Source: a virus
Reading direction: 5' to 3' (one strand)
DNA: 47,927 nt
Virus record (IMG/VR): IMGVR_UViG_3300009026_000015
Span: 1 to 47,927 of that record
In this document: positions 1-47,927 of the stretch, in pieces
Numbering within the stretch: the stretch's first letter is position 1
How the letters are laid out: each line of letters starts with the position of its first letter
Program-made: the position numbers and the translations under genes
Notes under the pieces: model-generated
What the model saw: only the letters and a program-made list of their open reading frames with translations
Told to the model about the DNA's origin: nothing
Database searches by the model: none

Positions 1-6
1 CACCAT
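1..6 (-). CDS. Start of the Dps-like gene that continues at the right edge
   Basis: Positions 6 to 1 on the minus strand read ATG GTG, the first two codons of a gene. The ATG shares bases with the TGA stop of the structural gene at 6-413 (TGATG overlap, as at many junctions of this late operon). Joining position 1 to position 47927 continues the frame as GAG GAA CTC and so on, directly into the open frame ending at 47571. See the entry at 47571-47927 for the protein. Confidence 0.8.
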
Positions 7-413
7 CAATCCGCGTAAGACTTAACCATCTCGAGGACGATAGTGTACGTGTCGCCCGCACTTGCATCGCGTGTCGTAAACAGAACGTCACCATTCTTAC
101 CCGCACCCGCGTTGTTCCAAAAACCGCCGAACTGCGTCAGGTCCATTGAGTACATGGTGTTTTGTGGGATTGTTGCAATCAAGACGTCTGCCGTCGCATC
201 CCAAAGCATATCTACTTCCAAGCCGTGGGTAAACGCGTGTATCTTGACGATGGTAACACCGTCGCAGGCCTTGCCGAAAGAACTTGCGGTAAGGGTTGAG
301 ACATCCACCTTGACAACTGCGGCTTCGCCGGTGCCGTCGGAGATGTTTGTAAATTTCATAATGGCGAGACGTTCGCCGTCAAATAGGGTCTGTGTTGCTA
401 CTGCATCTGCCAT
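6..413 (-). CDS. Probable virion structural protein (135 aa)
   Basis: I do not recognise a named family. The 135-residue product lies in the late operon directly after the capsid genes. It is rich in beta-forming, Thr/Val/Ala stretches without membrane segments, and starts MADAVATQTLFDGERLA, a composition typical of phage head-decoration or head-completion proteins. The start follows a good ribosome site (AAGGA, then ATG at 413-411). Its stop overlaps the start of the next gene at position 6. A minor head or tail structural role is inferred only from position and composition. Confidence 0.7.
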   Translation of the reverse strand: MADAVATQTLFDGERLAIMKFTNISDGTGEAAVVKVDVSTLTASSFGKACDGVTIVKIHAFTHGLEVDMLWDATADVLIATIPQNTMYSMDLTQFGGFWNNAGAGKNGDVLFTTRDASAGDTYTIVLEMVKSYAD

Positions 414-434
414 CTGTATATTCCTTAATAATCA

Positions 435-455
435 GGGGCCGCCATGCGGCAGCCC
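435..455 (-). terminator. Hairpin between two structural genes, possible weak terminator
   Basis: A GCCGC stem (438-442 with 446-450, loop CAT) is extended by three more G-C pairs (435-437 with 453-455) across a two-base bulge. On the minus strand the hairpin is followed by TGATTATTAA, only weakly U-rich. It sits in the 66-base gap after the 147-aa structural gene, so it may attenuate transcription after the capsid genes or protect the mRNA end. Confidence 0.35.
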
Positions 456-479
456 CCTCATATAACACAAGACTAATGC

Positions 480-923
480 TTAGTCATTAGCCGTTGTCTG
501 CACGTAACGGTACGTAACGCGGACTTGTCCAACCGTAGGCTGGCCCACCGACGTCACTGTCGCAACGACAGTTCCGTTTGTTCCGATGTCGTCCATTGCA
601 GCAAGCTGTGCCGCAGTGAACGTGGGAAGCACGCGGATGCCGGTCTTGACGTTGACGCCACTTGCGTAGGTGGTCGCAGCCGATGATGTGCCGACAGACA
701 AAGTTGCCGAGGTGGCACTGTCGTACTGCGTAAGCACATCAACGAGGATGTCCACAATCTGCGACTTGTACGGCAAGTAAACCGTGCCGTTCTGCACGAG
801 TGTGGCACCAACGTCGATCAACACGGTCTGCGAAAGAAGTGCGAGACCGATGTTTGGGCCGCCTGTCTTACCGGCGTTAATATCGCCAGAAGCCAGTGGG
901 CCGCTCCAAGTAGTTTGTGACAT
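480..923 (-). CDS. Probable capsid decoration or head structural protein (147 aa)
   Basis: This gene sits immediately downstream of the major capsid protein with a strong ribosome site (AAAGGAG, 7 nt before ATG). The 147-residue product is Thr/Val/Ser/Ala rich and probably all-beta, with no membrane segment, and ends in the repeated beta pattern VTYRYVQTT. The length, composition and place fit a head-decoration (cement) or tail-hub type protein of tailed phages, but I see no diagnostic motif. Abundant expression with the capsid is likely because the gap to the capsid gene is short (about 50 nt). Confidence 0.7.
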   Translation of the reverse strand: MSQTTWSGPLASGDINAGKTGGPNIGLALLSQTVLIDVGATLVQNGTVYLPYKSQIVDILVDVLTQYDSATSATLSVGTSSAATTYASGVNVKTGIRVLPTFTAAQLAAMDDIGTNGTVVATVTSVGQPTVGQVRVTYRYVQTTAND

Positions 924-972
924 TTAGTTTCTCCTTTAGAGAAGGGAGGGGGACCGAAGTCCCCCAACCCAA

Positions 973-1887
973 TTAGATGCCAGCCGTACCATATACGCCG
1001 CGTGGATCGGTCCAACCGAAGTTGTAACGCTCAGTGGCCTTGTAGCGCATGCTGTCGGTTTCAAAATCACCTTCCATGCTCTTCTCAAGACCGCGACGCA
1101 TTGCAAGCTTAAGGCCTTCAGGCGCATCAGTCTGGATCCACCATGCAGTGGTCGAGGTAATACGCGACAAGTTAGCCTGTCCGCCGTCCAACATTCCCAT
1201 ACTTTTCACAGGGTTAACATCATTGTTAGCCGTGCCAGCACGCAATGCAGACTTCAACAATACTTCCGCTTGGAAGACATTGCTTGGGCCGCTGACGAGC
1301 TTCTTAGGTGTCAGACGAATACGCTTGCCGTTGTTGTCAACCGCGTTGCGGATCTGGATCAGCAACTGCTCAAGTGACGTCTGCGAAAGGTTCGCAGCAG
1401 TCGTGAGCTGGTTTGAGAACGTACCGGTCGCGATTGGGTGAGCAGTGTTGACCAGTGATACGCCGTCGCCGCCTGCATACGCGCTGTTGAAGGCACGGTT
1501 CAGGATGTTGGCACCAAGGGTTTCCTTGGTTTCGATCAGCGACTGTGCAAGGTGACGAGCATAGGTCTGACCGATACGGATATGATCGCCATCTTCCACC
1601 AGAACCTTTGTCAATGCAAAAGCGAGGCCGTAGACGCGATATACGTAGCGCTGGATGAACAGCACGCCGCCGGATTGATACGTGACAGGCATGCCGTCTG
1701 GCAATTCTGGCGCGGCACCAAAGCCGAACAGGACAGGCTCTTCGTGGTAGTTACGGGGAATACCCTTAAACTCTTTGAAGACCTCTGACCATTCGTCAGC
1801 GCGTTGATCGTAGATGCCGTTGAACTCTTCGTTTAGGATAGGTTCAACGATTGACCGGAAGTCAGTACTTCTCATTGGGGTAGCCAT
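973..1887 (-). CDS. Major capsid protein (HK97 fold expected)
   Basis: The 304-residue product forms the icosahedral shell. It has the look of the short major head proteins of Mu gpT or podovirus type: a helical N-arm (residues 1-45), a central region ending in the SGPSNVFQAEVLLKSA segment, then Trp-rich strands (WWIQTDAPEG), and a basic C-terminal domain with ATERYNFGWTDPRGVYG. That last pattern, an aromatic FGWTDPRG close to the end, is common in such capsid proteins. The start at 1887 is set by AAGGAGG 10 nt upstream, the strongest ribosome site in the window. It follows scaffold and precedes decoration-like genes, as expected for a head module. Confidence 0.87.
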   Translation of the reverse strand: MATPMRSTDFRSIVEPILNEEFNGIYDQRADEWSEVFKEFKGIPRNYHEEPVLFGFGAAPELPDGMPVTYQSGGVLFIQRYVYRVYGLAFALTKVLVEDGDHIRIGQTYARHLAQSLIETKETLGANILNRAFNSAYAGGDGVSLVNTAHPIATGTFSNQLTTAANLSQTSLEQLLIQIRNAVDNNGKRIRLTPKKLVSGPSNVFQAEVLLKSALRAGTANNDVNPVKSMGMLDGGQANLSRITSTTAWWIQTDAPEGLKLAMRRGLEKSMEGDFETDSMRYKATERYNFGWTDPRGVYGTAGI

Positions 1888-1901
1888 TGTTCAAGCCCTC
1901 C

Positions 1902-2462
1902 TTAGTACGCGGCGCGGTCAGCGACGTTCTGATGCTCAGAAACCTGAACTTGAACAATCGTGAAGCTATCGCCGAAATCGTTGTCTGGTGCTGGCGACAG
2001 GCCGATGATACGCAATTGCGCATTACCACTGTCAGTCAGCGTGGCGGTGTCAAGCATCAATGCCGACAGACCAGTGGTGGTCGAGCCTGCGCTGATAGCT
2101 GTGTAGTCAGCCTGCTTGCCGATGTCCGTCACTGCAATCGAACCATTTGCCTGAATTTCGTAGACAATGGAGGGATCGAGTGTGACGTAAGCAACGATGT
2201 CGGTACCAGCGGTGGACGCAGTCCACTTGTTGCTGACACGACGACGGCTGTCGCTGTCGGTGAACTCAACACCTTGGAACGTACCGATGAAGCGGTCGCC
2301 AATGGCGGCTGCTTGGATGGTTCCGTTGGTGCCGATCTTTACCGGCTGGTTTTGTAGTATGTTCGCGGCGTAGCCCGTCAAAATCGAGTAGGCGGTAGGT
2401 CGAACCACACCGCTTGGCGAAAATGCTGGACGAAGGCCGAACGGTTGAGAAGTAGTACTCAT
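1902..2462 (-). CDS. Capsid-associated structural protein (186 aa)
   Basis: The product starts MSTTSQPFGLRPAFSPSG, a pattern often seen in small structural proteins encoded next to phage capsid genes. It is followed by beta-rich sequence (SILTGYAANILQNQPV) resembling head-decoration or head-fibre proteins. No enzymatic motif is visible. Two ATGs (2468 and 2462) are possible. The second is preferred because the AAAGG ribosome site is 9 nt from it but only 3 nt from the first. It lies 15 nt before the major capsid gene, so co-expression with the capsid is expected. Confidence 0.7.
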   Translation of the reverse strand: MSTTSQPFGLRPAFSPSGVVRPTAYSILTGYAANILQNQPVKIGTNGTIQAAAIGDRFIGTFQGVEFTDSDSRRRVSNKWTASTAGTDIVAYVTLDPSIVYEIQANGSIAVTDIGKQADYTAISAGSTTTGLSALMLDTATLTDSGNAQLRIIGLSPAPDNDFGDSFTIVQVQVSEHQNVADRAAY

Positions 2463-2496
2463 GTCCATTTACCTTTGATTGAGTTACGTTAACCGC

Positions 2497-3051
2497 TCAG
2501 GAGAAGATCCCCCGGCGCGGCTGGTGGGCACGCATGTCCTGCATTCCGTCACCCTCGAGTAGCGTCGAACCGGCTCGCTCGGCATCAGATCGCATCATCT
2601 CTGCGACTTCAGCCAATTTGTCCTCTTCGCGTAACGGGGCGTCGTGGTGAGCTTCCTGCATGAACCGTTCATAAAGGCTCAAGGGCAGCTTAAACGCGAG
2701 CATCTCGTTAACGGCAATCAAGCCAGCATATTCGCCAGTCTTGACCGAGGCATACTCCATTCCGGGAACTTCTTCAGGCTTCACCGGCTCGTAACCGAGC
2801 TGTGTACGCCGGTGAATAGGATCACGCGGGTTGGTCGTAGTAAGCCAGCACAGATGATACCCCGGTATCTCGGGCAAATCAGGCAGTGCGTCGTTAAACA
2901 GTTGGTTTCGGAACATCTCCAGTCGGTCGTCCTCGCTTGTCTCACGGCGCTCGGTAACCTCTCGGGTCTCCGTGCGTCTCGTGTCGCGGCGTCCAACAAC
3001 GTCGAATTCCGGTGCTTTCTTAAGGCGGCTATCTTCTGTATTATCTGTCAT
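2497..3051 (-). CDS. Conserved head-module protein of unknown function (184 aa)
   Basis: The N-terminal third is charged and rich in Arg/Glu/Thr repeats (RRDTRRTETREVTERRET). A more ordered domain follows, with LCWLTTTNPRDPIHRR and GYEPVKPEEVPG, then a helical C-terminus. It sits between the scaffold and capsid genes, so a virion or assembly role is likely; no family is recognised. I take ATG at 3051 rather than the in-frame GTG at 3060, because TAGGAG abuts the GTG but is well spaced from the ATG. Confidence 0.7.
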   Translation of the reverse strand: MTDNTEDSRLKKAPEFDVVGRRDTRRTETREVTERRETSEDDRLEMFRNQLFNDALPDLPEIPGYHLCWLTTTNPRDPIHRRTQLGYEPVKPEEVPGMEYASVKTGEYAGLIAVNEMLAFKLPLSLYERFMQEAHHDAPLREEDKLAEVAEMMRSDAERAGSTLLEGDGMQDMRAHQPRRGIFS

Positions 3052-3066
3052 GTGTCTCACTCCTAG

Positions 3067-3987
3067 TTAGCGAGCCGGACCAGCATCATACGATTGATAC
3101 GCCTTAAGATAGCGTTGGCGAAGAGTGGCGTCATCCCACACTCCAGCCTCAATCATAGCCTGTTTCCGCTCTGGTGTCACGTATATTTCGCGTTTTGTGC
3201 TTACGGGTGCGTGTTCCCGTGTATTTCCTGTTGGCGGGCCGCGCCTTTTTGGCTTCTGCGCTGGGGTTTCTTCGCCCAATGCGTCCGCCACTCGGGCCGT
3301 CAACTCTTCCCAATACTCGCGCGTGGCGGGGTTGTAGCCCTCCTGCACGATCTCGTTGTCAATGGCCTTGGTCAGTGCGCTGTCGCGGTCACGGCCCGAT
3401 GGGTCGTACCACGAGTTGGCGGACATCCACTCCTTGGCGTAGTTGACGACGGCTGGGTTGACCTGCGGCGTCGTGCTTTGCTTGCGTGCTTCCTCAAACT
3501 GCTGACGTGCGTACTGCAGTTGCTGTGCCTCGGCGGCCGCCTGCTCGCGGATACGCATTGCCGCGACAACATCCTCGCCATTGCCAGCTTCGGTCGCCTT
3601 GGCGATGAAGTGCTCTGCCTGTTGGATGTCGCGCTGCGCCTTTTGCAACCGCTCGTCGAGCGTCTGCGCATTGCTGTTCAGTGCGTGCCCCTCGACGGAC
3701 GACAGACGGCGGAGCATTTCCGCATTCTGCTGCTCGAGGTACTGGATCTTCTGCTCTGCAGTTTCCTTTGCGCGGCGGTGGATGTCTCGGCGACGTCCGC
3801 TGCGGCGCTTGTTCCGGCTTGTGCGGATTTCCTCCTCACTGTCCTCGTCGCTCTCGGCCAGACGGGCATCGTCCTCGTCATCATCGTCATCAGATGCGTC
3901 GGTCTCTACCTTACTATCCTCGTCCTCCTCGGGCGCGGTCTCAATGGGGATCAACTCGTCGTCTTCTTTAAGCGTATTGTCAGTCAT
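3067..3987 (-). CDS. Scaffolding-type protein, acidic N-terminus and coiled coil (306 aa)
   Basis: The protein probably guides procapsid assembly. Residues 1-60 are extremely acidic (runs of Asp/Glu, including DDDDDEDD). An Arg-rich stretch (RRSGRRRDIHRR) and a long heptad-like coiled coil at about 75-170 (QYLEQQNAEMLRRLSS onwards) follow, then a mixed basic C-terminus that would bind capsid subunits. This layout and its place between portal and major capsid are typical of phage scaffolds. There is no protease upstream. The ribosome site GGGAG is 8 nt from the ATG. Confidence 0.72.
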   Translation of the reverse strand: MTDNTLKEDDELIPIETAPEEDEDSKVETDASDDDDDEDDARLAESDEDSEEEIRTSRNKRRSGRRRDIHRRAKETAEQKIQYLEQQNAEMLRRLSSVEGHALNSNAQTLDERLQKAQRDIQQAEHFIAKATEAGNGEDVVAAMRIREQAAAEAQQLQYARQQFEEARKQSTTPQVNPAVVNYAKEWMSANSWYDPSGRDRDSALTKAIDNEIVQEGYNPATREYWEELTARVADALGEETPAQKPKRRGPPTGNTREHAPVSTKREIYVTPERKQAMIEAGVWDDATLRQRYLKAYQSYDAGPAR

Positions 3988-4018
3988 AAACCGGCTCCCT
4001 TCTGTGTAGCCTTATCAA

Positions 4019-4447
4019 TCATATGAAGGCTTTGATGATCAGTGGATCGCCGGTCACCTTGCCTACAAGATCGAGGTCGTTAAAAATTACCAGTAGCGCT
4101 TCATCTTCGCCATCGGTCGTCTTGACGGTCCAGCGGTCGCCGCCGTACTTTGGCACGCGCACGAAGTCGCCCGGCTTGCACCAGCTTCCTTCAGGCCACG
4201 GGTCCATTGTCGTACGGTTCTTGAACGCAAGTTCACCCACCGAGATCACCTTCGCAATCTGGGTGTTCCACGCGTCCGTCTCGCGTGTCTCCGAGGTCAG
4301 GATAATCCCGCCCTTGGTCTTCTGCTTCGGCGTACGGATCTGCACCAGTACGCGGCTGCCGAATGGGTGTATGCCCGGTTCACAAGGCGGGAAGGCCTCG
4401 TCCAAGCTGGCATAACCAAATTCTACTTTGTTCGCTAATTCTTGCAT
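4019..4447 (-). CDS. GroES-like co-chaperonin (Cpn10 family)
   Basis: The core GSRVLVQIRTPKQKTKGGII, followed by L-T-S-E, then KVISVGELAFKN and PGDFVRVPKYGGD, matches the Cpn10 fold: first strand, mobile loop with KTKGGIIL, then the beta barrel. It would cap the host GroEL, as T4 gp31 does, to help fold a phage protein, most likely the capsid. I choose ATG at 4447 (142 aa, AAAGGAG 5 nt upstream) over an upstream in-frame ATG at 4525 that overlaps the previous gene. The N-terminal 25 residues (YASLDEAFPPCEPGI) extend beyond a minimal GroES. No GroEL gene is present. Confidence 0.82.
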   Translation of the reverse strand: MQELANKVEFGYASLDEAFPPCEPGIHPFGSRVLVQIRTPKQKTKGGIILTSETRETDAWNTQIAKVISVGELAFKNRTTMDPWPEGSWCKPGDFVRVPKYGGDRWTVKTTDGEDEALLVIFNDLDLVGKVTGDPLIIKAFI

Positions 4448-4457
4448 GTGCGCTCCT

Positions 4458-4652
4458 TTAGATAAACCTGTCCTTCGTCTCCCTCTCGGCGACCATGTCG
4501 ATGAGAGTTCGCTTCGCATGCTCAAGCCCCGCGTACATGCCTACAGCCCGACCGTAGTCGAATGGCTCTCGGCCCGAGGGGTGCTCCAGCGCTTCCCGTG
4601 CAAGCCGTGCCTGCTCAGTCTCCAAGCGCTGGAGAAGCATTTCTATCTTCAT
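4458..4652 (-). CDS. Small helical protein of unknown function (64 aa)
   Basis: A 64-residue, probably all-helical protein (MKIEMLLQRLETEQARLARE at the N-terminus) with alternating charged residues and no recognised domain. Its ATG shares bases with the stop of the upstream small reading frame (ATGA at 4652-4649), which suggests translational coupling. It lies between portal and co-chaperonin in the head operon. Confidence 0.6.
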   Translation of the reverse strand: MKIEMLLQRLETEQARLAREALEHPSGREPFDYGRAVGMYAGLEHAKRTLIDMVAERETKDRFI

Positions 4653-4785
4653 GCCGGTGTCTTTTTACTACCAGTTACCGAAACCTTCGGGTTCATGCCC
4701 ATCTTCATGAGCTTGTGCATGTTGGTGTTGTCAGCGGTAAAACTGCCAGCGGCCTTACCTTGCTCAGTGCTACGTCTTTCTTCAT
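4649..4785 (-). CDS. Small portal-linked protein, apparently split by a -1 frameshift
   Basis: Just after the portal stop, GGAAGGAAG precedes ATG at 4785. The ATG frame begins MKKDVALSK but then gives a short unlikely tail (26 aa in total). Slipping back one base after the AAG codon near 4759 gives GKAAGSFTADNTNMHKLMKM and then GMNPKVSVTGSKKTPA. That ends in a TGA overlapping the ATG of the next gene at 4652. The joined product would be 45 aa. The coupled stop and protein-like composition favour the joined frame. It is either a sequencing or assembly error of one G, a broken gene, or a true frameshift. Confidence 0.4.
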
Positions 4786-4797
4786 GTCGCTTCCTTC

Positions 4798-7383
4798 CTA
4801 TGGTTGCGGGTTGATCCCAGTGCCGGTTGACACTGCGAAGCGTTCGCCGCTTTGGATCTCGGCCTGCGCCAGTGCCATCGCGGTCTGATTGTCTTGCTGG
4901 TTCATGGCCATGCGAGCCTGAAGCTCGGCGGCCGTGCGTGCGTCCTCGGACTGCTGCTTCTGCTGCTCGATGGTGACCTTGGCCTGCAGCTCGGCGGCGT
5001 CCATCTGGGCGTCCTGCTGCATCTTCTGACCGTCCATCTGCAGCTTCTGCGCATCCATTTGTGTGCGCTGCGCCGCAGTTTGCGCATCCATTTGTGCGCG
5101 CTGTGCGTCCGCCTGCTGGTCGGCCTGCATCTTCTGCTGGTCGAGTTGCAGCTTCTGGCCTTCCAATGCCAGACGCGGATCTTGCATAGGCTGCTGCTGG
5201 AACTGCTGCATGACTTGCTGCGCCTGCTGGATGATCTGCGGTATCTGCGCAAACACCTGACTGCCCTCGGACAGAGCCGCCGTCGACGCCTCGGCCAGCA
5301 TGCGGTCGAGCGCCTTGCGTCCCTCGATGTCCTTCGGCTCCATGTCGCGCATCACGTCGCCCAGATCCTCGCCGTTCAGTGCCTCGGTCGACACGTCGAA
5401 TACGCTACTGGCGTACCAAAGCGCGACGTGCTCCTTGATGTGGTTCAGGATGGCGGGGATGAACACCGGCGCGAAGACTGGGTTCATGCCGAAGGTCGGC
5501 GACATCATGTACGACACGTGCGTCTGCAGGTGAGCCAGATGGTCTTGGTTCGGAAACGCTGTGACCGGCCGACCGAGTGACGCCGCGACGTTCTCGTTGA
5601 CTGCGTTCTGCTCGCTCGGCTCAACGGCTGGGTTGAGCAGATCCTTGGCGTTCGGTACCTTCAGCGTCTCGAGGATGCGCTCCTCGACCTTGCGCATGTT
5701 GTACATGCCGGGTATGGCCGCCGCGCGTTGCGCCACTGCCTGCACCTGCGCGTAGCGCTGCGCCTCGGAGAAGATGTTCGGGTCGCTGACTGGCACGACG
5801 TCAAGCACGCCGTCGAAGTCATCGCGCCGGGCAAGCTCGTCGCCCGCCTCTTTCTCGAGCTTCTCGTCGTCAAGGTTGAAGCCGTTGAGACGGTCGAGGA
5901 TGCGCAGCATGCGGCCCATTGCGTCATGCAGACGGCTGTGGATCGCGGAGTAGACGACTGCGCCCTGCTCCAGTTTGGCCAGTGTCGTGCCGACTGGTGC
6001 GTTCGGGTTGTTGTCGGCGATGTCCTCCATAGACGTGCGCACGACGCCCTTGGCCGCGTCGACCAAGAAGCCGAGCAGGCTGAACAGGACGGGCGACGGT
6101 GGATTGTAAGGCAGTGGCATGGCCAGCTTGCGCACGTCGTCCACGTTCAGGCCGCCCTCGATCTCCTCGATCTGACCCGGCTGCAGTGACAGGCTCTGCC
6201 CACCGGCCGTGCCGCCCTTGAGGCGGAGCATGGTCTGGCTGTTGCTGATGTGCGCGCTGTCGAGCAGTGCACGCAGTGCGCCAGTGGCTGCGCCGCTTAG
6301 GCCGCCGATCATGTGCGGCAGGCCGATTGGGTACGCACCGCGCCACGGTATGAACGGGAACTCGACGAACCAGTACATCTCGTCGCGGGCCTCGTCTTCC
6401 TCGTCCCAGTTGCGATAAACTGCAAGCACCTTGCCTGTCGTCTTGTCGACGCTGACGATGTACGGCGCATTGCCCTCGCCATCCTCGACTTCCATCGTGA
6501 CGTAGCATTCGTAGACGATGCGCAGTCCGTCCTCGTTGTAGCTGGTGCCGTCGCGGCCCTCGATGCGGTCGTTCGCCTGCCCTGCGACTGACTGCTCGGG
6601 CTCCATGCTGGCCGGTGCCAGATCCACGTCGCGGTACATGCCGTCACGCACACGGTTTTGATAGTCCAAACTTGTAATATATTGCACGTGGGTCTTGCGC
6701 TGCGCCGTGTAGAAGTTGGTCGCTGCGTAGGGCAGGAGCATGTCGTCAATGGGCACGAATAGGAACGTCGGCCGGTTGCGTGGCGTGTCCCAGCCGAGCT
6801 TCAGGTACTGCGCGCCGCCAAGCGGTAGCTGCGTCATGAGCTGCTCGAGCTCGGCGCGTACCTCGGGGCACTGCACCGTCATCTGCCAGTTGAGCAGGCT
6901 CGTCTTGCGCTTGGCCTTGTCGACCTTCTCTGCCGACATCGGTCCGCTAATGGCGTCCTTGGCTGGTCCGCCTGACGGGAAGATCTCCTTCATGGCGCGC
7001 GCCGCGAAGTCGACGCATGCCTCGGTCATGACGGGATGCACGACCTTCGACGCGCCCTCGAACTGCGCTCCGCCGGGTGCGTCATCGCCCAGCCCAGTGC
7101 GGCGCAGGCCGTCCTCGTACTGCTCGTCGCGCTTCTTGCGCGCGTCCTTGTCCTTGCTGATCAGGTCGAGGAGCTGGCTCGACAGGCTGCTCATCTCGCC
7201 CTCGGGCATGTCCTCGGCGAGGTTGGCGTAGAACTCGTTCTCGGCCTTCGGTGGCGCGTCGTCGTCCATGCGCACAATCGCGCCGCCGTCCTCGGTGTCC
7301 TCGACCGCGTCGTCGTCAACGTCGGGCAGATCCACGTACTCGCCTTCTGGCATTTCGTCTTCGTCCATTGTATCGTCCTTCAT
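4798..7383 (-). CDS. Portal protein with long Gln-rich C-terminal helix (861 aa)
   Basis: This is the dodecameric connector through which DNA enters the head. The gene directly follows the terminase large subunit (ATGA overlap at 7383-7380). The core has the usual portal pattern: SKVVHPVMTEACVDFAARAM, the DDMLLPYAATNF segment, and DNNPNAPVGTTLAKLEQGA before the central channel helix. An acidic N-terminus covers residues 1-60. The last about 150 residues are a Gln/Ala/Met-rich helix built from repeated QMDAQ/QKMQ units, like the C-terminal barrel of P22-type portals. ATG at 7368 is an alternative start with a better-spaced AAGGA. Confidence 0.85.
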   Translation of the reverse strand: MKDDTMDEDEMPEGEYVDLPDVDDDAVEDTEDGGAIVRMDDDAPPKAENEFYANLAEDMPEGEMSSLSSQLLDLISKDKDARKKRDEQYEDGLRRTGLGDDAPGGAQFEGASKVVHPVMTEACVDFAARAMKEIFPSGGPAKDAISGPMSAEKVDKAKRKTSLLNWQMTVQCPEVRAELEQLMTQLPLGGAQYLKLGWDTPRNRPTFLFVPIDDMLLPYAATNFYTAQRKTHVQYITSLDYQNRVRDGMYRDVDLAPASMEPEQSVAGQANDRIEGRDGTSYNEDGLRIVYECYVTMEVEDGEGNAPYIVSVDKTTGKVLAVYRNWDEEDEARDEMYWFVEFPFIPWRGAYPIGLPHMIGGLSGAATGALRALLDSAHISNSQTMLRLKGGTAGGQSLSLQPGQIEEIEGGLNVDDVRKLAMPLPYNPPSPVLFSLLGFLVDAAKGVVRTSMEDIADNNPNAPVGTTLAKLEQGAVVYSAIHSRLHDAMGRMLRILDRLNGFNLDDEKLEKEAGDELARRDDFDGVLDVVPVSDPNIFSEAQRYAQVQAVAQRAAAIPGMYNMRKVEERILETLKVPNAKDLLNPAVEPSEQNAVNENVAASLGRPVTAFPNQDHLAHLQTHVSYMMSPTFGMNPVFAPVFIPAILNHIKEHVALWYASSVFDVSTEALNGEDLGDVMRDMEPKDIEGRKALDRMLAEASTAALSEGSQVFAQIPQIIQQAQQVMQQFQQQPMQDPRLALEGQKLQLDQQKMQADQQADAQRAQMDAQTAAQRTQMDAQKLQMDGQKMQQDAQMDAAELQAKVTIEQQKQQSEDARTAAELQARMAMNQQDNQTAMALAQAEIQSGERFAVSTGTGINPQP

Positions 7384-8861
7384 TGGCTGTACGGATTTCT
7401 GTACACCTTCGGCGCGGGCCTGTCACCCTCAGTGCGCTTCGGTGGCTTGGTCAGGCGCAGTAGGCCCTTGTCCATGAGGACGCGGATCGCCTGCGTGGTC
7501 TGGTCGACGTGGTCGTCGTGCTTGATGCTGCGCTCGCCTGTGAAGCTGCATAGCTGGTGGATGACCGGCTCGCACCACGAGCGTGGCTTGCCGGGCTTCT
7601 TGTCGCTCTCGGGCATCCAGACGCGTCGCTGCGCGAAGATGGGCGATGCTATGTGCAGGCGTGACAGTTTGTCGGCGCGTCCGGGGTTGTATGCGAATGC
7701 CTGTATGCCCTGACGGTCGAGCATCTGGCGCAACGATATGCCGCTGCCCTTGTCCTCGATCAGGAGCAGGTCGGGCTTACGCCCCGATGACATGGGCTTG
7801 GCGCTGCCGAACATGGGCTTGATCAGTGCCACGTCCTCGTCGTCGCCGTAGCGCACCTCGAGCTCCTTCTTGACGCGCTTCATGAGGTCGGGCAGGCCGA
7901 GGTGATCCTCCCAGCAGTCGAGCAGGATGATGTGGCTCATCTCCTTGTACGTGAACAGGCCCCACACGCCGCACGCCGTCGGGTCGGGGTCGCCCTTACG
8001 GTCGAGGCTCTTCTCGGTGTAGGCCGTGTCGAGTGACATGATGATGAAGTCGAGCTTGGGCAGCGCCTTGGCTGCAGGCCACAGGTTGATCCAACTGCGC
8101 TGGATGATGCCGCTCTCTTCGGGGTCGATCAGCTCGCCGTACAGCTCCTGCCTGCCCAGCGTCGTGCCCTCGTACTGCACGAGGTTGTCGAAGAAGGTGT
8201 CCGGCAGGTTCGCCCTGTTGTCGTACGTCGAGCCGCGAACGATGATGCGGCTGGCCTTCGGCGTCGTCAGCGTGCGGATCAGCTCCTTTGGCTTGGGCGT
8301 CGTGGTCCACAGCACCTGCGGCCGAGGGCCGAGGCGCATGCCCATCATGAGCATGTCCCACGTCTCCTCGTCGTACTGCCACGCGGCAAGCTCGTCGCAC
8401 CATGCGCGACAGTGCTGCGGACCGCGAAGCCGCTCGGGCTTCTCTGCAGTAAATCCGCGTATGGTGCAGATGTTGCCAGCCGCGTTGTACATCTTGATGA
8501 CGTTGTCTGACTTGTTGTAATCTGCAAGTAGCTCGGACGGCAGTACGTTGAGGATGCCCGCAGGCCCCTCGAAGCAGGTGAACTTGACGTCCTGATAGGT
8601 CGGTGCGATGACGCAGCTATCGAAGCCGCTCTCGTCCTCGAAGACTGCGCGTGCCAACCATTCGCTTCCCACTCTGGTTTTTCCGAACCCTCGGCCTGCC
8701 AGCACGCCCAGCTCTGTCCAGTCGGTGCGCGGCACGAACTGATTGGCGCGTGCGGTCTTGCGCCAGCGATGCTGCCAGTCGAGGTGCACGCGCTGCATGG
8801 GCGTGAGGCCCTCCACGGTCACGCGATTGAACAGGTCAACGATGTCGTGCTGCGGGGCCAT
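7380..8861 (-). CDS. terL: Terminase large subunit (packaging ATPase-nuclease)
   Basis: The motor cuts concatemeric DNA and pumps it into the prohead. The Walker A motif is in GVLAGRGFGKTRVGSEWLAR (about residues 50-70), followed by CVIAPTYQD, and the Walker B-like acidic site in RAWCDELAAW. The RNase H-like nuclease domain shows IIMSLDTAYTEKS (first catalytic Asp) and LLLIEDKGSG (second acidic cluster). At 493 aa it has the normal length for this family. It starts at 8861 with a TGATG overlap with the small subunit and ends overlapping the portal start. Confidence 0.93.
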   Translation of the reverse strand: MAPQHDIVDLFNRVTVEGLTPMQRVHLDWQHRWRKTARANQFVPRTDWTELGVLAGRGFGKTRVGSEWLARAVFEDESGFDSCVIAPTYQDVKFTCFEGPAGILNVLPSELLADYNKSDNVIKMYNAAGNICTIRGFTAEKPERLRGPQHCRAWCDELAAWQYDEETWDMLMMGMRLGPRPQVLWTTTPKPKELIRTLTTPKASRIIVRGSTYDNRANLPDTFFDNLVQYEGTTLGRQELYGELIDPEESGIIQRSWINLWPAAKALPKLDFIIMSLDTAYTEKSLDRKGDPDPTACGVWGLFTYKEMSHIILLDCWEDHLGLPDLMKRVKKELEVRYGDDEDVALIKPMFGSAKPMSSGRKPDLLLIEDKGSGISLRQMLDRQGIQAFAYNPGRADKLSRLHIASPIFAQRRVWMPESDKKPGKPRSWCEPVIHQLCSFTGERSIKHDDHVDQTTQAIRVLMDKGLLRLTKPPKRTEGDRPAPKVYRNPYSQ

Positions 8862-9364
8862 CAGGCTTCCGCGTCAGTCTCGTCAGCGCCCGGCTGCTGC
8901 GCCACCATGCTTGATAGCAATTTGGTCAGTGCGATGTTGTCGACGTTCGCGTCGATCTTGAGCGTCTCGTTTTCCTTGTTGCCGATGCTCAGTGTTGCAG
9001 CGTCGCCGTACTTCTTCGGTACGAGCTTCGACAGCACCCACTTGCGTGCGTCGATCTGCAGGCGCTGCTTTGCGACGGCCGTGCTGTCGCCTGCGGCTAT
9101 CTCTGCGTCTGCGATTTCGAGGATCTCGTCGGCCTTGTGCTCGAGGCCAGCCGACCGAGCTTCCGCGTATTGTATGCGAAACCCGATGTGGTCGTCATTG
9201 CCGATCCAGCGCAGCACGGTGATCAGGTGCGGCATGCCAGCGTCACGACAGATCGAGCGCAGGCTCTCACCCTCGCTCAAGCGCTCGCATATGACGGCGC
9301 ACAAATCTTCTGAATACAGAGACGGACGGCCGTTAGGCTTCTTCACTTTAGGCACTGTGCTCAT
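8861..9364 (-). CDS. terS: Terminase small subunit (DNA recognition)
   Basis: The product begins KVKKPNGRPSLYSEDLCAVI, with the short basic NGRPSLY segment and a helix-turn-helix (ERLSEGESLRSICRDAGMPH) typical of Sf6/P22-like terminase small subunits. A helical oligomerisation core (AEARSAGLEHKADEILEIAD and onward) with DARKWVLSKLVPKKYGD follows. It would bind the pac or cos site and load the large subunit. It is the first gene of the leftward late unit, just downstream of the divergent control region. Confidence 0.9.
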   Translation of the reverse strand: MSTVPKVKKPNGRPSLYSEDLCAVICERLSEGESLRSICRDAGMPHLITVLRWIGNDDHIGFRIQYAEARSAGLEHKADEILEIADAEIAAGDSTAVAKQRLQIDARKWVLSKLVPKKYGDAATLSIGNKENETLKIDANVDNIALTKLLSSMVAQQPGADETDAEA

Positions 9365-9411
9365 CCGTCTGCATGCTCCGCTCTATTAGGCAGTACTACC
9401 AGTAAGCGCGC

Positions 9412-9440
9412 AACATACGCTTTGCGAAACATCCTGACAA
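9412..9440 (-). promoter_or_regulatory. Candidate sigma-70 promoter for the late operon
   Basis: On the minus strand TTGTCA (9440-9435) and TATGTT (9417-9412) are separated by exactly 17 bases. They lie about 50 nt upstream of the terminase small-subunit start. The match is decent, not perfect. A second TTGACC (near 9477) has no good -10 partner. Confidence 0.45.
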
Positions 9441-9530
9441 GGGGTGCCATCAAATTTACATCACGAGGGGGTCAACTTTTCCTCACCGCAACGCAACGCA
9501 CAACGCGTGCAACATGCAACGCGAGAGGGC

Positions 9531-9547
9531 CTAGAACGTAGTTCTAG
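9531..9547. repeat. Perfect 7-bp inverted repeat in the control region
   Basis: CTAGAAC (9531-9537) and GTTCTAG (9541-9547) flank a three-base spacer. With an interrupted GGC/GCC outside, a longer hairpin is possible. No U-run follows on either strand, so an operator is more likely than a terminator. Confidence 0.5.
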
Positions 9548-9664
9548 AGGCCTACTCCACGTTGCAGGTGGCGTTGCAGCTGCAACACGAACTAAATGGT
9601 GCACCGTGTTGCACCGCGTTGCACGTCCTGAGACACTAGCATTTCTGCGGTACTGGTAATAAAC

Positions 9665-9713
9665 TACTCGTGTTGCATCGCGTTGCACTACCCTCTTATC
9701 TGCAACACGAGTA
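9665..9713. repeat. 13-bp perfect inverted repeat containing the GTTGCA motif
   Basis: TACTCGTGTTGCA (9665-9677) is repeated in inverse as TGCAACACGAGTA (9701-9713). The left arm overlaps the second copy of the 19-bp direct repeat. It lies immediately upstream of the first early promoter, a suitable place for a regulator or replication initiator to bind. Confidence 0.6.
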
Positions 9714-9741
9714 AAATAATGCACGTGTTGCAAAATAATTG

Positions 9742-9770
9742 TTGACCTACCCTCAAACCCGCCGTAAGAG
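9742..9770 (+). promoter_or_regulatory. Early promoter P1 with ACCCTC/GAGGGT dyad
   Basis: TTGACC (9742-9747), a 17-base spacer and TAAGAG (9765-9770) form a sigma-70-like promoter for the gene at 9805. The spacer begins a dyad, ACCCTC at 9749-9754 with GAGGGT at 9768-9773, shared with promoter P2 at 13793. GGGTGCATCAGCAAC follows, the common start of the early leaders. Confidence 0.55.
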
Positions 9771-9804
9771 GGTGCATCAGCAACGAAGACACGGAGTAAA
9801 TAAC

Positions 9805-10140
9805 ATGACCGATTTCGATACCCGCCTTGATCAATATGCCGCTGAAGATGCTAAGCTTCGCGCAGAGTATGCCGCCGAAGGTCTTTACAAGAAGCTTATC
9901 GCCGACCTCGTTGTCATCGAAGACCGCGTTAACGCAGAGCGCCGCGCCGCTGGTAAGTTTGATTTCTTTTATCTTACCGACGAGAGCTGCGACCTTGAGA
10001 ACATCGAGGGTCAAGGTCTGGTCGAAAACAGCGTTGAGTATTGGGACGCATTGCGCTTTGCCGCTGCATGCGCTGCTGGCGGTCGCGGTGAAGAAGAACG
10101 CTTCGATGTAAACGCCGCACTTGGCTATGTTATTTATTAA
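9805..10140 (+). CDS. First early protein, small and strongly acidic (111 aa)
   Basis: I recognise no family. This is the first rightward gene, behind promoter P1 and a leader with ATCAGCAAC (9776-9784) and CGGAG before ATG at 9805. I count 24 Asp/Glu against 12 Lys/Arg in 111 residues. It starts MTDFDTRLDQYAAEDAKLRA and is probably helical. Codons end in T more often than in neighbouring genes, as in the gene at 24279. A UUCG-loop hairpin follows 7 nt after the stop. Early, strongly expressed acidic phage proteins often bind or mimic DNA-binding targets in the host; that is only inference here. Confidence 0.75.
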   Translation: MTDFDTRLDQYAAEDAKLRAEYAAEGLYKKLIADLVVIEDRVNAERRAAGKFDFFYLTDESCDLENIEGQGLVENSVEYWDALRFAAACAAGGRGEEERFDVNAALGYVIY

Positions 10141-10147
10141 ACCCAAC

Positions 10148-10165
10148 GGGGAGCTTCGGCTCCCC
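10148..10165 (+). terminator. GC-rich hairpin with UUCG tetraloop
   Basis: GGGGAGC (10148-10154), loop TTCG, GCTCCCC (10159-10165) form a perfect 7-bp stem right after the first early gene. No U-run follows, so it may attenuate transcription or stabilise the upstream mRNA end. A near-identical hairpin follows the gene at 24279. Confidence 0.55.
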
Positions 10166-10192
10166 ACCACATCAGCAACAGGAGTACACAAC

Positions 10193-10615
10193 ATGACTAA
10201 CCGCCCTTGGATCGCAGAACGCACCGCAGAGATCAATCTCGATGCAGACGCCATCAGCAACCTCAAAGTCGGCGACGGCGTGAGCGTATCGGTCTGGACC
10301 GACATCGACGCATACACCATCGTCAAGAAGACACCCACCACCATCACGCTGCGCGCAGACGACGCAGTGCTCATCAACCACGACGACTTGAACTTCGTAG
10401 CAGGCGGCTTCCTCGCACACTGCGACAACCAGTCCGACCAGCGTTACGAGTACGCATCGAACCCAGACGGTTACGAGATCAAGATCTCGCTGCGCCGCTG
10501 GAACGACGAGGAAGGCAACGAGCGTCGCAAGTGGAAGCGCGTACGCACTGGCACCTTCGAGCAGGGCGGCAACGCCTACGCCGGTCGCCGCAAGTTCCAC
10601 GACTTCAACTTCTAA
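10193..10615 (+). CDS. Hypothetical early protein (140 aa)
   Basis: The function is unknown. The start at 10193 follows the repeated leader (ATCAGCAAC at 10171-10179, CAGGAG). The N-terminal half has a beta-rich pattern (LKVGDGVSVSVWTDIDAYTI) that resembles small barrel domains. The C-terminal half is basic (EGNERRKWKRVRTGTFEQGG) and ends with Tyr/Phe-rich RRKFHDFNF. The TGTFEQGGNA segment is nearly repeated in the next protein. Codons are strongly C-ending. Confidence 0.7.
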   Translation: MTNRPWIAERTAEINLDADAISNLKVGDGVSVSVWTDIDAYTIVKKTPTTITLRADDAVLINHDDLNFVAGGFLAHCDNQSDQRYEYASNPDGYEIKISLRRWNDEEGNERRKWKRVRTGTFEQGGNAYAGRRKFHDFNF

Positions 10616-10639
10616 CCATCAGCAACAGGAGCACACGAC

Positions 10640-10894
10640 ATGACTATCATCACACAAGCAATCGAGACGAAGTACATCAAGGCATCCAACGTACGTGGCG
10701 CACGCATCAAGGCCACCGCACTGGCTGGCAGCCTGACCGTCGGCTACGACTGGGAACTCGACGCCGCAGGCAACCACGCGGCCGCAGCGCAGGCGCTCAT
10801 CGCACGTCTCGAATGGACTGGCACGTTTGCCCAAGGCGGCAATGCTGCGGGCAACGGCTACGTCTTTGTCAACATCGAAGGAGCGCTGGCATGA
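10640..10894 (+). CDS. Hypothetical early protein (84 aa)
   Basis: A small protein of unknown function behind another copy of the leader (ATCAGCAAC at 10618-10626). It has an N-terminal beta segment (KYIKASNVRGARIKATA), a helix rich in Ala (NHAAAAQALIARLEW) and a C-terminal TGTFAQGGNAAGNGYVFV that parallels the upstream protein. Proteins of this general pattern are common in phages of aquatic bacteria, but I know no role. Its stop overlaps the start of the next gene. Confidence 0.7.
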   Translation: MTIITQAIETKYIKASNVRGARIKATALAGSLTVGYDWELDAAGNHAAAAQALIARLEWTGTFAQGGNAAGNGYVFVNIEGALA

Positions 10895-11082
10895 CTGACT
10901 TCATAGTACAGGACCACGGCAGCATCATAATCCTTGTGCCACAGACCACTGTGGCCAAGGAGTGGGCAGACGAGCGCTTTCCCGAGGACGCGGCGAACTG
11001 GGCCAACGGCACGGTCATCGAGCGCTGCTACTTCAAACCGGTCTACGCGGGCATCATCGCCGACGGCCTGACCATCAGCTAA
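10891..11082 (+). CDS. Hypothetical early protein (63 aa)
   Basis: ATG at 10891 overlaps the TGA of the preceding gene (ATGA) and is preceded by GAAGGAG. The product begins MTDFIVQDHGSIIILVPQTT and contains WADERFPEDAANWANG, a segment that looks like a folded domain of mixed alpha/beta type. No family is recognised. Confidence 0.65.
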   Translation: MTDFIVQDHGSIIILVPQTTVAKEWADERFPEDAANWANGTVIERCYFKPVYAGIIADGLTIS

Positions 11083-11094
11083 GGAGCACATCAC

Positions 11095-11193
11095 ATGAGC
11101 ATCGCACACATCGGCAGCACGACGTTCTTCCTCGTCGCCCTCGCCATCGCAGTCATAGCACTCGTCAAGACACTAGAAGGACCACGCACATGA
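11095..11193 (+). CDS. Single-pass membrane peptide (32 aa)
   Basis: A short frame with a good ribosome site (AAGGAG, 8 nt) and an ATGA overlap with the next gene. It encodes MSIAHIGSTTFFLVALAIAV followed by IALVKTLEGPRT, one hydrophobic helix with a charged C-terminus. Early phage membrane peptides of this size often act on the host envelope or on superinfection, but nothing here specifies a role. Confidence 0.55.
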   Translation: MSIAHIGSTTFFLVALAIAVIALVKTLEGPRT

Positions 11194-11459
11194 AAAGATA
11201 TGAACTAACGCACAACATCACGACGGCCGAGGACAGTGAGGTGCTGGGCAACTGGCTGCTGCATGCGGCCGAGGAGCGCGCCGTGAGCTTCGCACAGGAC
11301 GCAACCGACGGTCAGCGCCGTCTGGTGGCCGACCTGTTTCACATAGCCGCTGACGCCTTCGACAGCGCCGCTGACTTGTCGGCGGAGCATCCTCGGCAGG
11401 AGCATTATGCCAACCGAGCGCACTGGATACGCAAGCGCGCAGAGGGGATAACGTCATGA
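11190..11459 (+). CDS. Hypothetical helical early protein (89 aa)
   Basis: Coupled to the membrane peptide by ATGA at 11190 and to the next gene by ATGA at 11456. Sequence such as GNWLLHAAEERAVSFAQD and FHIAADAFDSAADLSAEHP predicts a helical, mildly acidic protein with several His residues. No family is recognised. Confidence 0.65.
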   Translation: MKRYELTHNITTAEDSEVLGNWLLHAAEERAVSFAQDATDGQRRLVADLFHIAADAFDSAADLSAEHPRQEHYANRAHWIRKRAEGITS

Positions 11460-11731
11460 GCACGCAAGATGTAGCCGAGGGCTACAATCACCCATTCCCT
11501 AGACCCCCTCGATGGATCGACACCCTGACGCCGCAGACGTTAAAGTACGTGACAAAACTGCGTGCCAAGGTCGATAGGCTGCAACACCGCATCGACATAC
11601 TTGAGGGCCAGATCGCAAGGGATGCGGGCGAGGTCGCAAAGGCCGAAGTCACCACGCGTAACTTCCAATATGAGATCCTGCGCCTGAAGCATGAGAACGC
11701 CGAACTTAGATCTCGGGGAGACGCAAAATAA
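11456..11731 (+). CDS. Coiled-coil early protein (91 aa)
   Basis: A Pro-rich start (HPFPRPPRW) is followed by a long heptad pattern from residue 35 on (LRAKVDRLQHRIDILEGQIA, then FQYEILRLKHENAELRS). This is a clear coiled coil, so the protein probably oligomerises. Function unknown. Promoter P3 follows directly after its stop. Confidence 0.65.
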   Translation: MSTQDVAEGYNHPFPRPPRWIDTLTPQTLKYVTKLRAKVDRLQHRIDILEGQIARDAGEVAKAEVTTRNFQYEILRLKHENAELRSRGDAK

Positions 11732-11734
11732 ATG

Positions 11735-11763
11735 TTGCAATAGCGTATTGCAGCGTTTAAGGG
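11735..11763 (+). promoter_or_regulatory. Early promoter P3 with TGCAATA-GCG-TATTGCA operator
   Basis: TTGCAA (11735-11740), 17 bases, TAAGGG (11758-11763). The -35 and spacer contain a perfect dyad TGCAATA-GCG-TATTGCA (11736-11752), so a dimeric regulator bound there would block or recruit RNA polymerase. The same TGCAA-N7-TTGCA arrangement recurs in P4 and P5. Confidence 0.6.
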
Positions 11764-11793
11764 TACCTCATCAGCAACAAGGAGCACACCGAC

Positions 11794-12030
11794 ATGACCG
11801 CACGTAAATCACTCGAAGCCATCCTCGACACCCGCCGCGACAGCCGCGAAGATCGTGACTACGCAAACTTCCTTCGCTCTGCCAAGCGCGAAGAGGAAGC
11901 GGAGGAACAGATCGGCACGCTCGTCCGCGACGGCGTCACTGTCCATTACGTTTTCCCCGACGGCGGCAAGTACCGCGAGGGCAACCGCATCGAGCTGGTT
12001 CAGCACCTCATCCGCAACCGCTACGCATAA
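11794..12030 (+). CDS. Hypothetical early protein (78 aa)
   Basis: First gene behind promoter P3, with leader ATCAGCAAC (11770-11778) and AAGGAG. It is a highly charged protein: residues 1-40 are an Arg/Asp/Glu-rich helix (ILDTRRDSREDRDYANFLRS), followed by a short beta part (TVHYVFPDGGKYREGN). No family is recognised. Confidence 0.65.
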   Translation: MTARKSLEAILDTRRDSREDRDYANFLRSAKREEEAEEQIGTLVRDGVTVHYVFPDGGKYREGNRIELVQHLIRNRYA

Positions 12031-12055
12031 CCATCAGCAACAAGGAGCACACGAC

Positions 12056-12283
12056 ATGACCACCTTAGCCAGAGCACAACGCGCCATCGACAAGGCCCGC
12101 ATACCCCTCGAGCTCGTTCGCGGCGAGGGCTGCCATTACTTCGTCTATGACGCCCGTGGCCCCAACTACGACACGCTGTCTGTCATGATCCCGTACACCA
12201 AAATGTACACCGCCAAGGAGTGGGTCAACCAAGCTGGTCTGGCGCACATCGAGATCGAAAAACGCATCAAGAGAGGATACTGA
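12056..12283 (+). CDS. Hypothetical early protein (75 aa)
   Basis: It starts behind a leader copy (ATCAGCAAC at 12033-12041, AAGGAG, ACATG). The sequence ARAQRAIDKARIPLELVRGE followed by CHYFVYDARGPNYDTLSV looks like a small alpha-beta domain in which a helix packs on a short sheet. Phages carry many such unnamed early proteins; no role is assigned. Confidence 0.65.
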   Translation: MTTLARAQRAIDKARIPLELVRGEGCHYFVYDARGPNYDTLSVMIPYTKMYTAKEWVNQAGLAHIEIEKRIKRGY

Positions 12284-12285
12284 TC

Positions 12286-12549
12286 ATGATTAAACCAATC
12301 ATCAACAACAACGGCAGCAGCGCCCTCGAACTGATCGACGCCCGCCGCAACGCGATGGACGCACTGCTTGAGGCCATCGACGCCCTCAAGCACGTCGCAC
12401 CCAACGGTCGCGACTACCCCGGTCACTACGACCGCTGCATCGCCGACCGTGAGACCCACTTCGACCGACTGACTGCATTGCACGCACTGCGTGAGGAGCT
12501 GCTCGACGAGGCACTACACATTCAACAACAGGAGAAGACCAATGACTAA
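12286..12549 (+). CDS. Hypothetical helical early protein (87 aa)
   Basis: ATG at 12286 follows GAGAGGA. The product is mainly helical (ELIDARRNAMDALLEAIDAL) with a His/Asp-rich middle (GRDYPGHYDRCIADRETHFD) and a Gln-rich end. It overlaps the next gene by 8 nt. No family is recognised. Confidence 0.65.
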   Translation: MIKPIINNNGSSALELIDARRNAMDALLEAIDALKHVAPNGRDYPGHYDRCIADRETHFDRLTALHALREELLDEALHIQQQEKTND

Positions 12550-12736
12550 TACACCAGTATTTCCACGTCCGGATCACGACTACCAAGGCATGACCCTGCG
12601 CGACTATTTCGCGGGACAGGCGCTTACTGCCCTTATCGCAGAGGCGTATAGTGCCGATGGTACTTTAGACCTCAGTGACGTAGTTCCATTTGCATATAGC
12701 TTCGCTGACGACATGATTACCCAGAGGCACGACTGA
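12542..12736 (+). CDS. Hypothetical early protein (64 aa)
   Basis: The start at 12542 is preceded by CAGGAGAAGACC and overlaps the previous stop. It contains the segment GMTLRDYFAGQALTALIAEA, a short motif frequent in small phage proteins (MTLRDYFAAQAL-like), then an acidic tail with aromatic residues. Function unknown. Confidence 0.7.
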   Translation: MTNTPVFPRPDHDYQGMTLRDYFAGQALTALIAEAYSADGTLDLSDVVPFAYSFADDMITQRHD

Positions 12737-12737
12737 C

Positions 12738-13115
12738 ATGACATCCCGCCGCCTGACCGACATGAGCGACGGAGCCATTGGTAGCATGTACCGCGCCAAT
12801 AAGATCTACAGCTCGCCCGCATCCACGGCCAAGCACGGCACAATCATCTCCGTGCATCACAACGGCAGGCGGATAGCCATGCAGGCAAAGCCCATCGCAC
12901 CAGTGGCCGACTACGAGGCGTGGCTTCGAGGTCGCAACTACCGCCAGTTCAGTTGCCCTCACAACAGAAGGGCCAGAGACGGTGCCGCGCTGCGGCGCAT
13001 CGTCATCATGCGCAGGCAAGGCTCGACATGGAAAGAGTGTGGTGAGGCGCTGGGCATAACGGGTAACGCCGCCAAAGCTTGGGTAGAGTTCCTGCCCTTT
13101 GAACTATCAATCTAA
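12738..13115 (+). CDS. Helix-turn-helix early protein, possible regulator (125 aa)
   Basis: The C-terminal region RRIVIMRRQGSTWKECGEAL followed by GITGNAAKAWVEFLP has the spacing of a helix-turn-helix (strongly basic first helix, Gly turn, recognition helix). The N-terminal half is basic, with HNGRRIAMQAKP. It could regulate the early promoters or terminate host transcription. ATG at 12738 is one base after the previous stop. Confidence 0.65.
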   Translation: MTSRRLTDMSDGAIGSMYRANKIYSSPASTAKHGTIISVHHNGRRIAMQAKPIAPVADYEAWLRGRNYRQFSCPHNRRARDGAALRRIVIMRRQGSTWKECGEALGITGNAAKAWVEFLPFELSI

Positions 13116-13126
13116 GGAGAAGACCA

Positions 13127-13789
13127 ATGAGCATAGCAGAGAAAAAAGTATTAGAGCACCTGACCAACACAGGCGCAGCCACTAAGCTTGAGCTTAAGGA
13201 AGCCACAGGCCACGGCAAGGATCATGTGCAGGCTGCCATAACTAAGCTTGTCGCGCAGGGTCGTGTGCAGGCCACAGCAGCACGCAAGAAGCACAACTCC
13301 AACCGCAACCACGTGGTGTACGCCGCGTTGAAGGTTGTCCCGCAGCCGGTGGCCGAGAAGCCTAAAGTCGCAAGCGTGAACGTGTTCGAGCACCCTGAGA
13401 TCTACACCCGCTTGAATGGGCTGGAAAGCAAGATCGGTCGTCTGAACCACACCATTGAAGACTTGCAGAAAAACATAGCCATTCTGTTACAGCGCGAGGG
13501 GGCGCACAACGCCCGCTTGAACAAAACGATAAAGTACGTCAATGATTTCGACCTTGACCGCATCCGCCTCGACGGCGTTCTGATGGAGCAAGGCAACCGC
13601 ATAAATGGCTTTGTCGGCCGCATGGATGGCTTTGCCGCGCGCCTGACCGCACTGGAGCAGCCGCAGCCTGCAATCGACCCGGTATACGTCGAGATCGAGA
13701 AGGACATTACCGACAAGCTCGGTGGTCAGATCCGCCCAGAGCGCCTGCGCGTCATTATCGAAGAGGTGTACGCCGAACGCGTAAAATAG
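13127..13789 (+). CDS. Winged-helix plus coiled-coil protein (220 aa)
   Basis: Residues 1-70 read as a winged helix: EKKVLEHLTNTGAATKLELK, a recognition region KDHVQAAITKLVAQGRVQAT, and a wing with HNSNRNHVVYAAL. Residues 95-190 form a long coiled coil (LNGLESKIGRLNHTIEDLQK and following). A DNA-binding oligomer is likely, perhaps a transcription factor or nucleoid-type protein. AAGGAG precedes the start. Promoter P2 begins right after its stop. Confidence 0.65.
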   Translation: MSIAEKKVLEHLTNTGAATKLELKEATGHGKDHVQAAITKLVAQGRVQATAARKKHNSNRNHVVYAALKVVPQPVAEKPKVASVNVFEHPEIYTRLNGLESKIGRLNHTIEDLQKNIAILLQREGAHNARLNKTIKYVNDFDLDRIRLDGVLMEQGNRINGFVGRMDGFAARLTALEQPQPAIDPVYVEIEKDITDKLGGQIRPERLRVIIEEVYAERVK

Positions 13790-13792
13790 TTG

Positions 13793-13820
13793 TTGCGTGT
13801 ACCCTCAAACTCTGTATTGA
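13793..13820 (+). promoter_or_regulatory. Early promoter P2 with ACCCTCAA/TTGAGGGT dyad
   Basis: TTGCGT (13793-13798), a 16-base spacer and TATTGA (13815-13820) precede the gene at 13850. A perfect 8-bp dyad, ACCCTCAA (13801-13808) and TTGAGGGT (13817-13824), occupies the spacer and -10, and is shared with P1. It is followed by GCATCAGCAACGAGGAG. Confidence 0.55.
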
Positions 13821-13849
13821 GGGTGCATCAGCAACGAGGAGTACACGAC

Positions 13850-14080
13850 ATGATTAACTGGACTAAAGACGAACGCGTAGCGGCCCTGCTTCCGCAGATC
13901 CTTGCGCACATCAACGAGTGGGAAGAGTTTTCGCTTGAGCACGAGGCGCAGCTTGACCTCATCCGCGACGAGTATCTTAACGACCTGTGGAGAGACTTTC
14001 GCGGCGAGTGCTTTAACGACTTCGACGAGTGGCATTCACAGCCGACCGTTGAAGAGTTCATACATGGGGAGACAGAATAA
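13850..14080 (+). CDS. Small strongly acidic early protein (76 aa)
   Basis: Directly behind promoter P2 and a leader copy (ATCAGCAAC at 13827-13835, GAGGAG). I count 19 Asp/Glu against 5 Lys/Arg in 76 residues, with many Trp/Phe (YLNDLWRDFRGECFNDFDEW). This is the second of three acidic proteins made directly from early promoters. No family is recognised. Its stop overlaps the next ATG (TAATG). Confidence 0.7.
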   Translation: MINWTKDERVAALLPQILAHINEWEEFSLEHEAQLDLIRDEYLNDLWRDFRGECFNDFDEWHSQPTVEEFIHGETE

Positions 14081-14283
14081 TGAGTATTGAAGAGAAACAA
14101 CACGCCGTCGTTCTGCGCGCAGCCGAGCTGCTAAAGGAGCAGGATGCCCTGAAGGCGCAACTTCGTGCCAACGAGGCCACGCTGGTGATTGTCGGCCGCG
14201 AGTACGGCGAGGCCTACAAGATCTGGGGCTTTCGCCCCGAGGTTCTGCGTCAGGCGTGCGTAGCGCGCGGCGTCCTCGCGTGA
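14080..14283 (+). CDS. Small helical protein (67 aa)
   Basis: Coupled to the acidic gene by TAATG at 14080. A helical N-terminal half (QHAVVLRAAELLKEQDALKA) resembles a short coiled coil; the C-terminal half contains GEAYKIWGFRPEVLRQAC. No family is recognised. The stop overlaps the GTG of the next gene (GTGA). Confidence 0.65.
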   Translation: MSIEEKQHAVVLRAAELLKEQDALKAQLRANEATLVIVGREYGEAYKIWGFRPEVLRQACVARGVLA

Positions 14284-14813
14284 GCAGCCGCAACCTACCG
14301 CATCATCTGTACGTCCACGTCGACAGCGCATTCATACGCACAGGCGAGTTGCGATACGAGCCTGCCGTCTGGTTCGCCATACGCTCAACACCGAACCGAG
14401 CGTGGGGCTGTCACGTCATGCTCGAGTGCGGCGCGGTGTACCGCAACCTGCCACCGCACGCACTGGCCTTCAGTGCCTGCCCAGAGCCCGACTGGTCCCT
14501 GCAGCAGGCGCAAGTGTGGGACTGCTACGGCACGCAGTTCGACGTGATACGCTACGATTATCTAACAGAATTAACGGCGCGTTACGATGGCACAGACAGC
14601 CGCGCAACGTGTCTATTCACCGCATGCCCGCACAGTGACGGGTTCAGCGCAGCACCAGAGCAGAGTAAGGAGTTTATGTTTATGAGAACTACAGGCGACC
14701 GACTGCTTATTCGACCAACGAACAGGCTGCTCTTTGAGGAGCGCAGCTTCACCATCGACACAGGCTGGCCGACCGACATCATGACATCAACGCAAGTCTG
14801 GCAGTCCGAATGA
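14280..14813 (+). CDS. Conserved phage protein of unknown function (177 aa)
   Basis: GTG at 14280 overlaps the previous stop (GTGA), which fixes the start. The protein contains PHHLYVHVDSAFI, RAWGCHVMLECGAVYRNLPP and AQVWDCYGTQF. This Trp/Cys/His-rich pattern recurs in proteins I recall from other tailed phages near replication genes, without a known function. The ordered aromatic and Cys residues suggest a compact enzyme-like or metal-binding domain. The C-terminal quarter (LLIRPTNRLLFEERSF) is more variable. Confidence 0.65.
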   Translation: MSSRNLPHHLYVHVDSAFIRTGELRYEPAVWFAIRSTPNRAWGCHVMLECGAVYRNLPPHALAFSACPEPDWSLQQAQVWDCYGTQFDVIRYDYLTELTARYDGTDSRATCLFTACPHSDGFSAAPEQSKEFMFMRTTGDRLLIRPTNRLLFEERSFTIDTGWPTDIMTSTQVWQSE

Positions 14814-14995
14814 GTAGGCCGATGACATACCCGATGGGCGACATCGCCATCGGCGAGACCGTGAGCATGCCCGCAGACAAGCCGGGCGACCCGAAACGTA
14901 TATCGCGCAACTGCAGCCAGTACGGCATCCGAAAGGGTCGCTGCTACAAGGTACGCACTGTCGGCGGTGTCGCGTTCATAACCAGATTGGGATAA
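14810..14995 (+). CDS. Small basic protein (61 aa)
   Basis: ATGA overlap with the preceding gene at 14810. It contains GDIAIGETVSMPADKPGDPK and CSQYGIRKGRCYKVRTVGG, a small beta-barrel-like pattern of the kind seen in short phage nucleic-acid-binding proteins. Function unknown. ATG at 14822 is a possible later start. Confidence 0.6.
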   Translation: MSRPMTYPMGDIAIGETVSMPADKPGDPKRISRNCSQYGIRKGRCYKVRTVGGVAFITRLG

Positions 14996-14999
14996 GCAA

Positions 15000-15242
15000 A
15001 TGATCGATAGAGACATTAATTACGCCGCACGGCAAATCTGTGCCGAGCAAGACGCCAAAGGCGATACGGACACTTGGGCGTTATATGTGTCCGGCGCGTG
15101 GGACGACACTATCTGGATGCACCTCGTCGAACAAGGCATTCGGCGTGGGATTGAGATGGAGCGCGCCGATCACCTAGCGACCGACTACAGGCACGTCTCG
15201 CCTGCCGTAATGGCCGCAGCATTGCGGGAGCAAAGCAAATGA
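15000..15242 (+). CDS. Hypothetical early protein (80 aa)
   Basis: It begins 4 nt after the previous stop. The sequence is a mixed helical protein (YAARQICAEQDAKG, then MHLVEQGIRRGIEMERADHL). There are no motifs I can name. Its stop overlaps the start of a membrane peptide gene (ATGA). Confidence 0.6.
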   Translation: MIDRDINYAARQICAEQDAKGDTDTWALYVSGAWDDTIWMHLVEQGIRRGIEMERADHLATDYRHVSPAVMAAALREQSK

Positions 15243-15367
15243 CCGCAGATAACTGGCTTTTCCTATTGGTCATATCAGTCTGGACGTTGACCGCTTACCT
15301 GATCGCGACAGCCCCGCCGACAACCGCGCAGGAGCGCAAAGATATGGAGGACGACTGGTGGGAATAA
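15239..15367 (+). CDS. Single-pass membrane peptide (42 aa)
   Basis: ATG at 15239 is coupled to the previous stop (ATGA). The product is MTADNWLFLLVISVWTLTAY followed by LIATAPPTTAQ and an acidic end with two Trp. It has one membrane helix with an N-out or N-in orientation that cannot be decided. It is the second early membrane peptide in this unit after 11095. Confidence 0.5.
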   Translation: MTADNWLFLLVISVWTLTAYLIATAPPTTAQERKDMEDDWWE

Positions 15368-15432
15368 TACACCGCATCATCGACTGGCTGATAGCCCGCA
15401 TGTTCAAAGACGTGAAGGATTGGGACCAATGA
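15358..15432 (+). CDS. Possible tiny amphipathic peptide (24 aa)
   Basis: GTG at 15358 overlaps the end of the membrane peptide gene, and the stop overlaps the next ATG at 15429. The frame reads VGIIHRIIDWLIARMFKDVK then DWDQ, a strikingly amphipathic helix. The tight coupling on both sides supports it, but the short length and GTG start leave doubt. Confidence 0.35.
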   Translation: MGIIHRIIDWLIARMFKDVKDWDQ

Positions 15433-15746
15433 CAAAGACATTCAGAGTGAGCGACGTCGACATCAAGCGTGCCTGCTCATACATAACGGAAGACAAGGCC
15501 ATCGCCGACTACTTCCACGTCGACATAGACCGCGTGACCGAGTTGCGTAAGAAGACGTCCAACAAGGATGCGGCGAGGGCCGAGCGTGCGCAGAGCCGCG
15601 AGCCGATGCCTGCCACCGCCGAGGACCAACGCCTACGCCGCCAAGCCAAGCAGGGTTCGGACGATCTGCTGCGCGCACTGATGAAATTCTTCAAGAACCG
15701 CGAGCAACTGCAAAACTCTATTGCACGGCAGGACGTTACAACGTAA
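15429..15746 (+). CDS. Small DNA-binding-like early protein (105 aa)
   Basis: The start MTKTFRVSDVDIKRACSYIT leads into a helix-turn-helix-like stretch (EDKAIADYFHVDIDRVTELR). A basic Arg/Gln-rich linker and a helical C-terminus (DDLLRALMKFFKNREQLQNS) follow. It could be a regulator or a nucleic-acid-binding accessory factor. ATG at 15429 overlaps the preceding stop. Confidence 0.6.
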   Translation: MTKTFRVSDVDIKRACSYITEDKAIADYFHVDIDRVTELRKKTSNKDAARAERAQSREPMPATAEDQRLRRQAKQGSDDLLRALMKFFKNREQLQNSIARQDVTT

Positions 15747-15769
15747 GTCAATCACGAGGGAGAGCCGAA

Positions 15770-15970
15770 ATGAAAATATGGCCTTGGTGTGAAATCGCAA
15801 ATCTTAAAAGTTACAACGCCGAATTAAACGCGGCGTTGCAAATAGCCAACGCACAGAACCGCATTGCAGAGGCACGCCTAGCGGCCAACAAGTCGCTCAT
15901 CAAGCGCGCGCACTTCCGCAACCCAGAGACGGGCCGCATCGGCCGTAAAGGACAAATTTTTGATGTTTGA
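15770..15970 (+). CDS. Small helical basic protein (66 aa)
   Basis: GAGGGAG precedes ATG at 15770. It is helical and rich in Ala/Asn (LKSYNAELNAALQIANAQNR) with a basic C-terminal tail (HFRNPETGRIGRKGQIFDV). No family is recognised. It overlaps the Cro-like gene by a few bases. Confidence 0.6.
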   Translation: MKIWPWCEIANLKSYNAELNAALQIANAQNRIAEARLAANKSLIKRAHFRNPETGRIGRKGQIFDV

Positions 15971-16178
15971 AGCAACACTCGACCGAGCCATCCAAGCAGG
16001 CGGCGGCATGATCTCCTTCGCAAAGACGATGGGCGTCACGCACCAAGCCGTGTACCATTGGAAGAAGCGCGGCTACGTGCCGCTGGATAAGGCCGCGCGC
16101 GTTCAGTCGCTGTTCGGTGAGCCTATGCTCACCCTTGTGCGACCCGACGTAGCCGACACACTAACTCTGAACGCGTAG
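15963..16178 (+). CDS. Cro/YdaS-like helix-turn-helix regulator (71 aa)
   Basis: A short lambda-repressor-type helix-turn-helix: TLDRAIQAGGGMISFAKTMG, VTHQAVYHWKKRGYVPLDKA, then ARVQSLFG. The pattern GV(T/S)xQAVYxWxxRGxxP is the mark of the Cro/YdaS group of small phage regulators. A dimer would bind short palindromes, so it is the best candidate in the window for recognising the TGCAA-N7-TTGCA dyads. It is the gene directly before the primase. Only one such regulator is seen, so a lysogeny switch is not supported. Confidence 0.8.
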   Translation: MFEATLDRAIQAGGGMISFAKTMGVTHQAVYHWKKRGYVPLDKAARVQSLFGEPMLTLVRPDVADTLTLNA

Positions 16179-16180
16179 AC

Positions 16181-18190
16181 GTGGAGAACGTGCAACCCAT
16201 CACACCATCAGTACGCGCCGTGCAAGTCCCGCAGCCTTTGCACGAAGTGCAGGGCTGGCTGCTCTGGCGCTTTGAACCCTTCATTGGCGAAGCGAAGCCG
16301 CGCAAGGTTCCCTACTGGGTCGACGGCACACGTCGTCACGGCGAACAAGGCAGTCCAATGGACCGCGCACGCCTGTCGACCTTCTTCGCAGCGCGTGAGG
16401 CCGCAGCACGCATGGGCTATGACGGCGTGGGCTTTGCCCCACTGGCCGACTTCGGTTACACGTTCCTCGACTTTGACAACTGCGTCGACCCCGCAGGTAA
16501 CATGCCAGCCGAGATCGGCGGCATCGTCAGCCGCACGTACGCCGAGTTTAGTCCGAGCGGCAAGGGCATCCGCGCCGCGTTGAAGGGGGATCTGGGCAAC
16601 CACAAGTCCCCGACGACGATGGACGACTACGGCTTCGAGACGTTCAGCTCGTCCGGCTTTGTCACGTTCACCGGCAACATACTGCCTGTCTGCGACGTGC
16701 TCGGCCATCAGGACACAATCGCCGACGTTGACGAAGCAACGCGCACCCTGTGCGACAGGCGCTTCGGTGCGCGTACGAACAACACGTTCGACCCTGACGA
16801 CTTCATGGCCGGACGTGAGCCACGCCTCGGCCTGACTGTGACCAAGATGCAAGACCTACTGGCCGTGCTCGACCCGAGCATGGGCCGAGAGCCGTGGCTG
16901 CGCATTGGCTTTGCCTTACATCATGAGACCGACGGCGATGACACCGGCTTCGAGCTGTGGGACGAGTGGTCGAGTGACGGCGACACGTACCCGAGCACCG
17001 AGGCCCTACGCCACCAGTGGGACAGTTTCAAGGGCGGCACAGGCAAGCAACTGACCACCATGCGCTCCGTCATTAAGATGGCAAAGGAGGCTGGCTACCG
17101 TGAGCCGGACAACCGCGAGGTCGTGCTTGCCAAGGCCGAGGTGCTGCTGGCCGAGCTGCCCAGCAAAAGTGTAGGCCGCTTCGGTCCGGTGCCGATCTAC
17201 GACTTGACACTTGCACCGCCGATGGAGTGGCTGATAAAGGGTGTGCTGCCCAAGGCCGAGCTGGGCGTACTGTTCGGCGCGTCTGGCTCTGGCAAGACGT
17301 TCGTGGCGCTCGATCTGGCGTTCTCAATCGCGCGCGGTAAGGCGTGGCGCGAGCGGCGCACGACGCGTGGCCGTGTTGTGATCATTGCCGCAGAGGGTGC
17401 AGGGGGCATTGGCAAGCGCGGCGAGGCATACGCGCGCTACCATGACTTCGACCTGCGCGGCGTCGACCTGCACGTCATCCCTGCAGCACCGAACTTCCTT
17501 GACAACGACGAAATCTCCGAGGTGATGGCCGAGATCAATAACATCGGCCCAATCGACGTGGTCGTAATTGACACGTTCGCGCAGGTAACGCCGGGCGCGA
17601 ATGAAAACACGTCCGAGGACATGGGCCGCGCGCTGGCAAACCTAAAGCTCCTGCACGGTGCAACGGGTGCCATGAACCTCGTCGTCGCGCACGCCGGTAA
17701 GGATCTCAGCAAGGGCGTACGTGGCTGGTCGGGCCTGAAGGCCGCAGCCGACGTCCAGATCGAGGTAGTCCGCCACGAGAACGGCGAGCGCGAGATCATC
17801 CTCGAGAAGATGAAGGACGGCGAGGACGGCATACGCTGGCCCTTCCGGCTTGAAGTCGTCGATGTCGGCATTGACAATGACGGTGACATCATCACGAGCT
17901 GCGTCGCCGTGCCAGCGGAATTGCAGACCAAGGTCGAGGAAGAGCGGCTGGGTCTGAAGCGTCGCGGACGTGTAGAAAATCACGTGTTGGAGATTATGAC
18001 ACTGTTCGGCGAGCAAAGTATTGTCGGCGCAGTGGAGTTAATCGACCGTGCCGTGGCCGCATTGCAGGCACCAGAGGACGGCAAGCGCGACACGCGCAGG
18101 CAGTCTGTAACTCGCGCAATTCAGGCACTTAGCAAGGAGAAGGACGGCCCGTTGCGTTTGGAAGGCGGAAAAATAATCTTCTACGAGTAA
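16181..18190 (+). CDS. Primase-polymerase (AEP type) fused to RepA/AAA_25 ATPase (669 aa)
   Basis: A replication initiation enzyme. The N-terminal domain is AEP/NrS-1-like: FLDFDNC gives the DxD metal site (D97, D99) and FSPSGKGIRA the conserved GKG loop near residue 127. A PriCT-like helical domain (about 220-310, GREPWLRIGFALHHETDG) follows. A RecA-like ATPase has Walker A LFGASGSGKTFVALDLA at about 364 and Walker B IDVVVIDTFAQ near 460, as in RepA/AAA_25 helicases. Residues 600-669 form a winged helix. The start is GTG at 16181, 2 nt after the previous stop, with a weak ribosome site. Confidence 0.85.
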   Translation: MENVQPITPSVRAVQVPQPLHEVQGWLLWRFEPFIGEAKPRKVPYWVDGTRRHGEQGSPMDRARLSTFFAAREAAARMGYDGVGFAPLADFGYTFLDFDNCVDPAGNMPAEIGGIVSRTYAEFSPSGKGIRAALKGDLGNHKSPTTMDDYGFETFSSSGFVTFTGNILPVCDVLGHQDTIADVDEATRTLCDRRFGARTNNTFDPDDFMAGREPRLGLTVTKMQDLLAVLDPSMGREPWLRIGFALHHETDGDDTGFELWDEWSSDGDTYPSTEALRHQWDSFKGGTGKQLTTMRSVIKMAKEAGYREPDNREVVLAKAEVLLAELPSKSVGRFGPVPIYDLTLAPPMEWLIKGVLPKAELGVLFGASGSGKTFVALDLAFSIARGKAWRERRTTRGRVVIIAAEGAGGIGKRGEAYARYHDFDLRGVDLHVIPAAPNFLDNDEISEVMAEINNIGPIDVVVIDTFAQVTPGANENTSEDMGRALANLKLLHGATGAMNLVVAHAGKDLSKGVRGWSGLKAAADVQIEVVRHENGEREIILEKMKDGEDGIRWPFRLEVVDVGIDNDGDIITSCVAVPAELQTKVEEERLGLKRRGRVENHVLEIMTLFGEQSIVGAVELIDRAVAALQAPEDGKRDTRRQSVTRAIQALSKEKDGPLRLEGGKIIFYE

Positions 18191-18207
18191 AATAATGCAA
18201 ATAAGTG

Positions 18208-18236
18208 TTGCAATACGTGTTTGCATGGTTCATACG
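18208..18236 (+). promoter_or_regulatory. Early promoter P4 with TGCAA-N7-TTGCA operator
   Basis: TTGCAA (18208-18213), 17 bases, CATACG (18231-18236) before the gene at 18266. The dyad TGCAATACGTGTTTGCA covers the -35 and spacer, and a wider inverted repeat ATGCAAA (18195-18201) / TTTGCAT (18220-18226) is also present. The weak -10 suggests activation or dependence on the operator-bound protein. Confidence 0.55.
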
Positions 18237-18265
18237 GGGGTTCTCAGCAACAAGGAGTACCCAAT

Positions 18266-18574
18266 ATGACCGTATTAGCAACCATCAGTAACGTCCACCC
18301 AGCCGACCGGCTCGGTGACATCAAGGCCGAGATCGCCCGCCTGTCGGAGATCTCAAAGTTCCTCGAAGCCGAGCTTAAGGCTCTTGGCGTCGGCGCACAC
18401 GAGGGCGACCTCTTCCGCGCTACCGTCAGCGAAGTGGCCGAGCGTTTGTCGCTCTGCCCCAAGGCTGCCGAAGCCAAGCTGCGCGACTTAGGCGTCGACG
18501 GTCGCTGGTTCAGCAAGAACCAGAAAGTAGCCAAGGGCTACACTGTCCTCAAGATCGTAGCGAGGAAAGCATAA
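18266..18574 (+). CDS. Gp157-like small coiled-coil protein (102 aa)
   Basis: The pattern DIKAEIARLSEISKFLEAEL followed by GAHEGDLFRATVSEVAERL is common in small proteins of alphaproteobacterial phages near recombination genes. They have a helix of about 30 residues with an EG(D/E)LFRATVS turn. The C-terminal part (GRWFSKNQKVAKGYTVLKIV) is basic. The function is not known, though single-strand-DNA recombination accessory roles are often assumed. It is the first gene behind promoter P4 with a leader copy (CTCAGCAAC at 18243-18251, AAGGAG). Confidence 0.6.
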   Translation: MTVLATISNVHPADRLGDIKAEIARLSEISKFLEAELKALGVGAHEGDLFRATVSEVAERLSLCPKAAEAKLRDLGVDGRWFSKNQKVAKGYTVLKIVARKA

Positions 18575-18753
18575 TGGCTGACAGCATTTTGGCCGCAGAG
18601 TACACGTCGGGTACTAACAAGTACCCGCCGACCCTCTACATCAACCGGATCACAGACGGACGCCGTTCGAACGTGGCCGCATTCACAGTGTCAGGCAAGC
18701 GCGAGGCGCGCCAGCTTGCAAAACAACAAGGAGCAGAACCGTGGAACTTTTAA
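18574..18753 (+). CDS. Hypothetical protein (59 aa)
   Basis: ATG at 18574 overlaps the previous TAA. The product starts MADSILAAEYTSGTNKYPPT and ends in a basic helix with KREARQLAKQQGAEPWNF. It reads as a small alpha-beta domain. No family is recognised. It overlaps the next gene, whose ribosome site lies in its last codons. Confidence 0.6.
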   Translation: MADSILAAEYTSGTNKYPPTLYINRITDGRRSNVAAFTVSGKREARQLAKQQGAEPWNF

Positions 18754-19046
18754 TGGATCGCAGCTACTACCGCATGCGCGGAGACACCGGCCTTTTTGAA
18801 CGGGCGAAGTACAACCCTACCGCAGAGCTGGCCGTCGTGCTGGCCGAGCGTCTGGAAGAAGTGCTGTTCGAAAATGAGAAGGAGGTCGAAGAGTTGAAGG
18901 AACGCGCTGACGACTTTGAACGCGACGCCAACCGCCTCGATGATAAGATTGGTGAGTTGCATCAGAAAATCGAAGTGCTTGAGCTTATGCTCACCACGCG
19001 TGACGATATTATTGAAGAACTGAAAAAGGAGCAAAAGCATGATTAA
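18741..19046 (+). CDS. Coiled-coil protein (101 aa)
   Basis: GTG at 18741 has a well-placed AAGGAG 7 nt upstream; ATG at 18753 is the alternative. Residues 30-100 form one long heptad coiled coil (EELKERADDFERDANRLDDK and on), strongly acidic. It probably oligomerises and may scaffold other early proteins. Function unknown. Confidence 0.6.
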   Translation: MELLMDRSYYRMRGDTGLFERAKYNPTAELAVVLAERLEEVLFENEKEVEELKERADDFERDANRLDDKIGELHQKIEVLELMLTTRDDIIEELKKEQKHD

Positions 19047-19494
19047 GATTGAAGTAACGGGGAACAGCATCCCCGAAGTGGCCGACAAGCTACTGGCCCT
19101 TGGTAACCGTTTACGTAACAGCGCTGGCGTTTGGTGGGAGGCTACCGATGCGCCACATAAACTTGCGGAGAAACTACGCGCGCAACTTAGTGCGGAGGTA
19201 GCCGAAGCGGCACCCGTGGACCCTACTCTGGCCCGCAAGAGTGCCCCAGTTGCGGATGTTATCGAGAGCCTGCCAACGACGGCGGAACCCTTTTCTACCG
19301 TTGCCCCTGCGGCATTGGTCTCTGAAACGCTGTCGTTTGAAACCGACGTGACGCCAGTCGTACTGGCCGTGGTGCAGACAAAGGGCAAGCCAGTCGTCGA
19401 GGAGATCTTGGCGCAGTTCGGCGTCGCTCGCGCGTCGCAGCTCGACCCCGCACGTTGGCCCGAGCTGGTCGCAGCATTGCAGGATAAACTATAA
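19039..19494 (+). CDS. Hypothetical protein with flexible middle (151 aa)
   Basis: The N-terminal 50 residues ([20 protein letters not shown] onward) look like a small domain. The middle (60-115) is Ala/Pro/Thr/Val-rich and probably disordered. The C-terminal 40 residues form a compact helical motif ([20 protein letters not shown]) typical of the ends of several phage recombination-associated proteins. It directly precedes the DUF2800 nuclease (TAATG overlap). Confidence 0.6.
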
Positions 19495-20687
19495 TGGCAC
19501 ACGCAAAGCTATCACCGTCGGGGGCCCATCGTTGGATGGCGTGCCCCGGCAGTGTCACCCTAGAGGCTGACATACCCGACACAAGCAGTGCCTACGCCCG
19601 CGAGGGCACGGCGGCGCACGAGCTGGCGGCTATGGTGCTTGAAGACAGCGGCAGCTACGCCAGTGACTATGTCGGCAAGAAGATTGCCTTTGACGATCAC
19701 GGCGAGGACGTGCTGTGGCTGATCACAAAGGACATGGCCGAGTACGTCGATGACTACGTCCGCTTTGTCCGTGAGCGTGCAACTGGTAAAAGTCTGCACG
19801 TCGAGTGCAAGCTGTCCATCGGGCACATTACCGGCGAGGATGGTGCCACCGGCACCAGCGACGTCGTGATTATCGACATCCCAAATAAGACGATTGAGGT
19901 TATCGACCTTAAGTTTGGCATGGGGGTTCGTATCGACGCGAAGCATAACGAGCAGCTCCAGCTCTATGCCCTTGGCGCGTTGGAGGAGTACAGCCTCGTG
20001 ACGGACTTTGAGCGCGTCGGCATGGTCATCCACATGCCACGCCTGAACCACGTCAGCGAGTGGGAGATACCGGTAAGTGAATTACATATCTTTGGTAGCC
20101 TTGCTAGGGATGCGGCCGACACCGTCCGCTGGGAAGAGCCGACGTTCAACGCCGGTGAGAAGCAGTGCCGCTTCTGCAAGGCCAAGGCAACGTGTTCAGC
20201 CCTGCTCGCGGAAGTCACCGAGATCGTCTTTGGCGCAGCCACGTTGGATGATTTCGTACCGCAAGTGGTCGACAGCCAGACCGGCGACAACTACCTGCCG
20301 ATGGCCATGTCGAAGGTCGGCTTGGTCGAGGATTGGTGCAAGGCAGTGCGCGCCGAAGTTGAGCGAAGACTGCTTGCGGGCCAGACCGTTGACGGCTACA
20401 AGCTTGTCGAGGGGCGCAAGGGTAACCGCGCGTGGTCAGACGAGGGTGCCGTCGAGCAGCTCTTCAAGAGCTTCCGACTGCGTCAAGAGGAGATGTACGA
20501 CTTCAAGCTGATCAGCGCCACTAAGGCCGAGAAGCTATTGAAGCCAAATCCGAAGCGGTGGGCGAAGGCTGAACAGCTAATCACCCGTAGCGACGGCAAA
20601 CCATCAGTGGCACTCGCCACCGATAAGCGTCCAGCAATGGACGTAAAACCTGTCTTGGATGATTTCCGAGACTTAACTGCAAACTGA
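19494..20687 (+). CDS. DUF2800 PD-(D/E)XK exonuclease (RecB-like, 397 aa)
   Basis: The start is characteristic of DUF2800: [20 protein letters not shown] and [13 protein letters not shown]. The nuclease core is [20 protein letters not shown] followed by KFGMGV, giving the D-x(n)-(D/E)-x-K catalytic set (Asp in TSD, Asp-Leu-Lys in VIDLKFG), then [14 protein letters not shown] Cys cluster ([13 protein letters not shown]) may bind a metal, as in AddB/RecB-type nucleases. With the next gene (DUF2815) it forms a widespread phage recombination and replication pair. Confidence 0.88.
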
Positions 20688-20704
20688 AGATTGGATAATG
20701 TAAA

Positions 20705-21289
20705 ATGGCTACTCAAGTACTGCTCAAAAACGTAACGCTTGCCTTCCCCGCACTGGGCGAACCACAGGCATTCGGCGAGGGTGAACCGGCATATGGTGCC
20801 AAGTTCCCTATCGAGCCAAACTCCGAAAACTCCAAGCTTATCGAGGCGGCCATCACGGCCGAGGCGAAAGAGGCGTGGAAGGACAAGGCCGACACTGTAC
20901 TGGCCAAGCTTGTCGAGGACGGCAAGGTTGCGTACACACGTCGCGAGTACCGGTCGAATAAGACTGGCGAGCCTTACGCTGGCTTTGAAAAGACGTTCTA
21001 CCTCGGCACCCGTAACGCGACGGTTCAACCGTCCGTGTACGACCAGTACGGCGAGCCCGTCGTTGGCAAGGCCGAGATCACCCGCAAGGCGTTTAGCGGC
21101 GCGGTTGTGAACGCTTCCATCGAAGTCTGGGCACAGGACAACAAGTGGGGCCGTCGCATAAACTGTTCGCTGCGCGGCGTCATGCTGACAGGCGAAGGCC
21201 AAAGCTTCGGCGGCGGATCTGGTGCGGCATCGGCGGACGAGTTTGCTTCCTTCGCTAAGGCCAAGGCAGACGTAGACGACGTCCTGTGA
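20705..21289 (+). CDS. DUF2815 single-stranded-DNA-binding protein (194 aa)
   Basis: The protein reads ATQVLLKNVTLAFPALGEPQ at the start, followed by AYGAKFPIEPNS and beta-rich strands ending in SLRGVMLTGEGQSFGGGSG. This is the pattern of DUF2815, OB-fold ssDNA-binding proteins of phages. The tail after the Gly-rich linker is acidic (KAKADVDDVL), as in many SSBs where it contacts partner proteins. It stands between DUF2800 and GapR, as in many phage replication modules. Confidence 0.85.
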   Translation: MATQVLLKNVTLAFPALGEPQAFGEGEPAYGAKFPIEPNSENSKLIEAAITAEAKEAWKDKADTVLAKLVEDGKVAYTRREYRSNKTGEPYAGFEKTFYLGTRNATVQPSVYDQYGEPVVGKAEITRKAFSGAVVNASIEVWAQDNKWGRRINCSLRGVMLTGEGQSFGGGSGAASADEFASFAKAKADVDDVL

Positions 21290-21540
21290 GCGTAATCGGT
21301 CACAACTCCAGTGAAGAGCAACTGCGCCTCTTAATCGAGCGTGTTGAGCATATGGAGCAAGAAAAGAAAAACGTCTCGGAGGATATTCGAGACGTCTACA
21401 GTGAGGCCAAGGCCGTCGGCTTTGACCCGAAGATCATGCGACAAATCGTCCGCCTGCGGAAGATGGAAGCGGATGACCGTGCGGAAATGGAAGCCATATT
21501 GGAGACCTACAAAAAGGCTCTTGGCATGGATCTGCTCTAA
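21286..21540 (+). CDS. gapR: GapR/DUF2312-like nucleoid-associated protein (84 aa)
   Basis: The helical pattern RLLIERVEHMEQEKKNVSED, IRDVYSEAKAVGFDPKIMRQ, IVRLRKMEADDRAEMEAILE and KALGM matches GapR, the Caulobacter protein that encircles overtwisted DNA ahead of replication forks. A phage copy would support its own replication or compete with the host's. The family is nearly confined to Alphaproteobacteria and their phages, so it is the best host indicator here. GTG at 21286 overlaps the previous TGA. Confidence 0.9.
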   Translation: MSVIGHNSSEEQLRLLIERVEHMEQEKKNVSEDIRDVYSEAKAVGFDPKIMRQIVRLRKMEADDRAEMEAILETYKKALGMDLL

Positions 21541-21552
21541 CTGTATAAGACT

Positions 21553-21591
21553 GGTGCGTTGGTCTGCTATCCACCCTTAGACCAACGCACC
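21553..21591 (+). terminator. 13-bp perfect inverted repeat after GapR, candidate terminator
   Basis: GGTGCGTTGGTCT (21553-21565) and AGACCAACGCACC (21579-21591) pair over 13 bases with a 13-base loop. It begins 12 nt after the GapR stop and is followed by TCTATTCT, a weak U-rich tail. It may end or attenuate the upstream unit before the polymerase gene. Confidence 0.45.
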
Positions 21592-21594
21592 TCT

Positions 21595-21664
21595 ATTCTG
21601 GCGAGCCGCGCGTGGTGCGGGTGCTCCTGCGTTGCTGATACACGAGCGCGCGGCTCACCAGAAT
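21595..21664. repeat. 18-nt inverted repeat flanking a 34-base segment before the polymerase
   Basis: Arms at 21595-21612 and 21647-21664 pair except for one two-base mismatch (ATTCTGG-CG-AGCCGCGCG against its inverse). The 34-base loop carries GTTGCTGAT (21631-21639), the reverse complement of the ATCAGCAAC leader motif used by early genes, with AGGAGCAC on the same strand. It could be a large RNA hairpin, a processing site, or an invertible element. Confidence 0.5.
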
Positions 21665-21679
21665 GGAGGACGTATCAGC

Positions 21680-23650
21680 GTGACTACACTTTGGCTTGAC
21701 CTTGAAACATACAGCACCGTGCCGATAAAGCACGGCGCGCACCGCTACGCCGAAGAGGCGGAGGTGCTGCTTGTGGCGGTCGCAGTAGACGACCAGCCCA
21801 CCGACGTGTGGGACTTGACGCAGGGCCACCCTGACTGGCGTGAGCGCCTGCAGGCATTGATCGACACCGCCGACATGGTAGTCATCCACAACAGCGCGTT
21901 CGACCGCACTGTGTTGCGCCATTGCGGCGTGCACGTGCCCCTCGACAAGATCGAGGACACGATGGTCATGGCGCTGGCGCACAGCCTGCCTGCGTCCCTC
22001 GGGACGCTGTGTGACATTCTTGGTGTCCCAGTCGATAAAGCTAAAGACAAGTCGGGTAAAAAGCTGATACAATTGTTCACGAAGCCGTGTCCAAGGAACT
22101 GGAAAATACGGCGAGCAACGGCGGAGACGCATGCAGATGACTGGTCGAATTTTACCGAGTACGCCCGGCTGGATGTGGACGCAATGCGAAACATACACGG
22201 ACGCCTACCAAGATGGAATTATACACATGGTGAGTGCCACCTTTGGCGACTTGACCAAGGAATTAACGACCGTGGTATCGCCGTCGATGTTGACCTCGCC
22301 AAGGCAGCAATCCGAGCTTTTCGACGAGCTTCTGGATCTTTGGCCGCTCGTGCTGCCAGTCTGACGGGCGGCGCGGTTCCGAACACAACGCAGCGCGAGA
22401 AGCTTCTGCAGTACCTGCGCACGGTGCGCGGCCTTGAGCTGGACGACTTGACGAAGGCGACCGTCGAGACCCTCATGAAAAGCGATTTAGATCCGCTGAC
22501 GCGTGAGCTGCTTGAGATCCGGCAGCAGGCCTCGGCCACGTCGCCTGCCAAGTACGGCGCGCTGATGGACGCAGCCTCGACTGACGGTCGCTTGCGCGGC
22601 ACGATGCAGTTCTGCGGCGCGGCTCGTACAGGCCGTGACGCGGGGCGTATTTTTCAACCGCAGAACCTGCCCCGCTCGCCTGACTGGTTTGACGGCGTGG
22701 CGCAGGAGCAGACAATCGTCGCGTTCAAGACGGACTGCGAAGACCTTATTTACGACAATGTCAGTGAGCGCTGCGCCTTTGCCGTTCGCGGCTGTCTGGT
22801 CGCGGCCAAGGGCAAGAAGTTTGCCATTGCCGACTTGTCCAACATCGAGGGTCGCGTCCTTGCGTGGATGGCGGGCGAAGAGTGGAAGATCGAGGCCTTC
22901 AAGGCCTACGACCGAGGCGAGGGCGCAGACTTGTACAAGGTTACCGCTGGGCGCATCCTCGGCAAGGATCCATTCGACGTGACGAAGTCCGAGCGCCAGA
23001 CGCAGGGCAAGGTGCCTGAATTGGCAGGAGGCTACGGCGGCGGCCTCGGTGCCTATCGCAAGATGGGCGGCGCAGTGTTCGATGCGATGGACGACGAGAC
23101 CATTATGGGCATCGTGCATGCGTGGCGTAAGGCGCACCCTGCGACGAAGCGCTTCTGGTACGACATTGAGGGCGCGGCGCGTTCGGCCGTGCGGGAGGAA
23201 GGCGAGAGCTTCGCAGTGCGCGAGGACATGGCGCGCTTCGACCGCATGCAGGGGCCCGACGGCGTCTGGTACGTGCGCTGCCGCCTGCCGTCCGGCCGCT
23301 ACCTGTGCTACCGCGACATGCACATCGACGAGGGCGGCAAGCTTATGTACGAGGGCCTGAACCAGTTTACGCGCAAGTGGGAGCTGCAGGAGACGTACTA
23401 CGGCAAGCTGGTTGAGAACATCGTGCAGGCCGTGGCGCGCGACGTCTTCATGACGGGTATGCGCCGCGCCGAGGAGAACGACTACCCAGTCGTCCTGCGC
23501 GTGCACGATGAGCTTGTGTGCGAAGTGCCCAACCACAATGGGTACGAGGCCGACGTGCTGGCGACAATGATGTCAACGAACCCGAGTTGGTCGATAGGCC
23601 TGCCATTGTCCGCTGCGGGCTTTGAAGGCCTGCGCTATCGCAAGGAGTAA
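21680..23650 (+). CDS. Family A DNA polymerase with 3'-5' exonuclease (656 aa)
   Basis: The replicative polymerase. The exonuclease domain shows LWLDLETYS (D7, E9), VVIHNSAFDRTVL and YARLDVDAM. The polymerase domain has motif A FAIADLSNIEGR (D385), the O-helix region KVPELAGGYGGG (about 437-460), and motif C RVHDELVCE (H609, D610, E611). There is no 5'-nuclease domain, as in T7-like enzymes. I start at GTG 21680, preceded by GGAGG, rather than at a longer upstream frame. A hairpin structure lies just upstream. Confidence 0.93.
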   Translation: MTTLWLDLETYSTVPIKHGAHRYAEEAEVLLVAVAVDDQPTDVWDLTQGHPDWRERLQALIDTADMVVIHNSAFDRTVLRHCGVHVPLDKIEDTMVMALAHSLPASLGTLCDILGVPVDKAKDKSGKKLIQLFTKPCPRNWKIRRATAETHADDWSNFTEYARLDVDAMRNIHGRLPRWNYTHGECHLWRLDQGINDRGIAVDVDLAKAAIRAFRRASGSLAARAASLTGGAVPNTTQREKLLQYLRTVRGLELDDLTKATVETLMKSDLDPLTRELLEIRQQASATSPAKYGALMDAASTDGRLRGTMQFCGAARTGRDAGRIFQPQNLPRSPDWFDGVAQEQTIVAFKTDCEDLIYDNVSERCAFAVRGCLVAAKGKKFAIADLSNIEGRVLAWMAGEEWKIEAFKAYDRGEGADLYKVTAGRILGKDPFDVTKSERQTQGKVPELAGGYGGGLGAYRKMGGAVFDAMDDETIMGIVHAWRKAHPATKRFWYDIEGAARSAVREEGESFAVREDMARFDRMQGPDGVWYVRCRLPSGRYLCYRDMHIDEGGKLMYEGLNQFTRKWELQETYYGKLVENIVQAVARDVFMTGMRRAEENDYPVVLRVHDELVCEVPNHNGYEADVLATMMSTNPSWSIGLPLSAAGFEGLRYRKE

Positions 23651-23654
23651 AATT

Positions 23655-23933
23655 ATGGCAGCCGAATACAACGAATACAACATCACATTTCTGTATGGAT
23701 TTATGGAGCCGGACGGTGGCGCGTCGTTCAGTTTCAACGCTGACACGCCCCGCAAGCTGATCCTGACCAAGGAACTGTGCTTTGAGGCCGCCAACGCCGA
23801 CACGGCGACTGTGCTGGTCAAGGGCGGAAGGCCAAAGGCTAAGTGCGATGCTGATCGCGCGTACCTGCACTACATCATCGACTGTTGGCTTGACGACAAG
23901 CCGGTGGACCTGCAGCCAAGTGAATTGGACTGA
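23655..23933 (+). CDS. Hypothetical protein (92 aa)
   Basis: ATG at 23655 follows CAAGGAGTAAAATT directly after the polymerase stop. It is a compact alpha-beta protein starting MAAEYNEYNITFLYGFME and containing LILTKELCFEAANADTATVL. It may act with the polymerase because the two are co-transcribed; no family is recognised. Confidence 0.6.
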   Translation: MAAEYNEYNITFLYGFMEPDGGASFSFNADTPRKLILTKELCFEAANADTATVLVKGGRPKAKCDADRAYLHYIIDCWLDDKPVDLQPSELD

Positions 23934-23936
23934 GGC

Positions 23937-24233
23937 ATGACGCCCGCAGGCAAGCTACAGGACCACCTGAAGCACGTCGTGCAGAAGAGTGGGGGTCAGT
24001 ACCGCAAAGTGCGATGGGAGGGCCGTAACGGCTGCCCTGACTGCTTTGTGTGGTGGACGTGGCCCAACGCGGCCTTCATCGAGATTAAGGCGGACGGCGA
24101 CCGCGTCAGCAAGGTGCAGCAGCAAGAGATCCAGCGCATGCAGAACTACGGCATTCCGGTGTTTATTGCGACCAGCAAGGAAGAAATCGACGAAATCATA
24201 AAAAAAGTGCGAATTGGGGGTTGCAACCTGTGA
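23937..24233 (+). CDS. VRR-NUC nuclease (98 aa)
   Basis: A minimal PD-(D/E)XK nuclease: GCPDCF provides D35, IEIK provides E49 and K51, and KVQQQEI supplies the Gln region of VRR-NUC domains. Such phage enzymes cut branched or flap structures during replication or recombination. Length (98 aa) is normal for stand-alone VRR-NUC. Promoter P5 lies over its 3' end. Confidence 0.85.
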   Translation: MTPAGKLQDHLKHVVQKSGGQYRKVRWEGRNGCPDCFVWWTWPNAAFIEIKADGDRVSKVQQQEIQRMQNYGIPVFIATSKEEIDEIIKKVRIGGCNL

Positions 24234-24249
24234 TTGCATGTGCCACTAG
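24221..24249 (+). promoter_or_regulatory. Early promoter P5 with TGCAA-N7-TTGCA operator
   Basis: TTGCAA (24221-24226), 17 bases, CACTAG (24244-24249), overlapping the end of the nuclease gene. The dyad TGCAACCTGTGATTGCA again sits in the -35 and spacer. GGTGCATCAGCAAC follows as in P1 and P2. The -10 is poor, so an activator or a modified polymerase may be needed. Confidence 0.5.
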
Positions 24250-24278
24250 GGTGCATCAGCAACGAAGGGAACTACCAA

Positions 24279-24533
24279 ATGTTTGATTACCGTAACGAAG
24301 ACGCCGAGTATGAGTTTAACGCTCGTTATGATTATGTTCGCGAAGCGTATGGCGATGCCGCCGATTTTAATAATGGCGAAGCTTATTGCGATTATCTTGA
24401 TGAGTGCGCGTACGAGGGCGTTGAAGCTCTGGATCGCGCTGCTTGGGAGGCGGATTGTGCCGCTCGCGCAGCAGCTCGCGCTACGGCTCGGGCCCTTCCG
24501 TCTTACGACGCAGAAGCAGATTTTCCTTTTTAA
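24279..24533 (+). CDS. Third small acidic early protein (84 aa)
   Basis: Directly behind promoter P5 and leader ATCAGCAAC (24255-24263). I count 21 Asp/Glu, 7 Arg and no Lys in 84 residues, with many Tyr/Phe (FDYRNEDAEYEFNARYDYVR). Codons are notably T-ending, unlike its neighbours, as for the gene at 9805. A UUCG hairpin follows the stop. It resembles DNA-mimic anti-host proteins in charge and size, but no homology is claimed. Confidence 0.7.
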   Translation: MFDYRNEDAEYEFNARYDYVREAYGDAADFNNGEAYCDYLDECAYEGVEALDRAAWEADCAARAAARATARALPSYDAEADFPF

Positions 24534-24541
24534 TCAGCAAC

Positions 24542-24559
24542 GGGGGGCTTCGGCTCCCC
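24542..24559 (+). terminator. GC hairpin with UUCG loop followed by TTTT
   Basis: GGGGGGC, loop TTCG, GCTCCCC form a 7-bp stem (one G-T pair) at 24542-24559, followed by ACCTTTT. This is a reasonable intrinsic terminator or attenuator after the acidic gene. It is nearly the same as 10148-10165. Confidence 0.6.
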
Positions 24560-24580
24560 ACCTTTTCAGGAGTAAACGAC

Positions 24581-24766
24581 ATGGCAATTTTAACCGACAC
24601 CCTCAAGGCTCGCGCCGCCGAGTATCAAGCCGAGATCCGCGCAGGCTATAATCTAGTCAGCAGTAATGGTGTACCTCGCAATACACCGCTTCAAAATACG
24701 CTTAATTTCATAGAGAGCGAATTGCGGTACCGCGAACGCGTACAAAAGCAGGAGATCGCGGCATGA
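24581..24766 (+). CDS. Hypothetical protein (61 aa)
   Basis: ATG at 24581 after CAGGAGTAAACGAC. The product is a short helical protein (DTLKARAAEYQAEIRAGYNL) with a Ser/Asn/Pro turn and a charged helix at the end. No family is recognised. It lies just beyond the second UUCG hairpin, so its expression would require read-through. Confidence 0.6.
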   Translation: MAILTDTLKARAAEYQAEIRAGYNLVSSNGVPRNTPLQNTLNFIESELRYRERVQKQEIAA

Positions 24767-24915
24767 GCAAGAAACGCACCAAAGCAGAGCTCAAGGCCAT
24801 AGCCTACGCACTGGCCGACGAGATCGAGACGCGCGCAGACGCCATCTGGCAACGCGCGCCGAAGCTCACATACGAGCAGTGCCAGACACTGGCGCTACTA
24901 CAGTTGGTGAAATGA
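24763..24915 (+). CDS. Small helical protein (50 aa)
   Basis: An open frame with an ATGA overlap at both ends: its start shares bases with the previous stop, and its stop overlaps the helicase start. It reads MSKKRTKAELKAIAYALADE and TYEQCQTLALLQLVK, a helical basic peptide. The couplings support it as a real gene. Confidence 0.6.
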   Translation: MSKKRTKAELKAIAYALADEIETRADAIWQRAPKLTYEQCQTLALLQLVK

Positions 24916-26276
24916 CCTTCAAGCCACACGACTATCAGAAAGAGGCTATGGCGCACCTGTACAAGGTGCGCCGTTCCGCTTTGTGGATGCCGATGGGCGG
25001 CGGCAAGACCGTGTCCACGTTGACTGCACTCGACAACCTGTCGACGGTCGAGGACGTATTCCCTGTTCTGGTGCTGGCACCGCTGCGCGTCGCCAAGTCG
25101 ACGTGGCCTGACGAGGTGGCGAAGTGGCCGCACCTGTCGCACTTGCGCGTCAGTGTCATCACCGGCACGCCGAAGCAGCGTCAGGCTGCGCTTGACACGC
25201 CAGCCGACCTCTACTGCACGAATTACGACAATCTTGTTTGGCTACGGACCGCACTCGGTGACGCGTGGCCGTTCAAGACCGTGGTGGCCGACGAGTTCAC
25301 GCGCCTGAAGTCCTACCGCATCCGTCAGGGTGGGTCGAGGGCACGTGCGCTGGGTCAGGTAGCCCACACGCACGTGACGCGCTTCATAGGGCTTACAGGG
25401 ACGCCTGCGCCAAACGGCGTCAAAGACCTTTGGGGGCAAATTTGGTTTCTCGACCAAGGCGAGCGGCTGGGCAAGACGTTCAGTGCCTTCGAGAGCCGTT
25501 GGTTCCGCAAGGGGTACGATGGCTACAGCCTCGTGCCGCACGCCCACTCGCAGGGTGAAGTAGAGGAGAAATTGAAGGACATCTGCCTGACGGTCAAAGG
25601 CCTGCGGGTCGACGAGCCAATAACGACGTCAGTCTACGTCGACCTGCCGTCGAAGGCGCGCGCTGCGTATGCCGAGATGGAAGAGGAGATGTTTGCCATC
25701 ATAAACGAGGAGGGTGTCGAGGCACCCAATGCGGCGGTTCGCACGCAGAAGTGCCTGCAGATCGCCAACGGGGCCATATACACGAATGACAAGGGAGTGT
25801 GGGAGGATGTGCACGCCGCGAAACTGGATGCGTTGGAGAGCATTATCGAGGAGGCCAACGGAGCGCCGGTCATTGTGGCCTATAACTTCAAGCACGATCT
25901 CGAACGTCTACAAGCTCGTTTCCGTCAAGGTCGGGTGCTGGACGCTGACCCTGATACGATCAGGCAGTGGAACGCCGGACGGGTGCCGCTACTATTCGCT
26001 CACCCTGCGTCGGCGGGGCACGGATTGAATTTAGCAGACGGCGGGAACATACTTGCCTTCTTCGGCGTTAACTGGAATTTAGAAGAGCACATGCAGATCA
26101 TCGAACGCATCGGGCCCATGCGCCAGAAGCAGGCGGGCTATGATCGCCCCGTGCATATTTACCCGATCCTCGCGCGCAACACGGTTGACGACATGGTCAT
26201 GGAGCGACTGTCGTCGAAGAAGAGCGTGCAGGAGATATTATTGGAAGCATTGAAGAGGAAGAAAAATGAGAAGTGA
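24912..26276 (+). CDS. SNF2-type DEAD/H helicase (454 aa)
   Basis: Superfamily 2 helicase of the phage SNF2 group. Motif Q/I: PHDYQKEAM and PMGGGKT (K32). Motif II is VADEFTRLKS, a DEFT variant. Motif III is GLTGTPAPNG near 160. The C-terminal helicase domain has SAGHGLNLADG and IERIGPMRQKQAG, where the usual Arg finger motif is slightly altered. It follows polymerase and nuclease, consistent with replication-fork or recombination remodelling. The start at 24912 overlaps the upstream stop. Confidence 0.87.
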   Translation: MTFKPHDYQKEAMAHLYKVRRSALWMPMGGGKTVSTLTALDNLSTVEDVFPVLVLAPLRVAKSTWPDEVAKWPHLSHLRVSVITGTPKQRQAALDTPADLYCTNYDNLVWLRTALGDAWPFKTVVADEFTRLKSYRIRQGGSRARALGQVAHTHVTRFIGLTGTPAPNGVKDLWGQIWFLDQGERLGKTFSAFESRWFRKGYDGYSLVPHAHSQGEVEEKLKDICLTVKGLRVDEPITTSVYVDLPSKARAAYAEMEEEMFAIINEEGVEAPNAAVRTQKCLQIANGAIYTNDKGVWEDVHAAKLDALESIIEEANGAPVIVAYNFKHDLERLQARFRQGRVLDADPDTIRQWNAGRVPLLFAHPASAGHGLNLADGGNILAFFGVNWNLEEHMQIIERIGPMRQKQAGYDRPVHIYPILARNTVDDMVMERLSSKKSVQEILLEALKRKKNEK

Positions 26277-26610
26277 TATTTGTGAGCACGGCATTTTGAT
26301 TGATGCTTGCGTGCCCTGCGCGGTAGCCATCTGGCGCGCCGAGGATGAAAAGGGTGAGGTGCTTGCGCCGGTGCCAAACGGAGTGGTGTCTATAGAACTT
26401 GATGCGATAACGCACCGCAAACTTTTAGAGTTTTGCGAGGGGCGCGACCTTTGCGACGAGATTTACTCGCTTGTACTGTGGGCACAAAAACAACCAAGTG
26501 TACCGGCAACGGTGAAAACCATCAGCAAGTATTACGACACTGAAAAATACAAGGCGATTGCCAAGGCGGAAATTAAGCGTACTTCTCCAGAAGTTCTTGA
26601 AGGCCAGTAA
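26266..26610 (+). CDS. Zinc-finger-like protein with short helical domain (114 aa)
   Basis: The N-terminus CEHGILIDACVPC gives a Cys-His/Cys-Cys pattern that could bind zinc. The middle (ELDAITHRKLLEFCEGRDLC) recalls ribbon-helix-helix or small helical DNA-binding units, and the end is basic. It overlaps the helicase by 11 nt. Its 3' end overlaps the late gene ending at 26573 on the other strand. Last gene of the early unit. Confidence 0.65.
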   Translation: MRSDICEHGILIDACVPCAVAIWRAEDEKGEVLAPVPNGVVSIELDAITHRKLLEFCEGRDLCDEIYSLVLWAQKQPSVPATVKTISKYYDTEKYKAIAKAEIKRTSPEVLEGQ

Positions 26611-28504
26611 CAACGCCATCAACGGACCCACCTTTTGCGAACCCGCGTTTGCGGATTAAATCGCGAAGTTCCTTTTCACCGCCACCGGCGACCGCACTTA
26701 GCATTTCGTCAAAATATTCTGGCAATACCATTTGGTTTTCCTTGCCAAAGTTCCGGTACGTTTCTTGCAATTTTGCGGCCAAATCTGGCGCGACTTTGTC
26801 GAACGCCGAAACGTACTCGGGACGCGCGTTGATGATATCTAGGTACGATTGACCGTAACGGCCCGCGTCAGTTTCCCAAGGGTTCTCCGCGTACATGCCG
26901 TGGAAGAAGCCTCCTTCTGGTTTGGCGGATCCAGTTTCACTGGCGGCTGCTTCAACATATTTTTTGAAGAGGGCGGGGTCCATGCCAAAGTTAGGAAGGC
27001 GAACGCCTTGCGGGCTTGAAATGATGCCCATGCTTTCTGGGTCGACACCAAGTCTTGATTGGAGGTCTGAAAGGACTTTAGCGCGGTCGTCGTCAATCGT
27101 TTGGCCGTAGTTAAGTTCGACGGCGTTTCTGGAGCCTACAGGAACGTCTTTGAACAGCTTATTACCTGCAATGGCCTTCTGACCCGTCATGAGGCCGTAA
27201 GTAGCCTCAATCGCCTTCATAAGGTTCATTGAAGACGGATCGATAGCCTTTCCTACTGGAATATCGTCGGTCTCCATGCCCTTTTTAATGGTGTTTGTGC
27301 CCAAGGCGTACTGCGCTTGGCTTCCGGGGCTGATGACACCCTCGTACACGCCGGGCCCTTGGAAGCGAGGCCCAGTAAGCGCGCCGAAGCCGAGTGCGAT
27401 ACGGTCGCGGGCTGCTTGGTCGTAAACCACGTCCGCGACGCGGTCGTCTAATTCTTGTTTTAATGCAAGTGGCGCTTCAGCAAGCTCGGGCATGATGCCG
27501 GTGTTTGAACCGAAGATGGTTTCGCGCGAGCCCTGTCCGTAGTGCCTCGGAAGGTCATCCGCGTAACTGTACGCAGCCTCGTTCGGTTGTATTTCGCCCG
27601 CGTCAATCTTTCCGCCGGACCAACCCGCGCCTTGCACGCGTCCCGTTGTCCAATCGAATGGCTGCTCCGAAAGTGTCGGGATAACTTGGTTGATTTGGTC
27701 GTCCATCCAACGGTGCTGCGCTTCGGTGGCCGTGCCCTCGTAGGGTTTTCCGTTCTTTCCCGGATAGCCCCACACGCGCATGTCCCAGATGTCGTGCACG
27801 GCGCGGGGGTCGATACTCGGGTCGGCAAATCCGCCTCCGATAGCGAGCTGCTGTTCAAACGGGCCGCGCTTTAGGCCAGTGGCAACGCCATTGGTATTGT
27901 ACACATCGGTGATGCCAGCGCCCATCGCCGTAGGGAAACGGCCAGTGTTCACCGGATCGCCTGAAATAATTTGGTTGTGGCCCTTTACGGTAAAGCCAGT
28001 GTTGGGTTTTACGCCCGTGCTTGACGATGTAACGGAAAAATTGCCCGCTACCTTGCGTGCCATTTCGGGATCTTCGCCGACGTGCGACATAATAGCTTTG
28101 CCGCTATCGTCATACCAAAGCGCGCCTTGTTTGCCTTTCTCGACCGCTTGCCGGTAATTCTCCCGCAAGACGGCTTCTTGTTCGGGCGTTGTAACACCTT
28201 GCGGGGCACCTGCTATTTGTTTGGACGGGGCTTGCGTGGTTGGCGCGGATGTCTTTTCCGTCTTTACGGCAAGCGGCTTCTTCTTCTTTTTACTGGCCGG
28301 TGGCTTGGTTGGTGCACCTACTTTTGGTTCTGCTTTAGCCGCGAGTGGTGTCTTCGGTGCGGGGGTCTTTGTCGGCTTAACCGCAAGATCCGACATGCCG
28401 AGTGCTTTGCGCACCGGCTTTTCAAGCGCATCAGGAATGTAATCGGAAGCGGTTTCTATGGCACTCTCGACAACCATTCGTTTAGGACTTTTGCGCTTTG
28501 CCAT
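26573..28504 (-). CDS. Large late protein with shared N-terminal tag, probable ejected protein (643 aa)
   Basis: The last gene of the late unit. Residues 1-45 (SPKRMVVESAIETASDYIPD, ALEKPVRKALG) are clearly related to those of the next protein upstream. A Pro/Lys/Ala-rich linker (about 45-100) follows. The body contains PGKNGKPYEGTATEAQHRWM and ELNYGQTIDDDRAKVLSDLQ, with no named domain, and the end has GFAKGGSVDG. The modular layout resembles phage polyvalent or internally packaged effector proteins. No enzyme motif is certain. ATG at 28504 is 2 nt after the previous stop. Confidence 0.7.
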   Translation of the reverse strand: MAKRKSPKRMVVESAIETASDYIPDALEKPVRKALGMSDLAVKPTKTPAPKTPLAAKAEPKVGAPTKPPASKKKKKPLAVKTEKTSAPTTQAPSKQIAGAPQGVTTPEQEAVLRENYRQAVEKGKQGALWYDDSGKAIMSHVGEDPEMARKVAGNFSVTSSSTGVKPNTGFTVKGHNQIISGDPVNTGRFPTAMGAGITDVYNTNGVATGLKRGPFEQQLAIGGGFADPSIDPRAVHDIWDMRVWGYPGKNGKPYEGTATEAQHRWMDDQINQVIPTLSEQPFDWTTGRVQGAGWSGGKIDAGEIQPNEAAYSYADDLPRHYGQGSRETIFGSNTGIMPELAEAPLALKQELDDRVADVVYDQAARDRIALGFGALTGPRFQGPGVYEGVISPGSQAQYALGTNTIKKGMETDDIPVGKAIDPSSMNLMKAIEATYGLMTGQKAIAGNKLFKDVPVGSRNAVELNYGQTIDDDRAKVLSDLQSRLGVDPESMGIISSPQGVRLPNFGMDPALFKKYVEAAASETGSAKPEGGFFHGMYAENPWETDAGRYGQSYLDIINARPEYVSAFDKVAPDLAAKLQETYRNFGKENQMVLPEYFDEMLSAVAGGGEKELRDLIRKRGFAKGGSVDGVVTGLQELLEKYA

Positions 28505-28506
28505 GC

Positions 28507-30435
28507 TTATCGACCTCGTCTAACAGTAAGTGGGTTATAGCTGAAATCGCGGTTGGCGTCTACACGACCGCCGATGGCGTAGCCTTCAAAGTGTTGAGCG
28601 ATTGCCTGCCACTCTTCAGGGTCCAAACGGTCAAGCCCCGTGGGGTCGTAAACACGACGCATCGGAACCATTTCGCTACTTGCAAACCCGCGCACCATTT
28701 CTGTTGTCTCAGGGATTGCGCTGATAATTTCTTCAGCTTGCTGCCCTGTGATGAAGCGGCCATCAGGTAGGCGCACGAGACCCGTGTTCTGCATGTCGCC
28801 GATGTTTGCCCAGTTCTGGCTTTTCACAAAGTCCTGCACAAAGGGTAGGTAGTCGTCCTTGGGCGCGCGGTTCTGCTTGCCCTTGATCTGGACGATCTCG
28901 TCAGGAAAGGAGGTAATAGGGGCGTACTCTTCACGCGCAATCGTGTCGCGGATTTGATGAAGAGCATCCTCACCCTCAAAGCTAATATTACCTTCGGCGT
29001 CCCAGTGGTTTGGTTGGTTAAGTTTAAGTATCTGATCCCAAGCCGTGTTATTGATAATGTCTTTATCGTCTTCAGGTAAATCATAGTACCCAGAAACGCG
29101 GTGTGGGCGTGTCTCAACCGTCACATGCGGCTCGCCCTTGGCGTCACGCAGCGAGAAGATGCGCGAGCGGCCTTCCATAACGTCGGGACAATAGTTGCCG
29201 ACGCAGTGGCCCATCGTGTCACCCTCGTACTTGAGCGCCTTACGCAACTCTTCCTCAACGTCGTAATTAGTTGGGCCGTCAGTCTTTGGTGGTGCCATCT
29301 CGACCCATTTCAGACCCATAGGGTTATCGTCGGCGTAATCTTTGAAGACGTGCGTTACGGGATTGTTCTGCGCGTCCAACGCCGCGCGCTCCATCTCCTT
29401 GACGCGGAACTGGTTGATTAGACCGACGCGTTCAGCCGCCTGCGCCAGACCCATGCGTCCGAGGCTTTCGGGGCGCACGGCCAGATCGCTTGGCAAACCG
29501 CTGCGGGGGTCCATAGCGTTACGCATTTCGTCAAGCATGTGTCCCATGCCCATCTTGTCCTGCAAGGCATATGTATCGCTGATACCGTATAGCTCGTCAG
29601 TAACTGGAGCCTTTTTGAGCCACGGCATGTTCACGGCTAGGGACGCGCCGTAATCATAACCCGCCCTTGGGTCGGAGCCAGCCGGTGTATAAAGCTGGTC
29701 GATGCCAAGGGCGCTGCCAATTTGTTGCCTGCTGATCGCGCCTGACGCTGCGTCCGACCACTCGTCAGGGGACAGTGCAACATGAAGCGCATCGCGCTCG
29801 GCCAGCGCGCGCATCGGATCGTCAGGGGTTCCCATTTCATTTTTAATGTAGCGCGGGGCTGCGCGAAGGAACCAGTTTTGCAATTCGCTCAGGGGTCCAG
29901 AAGCGTCGCGGGCAAGGCGTAGACTGTTGTCCGCGATACGGCGTGCTGCGTTTTCTGGTGAGCGGTTCGGGTTAACTTCGTCAACGAGACTTTGGGCCTT
30001 TGCGCGAGCCTCGTCCTCGCTGTTGAATATTATCGGTGTTCTATCGTTCAACACTACCCACCTGCCGTCGTCCGGCAGTTGTGCGACTTTTACGCCAAGA
30101 TCAGACGCTGTTTGCCCCCCGATGCTTTTATCAACAAACCACTGGCCGCCTTTTGTCTTGGCGGCAAAGCGTGGAAGTTTTGGCCCCGGCGCGGGGAGCG
30201 CAAGTTGTTTTGGCGGCGCAGGTAGCGCAAGTGGCTTTGGCGCGGGGCGAGGTACGGCTAACGGTTTAGCCTTCCTCGGCGTTACCGCCATAGTAGGCTT
30301 TACGGCCGCACGCGCCGTTCTTGGCACGTCAACGCCAAGCGCGCGGCGCAGCGGCGTCTCAATGGCGTCGGGGATATAGTCCGACGCGGCGCGCAGTACG
30401 CCCTCAACAGCAAGTCGTTTCGGACCTCTGGCCAC
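28507..30435 (-). CDS. Late protein with N-terminal tag and PcfJ-like domain (642 aa)
   Basis: GTG start at 30435, oddly close to AAGGAG; the paralogue at 28504 supports this N-terminus. Residues 1-45 (GPKRLAVEGVLRAASDYIPD, AIETPLRRALG) match the neighbour, followed by a Pro/Ala/Lys linker. Near residue 410 stand MGHCVGNYCPDVMEGRSRIF, SLRDAKGEPHVTVE and later VQIKGKQNRAPKDDYLPFV. These fit the PcfJ family (HCV..Y motif and IFSxR..xxxxTVE), otherwise known from conjugative elements. It ends with GYAIGGRVDAN. A virion-delivered protein of unknown action is inferred. Confidence 0.7.
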   Translation of the reverse strand: MARGPKRLAVEGVLRAASDYIPDAIETPLRRALGVDVPRTARAAVKPTMAVTPRKAKPLAVPRPAPKPLALPAPPKQLALPAPGPKLPRFAAKTKGGQWFVDKSIGGQTASDLGVKVAQLPDDGRWVVLNDRTPIIFNSEDEARAKAQSLVDEVNPNRSPENAARRIADNSLRLARDASGPLSELQNWFLRAAPRYIKNEMGTPDDPMRALAERDALHVALSPDEWSDAASGAISRQQIGSALGIDQLYTPAGSDPRAGYDYGASLAVNMPWLKKAPVTDELYGISDTYALQDKMGMGHMLDEMRNAMDPRSGLPSDLAVRPESLGRMGLAQAAERVGLINQFRVKEMERAALDAQNNPVTHVFKDYADDNPMGLKWVEMAPPKTDGPTNYDVEEELRKALKYEGDTMGHCVGNYCPDVMEGRSRIFSLRDAKGEPHVTVETRPHRVSGYYDLPEDDKDIINNTAWDQILKLNQPNHWDAEGNISFEGEDALHQIRDTIAREEYAPITSFPDEIVQIKGKQNRAPKDDYLPFVQDFVKSQNWANIGDMQNTGLVRLPDGRFITGQQAEEIISAIPETTEMVRGFASSEMVPMRRVYDPTGLDRLDPEEWQAIAQHFEGYAIGGRVDANRDFSYNPLTVRRGR

Positions 30436-30438
30436 TCC

Positions 30439-33400
30439 TTAGTTCTTTCCGAGTAAACGCTTGGCAGTCAGCGCAGCTTGGTAGCCACGATTGGTGCCAA
30501 CTGCTTTCTTCACGGCGTACTTACCGGCCGCACCTGCGCCTGACGCTCCGGCGTAGAACGCGGCGTTGATCGGGGCCTCCTCGCGGATCGTACTCGCGAC
30601 ACCTCCACCCAGAATGGGGCGACCCGCTTTATCCCGCAGTACCCGCCCAGCTTTGTCCCTCATAGGCTCGTCGCGCATCGTCCGTGCTTGGCCTGCGGCG
30701 TACAACGCGCCTTGGCCTAAGTCGTCGGCCGCACCGGCAAGGAAGCGTGCCGCACGAGGTGCACTTGCGAGTACCCGCGCGCCGCCAAGGCTTGGTGCAA
30801 GCATCGACCCGCCGATCATGCCTGCGCCCTCAAGCGCCATAGCCATCTTGGGGTTAGCTTCGCCGTAACGCTCCTGCATCATGCGAATGCGATTGACTTC
30901 CTTACGGTATGCGTTTGGGTCTTTGGACGCGAGTGTGCGCAAGCGTGCCTCGATCTCGTCACCGAAGCCGAAGGTCAGGCCTTGGCCAAACGTGCGAGCC
31001 GCATTGGCATAATCGTAGCCTTTCGACTTCGGCTGGCCACCATTGCCAAACCTCTGCACGGGGCCACCACGATACATGCCCAAAGGAGGATCGGCAAAGT
31101 CTGCAAGTTCTTTGACGCGATTGTTTGGGTTCTTAATGTCGTAGTAATCGTTCTGCACGGGATCGAACTTGGCCTTTATGCCGCCAACCGTGAAAATAGT
31201 TTCTTCACCCACTGGGGCGGGTGCCGCTGCGGGTGCCGGTTCAACCGCCGCTGGTGCGACCATTGCCGGTGCAGCTTGCGGTGTCGTCTCTGGCGGTACG
31301 TAACCCTCAAAACTTGCATCGGCAGGTATCGACGGCATGGCACCGGCATACATGCGCTCCAAGCGTTCCTGCTCGGTTTCCTGCAATTTGGTGCCAAGTT
31401 GTGCCTCGGCGAGGAACAACTGCGGGTACTTATTGTAAAGCTCCGCAATATCTGACCCAGTGTCCGCAATGCGCTTGCCGACAGGCGAGCCTGTTATCGC
31501 GTCAAGTCCGCGCTTGCCGAGGCCCGCTGCGACGCCTGTGCCGTACGCCAATTCACCTACAACACGTGGCATAAACGCCGGTGCCGCAAGCAAAGTTAAT
31601 GGGTTTGTATACGCGGCGGGAATACCCGCGCCGAGTGTCACGGCGGCGTTGAGACCGCGAGGCTTAAACGTATTGACGTTAGAGCCTGCGAGTGTTGGGA
31701 TAATAGTTCCCTCGGGGTCAAGTTCGTTAAGGATGTTGACCTGTTCAGCGCGCTGGCCGTAGTTTGTGCTTGCGTTGTTGCGGCCGACGGCGGCCTGCAA
31801 TTTACGCGTTGCACTCGATACGTTAGGCGACTTTCCGCGAGCTGCCGAAAGGCCAAGTTCAGTCTCAATTTGCTGCGCTTGCTTGATTGCCGTTTCGTAA
31901 TCGCGCATGGTTTTGGCGTAGATGTCGTCATGCTTGACGAGTTCCTGCCGCACGGCGTTGTATGCAGTGCTCGCAATGCGCGAAGCTTTTCGGTCGTACT
32001 GTCCGCCAATCTTAGAACCGATTTCAAACATATCCTGCTTGAACTGGTCCAGCTCAAGGGGAAGTAGCAAGTCTGGGTTGTTCGCGGCCTTCGCTGCGTA
32101 CTCCTCGACAAAGTCGTTCATCTGTTCCCACGCAAGGTGGTCAGGCGGACGGGGGCCCTTACGATCAGACCAAGTGTCGTACGACTTTGGTTTGATTTTG
32201 CCCATGCGCAGGCGGACGTTGTCTATGCTTAATGGTGTTGGAACTCGACCAAACTGGGCCATTCCCGCACGATACGCATCGGAGGCTTTCTCGCGTATTT
32301 TTTCAACGGCGGTACGTGCTGTGCTGATGAGATTTTCGCCGTCAACTTCGCCGCGCATGGCCGTTGTAAAGGCCTCGCTGCGCGGCGTTACGCCTTGGGC
32401 TCCGCGCTCAAAGCCAGCGCCTGCCGCTTCGCGCACCGACGCGCCGCCCACACCAGACGGGAATGCTACGACTTCACTCGGCAGGTTTTCAAAGCCCTGA
32501 GTAAATCCGGGCGCGCGGTTCTTGGCGGCGTTGTACACAGAAGGCAGGCCTTCCGTTACGGCGCTAATTCCTGCCGACAAGGGGTCCATAATCTTACCGG
32601 CCGTCGCTACACCCTCGCCGAACTTACCAGCTTTGCCCGGTAATCTTGCTAGTAGCGACCCGCCACCAGTTGTAAAAATAGACAGGTCGGCAGCGAGGCC
32701 AAGGGGATCTTTAATACTCGTACGCTTGAACGCATCCCAGCTCCCGTAACGCTCCGCCATGGCGTCCGCCATGGCCGTTACCGTAGGGCCGTCGAACTGG
32801 CCTTGACCGAGTTCGGCCGCGAGATCCGTAAATGTTTTAACACTACCGGCTCGCTCGCCCGTCAGTGCGCTAAGGACGACATCCTTCGGTAAAGCGCTCG
32901 CGCCTTCGAGGATCTGCACAGCGCTTTCAGGTGCGTTGCGCACACGCTGCGCGATGCCCTCGAATAGACCTGCGTTCTCGGATGCGGCCTTGTCAACTTC
33001 GCGATAGTCAATGGCAAGCGGGGTTGCGCGCTGCTCTGGCGTTTGCTTGAAAAAGTCTTGGTTGTCCAAAAGCGCCTGCTGATAGTAATCATCACGCTGC
33101 GATGGTGGAACGTGGCCCTCGCTGACAGCCCTGTCAGCAAGAAGCTTGGCAAACGCCTCTGGCGTCCCGTTCGGGCTGGTGGAGATTGCGTTCAGGTCAA
33201 CTTCGGTTTCTGGTGAAAAGCGCCAGCCTTGAATGTCTTGCCCAGCAATCTGCGCGCCTTCAGGTATGCCCGCAAGAACGTCAGCCGACGGTCCGCCAGC
33301 TTCACGCTCTGCGCGAACGCGGTCAACCTCTACCTGCCTATCGTAAGCGTTAATCTTCGGCGCATAAAGAGTTAAGGGGTCCGAACCAAGTACTTGCTCA

Positions 33401-34032
33401 ATGGCAATAGGCTTGATACCCATAGGTGCCAACTGTTCGTTCAAAGCTGCAGCGCGCCCCGAGAATGCGCTGCGCAGGTCTTGGTAAGGAAGCCGATACG
33501 TGTCGATGCGATTGCGCATGAAGGCAATAATTCTTTTGCGCGTTTCGGGCGTGAACTTACCGGAGTTATTCCACTGGTTCAAAGCCCACTGTGGAAGGTA
33601 GTCTTTGGCAACTTGCACGTTATTGTAACGCTCGATGTCGCCCTGCATAACTGCGCCGGTAGGATCTTGCACCTTGGCGGCGAGTGTGACGAGGTCTTGA
33701 TCGCCTTCCCCGCCTGTAGGCACACCCAGTGCTGCGGTAAAATACCGCATACCCTGACGGTATATCTTGACTTCGTCCAAGCCTTCAAACGTCTTCAAGT
33801 CGTCACGCGCGTTTGTTTGCATGTCAAGGAGAGTTTTAAGTTTCGCATTCGTCAGTTCGGCTTGGGCTTTAGGCCCAGCGTACGGAGCCGTTGCGGTATC
33901 CGTTTGGATGTTGATGCCTTTTTGCACATTGCTAAGCTGGTCGCCAGTTAAGGAAACGCCAGCCTGCACTTGCTTCGCTGACGGAGCCCGAGTGACAGGG
34001 CTTGAAGAAGCTGCGTAAGGGTCTTTTGCCAT
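30439..34032 (-). CDS. Large internal virion (DNA ejection) protein (1197 aa)
   Basis: The longest gene. The product begins MAKDPYAASSSPVTRAPSAK and has extended helical regions (residues 40-400), a Gly/Ala-rich segment with small hydrophobic patches near 450-480 and 840-870, and a C-terminal glycine-rich part (FGQGLTFGFGDEIEARLRTL, GMIGGSMLAP, AGASGAGAAGKYAVKK). A segment GMYRGGPVQRFGNGGQ near 1000 carries the RGGxV motif of neighbouring virion proteins. It fits the large ejected core proteins of podoviruses that pass DNA into the cell. No lytic transglycosylase motif is visible. Confidence 0.7.
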   Translation of the reverse strand: MAKDPYAASSSPVTRAPSAKQVQAGVSLTGDQLSNVQKGINIQTDTATAPYAGPKAQAELTNAKLKTLLDMQTNARDDLKTFEGLDEVKIYRQGMRYFTAALGVPTGGEGDQDLVTLAAKVQDPTGAVMQGDIERYNNVQVAKDYLPQWALNQWNNSGKFTPETRKRIIAFMRNRIDTYRLPYQDLRSAFSGRAAALNEQLAPMGIKPIAIEQVLGSDPLTLYAPKINAYDRQVEVDRVRAEREAGGPSADVLAGIPEGAQIAGQDIQGWRFSPETEVDLNAISTSPNGTPEAFAKLLADRAVSEGHVPPSQRDDYYQQALLDNQDFFKQTPEQRATPLAIDYREVDKAASENAGLFEGIAQRVRNAPESAVQILEGASALPKDVVLSALTGERAGSVKTFTDLAAELGQGQFDGPTVTAMADAMAERYGSWDAFKRTSIKDPLGLAADLSIFTTGGGSLLARLPGKAGKFGEGVATAGKIMDPLSAGISAVTEGLPSVYNAAKNRAPGFTQGFENLPSEVVAFPSGVGGASVREAAGAGFERGAQGVTPRSEAFTTAMRGEVDGENLISTARTAVEKIREKASDAYRAGMAQFGRVPTPLSIDNVRLRMGKIKPKSYDTWSDRKGPRPPDHLAWEQMNDFVEEYAAKAANNPDLLLPLELDQFKQDMFEIGSKIGGQYDRKASRIASTAYNAVRQELVKHDDIYAKTMRDYETAIKQAQQIETELGLSAARGKSPNVSSATRKLQAAVGRNNASTNYGQRAEQVNILNELDPEGTIIPTLAGSNVNTFKPRGLNAAVTLGAGIPAAYTNPLTLLAAPAFMPRVVGELAYGTGVAAGLGKRGLDAITGSPVGKRIADTGSDIAELYNKYPQLFLAEAQLGTKLQETEQERLERMYAGAMPSIPADASFEGYVPPETTPQAAPAMVAPAAVEPAPAAAPAPVGEETIFTVGGIKAKFDPVQNDYYDIKNPNNRVKELADFADPPLGMYRGGPVQRFGNGGQPKSKGYDYANAARTFGQGLTFGFGDEIEARLRTLASKDPNAYRKEVNRIRMMQERYGEANPKMAMALEGAGMIGGSMLAPSLGGARVLASAPRAARFLAGAADDLGQGALYAAGQARTMRDEPMRDKAGRVLRDKAGRPILGGGVASTIREEAPINAAFYAGASGAGAAGKYAVKKAVGTNRGYQAALTAKRLLGKN

Positions 34033-34712
34033 TATTTTATCTCCCTTGTGCGACCGTCGGTCGTGCGAAATCTCATACCTTTTTTGTTTGGATCTTGCGC
34101 TGCAACTAGAGCCTGCTCCGGCGTCAGCACCGGCAGGTTTTGATCTTCGACAAGTTCATTGGTGTCCATGTCGGTAAGGTCACCAGTAAGCGGATTAAAC
34201 CCAGTGCGGCGCGTCTTCGGCTTCAACAGCGGCGCTGCCTTTCCTAAGAAATCCGCTGCGGTCTTAGCGCGGTCGACAGCGTAACCGCCAGTTGTTCCCA
34301 TATACTGATCCTGAAACGCCGCCAGTTGTGCGTCGCGTGCATCGCGGGCCTTTTTCTCCGCCTCGGAGATGTCGCTGAAAGCGCCAGAGATCTTGCCTAT
34401 AGTGCCACCAATACCCGTGTACTTCCTTGGTGCGAGTAGCGCCTTGGATAGCATGAAGAGCTGCTCAGACTGCGTTGGTCCGCGATAGCGCTCTTTGATG
34501 CGAGCCTCGCCAGCCTCAAAACGCTTCTTGTCGGACGCTTCTTTCTCGGTCTGTGCGCTCAACTGCTGCCTATACAACGCCTGCAAGAGGCCCGGCACTT
34601 TTGTTGTGTCGCCAAGTTGCGCAAAGTCGATGTCGCCGCCTTTGGCCGCCAAGCTGGACATAGCCGCTACCTGTGCTTGATCTTCGGCGCTGGTGTCGTC
34701 TTCGTACATCAT
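34032..34712 (-). CDS. Virion-associated protein (226 aa)
   Basis: An acidic start (MMYEDDTSAEDQAQVAAMSS) followed by helical segments and a Gly-rich turn (YTGIGGTIGKISGAFSDISE), then a basic tail. It lies between the large ejection protein and the Gln/Ala-rich 359-aa protein, with TAATG and ATGA overlaps on both sides. Likely an internal virion or assembly protein; no family is recognised. Confidence 0.65.
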   Translation of the reverse strand: MMYEDDTSAEDQAQVAAMSSLAAKGGDIDFAQLGDTTKVPGLLQALYRQQLSAQTEKEASDKKRFEAGEARIKERYRGPTQSEQLFMLSKALLAPRKYTGIGGTIGKISGAFSDISEAEKKARDARDAQLAAFQDQYMGTTGGYAVDRAKTAADFLGKAAPLLKPKTRRTGFNPLTGDLTDMDTNELVEDQNLPVLTPEQALVAAQDPNKKGMRFRTTDGRTREIK

Positions 34713-35788
34713 TTAATTCCCAACAGCTTATTGAGCGCCGATCCAGACTGCGAATTGCCCAATATGGCACCAAGGCCTGCAAGCGCGCCGCCGACTGTCT
34801 CGCCTGTGCTTGGCTTAAGCTCTGGCTGGTAGCCGAGTGGCACGATGCCTTCTTCTCTGCTTGCCTTCGGTACGCCAGCGGCAACGCCACCGAACGTCTG
34901 CAACATAGCACTGATTTGCTCTTGTGGGTAGCCCTGCTGACGCAAGAAGTCGGCGTATGCCACGTCGAGGTTCTTCTGAGCCTGACCCTGCTGCGCCGCA
35001 CCGACTTGCTGCAGCGCGCCCGCGCCGGTAATGCCGAGTGTCTGCGCAGCCGTACCGAGTTCGCCAAGCTGTCCTGCACCAGCAAGCTGACGCGACAGAT
35101 CCTGCCCGCCGAGGCTGCCTGCCGTCGTGGCGAGGGCGGCTTGGCGGGCCAAATCAGTGCTCGCAAGGCCTGTGGCATCGGTAAACCCGCTGCGAAGGGC
35201 AATCGCCTGCTGCCCGAGGATGTCGGCGTTTGTGTCGCGGAGGGCGCGCGCCGTGTCGGTCATCATGCCCGATGGCGTGCCGCCCATGTTTTCGTCGCGC
35301 GAACCAAAGCCGAGCTGACCCGCTTGGATGTAGCGCCCCTCGGCGGCCGGAAGGAGGTTTTCGTTTAGGTTGCGTCGGCCCAGTTCGCCAATGCGGTTGA
35401 CGACCTGATCCGTGTACGGGTTCATGTACTGGCCGATGTTCGACACGGACGATGCGCCTGCCGCACCGAGGTACGGCGCGGCCGCGCCAAGGCCGCCCGG
35501 CGCGTTGATCGCACCCTGCGTTGCCTGCGTTGCGGCATTTAGGGCTGGCTGATAGGCAGTGGCTGCTTGACCGGCCATGCCGAAGCCTTGCTGCATCGTT
35601 GGCGAGAACTCCGCTACGCGCGGGCCTTGATACGTCGGCAGTGGCTGCGCGGCGAGGGCCTGCTGATTGGACAGCAACTGCATGGCGTAGTTCGTGTACC
35701 AGTCGGGCAGCACGGTCTCGCTGGTGAGCGACTTGAACGTCGAGCCAGTGGGCAACTGCCCGTTATTGAGAAAGTCTGTAAGCGCCAT
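34709..35788 (-). CDS. Internal virion protein, Ala/Gln/Gly-rich (359 aa)
   Basis: A low-complexity helical protein (GMAGQAATAYQPALNAATQA, LGAAAPYLGAAGAS, QQVGAAQQGQAQKNLDVAYA) with conserved-looking blocks MNPYTDQVVNRIGELGRRNL and DFLRQQGYPQEQISAML. Comparable proteins occur in marine and freshwater podoviruses next to the ejection proteins. A role as an internal or core virion protein is likely but unproven. It is coupled to both neighbours. Confidence 0.65.
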   Translation of the reverse strand: MALTDFLNNGQLPTGSTFKSLTSETVLPDWYTNYAMQLLSNQQALAAQPLPTYQGPRVAEFSPTMQQGFGMAGQAATAYQPALNAATQATQGAINAPGGLGAAAPYLGAAGASSVSNIGQYMNPYTDQVVNRIGELGRRNLNENLLPAAEGRYIQAGQLGFGSRDENMGGTPSGMMTDTARALRDTNADILGQQAIALRSGFTDATGLASTDLARQAALATTAGSLGGQDLSRQLAGAGQLGELGTAAQTLGITGAGALQQVGAAQQGQAQKNLDVAYADFLRQQGYPQEQISAMLQTFGGVAAGVPKASREEGIVPLGYQPELKPSTGETVGGALAGLGAILGNSQSGSALNKLLGIK

Positions 35789-38283
35789 TATGCTGGTCCT
35801 CCGGCCATGTACTGTTCTGGCCTCTTTGCGTTATCACTGAATTTACCACGGGCAAGCTTCTTACCCTTCTGCTTGCGGACTTTGACGCGGAAGCTGTCAA
35901 GCAACTTCGCGCCCGCCTTGTTAGATCCGTTGCCGAGTAGCGCCACGGTCTCTGCGTCGAAGACGTACTCGCCGTCGGACAGGAGTGCGGGGATCTTGTC
36001 GTCGCGACCGTCACCGGCACCCTCGACGGCAAAGCCACCACGCGCAAAGCGCATGCTATCAACTTCTGGAGCGTACATCGACGGGCCTGCGGGGTTGTTT
36101 GGTATCGGCGTCGTGATCGGCTGCGGTAGTGTAATCTGCGGCGTGGCCATACGCATTGGCTGCGGTGCAAATGCGTCCTCTGCCGTCGTGCCCTCGTAGC
36201 CAGTGTACGCGCGGCTGGTGTTCGGCGCGCCCTGTGTGGCGTAGTCGAAGAAGCTCTGCTCTGGGCCATAGCCGTAGCGGTAATAGTTCTGCGGGCTGTT
36301 GAAGCCTTGTGCCGCCAGTGTGGACGCAGGAAGCGCACCACCGCCAGCGCCGCCCAACAGGGTCGACGTAGGCAGTTGCTTGCCGAAGACCGAGCTAAGA
36401 CCGCCCATGCCTGCCGGTATGATGCCGCCAGAGCCACCGCCCTTGTCACCGAGGAGGCCGCCAACGGTGCTTACGCCAAGGCTGGCGAGACGCAAGTAGT
36501 CGGCGATGTCTTTGGCGGTGAGCTTCTTATTTACGTCTGTCGATGGTGGCTCAAAGAAGTTGTCAGGCAGCAGACTGGTAGGAGCGCCACCCAAAGAGGC
36601 AAGCAGTTCGTCTGGGGTAAGACTTTCGCTTCCAGTAACGACGATGTCGTTTGCCGCTGCGGTACCGCCAGCACCCGCGCCGCCTGCCGTGGCAGCGGTA
36701 AGGCCACCAACGCCAGACAAAGCGAGGAGTATTTCATCTGGAGTAAGACTTTCCAGTCCGCCGCCAGTGACGACCATCGGGTTCTTTGCCGCTTCGATGT
36801 CTTCCGCCGTTGGTTCCTGCGCAGTGGGCTGTTGCTGCGGAAGGGGCTGCGCTGCGTTAAATGCGCCCGAAAGCATCGCGTTGACGGGAATGGAGAACGC
36901 TGCGCCGAAGGGCGAACCAGAACCCGACACTGGCGGAGCCCTGTTCCCGCTGACAACGATAGTGTCGTCTGCGGGTGTAGGTTCTACTGTTGGCGTAGGC
37001 TCCGACGGTAGCGGTTCAGGCAGTCCGCCCTTGGGCAAGAAGTCTGTGGCTATTGGTTCGAACACGCCAGACAGCGCGCCGCCGTAATTTGGAACAGGAG
37101 CTACGGCTCTATTTGCAATTACGTTTATCCCGTCGTAAGGGGCCATAGGCTCGGCTACCGGTGACGGCTGTTGCGCGAACTGCTCGGCTGGCGTCTTGTA
37201 GCCAGTCAAGCCACCTAAATTGTTTGATGCAGCGGATGTCAAACCTTGCAGCACACCAGAACCCGCGCCTTGTAACGCCTTCGACAATCCTGTTACGACG
37301 ATGTCGCCCGTTGCCTCCCCTGCGGCGTTAGATAGACCACTTGCCGCAGCTTCGCCAAGGCCGAGTGCGCCGCCAGCTTTTCCGAGTGCGCCGCCAATAG
37401 CTTTGTTGAGGCCCGAGGCGTTGCCTATGCCCGCAGTTGCGCCGCCGATAAGTGCGGACGTGAGCGGGTCTTTGCCGGACAGGAAGCCGCCGAGGCCACC
37501 AGCGGCAGCGCCCGCAGCTATCTGCACACCAAGGCTCGCGCCACCAGTTGCGATGGCTGCGGCGATAGGTAAGGCAAAACCCGCAATTTTACCGACGATA
37601 CCGAGGCCGTTCGGGCCTTGGTTCTCGGCAACGCGGTCGTATTTGCCTGTGGCTGGGTTAAGTACTTCAACGCCCCAATATGCGTTCTTGGGGTCGTTTA
37701 TAGTAAGTTGGTTGGCTTGCTGGAATACGTTGCGCAGGCCCTCTCCGCCCGCGCCAGAATACACAACTTTCCCATCTTTGCCGCCGTTGACGAGGCGATA
37801 CGTGGCGTTAGGGTCTACGGGTACAAAGCCCGGCATTGGCTCAATATATTTTCCATTTGGATCATACGTTGCGGGGTCGGCGGGCTTTGGCGAACCTACG
37901 TCGCGATAGCGTGCTGGCAAGCCCATTTCGTTTGCAAAGTAATAGCCAGTCTGTCCTCTACTCGTAATTGGGTCTAGGTTCATGCCCTCGGTAGGCGCAA
38001 CATAAGGGTTTACGTCTAGTATCGCTTGTAGGCGTTCAGCCGCTGTCCGGCTGTCGCCGCCGCCCATTCCACCAGTGTACGAACCGCCTTGCTCTGGCCC
38101 GCCGAGCATCGGATTGGCAAGGTCAAAGCCGACAACCGCTTCGCCCATCATCGGGCCGCCAAGGCCGTAGTCGCTGAACTCCATGTCATCAATCAAAGGT
38201 TCGCCTTCATTGACGCGTCCGCCGATAGCGTAGCGAGGTACAGCCGCTTGCAAGTAGTTACTGAAGCCGGGGATGTAGTTCAT
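35788..38283 (-). CDS. Large virion protein with glycine zipper and repeated IVVTG segments (831 aa)
   Basis: The start at 38283 (MNYIPGFSNYLQ) overlaps the preceding stop (TAATG); a longer frame to 38325 is not supported. Residues 1-40 contain YAIGGRVNEGEP. A membrane-active glycine zipper spans about 230-310 (VGKIAGFALPIAAAIATGG and further). The segment IVV(T/S)G occurs several times (DIVVTGLSK, TIVVSGNR, DIVVTGSESLTPDELL, MVVTGGGLESLTPDEILL). The C-terminus has GGFAVEGAGDGRDDKIPALL then SDGEYVFDAETVALLG, a block found in many marine phage virion proteins. An ejection or membrane-spanning virion role is inferred. Confidence 0.7.
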   Translation of the reverse strand: MNYIPGFSNYLQAAVPRYAIGGRVNEGEPLIDDMEFSDYGLGGPMMGEAVVGFDLANPMLGGPEQGGSYTGGMGGGDSRTAAERLQAILDVNPYVAPTEGMNLDPITSRGQTGYYFANEMGLPARYRDVGSPKPADPATYDPNGKYIEPMPGFVPVDPNATYRLVNGGKDGKVVYSGAGGEGLRNVFQQANQLTINDPKNAYWGVEVLNPATGKYDRVAENQGPNGLGIVGKIAGFALPIAAAIATGGASLGVQIAAGAAAGGLGGFLSGKDPLTSALIGGATAGIGNASGLNKAIGGALGKAGGALGLGEAAASGLSNAAGEATGDIVVTGLSKALQGAGSGVLQGLTSAASNNLGGLTGYKTPAEQFAQQPSPVAEPMAPYDGINVIANRAVAPVPNYGGALSGVFEPIATDFLPKGGLPEPLPSEPTPTVEPTPADDTIVVSGNRAPPVSGSGSPFGAAFSIPVNAMLSGAFNAAQPLPQQQPTAQEPTAEDIEAAKNPMVVTGGGLESLTPDEILLALSGVGGLTAATAGGAGAGGTAAANDIVVTGSESLTPDELLASLGGAPTSLLPDNFFEPPSTDVNKKLTAKDIADYLRLASLGVSTVGGLLGDKGGGSGGIIPAGMGGLSSVFGKQLPTSTLLGGAGGGALPASTLAAQGFNSPQNYYRYGYGPEQSFFDYATQGAPNTSRAYTGYEGTTAEDAFAPQPMRMATPQITLPQPITTPIPNNPAGPSMYAPEVDSMRFARGGFAVEGAGDGRDDKIPALLSDGEYVFDAETVALLGNGSNKAGAKLLDSFRVKVRKQKGKKLARGKFSDNAKRPEQYMAGGPA

Positions 38284-38516
38284 TAGCTTGTACCTTCGAG
38301 CATTGGATATACACGCATTCCCCACTCACGCCAATCAGCGAACTGATATGGATCAGGAATAATTTGCTGCGTAAATGGTGAGGCACGCAACAGCCCTATT
38401 GCCCAGTCCCGCCACAAGGCCTCCTCGGGTGGCGTACCGAATGACCACGCGTCGTTGACGGACAGTATAACCGAACAGGCCCAGTCTTGCCAAGTCATTC
38501 CGCGAGGGTCGATCAT
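38283..38516 (-). CDS. Small late protein (77 aa)
   Basis: A Trp-rich 77-residue protein (GMTWQDWACSVILSVNDAWS, DWREWGMRVYPMLEG). It starts by ATGA overlap after the nozzle gene and ends by TAATG overlap before the 831-aa gene. No motif is recognised; probably a tail or ejection accessory protein. Confidence 0.65.
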   Translation of the reverse strand: MIDPRGMTWQDWACSVILSVNDAWSFGTPPEEALWRDWAIGLLRASPFTQQIIPDPYQFADWREWGMRVYPMLEGTS

Positions 38517-40285
38517 CCGAGTGTCGTCCCATCACCTTCTTGCAAGTGCGCAAGCACGAGACCCATCTGATAGTCGCCGCCGAGGGTGTTGCTCTCGAAG
38601 CGGAAGCGCAGCTCGCGGCGCTGTGTCTTCAGGAAGACGACCTGCTCCTGCGGCGTCTGCGGCGTCTCGACAAACGTCATCACAACGCCGTTGACTTCAG
38701 GCGCGCGGGCGTTGGCTCGGCCCATAACCTGAACAGTCATGTCGCCGCTCTGCACGAAATCAGGCTCAAGCATCAGCACCTGAAGCGACTTGTTGATCTT
38801 TGACGTGGCGGGCAGGGACAAGTCAGCCGTCTCGAAGAACGACTGTATAGGGTTGAGCGTCAGGCCGTCGATCTCGTCCGTGCCGACCTCGTGAACCCAG
38901 AACTTGTACGGGTTGTCGAACGTCAGGGTGAACGTGGCCGCGCTGCCCGTCCCGCCAGTCACGCTGACTGGGTTGGACGGAGCGGTAGTGTACTGTCCCG
39001 CATTGCTGATGGTGACGCCGGTAATAACACCGCTACTGATGGTCGAGACCGTCAACTCTGTGTCAATTTGGCCTAGACCGCCAACGACAGTGAGCGTGTC
39101 GCCCACCGTGTAGCCAGTGCCGCCCGCAGCCACCGCAGCCGTGACGGCCTCGGCATCTTGCGGCGCAACGCCAGACATGAGCGGCTGACGGAAGACGGCA
39201 GGGAATATGCCCGCGCCGCGTCCGCCGTTGGGCAGTTCCGTGTCGTACCACGTGTTCTCACGCACATTGTAGCATATTGCGTGGTTCGGCTCGGTGCTGT
39301 CGCCGAACGGGAAGCACCACCATATCTCGCCGAAGCGAGGCACCTTCACGGCGAACACCTTCTGACGCTGCTCGTAGTTCAGGTTGTCGAAGAAGAAGTT
39401 CAAGTTGATGTTGTTCTCAATCTCGCGCACGACACCGTTGAACATTAGGAAGCGGTCTGTGCCGATCCAGTAGAAGATGCCGTCATACTCAATGACGCTG
39501 CTGGACGACAGGATCGACGACTGCGTGCTGATGGTGTCGAATTGGAATACCGCCGTGCCGCCGACGTAGCTGGCACGGATGAGGCTGTCTGCCGACCAGA
39601 ACAGGCCAGACGGGCTGTTGCCCGGTCCGCCGCGCAGTGGCATGCCTTTGACGATCTTTTGGCCGGTGATGTACGCATTGCCTGAGCCAGAACCTGTGAA
39701 GTTAGCTGGCGTGTTGGGCACCGAGAAGGCCACGTAGCCGTCGTTGCCGAAGGCAAACGTGTAGGGCGGCAGCGTGACGACACCGCCAGTGACGCTGAAG
39801 TTGGCTGGCACCGTGGTGACTTGCGTAAGGACCGACGTGCCGAGGAGGTTGCCGACAAAGAGATCGCCGCCGCTGCTGTTGCAGATGCAGTTGAGGTTCG
39901 GCGCGACTTGCGCGACGAGTTGGTTGCCGTTGGTCGTGTCGTAGGACGTGGCGAACTGCCACAGGTTTGCATCGTCTGCCACAAAGCCCGACGTGGGCGT
40001 GCGGTCGGTGATGACGCTCGTGTTGTACGTGCCGTCGATGAAGAAGCGCTCAAGGCGGTCGGACGAGCCTGCGTGGACGTAGGTCAGCAAGTCCTGCGTG
40101 TACTCGGCGAGCGCACGCGGCAGGCCGCGCAGGAACTTGTTGATTGAGCGGTAGCCGCCCATCTTACGCGGCAGCCCGCGCTGGAAACGGACCCACTGGC
40201 CGTCAACGTACTGGTCGCCCTCGAACTTGGTGCCGTCCCGCTTAATGCCGGGGGCAGAGCGTATCTGTACGATCTGTTCAACCAT
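38513..40285 (-). CDS. Nozzle / P22 gp10-like tail stabilisation protein (590 aa)
   Basis: The protein begins QIVQIRSAPGIKRDGTKFEG, then DQYVDGQWVRFQRGLPRKMG, a pattern shared by nozzle and packaged-DNA stabilisation proteins (P22 gp10, SU10 nozzle). The body is a beta-rich propeller-like fold (RLERFFIDGTYNTSVITDRT, SSVIEYDGIFYWIGTDRFLM, NVRENTWYDTELPNGGRG). It would plug the portal and adaptor and connect to the fibre. Length is in the usual range. There is no membrane segment. Confidence 0.78.
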   Translation of the reverse strand: MVEQIVQIRSAPGIKRDGTKFEGDQYVDGQWVRFQRGLPRKMGGYRSINKFLRGLPRALAEYTQDLLTYVHAGSSDRLERFFIDGTYNTSVITDRTPTSGFVADDANLWQFATSYDTTNGNQLVAQVAPNLNCICNSSGGDLFVGNLLGTSVLTQVTTVPANFSVTGGVVTLPPYTFAFGNDGYVAFSVPNTPANFTGSGSGNAYITGQKIVKGMPLRGGPGNSPSGLFWSADSLIRASYVGGTAVFQFDTISTQSSILSSSSVIEYDGIFYWIGTDRFLMFNGVVREIENNINLNFFFDNLNYEQRQKVFAVKVPRFGEIWWCFPFGDSTEPNHAICYNVRENTWYDTELPNGGRGAGIFPAVFRQPLMSGVAPQDAEAVTAAVAAGGTGYTVGDTLTVVGGLGQIDTELTVSTISSGVITGVTISNAGQYTTAPSNPVSVTGGTGSAATFTLTFDNPYKFWVHEVGTDEIDGLTLNPIQSFFETADLSLPATSKINKSLQVLMLEPDFVQSGDMTVQVMGRANARAPEVNGVVMTFVETPQTPQEQVVFLKTQRRELRFRFESNTLGGDYQMGLVLAHLQEGDGTTLG

Positions 40286-40704
40286 TAGAAGCTCGCATCC
40301 GCATCAAGGTCTATAGTTGCTGTGGCTAGTACGGTAGCTGTTGCTATGCGCCGTATTTGCAGGCTAAGTTGGCATACTTGGGATAACCCGATATTCGACG
40401 ATAACACCCAGTCCTGTGTGGTAGATAGCGCCACCCAAGAACCTATGGTGCCCGATGGGGTACTACCAGATACTAAAGTCGCAAAGACTTCGTAGTTTAC
40501 CGCTTCGCTGGTCGGTGTACACCACGTCTCAAGCGTGGTGAAAGTTATATCAACTAGTGATTGCGCCAACCCAGCAGAAGTAAGGCGGTAGCCAGCGGTC
40601 GCATCACGTGCGCCGCCTGTGAAATCTTGAATGTACTGGTTGGATAGGAGAATGACAGCGGGGTCGCCAACGGCCCCAAGTAGCGCCATTTGAATACCAC
40701 TCAT
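40285..40704 (-). CDS. Small tail-associated protein (139 aa)
   Basis: A 139-residue Thr/Ser/Ala/Leu-rich protein that starts MSGIQMALLGAVGDPAVILL and is followed by predicted beta strands. It is placed between fibre and nozzle with TAATG overlaps on both sides, so a tail structural or fibre accessory role is likely. No family is recognised. Confidence 0.65.
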   Translation of the reverse strand: MSGIQMALLGAVGDPAVILLSNQYIQDFTGGARDATAGYRLTSAGLAQSLVDITFTTLETWCTPTSEAVNYEVFATLVSGSTPSGTIGSWVALSTTQDWVLSSNIGLSQVCQLSLQIRRIATATVLATATIDLDADASF

Positions 40705-43679
40705 TAGCTGACCCCTGCACCTGAGATAATAGCCTCGGTTGAACTGTTAAACCAGACGGTAGCCATACCTCGCGCAGCCAGTGTGCGGTTGCCGGTGTTC
40801 GTTGTACCAGCTTGGCGCAGCGTTGTGATTGAGGCAGTGATTGTAATTGCCGATGCGCTGTCGTTGTATATTGAGACCGCGTCACCCGCAGCGAAGGTAG
40901 AGTTAGGGATTGCAATGTTTGCCGTAACCGCAATACACTTGCCGACATCTCCTACAGCAGCCGTGGTAGTCGTTGTAGAACGTGGGATGCTGCGGTAACC
41001 GATTGTAATGCTGTCAATGGTGGCACCAGATGCAACCGAAGTGACCGAGCCGCTAAGAGTAACTGTGCCGCTTGAAGTGATTGTGCCGCCTGTAAGGCTA
41101 AGTCCGTTAGTCGAACCTGAAGTAGCTACAGAAGTGACCGTACCCGTGTTTGACGTAAAGCCAGACGGGTTGGTAGCGGCGTAAGCACCAAGTGTAGAGA
41201 GTGCGCCAGCAGCAGTCGTCGCGTTTGTACCACCGTTTGCGATAGGCAAGGTGCCTGTGACCTGTGTGGTCAGGCTGACGCCAGAAAGCGTTCCACCTAA
41301 AGTGAGAGTGCCGGTTGACGTAACCGTGCCGGTAAGTGTGATACCGTTGACGGTGCCTGCGGTAGCGACTGACGTTACCGTACCCGTGTTCGACGTGAAG
41401 CCAGACGGGTTGGTGGCAGCGTAAGCGCCCAAGGACGTCAAGGCACCGCCCGCAGTCGTCGCGCCTGTACCGCCGTTAGCGACAGCAAGCGTACCCGCAA
41501 AAGTTATGGTTCCCGTACCGGTTATAGGGCCGCCACTGGTGGTAAGGCCCGTCGTGCCTCCGCTAACGGCAACCGAAGTGACCGTACCGCCGCTGCCCGT
41601 GGCAGCGATGGTGATGCCGCCCGCGCTGTTCGTAATAGATACGCCAGAGCCTGCGGTCAGGGTTGTGCGTGTAAAGCCAGTGCCGTTACCGATGTCAAGC
41701 GCACCGTTAGCTGGCGTCGTAGCAAGGCCTGTACCGCCCTGCCCCACGCTAAGTGCGGTGGTCAAGCCCGTAAGCGACGTGATATCCGAGTTCGCGCCAG
41801 AGCCAGCCGCGAGGAGGGTGAGCCTTGCGCCGGAGGCACTGGTCGCGCCAGTGCCCCCAGACGCTATCGCGAGCGTGCCCGCGACTGTCAGTGTGCCGGA
41901 AGTTGTGATGGGCGAACCGGTAAAAGAGAGACCGGTTGTACCGCCCGACGCGGCCACTGAGGTAACTGTACCGGCGCCAGCGGTAGACGTGATGGTGATG
42001 GCACCCGCACCGTTCGTGATGCTTATGCCTGAGCCTGCGGTGAGTGTCGTCTTCGTGAGTGTGTTGCCGGTGCTGTTACCGATGAGCAACTGCCCGTCGG
42101 TGTAGGTCGTTTGACCCGTTCCGCCGTTGGCGACAGGGAGCGCGGTGCCCGACAGCGAGATTGCCAGCGTGCCCGATGTCGTGATCGGTGAACCCGCTAT
42201 CGACAGGAACGACGGCACCGTTGCCGCGACGCTGGTCACCGAGCCTGAGCCCGTACCGACGCCCACGCCGTTGATGAAGAGGCCCGTGGCGTTGATCGTG
42301 CCAACGCCCTGCGCGCCAGCGGTAGGCGCACCGATTAGAATGCCTGTCGCGTTTGTCAGCGCAGTGATGTCGCCATTGCTGCCCGATGCAGCCGCGCTAA
42401 GGCTTGTGCGCGCGGCGGCAGCCGTTATGGCGTTTGTGCCGCCCTGCGCGACAGTCAGCGGCGTCGTGAGGCCCGTGATCGACGTGATGTCCGAGTTAGC
42501 GCCAGAGGCCGCCGCCGCGATGGCCGAGCGCGCCGCAGCCGTTGTGGTGGCCGTAAAGACCGCCGTGCCGATACCCGTGCCGCCGAGGTTGGTCAGCGCC
42601 GATGGCGCGGTGACCGCGCCTGTGCCACCATTGGCTACAGCAAGTGTACCCGCAAAGGCCGCCGAGGTGGTGGCCGAGATGATGTTCGTGCCGTCGCAGT
42701 ATAGGATGGCCGTCGACCCCTGAGTGACCAAGGTGGCCGAGCCGGTGGACGTCTTGACGCCAAGCGTAAATGCGCCAGTCGTGCCGTTGTTGACCCAGTA
42801 CTGCTGCACCGTTGATGGCACAACGATGTTGGCGTTGGACGTCAGCGTGCCCGTAAACTTGTAGGCAATACGGTTCAGCTCTGAGCCAGAGAGCGTGTAC
42901 GTGCCGCCAGTGACGGCGATTGTCGTGTAGTCGAAGGCGAAGACCGCCTGCTGGCCGAGGCCGATGGTGTACCACTGCACGCCATCGCTGACGACCACGG
43001 CGCTGTCGCCCGGCTGTAGGAGGAGCGTGGATGCCGCGTTGATAAGCTCAGTGCCCGACGGGTCGATGGTGAGGTCGCCCTGTCCACTGTTGCGGATTTG
43101 CACAAACCAGCCGTCGCCAGCGGCCACGGCAGTCGGCAAGTTCAACGTGCCGAGACCGCCAGTCCAGACGAAGACCGTCGCGCGGTCAGGGGCCGTCAGT
43201 GAGTACGGCGTAGAGGAGAAGTCGATGACCTCGTAATTCTGTGCGAGGGTCGATCCGTCTGCAATCAAACCAGCGCCAGCCAGCGCGGCGGCTTGTGCTT
43301 GAGCTACGGCAGCGCCGTAGCGGAATGTGCGCCAGACACCGCCTACGGTGGTGTTGCTGATGAGGTAGCACTGCCACTGCTCGCCCGCGCCGATGCTCAG
43401 GATTGCGTTACCGGCGGCGTTGTCAACGGTGATGGTGTCTGGGCCGAGGTTGTTGAACAGGATCGTCTGTCCGACGCTGACGGCAGTCGCGTCAGGAAGC
43501 GTGACGGTGAAGGGCCCCGTCGGTGTAATGTCGATGATGCGCGCGACAACGCTGTCGCCCTCGCCTGCGCCAACGGGCCACTCGAGTGTGATGTCGGCGG
43601 TGAGCGCCAAGGACAAGTAAGAAACGTCTGATGGGTATATCGTCGTGCCGCCAAATACCTGTGTAAAACTGCTCGACAT
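40704..43679 (-). CDS. Tail fibre with tandem GGT-type repeats (991 aa)
   Basis: The N-terminal 140 residues (SFTQVFGGTTIYPSDVSYLS and onwards) attach to the tail. The middle carries about seven repeats around LxVANGGTGATTAxGAL and beta-rich GTVTSVATSG units. Two repeats are almost identical at DNA level, 240 bp apart (41139-41190 and 41379-41430). The C-terminal domain has GKCIAVTANIAIPNS, AGDAVSIYNDSASAITITAS and GNRTLAARGMATVWFNSSTE, as in other fibre tips. It is likely a trimeric host-receptor fibre. No Peptidase S74 chaperone end is visible. Confidence 0.85.
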   Translation of the reverse strand: MSSSFTQVFGGTTIYPSDVSYLSLALTADITLEWPVGAGEGDSVVARIIDITPTGPFTVTLPDATAVSVGQTILFNNLGPDTITVDNAAGNAILSIGAGEQWQCYLISNTTVGGVWRTFRYGAAVAQAQAAALAGAGLIADGSTLAQNYEVIDFSSTPYSLTAPDRATVFVWTGGLGTLNLPTAVAAGDGWFVQIRNSGQGDLTIDPSGTELINAASTLLLQPGDSAVVVSDGVQWYTIGLGQQAVFAFDYTTIAVTGGTYTLSGSELNRIAYKFTGTLTSNANIVVPSTVQQYWVNNGTTGAFTLGVKTSTGSATLVTQGSTAILYCDGTNIISATTSAAFAGTLAVANGGTGAVTAPSALTNLGGTGIGTAVFTATTTAAARSAIAAAASGANSDITSITGLTTPLTVAQGGTNAITAAAARTSLSAAASGSNGDITALTNATGILIGAPTAGAQGVGTINATGLFINGVGVGTGSGSVTSVAATVPSFLSIAGSPITTSGTLAISLSGTALPVANGGTGQTTYTDGQLLIGNSTGNTLTKTTLTAGSGISITNGAGAITITSTAGAGTVTSVAASGGTTGLSFTGSPITTSGTLTVAGTLAIASGGTGATSASGARLTLLAAGSGANSDITSLTGLTTALSVGQGGTGLATTPANGALDIGNGTGFTRTTLTAGSGVSITNSAGGITIAATGSGGTVTSVAVSGGTTGLTTSGGPITGTGTITFAGTLAVANGGTGATTAGGALTSLGAYAATNPSGFTSNTGTVTSVATAGTVNGITLTGTVTSTGTLTLGGTLSGVSLTTQVTGTLPIANGGTNATTAAGALSTLGAYAATNPSGFTSNTGTVTSVATSGSTNGLSLTGGTITSSGTVTLSGSVTSVASGATIDSITIGYRSIPRSTTTTTAAVGDVGKCIAVTANIAIPNSTFAAGDAVSIYNDSASAITITASITTLRQAGTTNTGNRTLAARGMATVWFNSSTEAIISGAGVS

Positions 43680-43682
43680 CGG

Positions 43683-44336
43683 TTAAGCCTCCTTGCGCAC
43701 GGCGGAACGGTCTAGGATCTTGGCGAGATCTTCGCCGTTCAACATAGCCGCCGCACGGTCATACATATTCTGCCATACAGGGATGCGCTCGTCGTTCTTC
43801 AGGAATGGCGTCGCCTCTAAGAGGGTGGCGTACAGAAGAATTTCGGGCGCGTTTTCGGTGAGCCAGTTTGTCTGCGCCTCTTCGGTGAGGAGCGGAGGAA
43901 GCTGGTAGTAAAGAATTTCTATTGGGTAGTCTGCGTCCGGCGTCGGCGCGACAAGCCAGTGATTATAGTCGTAGTCGCTGTAAAATAGCGGCTCGCCTGT
44001 CTGTGTGGCGTCTGGCCAGTAGCTGCGCAGATAGTCGTAGCTGCGCGTGAACAATGCCGAGCGAGTGTCGTTGTTCGTGCCTGTGCCGATGAACATCGAC
44101 ACGGTATCGCGCCACCTGTCGGGCTTGGTTACGACTGGGTTGTCGGCCAGAAGCTGCGCCGTGACCACGTTTATGAAGCCTTGGATCTTCAGTTCGCGAG
44201 CGATGCGGCGCTCGGCGAGGTTGATCAGGCGCGGGATCTGCTCGAATACAATGGGGTCGGACGCAAGCGTGTCGCCACGCTCAAGGTAGCGCTGCACGTC
44301 CTGTTTCAACGTCGTGAATGTCATCGCAGTGGCCAT
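43683..44336 (-). CDS. Head-tail adaptor protein, SU10 type (217 aa)
   Basis: The start MTFTTLKQDVQRYLERGDTL with LINLAERRIARELKIQG, and the Trp/Asp/Tyr-rich SYDYLRSYWPDA and PIEILYYQLPPLLTEE, match phage adaptor proteins of SU10 and P22-like podoviruses, which form a ring below the portal. The gene precedes fibre and nozzle genes, consistent with this. ATG at 44336 has AGGGGC upstream. Confidence 0.75.
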   Translation of the reverse strand: MATAMTFTTLKQDVQRYLERGDTLASDPIVFEQIPRLINLAERRIARELKIQGFINVVTAQLLADNPVVTKPDRWRDTVSMFIGTGTNNDTRSALFTRSYDYLRSYWPDATQTGEPLFYSDYDYNHWLVAPTPDADYPIEILYYQLPPLLTEEAQTNWLTENAPEILLYATLLEATPFLKNDERIPVWQNMYDRAAAMLNGEDLAKILDRSAVRKEA

Positions 44337-44390
44337 AACGCGCCCCTATATCAGTTTTTTACGTTTTGCGCACCAGAAAACCCGCATTCA

Positions 44391-45572
44391 TCATACGGCA
44401 TCCAGCATCTCAGGGCAAGCGTACACACGCATTCCCTGTCCGAACTTTTTATGGTACGTTATCGAGCACACTTCCCTGTCCGAGAACCATGCGCCGCGAG
44501 AGGCATACGCGTCTCGTGCGGCCAGTGTTGGATGTTGGAACACCTTGAGACCTGCGGCCTCGTCTTCTTTGGTGCTATGATAATTCCCTGTGTGGCAGTA
44601 ACGCTTCTTCGTGCGTCCCCACATTTCGGAGAACATTGCGGGGATGATCTCGCGCATCGCACTAAACTTCTTCAAGTGGCTGTGGTGGAAGGCCAGCATA
44701 ACAGTGCCGAACTCATAGGCGTAATATGGCATCGCGCTGTCGTCGACCGTGATGCGCGGCTCGTTCTCGTACAGCGCCTTGAACATTGTGCGCAGCCAGA
44801 CGGACGATGCCATGTCGTGATTGCCCTCGGCGAGTATGACGTGGACGGTCTTGTGCTTGGCCAGCAACATGTTGATGATGCGGCGCAGCACACGCACGGC
44901 GACCTCGACCATCTTGGTGAAGCGGCCGTCTGCGTCCAGTACGTGGCCACTGGTTGGCGTGACTGCGGACAGGCCGTCGTAGTGCAGCAAGTCGCCGAGC
45001 TGGTTCAGCACGGCCATCTCGCTGTCTGGCGAGGACTTGATGATCTGCTCGAAGCAGCCGACGATGACTGCCTCGGCAATGGCCAAGTCCCAGTCGGCCT
45101 GCATGTTCTCGCGATGCCATGCGAGCATGCCGATATGCGCGTCAGTCAGCGTGTACATCGTCAGCAAGTCGGCGTTGAACTGCTCTGGCGCGATGATTGG
45201 TTCGAGGCGCGGTAAGGTGGTCGCCATTGCGTTCACGGCGGCTGTGAATATCTCTTGCTGCCGAGCCGCGTCGATGGAGGCCTTGACCCACTGCCCCGTG
45301 GCGTCACCGTCCTTGTTGTAATAGGTGGACACGCCTTTTGCCACGTATCCATCTGGCACACTTCGCGTCCAGTCATGCTCAGGCGCGTAGCCCACCTTCG
45401 CGGCCTTGCGCTTGACGTTGATCAGCGTCTCAGACGCGCTACCGGCGCTCATACCCAGAGCGGCATCGGCCATTTTTGCGCTACCGTGGGCGGTTATGGC
45501 ATCAAGCACTTCCCGCTGACGCGGTGTGCAATAGGGATACAAACCCTCGTCTACCGTTACAGGTTTTCTCAT
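44391..45572 (-). CDS. Metallophosphoesterase with N-terminal helix-turn-helix (393 aa)
   Basis: The calcineurin-like fold has TLTDAHIG (D144, H146), NQLGDLLHYDG (D194), LAEGNHDM (250-253) and CHTGNYH (H332), the usual two-metal ligands. Residues 1-60 hold PRQREVLDAITAHGSAKMAD, AALGMSAGSASETLINVKRK, a helix-turn-helix reminiscent of LuxR-type domains. A phosphodiesterase or nuclease acting on nucleic acid or nucleotides is likely; the substrate is unknown. It sits oddly between lysis genes and tail genes, where morons or late nucleases are found. AAAGG 7 nt from ATG. Confidence 0.82.
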   Translation of the reverse strand: MRKPVTVDEGLYPYCTPRQREVLDAITAHGSAKMADAALGMSAGSASETLINVKRKAAKVGYAPEHDWTRSVPDGYVAKGVSTYYNKDGDATGQWVKASIDAARQQEIFTAAVNAMATTLPRLEPIIAPEQFNADLLTMYTLTDAHIGMLAWHRENMQADWDLAIAEAVIVGCFEQIIKSSPDSEMAVLNQLGDLLHYDGLSAVTPTSGHVLDADGRFTKMVEVAVRVLRRIINMLLAKHKTVHVILAEGNHDMASSVWLRTMFKALYENEPRITVDDSAMPYYAYEFGTVMLAFHHSHLKKFSAMREIIPAMFSEMWGRTKKRYCHTGNYHSTKEDEAAGLKVFQHPTLAARDAYASRGAWFSDREVCSITYHKKFGQGMRVYACPEMLDAV

Positions 45573-45596
45573 TAGGAGCCTTTCTGGCTGTGTCGT

Positions 45597-45944
45597 TCAC
45601 TTTACGTTTACGGCATCTTCCCACGCTTTGACTGTCAAGCGATGTTTTGTGCTACAGTCTGTATATTTCGCAATGATGTCAGCTTCCCAAAGCGCGCGCT
45701 CAGGGTCGATTAAATAGGTTGGCGGGTCTTGAAGCGTCGGACACTTCGACGCTAGGTTTGCCGGTGGCAGCGGCATTGGCGTCACGGACACTGCCTTCGA
45801 GCACCCTGCGCAAAGCATCAGAACCAGCGCAATCAACAGGAACGGCAGGAGCCGTCTTGTATATTTCACGTATGGTGTTGGTGCGTTCGGTTGCCACCAC
45901 ATTGGCTTGATCTCGTTCGGTTTCATAGGTTTGCGAAACATCAT
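45597..45944 (-). CDS. o-spanin lipoprotein (Rz1-like, 115 aa)
   Basis: The sequence KYTRRLLPFLLIALVLMLCA followed by GC is a lipoprotein signal with lipobox LCAGC, then Pro-rich MPLPPANLASKCPTL as in Rz1. Its reading frame starts inside the i-spanin gene on the same strand, out of frame, the known Rz/Rz1 overlap. It would join the i-spanin to fuse inner and outer membranes at lysis. ATG at 45902 is a plausible later start. Confidence 0.75.
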   Translation of the reverse strand: MMFRKPMKPNEIKPMWWQPNAPTPYVKYTRRLLPFLLIALVLMLCAGCSKAVSVTPMPLPPANLASKCPTLQDPPTYLIDPERALWEADIIAKYTDCSTKHRLTVKAWEDAVNVK

Positions 45945-46107
45945 CGACTATCTCCTGTTTTTTGACGCGCAGCTTCTCGGCCTTTTCAAGAGCCTTTGCA
46001 AATGCGGCGTCGCACTGCCAGTCACGGACTTTGTAGCCAGAGGCTACACCAATGACCAAAGCGCCTGCGACTGCGTACAGCAGCATTGGGTTGGGCATTA
46101 AAGCCAT
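45700..46107 (-). CDS. i-spanin (Rz-like, 135 aa)
   Basis: An N-terminal membrane anchor (LLYAVAGALVIGVASGYKVR) with a periplasmic coiled coil (AFAKALEKAEKLRVKKQEIV and on) is the typical Rz layout. A Cys pair is present (WQCDAAF, VDCAGSD). It overlaps the end of the endolysin gene and the start of the o-spanin gene. Together they complete the lysis cassette and show that the host has an outer membrane. Confidence 0.75.
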   Translation of the reverse strand: MALMPNPMLLYAVAGALVIGVASGYKVRDWQCDAAFAKALEKAEKLRVKKQEIVDDVSQTYETERDQANVVATERTNTIREIYKTAPAVPVDCAGSDALRRVLEGSVRDANAAATGKPSVEVSDASRPANLFNRP

Positions 46108-46709
46108 GTTGCGTACTTCTTCGTCTTTGCCTTGCGGTCATCGAGGCCGTGCGTGCCGCCGTTGATGCGTTTTGTCAGCGCGAGGATCGCACCGTCGCCG
46201 GTGCCTTGGTCGCAGATAGACCACAGTTTGTTGCGGTCGAAGAACCACAGTGCGCTCTCAAAGCAGAGTTCGCCGGACACAAGGTCAGGGTCGTTTACGA
46301 CTTCGGGGCGTCCGATGTAGTTGGCGAAGGCTTGGTAGTTGTCCTTCCCGGTGAGCTGGAGCGCGCCGCGTCCTCGGTACTTCCATCCGTCGCCGCTGGC
46401 TTCAGGTCCGTTGCCCATGCGGTTGGCGTAGACACGGTTGGCAATCTTCTGCGGCTGGCGTTCGTAGGCGCGAGCCATTGCGTCAGTCGGGAAATACTTG
46501 CCAAAGATGCCGCGAAGCCCTTTGGCACCGTAGTTGAGGTTTTCGCTGAAGGCTTTGAAGCCGCCACTTTCATGAGCCGTTTGAGCAAAGAAATGTGCAG
46601 CCCTATCAGGTGATAGTTTATAAAAAGCCGCAGCCTTCTTAAATGTGCCCGGACCAAATGCACCATCTGCCGATACCCCTATTTTCTGTTGAAGATTTAC
46701 AAGGCTCAC
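46098..46709 (-). CDS. GH19 endolysin (chitinase-like lysozyme, 203 aa)
   Basis: Glycoside hydrolase 19 of the phage lysozyme type, cleaving peptidoglycan glycan. FFAQTAHESGGF carries the catalytic Glu (E47), and GWKYRGRGALQLTGKDNYQA and RINGGTHGLDDR are diagnostic. The first 30 residues (LQQKIGVSADGAFGPGTFKK) look like a small peptidoglycan-binding unit. There is no signal peptide, so it depends on a holin. Start GTG at 46709 overlaps the previous stop. Confidence 0.9.
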   Translation of the reverse strand: MSLVNLQQKIGVSADGAFGPGTFKKAAAFYKLSPDRAAHFFAQTAHESGGFKAFSENLNYGAKGLRGIFGKYFPTDAMARAYERQPQKIANRVYANRMGNGPEASGDGWKYRGRGALQLTGKDNYQAFANYIGRPEVVNDPDLVSGELCFESALWFFDRNKLWSICDQGTGDGAILALTKRINGGTHGLDDRKAKTKKYATWL

Positions 46710-46873
46710 TTGTCTCGCCCCTTATTCCAAAGTTCAAACAACGTCTTGATCTTCTCCTCCACTACGCCGAGGCGCACATCCATCTTGGCGAGGATGATGA
46801 CCAGCGAAATGAACGCAAGAACAAGCGGCCAAAGCTGACCGATCAGCTCAACGGTGGATAGATCGCCTGCCAT
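46706..46873 (-). CDS. Small membrane protein, holin candidate (55 aa)
   Basis: ATG at 46873 overlaps the previous TAA, and its stop overlaps the endolysin GTG. It reads MAGDLSTVELIGQLWPLVLA, FISLVIILAKM and a charged coil (DVRLGVVEEKIKTLFELWNK). One membrane segment and a charged end, immediately before the endolysin, fit a holin or holin partner. Confidence 0.65.
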   Translation of the reverse strand: MAGDLSTVELIGQLWPLVLAFISLVIILAKMDVRLGVVEEKIKTLFELWNKGRDK

Positions 46874-47361
46874 TACGCCGCCGGATTGCGCCAGTCAGGA
46901 AAGTCGTCTGCGTCAACCACACCGTCGCCATTGGCGTCGTAACGTAGGTCGTTGCGGTACTTTTCCCACGGCTCCATGTCGTCGTCCTCTTCAGGCTCGT
47001 CGATGAAGACGGTGCCGTTTGGATCGCTGTATGGTTTGGGTGCTTCTGGTTGCATTTCTGGTGTCAGTTCGAGTGGCGCTTCTGGCTCTGGCGCAGGCTT
47101 CTTGTCACGCGCATTGGCGTTGAGGCTTAGGCCGCCAAGCAGCCCGACAAACGCGCCAATGATCGTCTGGAACGCGGGGTTGACCGTCTCAAGGATGGCC
47201 GCGCTGCTCACAATGTCATTGGAGACAAACAGGCCGACGGCAAGCGCCAGCACAACCACGAGGATGACAGCCGACAGCGTGACGATGGCCACGCGGATGA
47301 CGAACTCGACGGTGTCGTTTACGCCGTCTTGCTTGCTTTCAAAATCATTCAGGAAGCTCAT
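46873..47361 (-). CDS. Holin-like membrane protein with C-terminal EF-hand (162 aa)
   Basis: Two hydrophobic segments, about 20-48 (VIRVAIVTLSAVILVVVLAL) and 65-80 (FQTIIGAFVGLLGGLSLNAN), suggest a membrane pore protein. A Pro/Glu-rich linker leads to an acidic end carrying a calcium EF-hand loop: DANGDGVVDADD at residues 142-153, with ligands D142, N144, D146, V148 (main chain), D150 and D153. This loop is unusual next to a holin. ATG overlap with the next gene. Confidence 0.7.
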   Translation of the reverse strand: MSFLNDFESKQDGVNDTVEFVIRVAIVTLSAVILVVVLALAVGLFVSNDIVSSAAILETVNPAFQTIIGAFVGLLGGLSLNANARDKKPAPEPEAPLELTPEMQPEAPKPYSDPNGTVFIDEPEEDDDMEPWEKYRNDLRYDANGDGVVDADDFPDWRNPAA

Positions 47362-47364
47362 AAT

Positions 47365-47571
47365 TCACCTATCTGCCTTGTTGTCTAGCTTGTCCTCAAT
47401 CCGGCGAAGGTGCGTCATGACCTCGTCGAACTTCTTGTCAATGGCCTGAAACTTCTCACCACCAAAGTCGAGGCGGGCCTCAAGCAGCGTCAGACGGCTG
47501 TTGAGGTTTACCCAGACGGTGATCAAGCCTCCGATGAAGGCCAGCACAGTAATGATGGTGTTGATGTCCAT
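47365..47571 (-). CDS. Membrane-anchored coiled-coil protein (68 aa)
   Basis: A single N-terminal helix (TIITVLAFIGGLITVWVNLN) then a coiled coil (RLTLLEARLDFGGEKFQAID onward), a topology common among phage lysis and envelope proteins. ATG at 47571 overlaps the previous TAA by one base. It may be a holin, antiholin or spanin-type partner. Confidence 0.65.
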   Translation of the reverse strand: MDINTIITVLAFIGGLITVWVNLNSRLTLLEARLDFGGEKFQAIDKKFDEVMTHLRRIEDKLDNKADR

Positions 47572-47927
47572 TATTTCAAGTTCCGCAGCTTATATATGGC
47601 GGTCAGATACACTTCCGTGACGCCGTCGACGAGGTTGGCCACTGCGCGGTTGCCCTTGCAGACGGCTTCGTGGTTCTCTTCGATCCAGTCCGCATCAGCC
47701 TCTAGGAGCTTCAGCACGTCACGCTCAGTCACCTTCGGGGCTGGTATGTTCCCGATGAGACTGAACGCGCCTTGGTAGGCTTCTACGAGCTTGTCGATTG
47801 CGTCGATCACGTCGTCGTAGAAGCCGCCCAGTGCCATGTGCTTTGCGAAGCTGCCCTCACCCTTCGCGCGCCAATGCTCAAAGTGAGCCACGTTGCGTGC
47901 GTAGAACACGCGACTGATGAGTTCCTC
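47571..47927 (-). CDS. Dps/ferritin-like protein (120 aa across the window ends)
   Basis: The gene starts at position 6, crosses position 1 to 47927 and ends at 47571, giving 120 aa. It begins MVEELISRVFYARNVAHFEH then WRAKG, the HxxHWxxKG pattern of Dps proteins. H20, H32, D47 and E51 have exactly the spacing of the Escherichia coli Dps ferroxidase ligands (H51, H63, D78, E82); the fifth (D67) is replaced by G36. It is shorter than Dps (about 160-170 aa). A mini-ferritin or a fold-related protein without iron oxidation is possible. Confidence 0.65.
   Translation of the reverse strand, partial: EELISRVFYARNVAHFEHWRAKGEGSFAKHMALGGFYDDVIDAIDKLVEAYQGAFSLIGNIPAPKVTERDVLKLLEADADWIEENHEAVCKGNRAVANLVDGVTEVYLTAIYKLRNLK

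Follow-up and report, generated by a model that had tools for sequence, protein, structure and literature searches.

At the end of its late gene block, the virus record analysed here (the window, 47,927 bases) carries a locus in which a constant N-terminal tag precedes exchangeable protein bodies, one of them a conserved module with a PcfJ domain at its end. Behind such tags, two exchanges of cargo were found, both with clean borders. On balance, we lean slightly towards the view that this is a variable locus for phage-delivered effector cargo, resembling the internal proteins of phage T4, with PcfJ among its cargoes and perhaps acting as a GNAT-like transferase.

The minus strand of the window holds genes for terminase, portal, a GroES-like protein, the major head protein, virion structural proteins and fibres. 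The PcfJ gene is part of this late block, with virion-protein and tail-fibre genes further upstream. The block ends, in order, with a DNA-ejection-like gene, a 226-aa and a 1,197-aa protein (both unknown), and then the PcfJ protein with its companion of 643 aa (Table 1). Genes in this part are separated by a few bases or overlap slightly, and past the block lie convergent plus-strand genes, a helicase gene among them. Scanning the region for promoters and terminators gave no more than shuffle level. The GroES-like co-chaperonin gene (4019-4525) lies in the head module, and such a gene adjoins PcfJ-module genes in relatives too.

Table 1. Features of the late-block end and its flanks (window numbering; residues are those of the encoded protein)
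Feature	Coordinates	Strand	Basis
Helicase gene; anchors locus by synteny on its other side	24879..26276	+	phrog_62, E=8e-151; 97% identical in L268
643-aa companion protein; tag as in PcfJ protein, body different ('type II'), FAKGGSV C-terminal	26573..28504	-	ORF; tag alignment
AxGGxV motif of companion, FAKGGSV	26621..26641	-	Motif scan
Tag of companion	28385..28504	-	Tag alignment; DNA similarity to L268 restarts at companion start codon
Tagged PcfJ-module protein, 642 aa, GTG start	28507..30435	-	ORF; PF14284 match; homologs
C-terminal AxGGxV motif, YAIGGRV, residues 619-625	28561..28581	-	Motif scan; enriched right after module
PcfJ domain, residues 393-558, GNAT-like predicted fold	28762..29259	-	PF14284; model of homolog L138; Foldseek
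QIKGKQN, residues 516-522, end of last core strand and loop after it	28870..28890	-	Conservation; predicted secondary structure
HCVG, residues 410-413	29197..29208	-	98-100% conserved; 48/48 in plasmid/chromosomal PcfJ
Upstream half of module, residues 181-388 (Y196, D206, R209, H218, W226)	29272..29895	-	Conservation and model
KTKGGQW, residues 93-99, start of conserved module	30139..30159	-	K93, G96, G97 kept in 97-100% of 64 relatives, which had been found without that motif
Pro/Lys/Ala-rich linker, residues about 40-88	30172..30318	-	Sequence; similar linkers in L002-L007
N-terminal tag, residues 1-39 (VARGPKRLAVEGVLRAASDYIPDAIETPLRRALGVDVPR)	30319..30435	-	Common to downstream gene; 38/39 identical to L268 ParB/ART tag
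Late protein of 1,197 aa carrying MYRGGPV; anchors locus by synteny	30439..34032	-	Upstream of PcfJ gene; motif scan and L268 comparison
DNA-ejection-protein-like gene	34709..35788	-	phrog_4287, E=8.9e-6; upstream of PcfJ gene

The first-pass annotation had recognised PcfJ from HC, IFSLR...HVTVE and KGKQN motifs. All of them are present in the 642-aa ORF at the positions claimed (HC, residues 410-411; IFSLR, 426-430; HVTVE, 437-441; KGKQN, 518-522), and an HMM search bore out the assignment: PF14284 matched residues 399-445 (29101-29241) with E=6.8e-8 and 32.9 bits, above the curated Pfam cutoff of 25, and a repeat search gave the same result. Two PHROGs without assigned function match the same segment, and the protein had no match among the NCBIfam models or in PADLOC. 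The local Pfam match ends ahead of KGKQN, which we nevertheless count as part of the domain because plasmid and chromosomal PcfJ proteins carry an equivalent Q-x-[RK]-G-x-x-N. Judged against 48 such members, the protein contains all three family motifs, that is, HCVG-x-Y (410-415), T-x-E (439-441) and Q-x-[RK]-G-x-x-N (516-522).

The PcfJ part forms the end of a larger module. A first scan returned 78 relatives, and a scan seeded on PcfJ-domain motifs alone identified at least 552 viral contigs matching the PcfJ end. In the PcfJ-motif-seeded scan, the upstream half was also present in 75 of the 79 best ORFs and the remaining four run off contig ends; thus, the unit is about 380 aa long. Sixty-four sequences of the PcfJ-motif-seeded set share E404, G405, C411, V412, G413, Y415, I426, S428, R430, H437, T439, E441, Q516, K518, G519, N522 and D535 as invariant residues, together with Y196, D206 and R209 of the upstream half. 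YIKNEMG was rejected as a conserved motif, since its near-invariance came from sets seeded on YIKNEMG itself (exact in only 6 of 65 sequences of the PcfJ-seeded set). A genome search with the full alignment returned no relatives.

The 48 plasmid and chromosomal PcfJ domains mostly keep EG-x2-M-x-HCVG-x-Y, I-x-S-x-R, T-x-E and Q-x-[RK]-G-x-x-N; E404, G405, H410, C411, V412, G413 and T439 are invariant, and G519 (42/48) is nearly so. The phage module differs from them in having a conserved upstream half of ~210 aa, a KGGNW block and the AxGGxV border. Two related phage subfamilies deviate at Cys411, with Ser instead (GHSVRGYE) or GWCT in place, the latter without QxxG; both argue against one strict chemistry. 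The Ser form (GHSVRGYEPP) occupies the PcfJ position of the same module in L022, L030, L036, L056 and others, and a third form at this position (WCTQ...YG...PHxQ) follows the same upstream half in L039, L047, L063, L071 and L075. Module-bearing ORFs also occur as tandem pairs, Ser-type beside Cys-type, upstream of a portal-sized gene (L045, L056 and L059).

The N-terminus of the PcfJ protein is shared with its companion (49% identity over 63 aa including the linker, E=2.6e-14). The companion itself had no family match in Pfam or PHROGs and none in the phage record collection. Adjacent genes with this common tag were found in the window and in L002, L003, L004 and L007, where the neighbour bodies are of two unrelated types; the tag alignment has 12 invariant columns, and the bodies behind it are unrelated. 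A different tag stands on both proteins of L005 (77% over 43 aa). A third is shared in L134 by the PcfJ protein and a 1,922-aa neighbour (67% over 49 aa) with ART-PolyVal and DUF7178 domains (Pfam) and matches to phrogs annotated as ParB C-terminal domain and endolysin; this tag was seen on proteins both with and without PcfJ. A search with the first tag alone recovered ART and further bodies without known family, and the tag could therefore serve as a sequence handle for finding other phage-delivered effectors.

The exchange of bodies could be followed most closely in L268. Proteins flanking the locus there are 93-97% identical to those of the window, apart from the products of the two upstream genes closest to it (67% and 42%). 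Here, the same tag bears a ParB-like and ART-PolyVal protein in place of PcfJ (ART-PolyVal, 59 bits, above cutoff; ParB, 17.5 bits, below cutoff). DNA identity between the two records is ~95% up to about tag codon 39, is random thereafter and returns at the start codon of the companion. The second swap, between L262 and L002, also breaks at the tag edge, with ART-PolyVal above cutoff in L262. PcfJ was not found in the L268 or L262 records, both of which may be fragments. Chimeric assembly is an unlikely source of the swap, as tag plus PcfJ and tag plus ART each recur, in frame, in separate metagenomes. At the same place, L266 and L267 have one tagged gene of a third body type, with a DUF7178 match below cutoff. 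It was also observed that the L005 companion (3937-5745) and the L262 ART protein (4445-5995) have a 126-aa block in common (89% identical); shuffling therefore extends beyond the tag.

Breaks at the tag edges are also what would be seen if the tag DNA merely offered homology for recombination, the shared tag being a scar of tandem gene duplication and recombination at short homologies and having no role of its own. We consider this improbable, because the tags are kept at the protein level (the invariant columns above) despite unrelated bodies, and because three unrelated shared tags across lineages are not explained by a single duplication.

With regard to gene position, most of the relatives examined have the PcfJ gene between the terminase (TerL) and portal genes, with a GroES-like gene next; in the subgroup to which the window belongs, it is found where the late block ends. 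The sole match in the phage record collection, a PcfJ-like protein of phage DSL-LC04 (OR003939; an isolate record) with 36% identity over residues 271-558, is likewise encoded between terminase and portal genes and not at the late-block end. The module is often part of large polyvalent-type proteins, with complete-looking relatives of up to 2,266 aa. Fusions among 40 full-length relatives included ART-PolyVal (4/40) and single cases of a cell-wall hydrolase (Hydrolase_2), GP88, DUF6884 and DUF7178.

A virion-delivered role of the PcfJ protein is thus supported indirectly, by the late-block position with an ejection-like gene, by the terminase-portal position and the fusions in relatives, and by a tag behind which PcfJ and ART-PolyVal are exchanged. 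This agrees with one part of the earlier proposal, that the protein is delivered with the virion. The extension, in which PcfJ would act on the recipient cell in both modes of DNA transfer, goes beyond this support, as PcfJ is also present on chromosomal contigs and on plasmids that are typed as non-mobilizable. Alternatively, the tagged proteins might stay unpackaged and act late in the producing cell (in assembly, lysis or superinfection exclusion), with the tag as a membrane or complex anchor. Proteins encoded in the late block would be made late anyway, which would fit such a role; however, the exchange with ART-PolyVal, the terminase-portal location of the gene in most of the relatives examined and the ejection-protein-like gene in the same block all speak against it, as does the view that polyvalent phage proteins encoded near virion genes are injected (PMC5512222). 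We therefore regard a role in the producing cell as unlikely.

Among known systems, two offer parallels to the locus. Injection has been inferred for late-gene polyvalent proteins (Iyer et al., 2017; PMC5512222), a paper whose main text does not mention PcfJ and whose two GNAT families are RimI-like. Those proteins resemble the ones described here in being late-gene products with exchangeable enzymatic domains, including ART-PolyVal, encoded beside virion genes and predicted to be injected. The window protein is likewise encoded among late virion genes, and it has one recognised module, with fused domains in relatives. The main feature here is different, namely a short constant tag with swapped bodies and clean borders. 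The internal proteins of T4 are highly variable and constant only in their capsid targeting sequence (PMC3012670), which has 10-20 residues and is proteolytically removed (PMC3012670, PMC5694885). Like these proteins and Alt, which enter the host with the DNA, the proteins of our locus have an N-terminal sequence that stays constant while the bodies vary. On the other hand, the tag is longer (~39 aa plus a long linker) and has no known cleavage, and the likeness is drawn as an analogy. If the tag directs packaging, it would represent a T4-independent case of a transferable virion-loading signal.

The module is also marked at its C-terminal side. AxGG occurred 3 times in 49,991 residues inside modules versus 132 times in 15,487 residues of the 160 aa that follow, counts that come from related sequences and are not independent. 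It was also found in 41 of the 50 cases in which more than 300 aa come after the module; AxGGxV is therefore a border mark and not solely a C-terminal one. It might represent a processing site or a docking motif. AxGGxV-type motifs are also present in the companion and in the 1,197-aa and 845-aa proteins of the window. Across 35788-38325, 30439-34032 and 26573-28504, the forms YAIGGRV, FARGGFA, MYRGGPV and FAKGGSV recur, and YAIGGRV is identical in 28507-30435 and 35788-38325.

A literature search of incomplete coverage found no fold or function for PcfJ, which is widespread, and structure prediction now gives it a testable function class. The model of the module core (pLDDT 81, pTM 0.70) had GNATs as its leading credible PDB matches, which were not significant. 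A compact homologous domain of 161 aa (L138) was modelled by AlphaFold from a 103-sequence alignment with pLDDT 89.6 and pTM 0.83, and all 50 PDB matches listed by Foldseek for this model were GNAT acyltransferases (best E 1.1e-3, prob 1.0, TM 0.28-0.43), in a redundant list with many GCN5 entries that covers RimI, ESCO1/2, GCN5/PCAF, NatD, serotonin acetyltransferase and GNA1. The predicted order of strand, two helices, three strands, loop and helix is that of GNATs such as GCN5, RimI and ESCO1; in contrast with these, only the GNAT front half is predicted, the later, C-terminal strands being absent from the model. Sequence comparison gave no support for a GNAT in Pfam at E<=10, in a PDB sequence search or by hhalign against eight E. 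coli GNATs. YhbO, the best of these eight and 49 other E. coli proteins (E 1.5e-4 uncorrected, 52 residues), was judged to be a chance match. The reading of QIKGKxN as the CoA loop QxxGxG of GNATs was also weakened, because QxKGxxN lies in another register, closer to the strand, and N522 is its fixed residue. In the model, the conserved polar residues S428, R430, H437, T439, E441, Q516 and K518 occur at alternating positions of three adjacent strands and adjoin the HC and Q-x-K-G-x-x-N loops; this alternation suggests that the conserved residues may cluster. Taken together, we regard a GNAT-like fold of the PcfJ domain as roughly an even call, and transferase chemistry as rather doubtful.

The conserved residues permit a different reading of a delivered effector, in which PcfJ would be a Cys-dependent hydrolase or protease, with Cys411, His437 and Asn522 ordered as in papain, or else a domain that binds nucleic acid; PcfJ or another enzyme might then cleave at the AxGG motifs. 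HC and N522 are near-invariant in the main group and are kept in 48/48 and 44/48 of the plasmid and chromosomal forms, respectively, but His437 is retained in only 17/48 of the latter. The Ser in place of Cys in one subfamily recalls nucleophile swaps, and the GG motifs lie at module borders; however, the GWCT subfamily retains Cys while dropping other residues, and the fold matches are GNATs, with no protease among the 50 listed. Such an activity thus seems unlikely.

Under the preferred reading, that of a locus for delivered effector cargo, each gene would encode a protein built from the constant tag, a flexible linker and a body that can be exchanged, in most cases with an AxGGxV-type motif at the C-terminal side. 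At assembly, the tag would guide the protein to a place inside the particle or on the ejection apparatus; the protein would then enter the new host along with the DNA, and its body would act early on host or defence targets. For the body in the window, the ~380-aa module ending in PcfJ with a predicted minimal GNAT-like fold, the likeliest activity would be to modify a host molecule in the manner of an acyl- or aminoacyl-transferase, given this fold and the polar residues on neighbouring strands. More tentatively, and with rather less than even confidence, we propose that the late block of tailed phages in this group ends in a cassette site where unrelated effectors (the PcfJ module, ParB/ART and three or more other bodies) replace one another downstream of an unchanging delivery tag, and that PcfJ, as one such effector, is an unrecognised GNAT-like transferase employed in parallel by phages and plasmids.

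Some additional PcfJ contexts were observed outside phages. Two PcfJ ORFs lie near each other on genome contigs of Aureimonas, Microscilla and Bacteroidota (L246, L232, L245 and L249). On a Streptococcus plasmid (L128; NZ_CP135592, 2416-8183), PcfJ is flanked by the genes of an AcrIIA9-family anti-CRISPR protein and an SNF2-type protein. AcrIIA9 has a PcfK domain (PMC6739104), and the proximity of PcfJ to an AcrIIA9-family gene gives no more than a suggestive link between the earlier proposal and plasmids.
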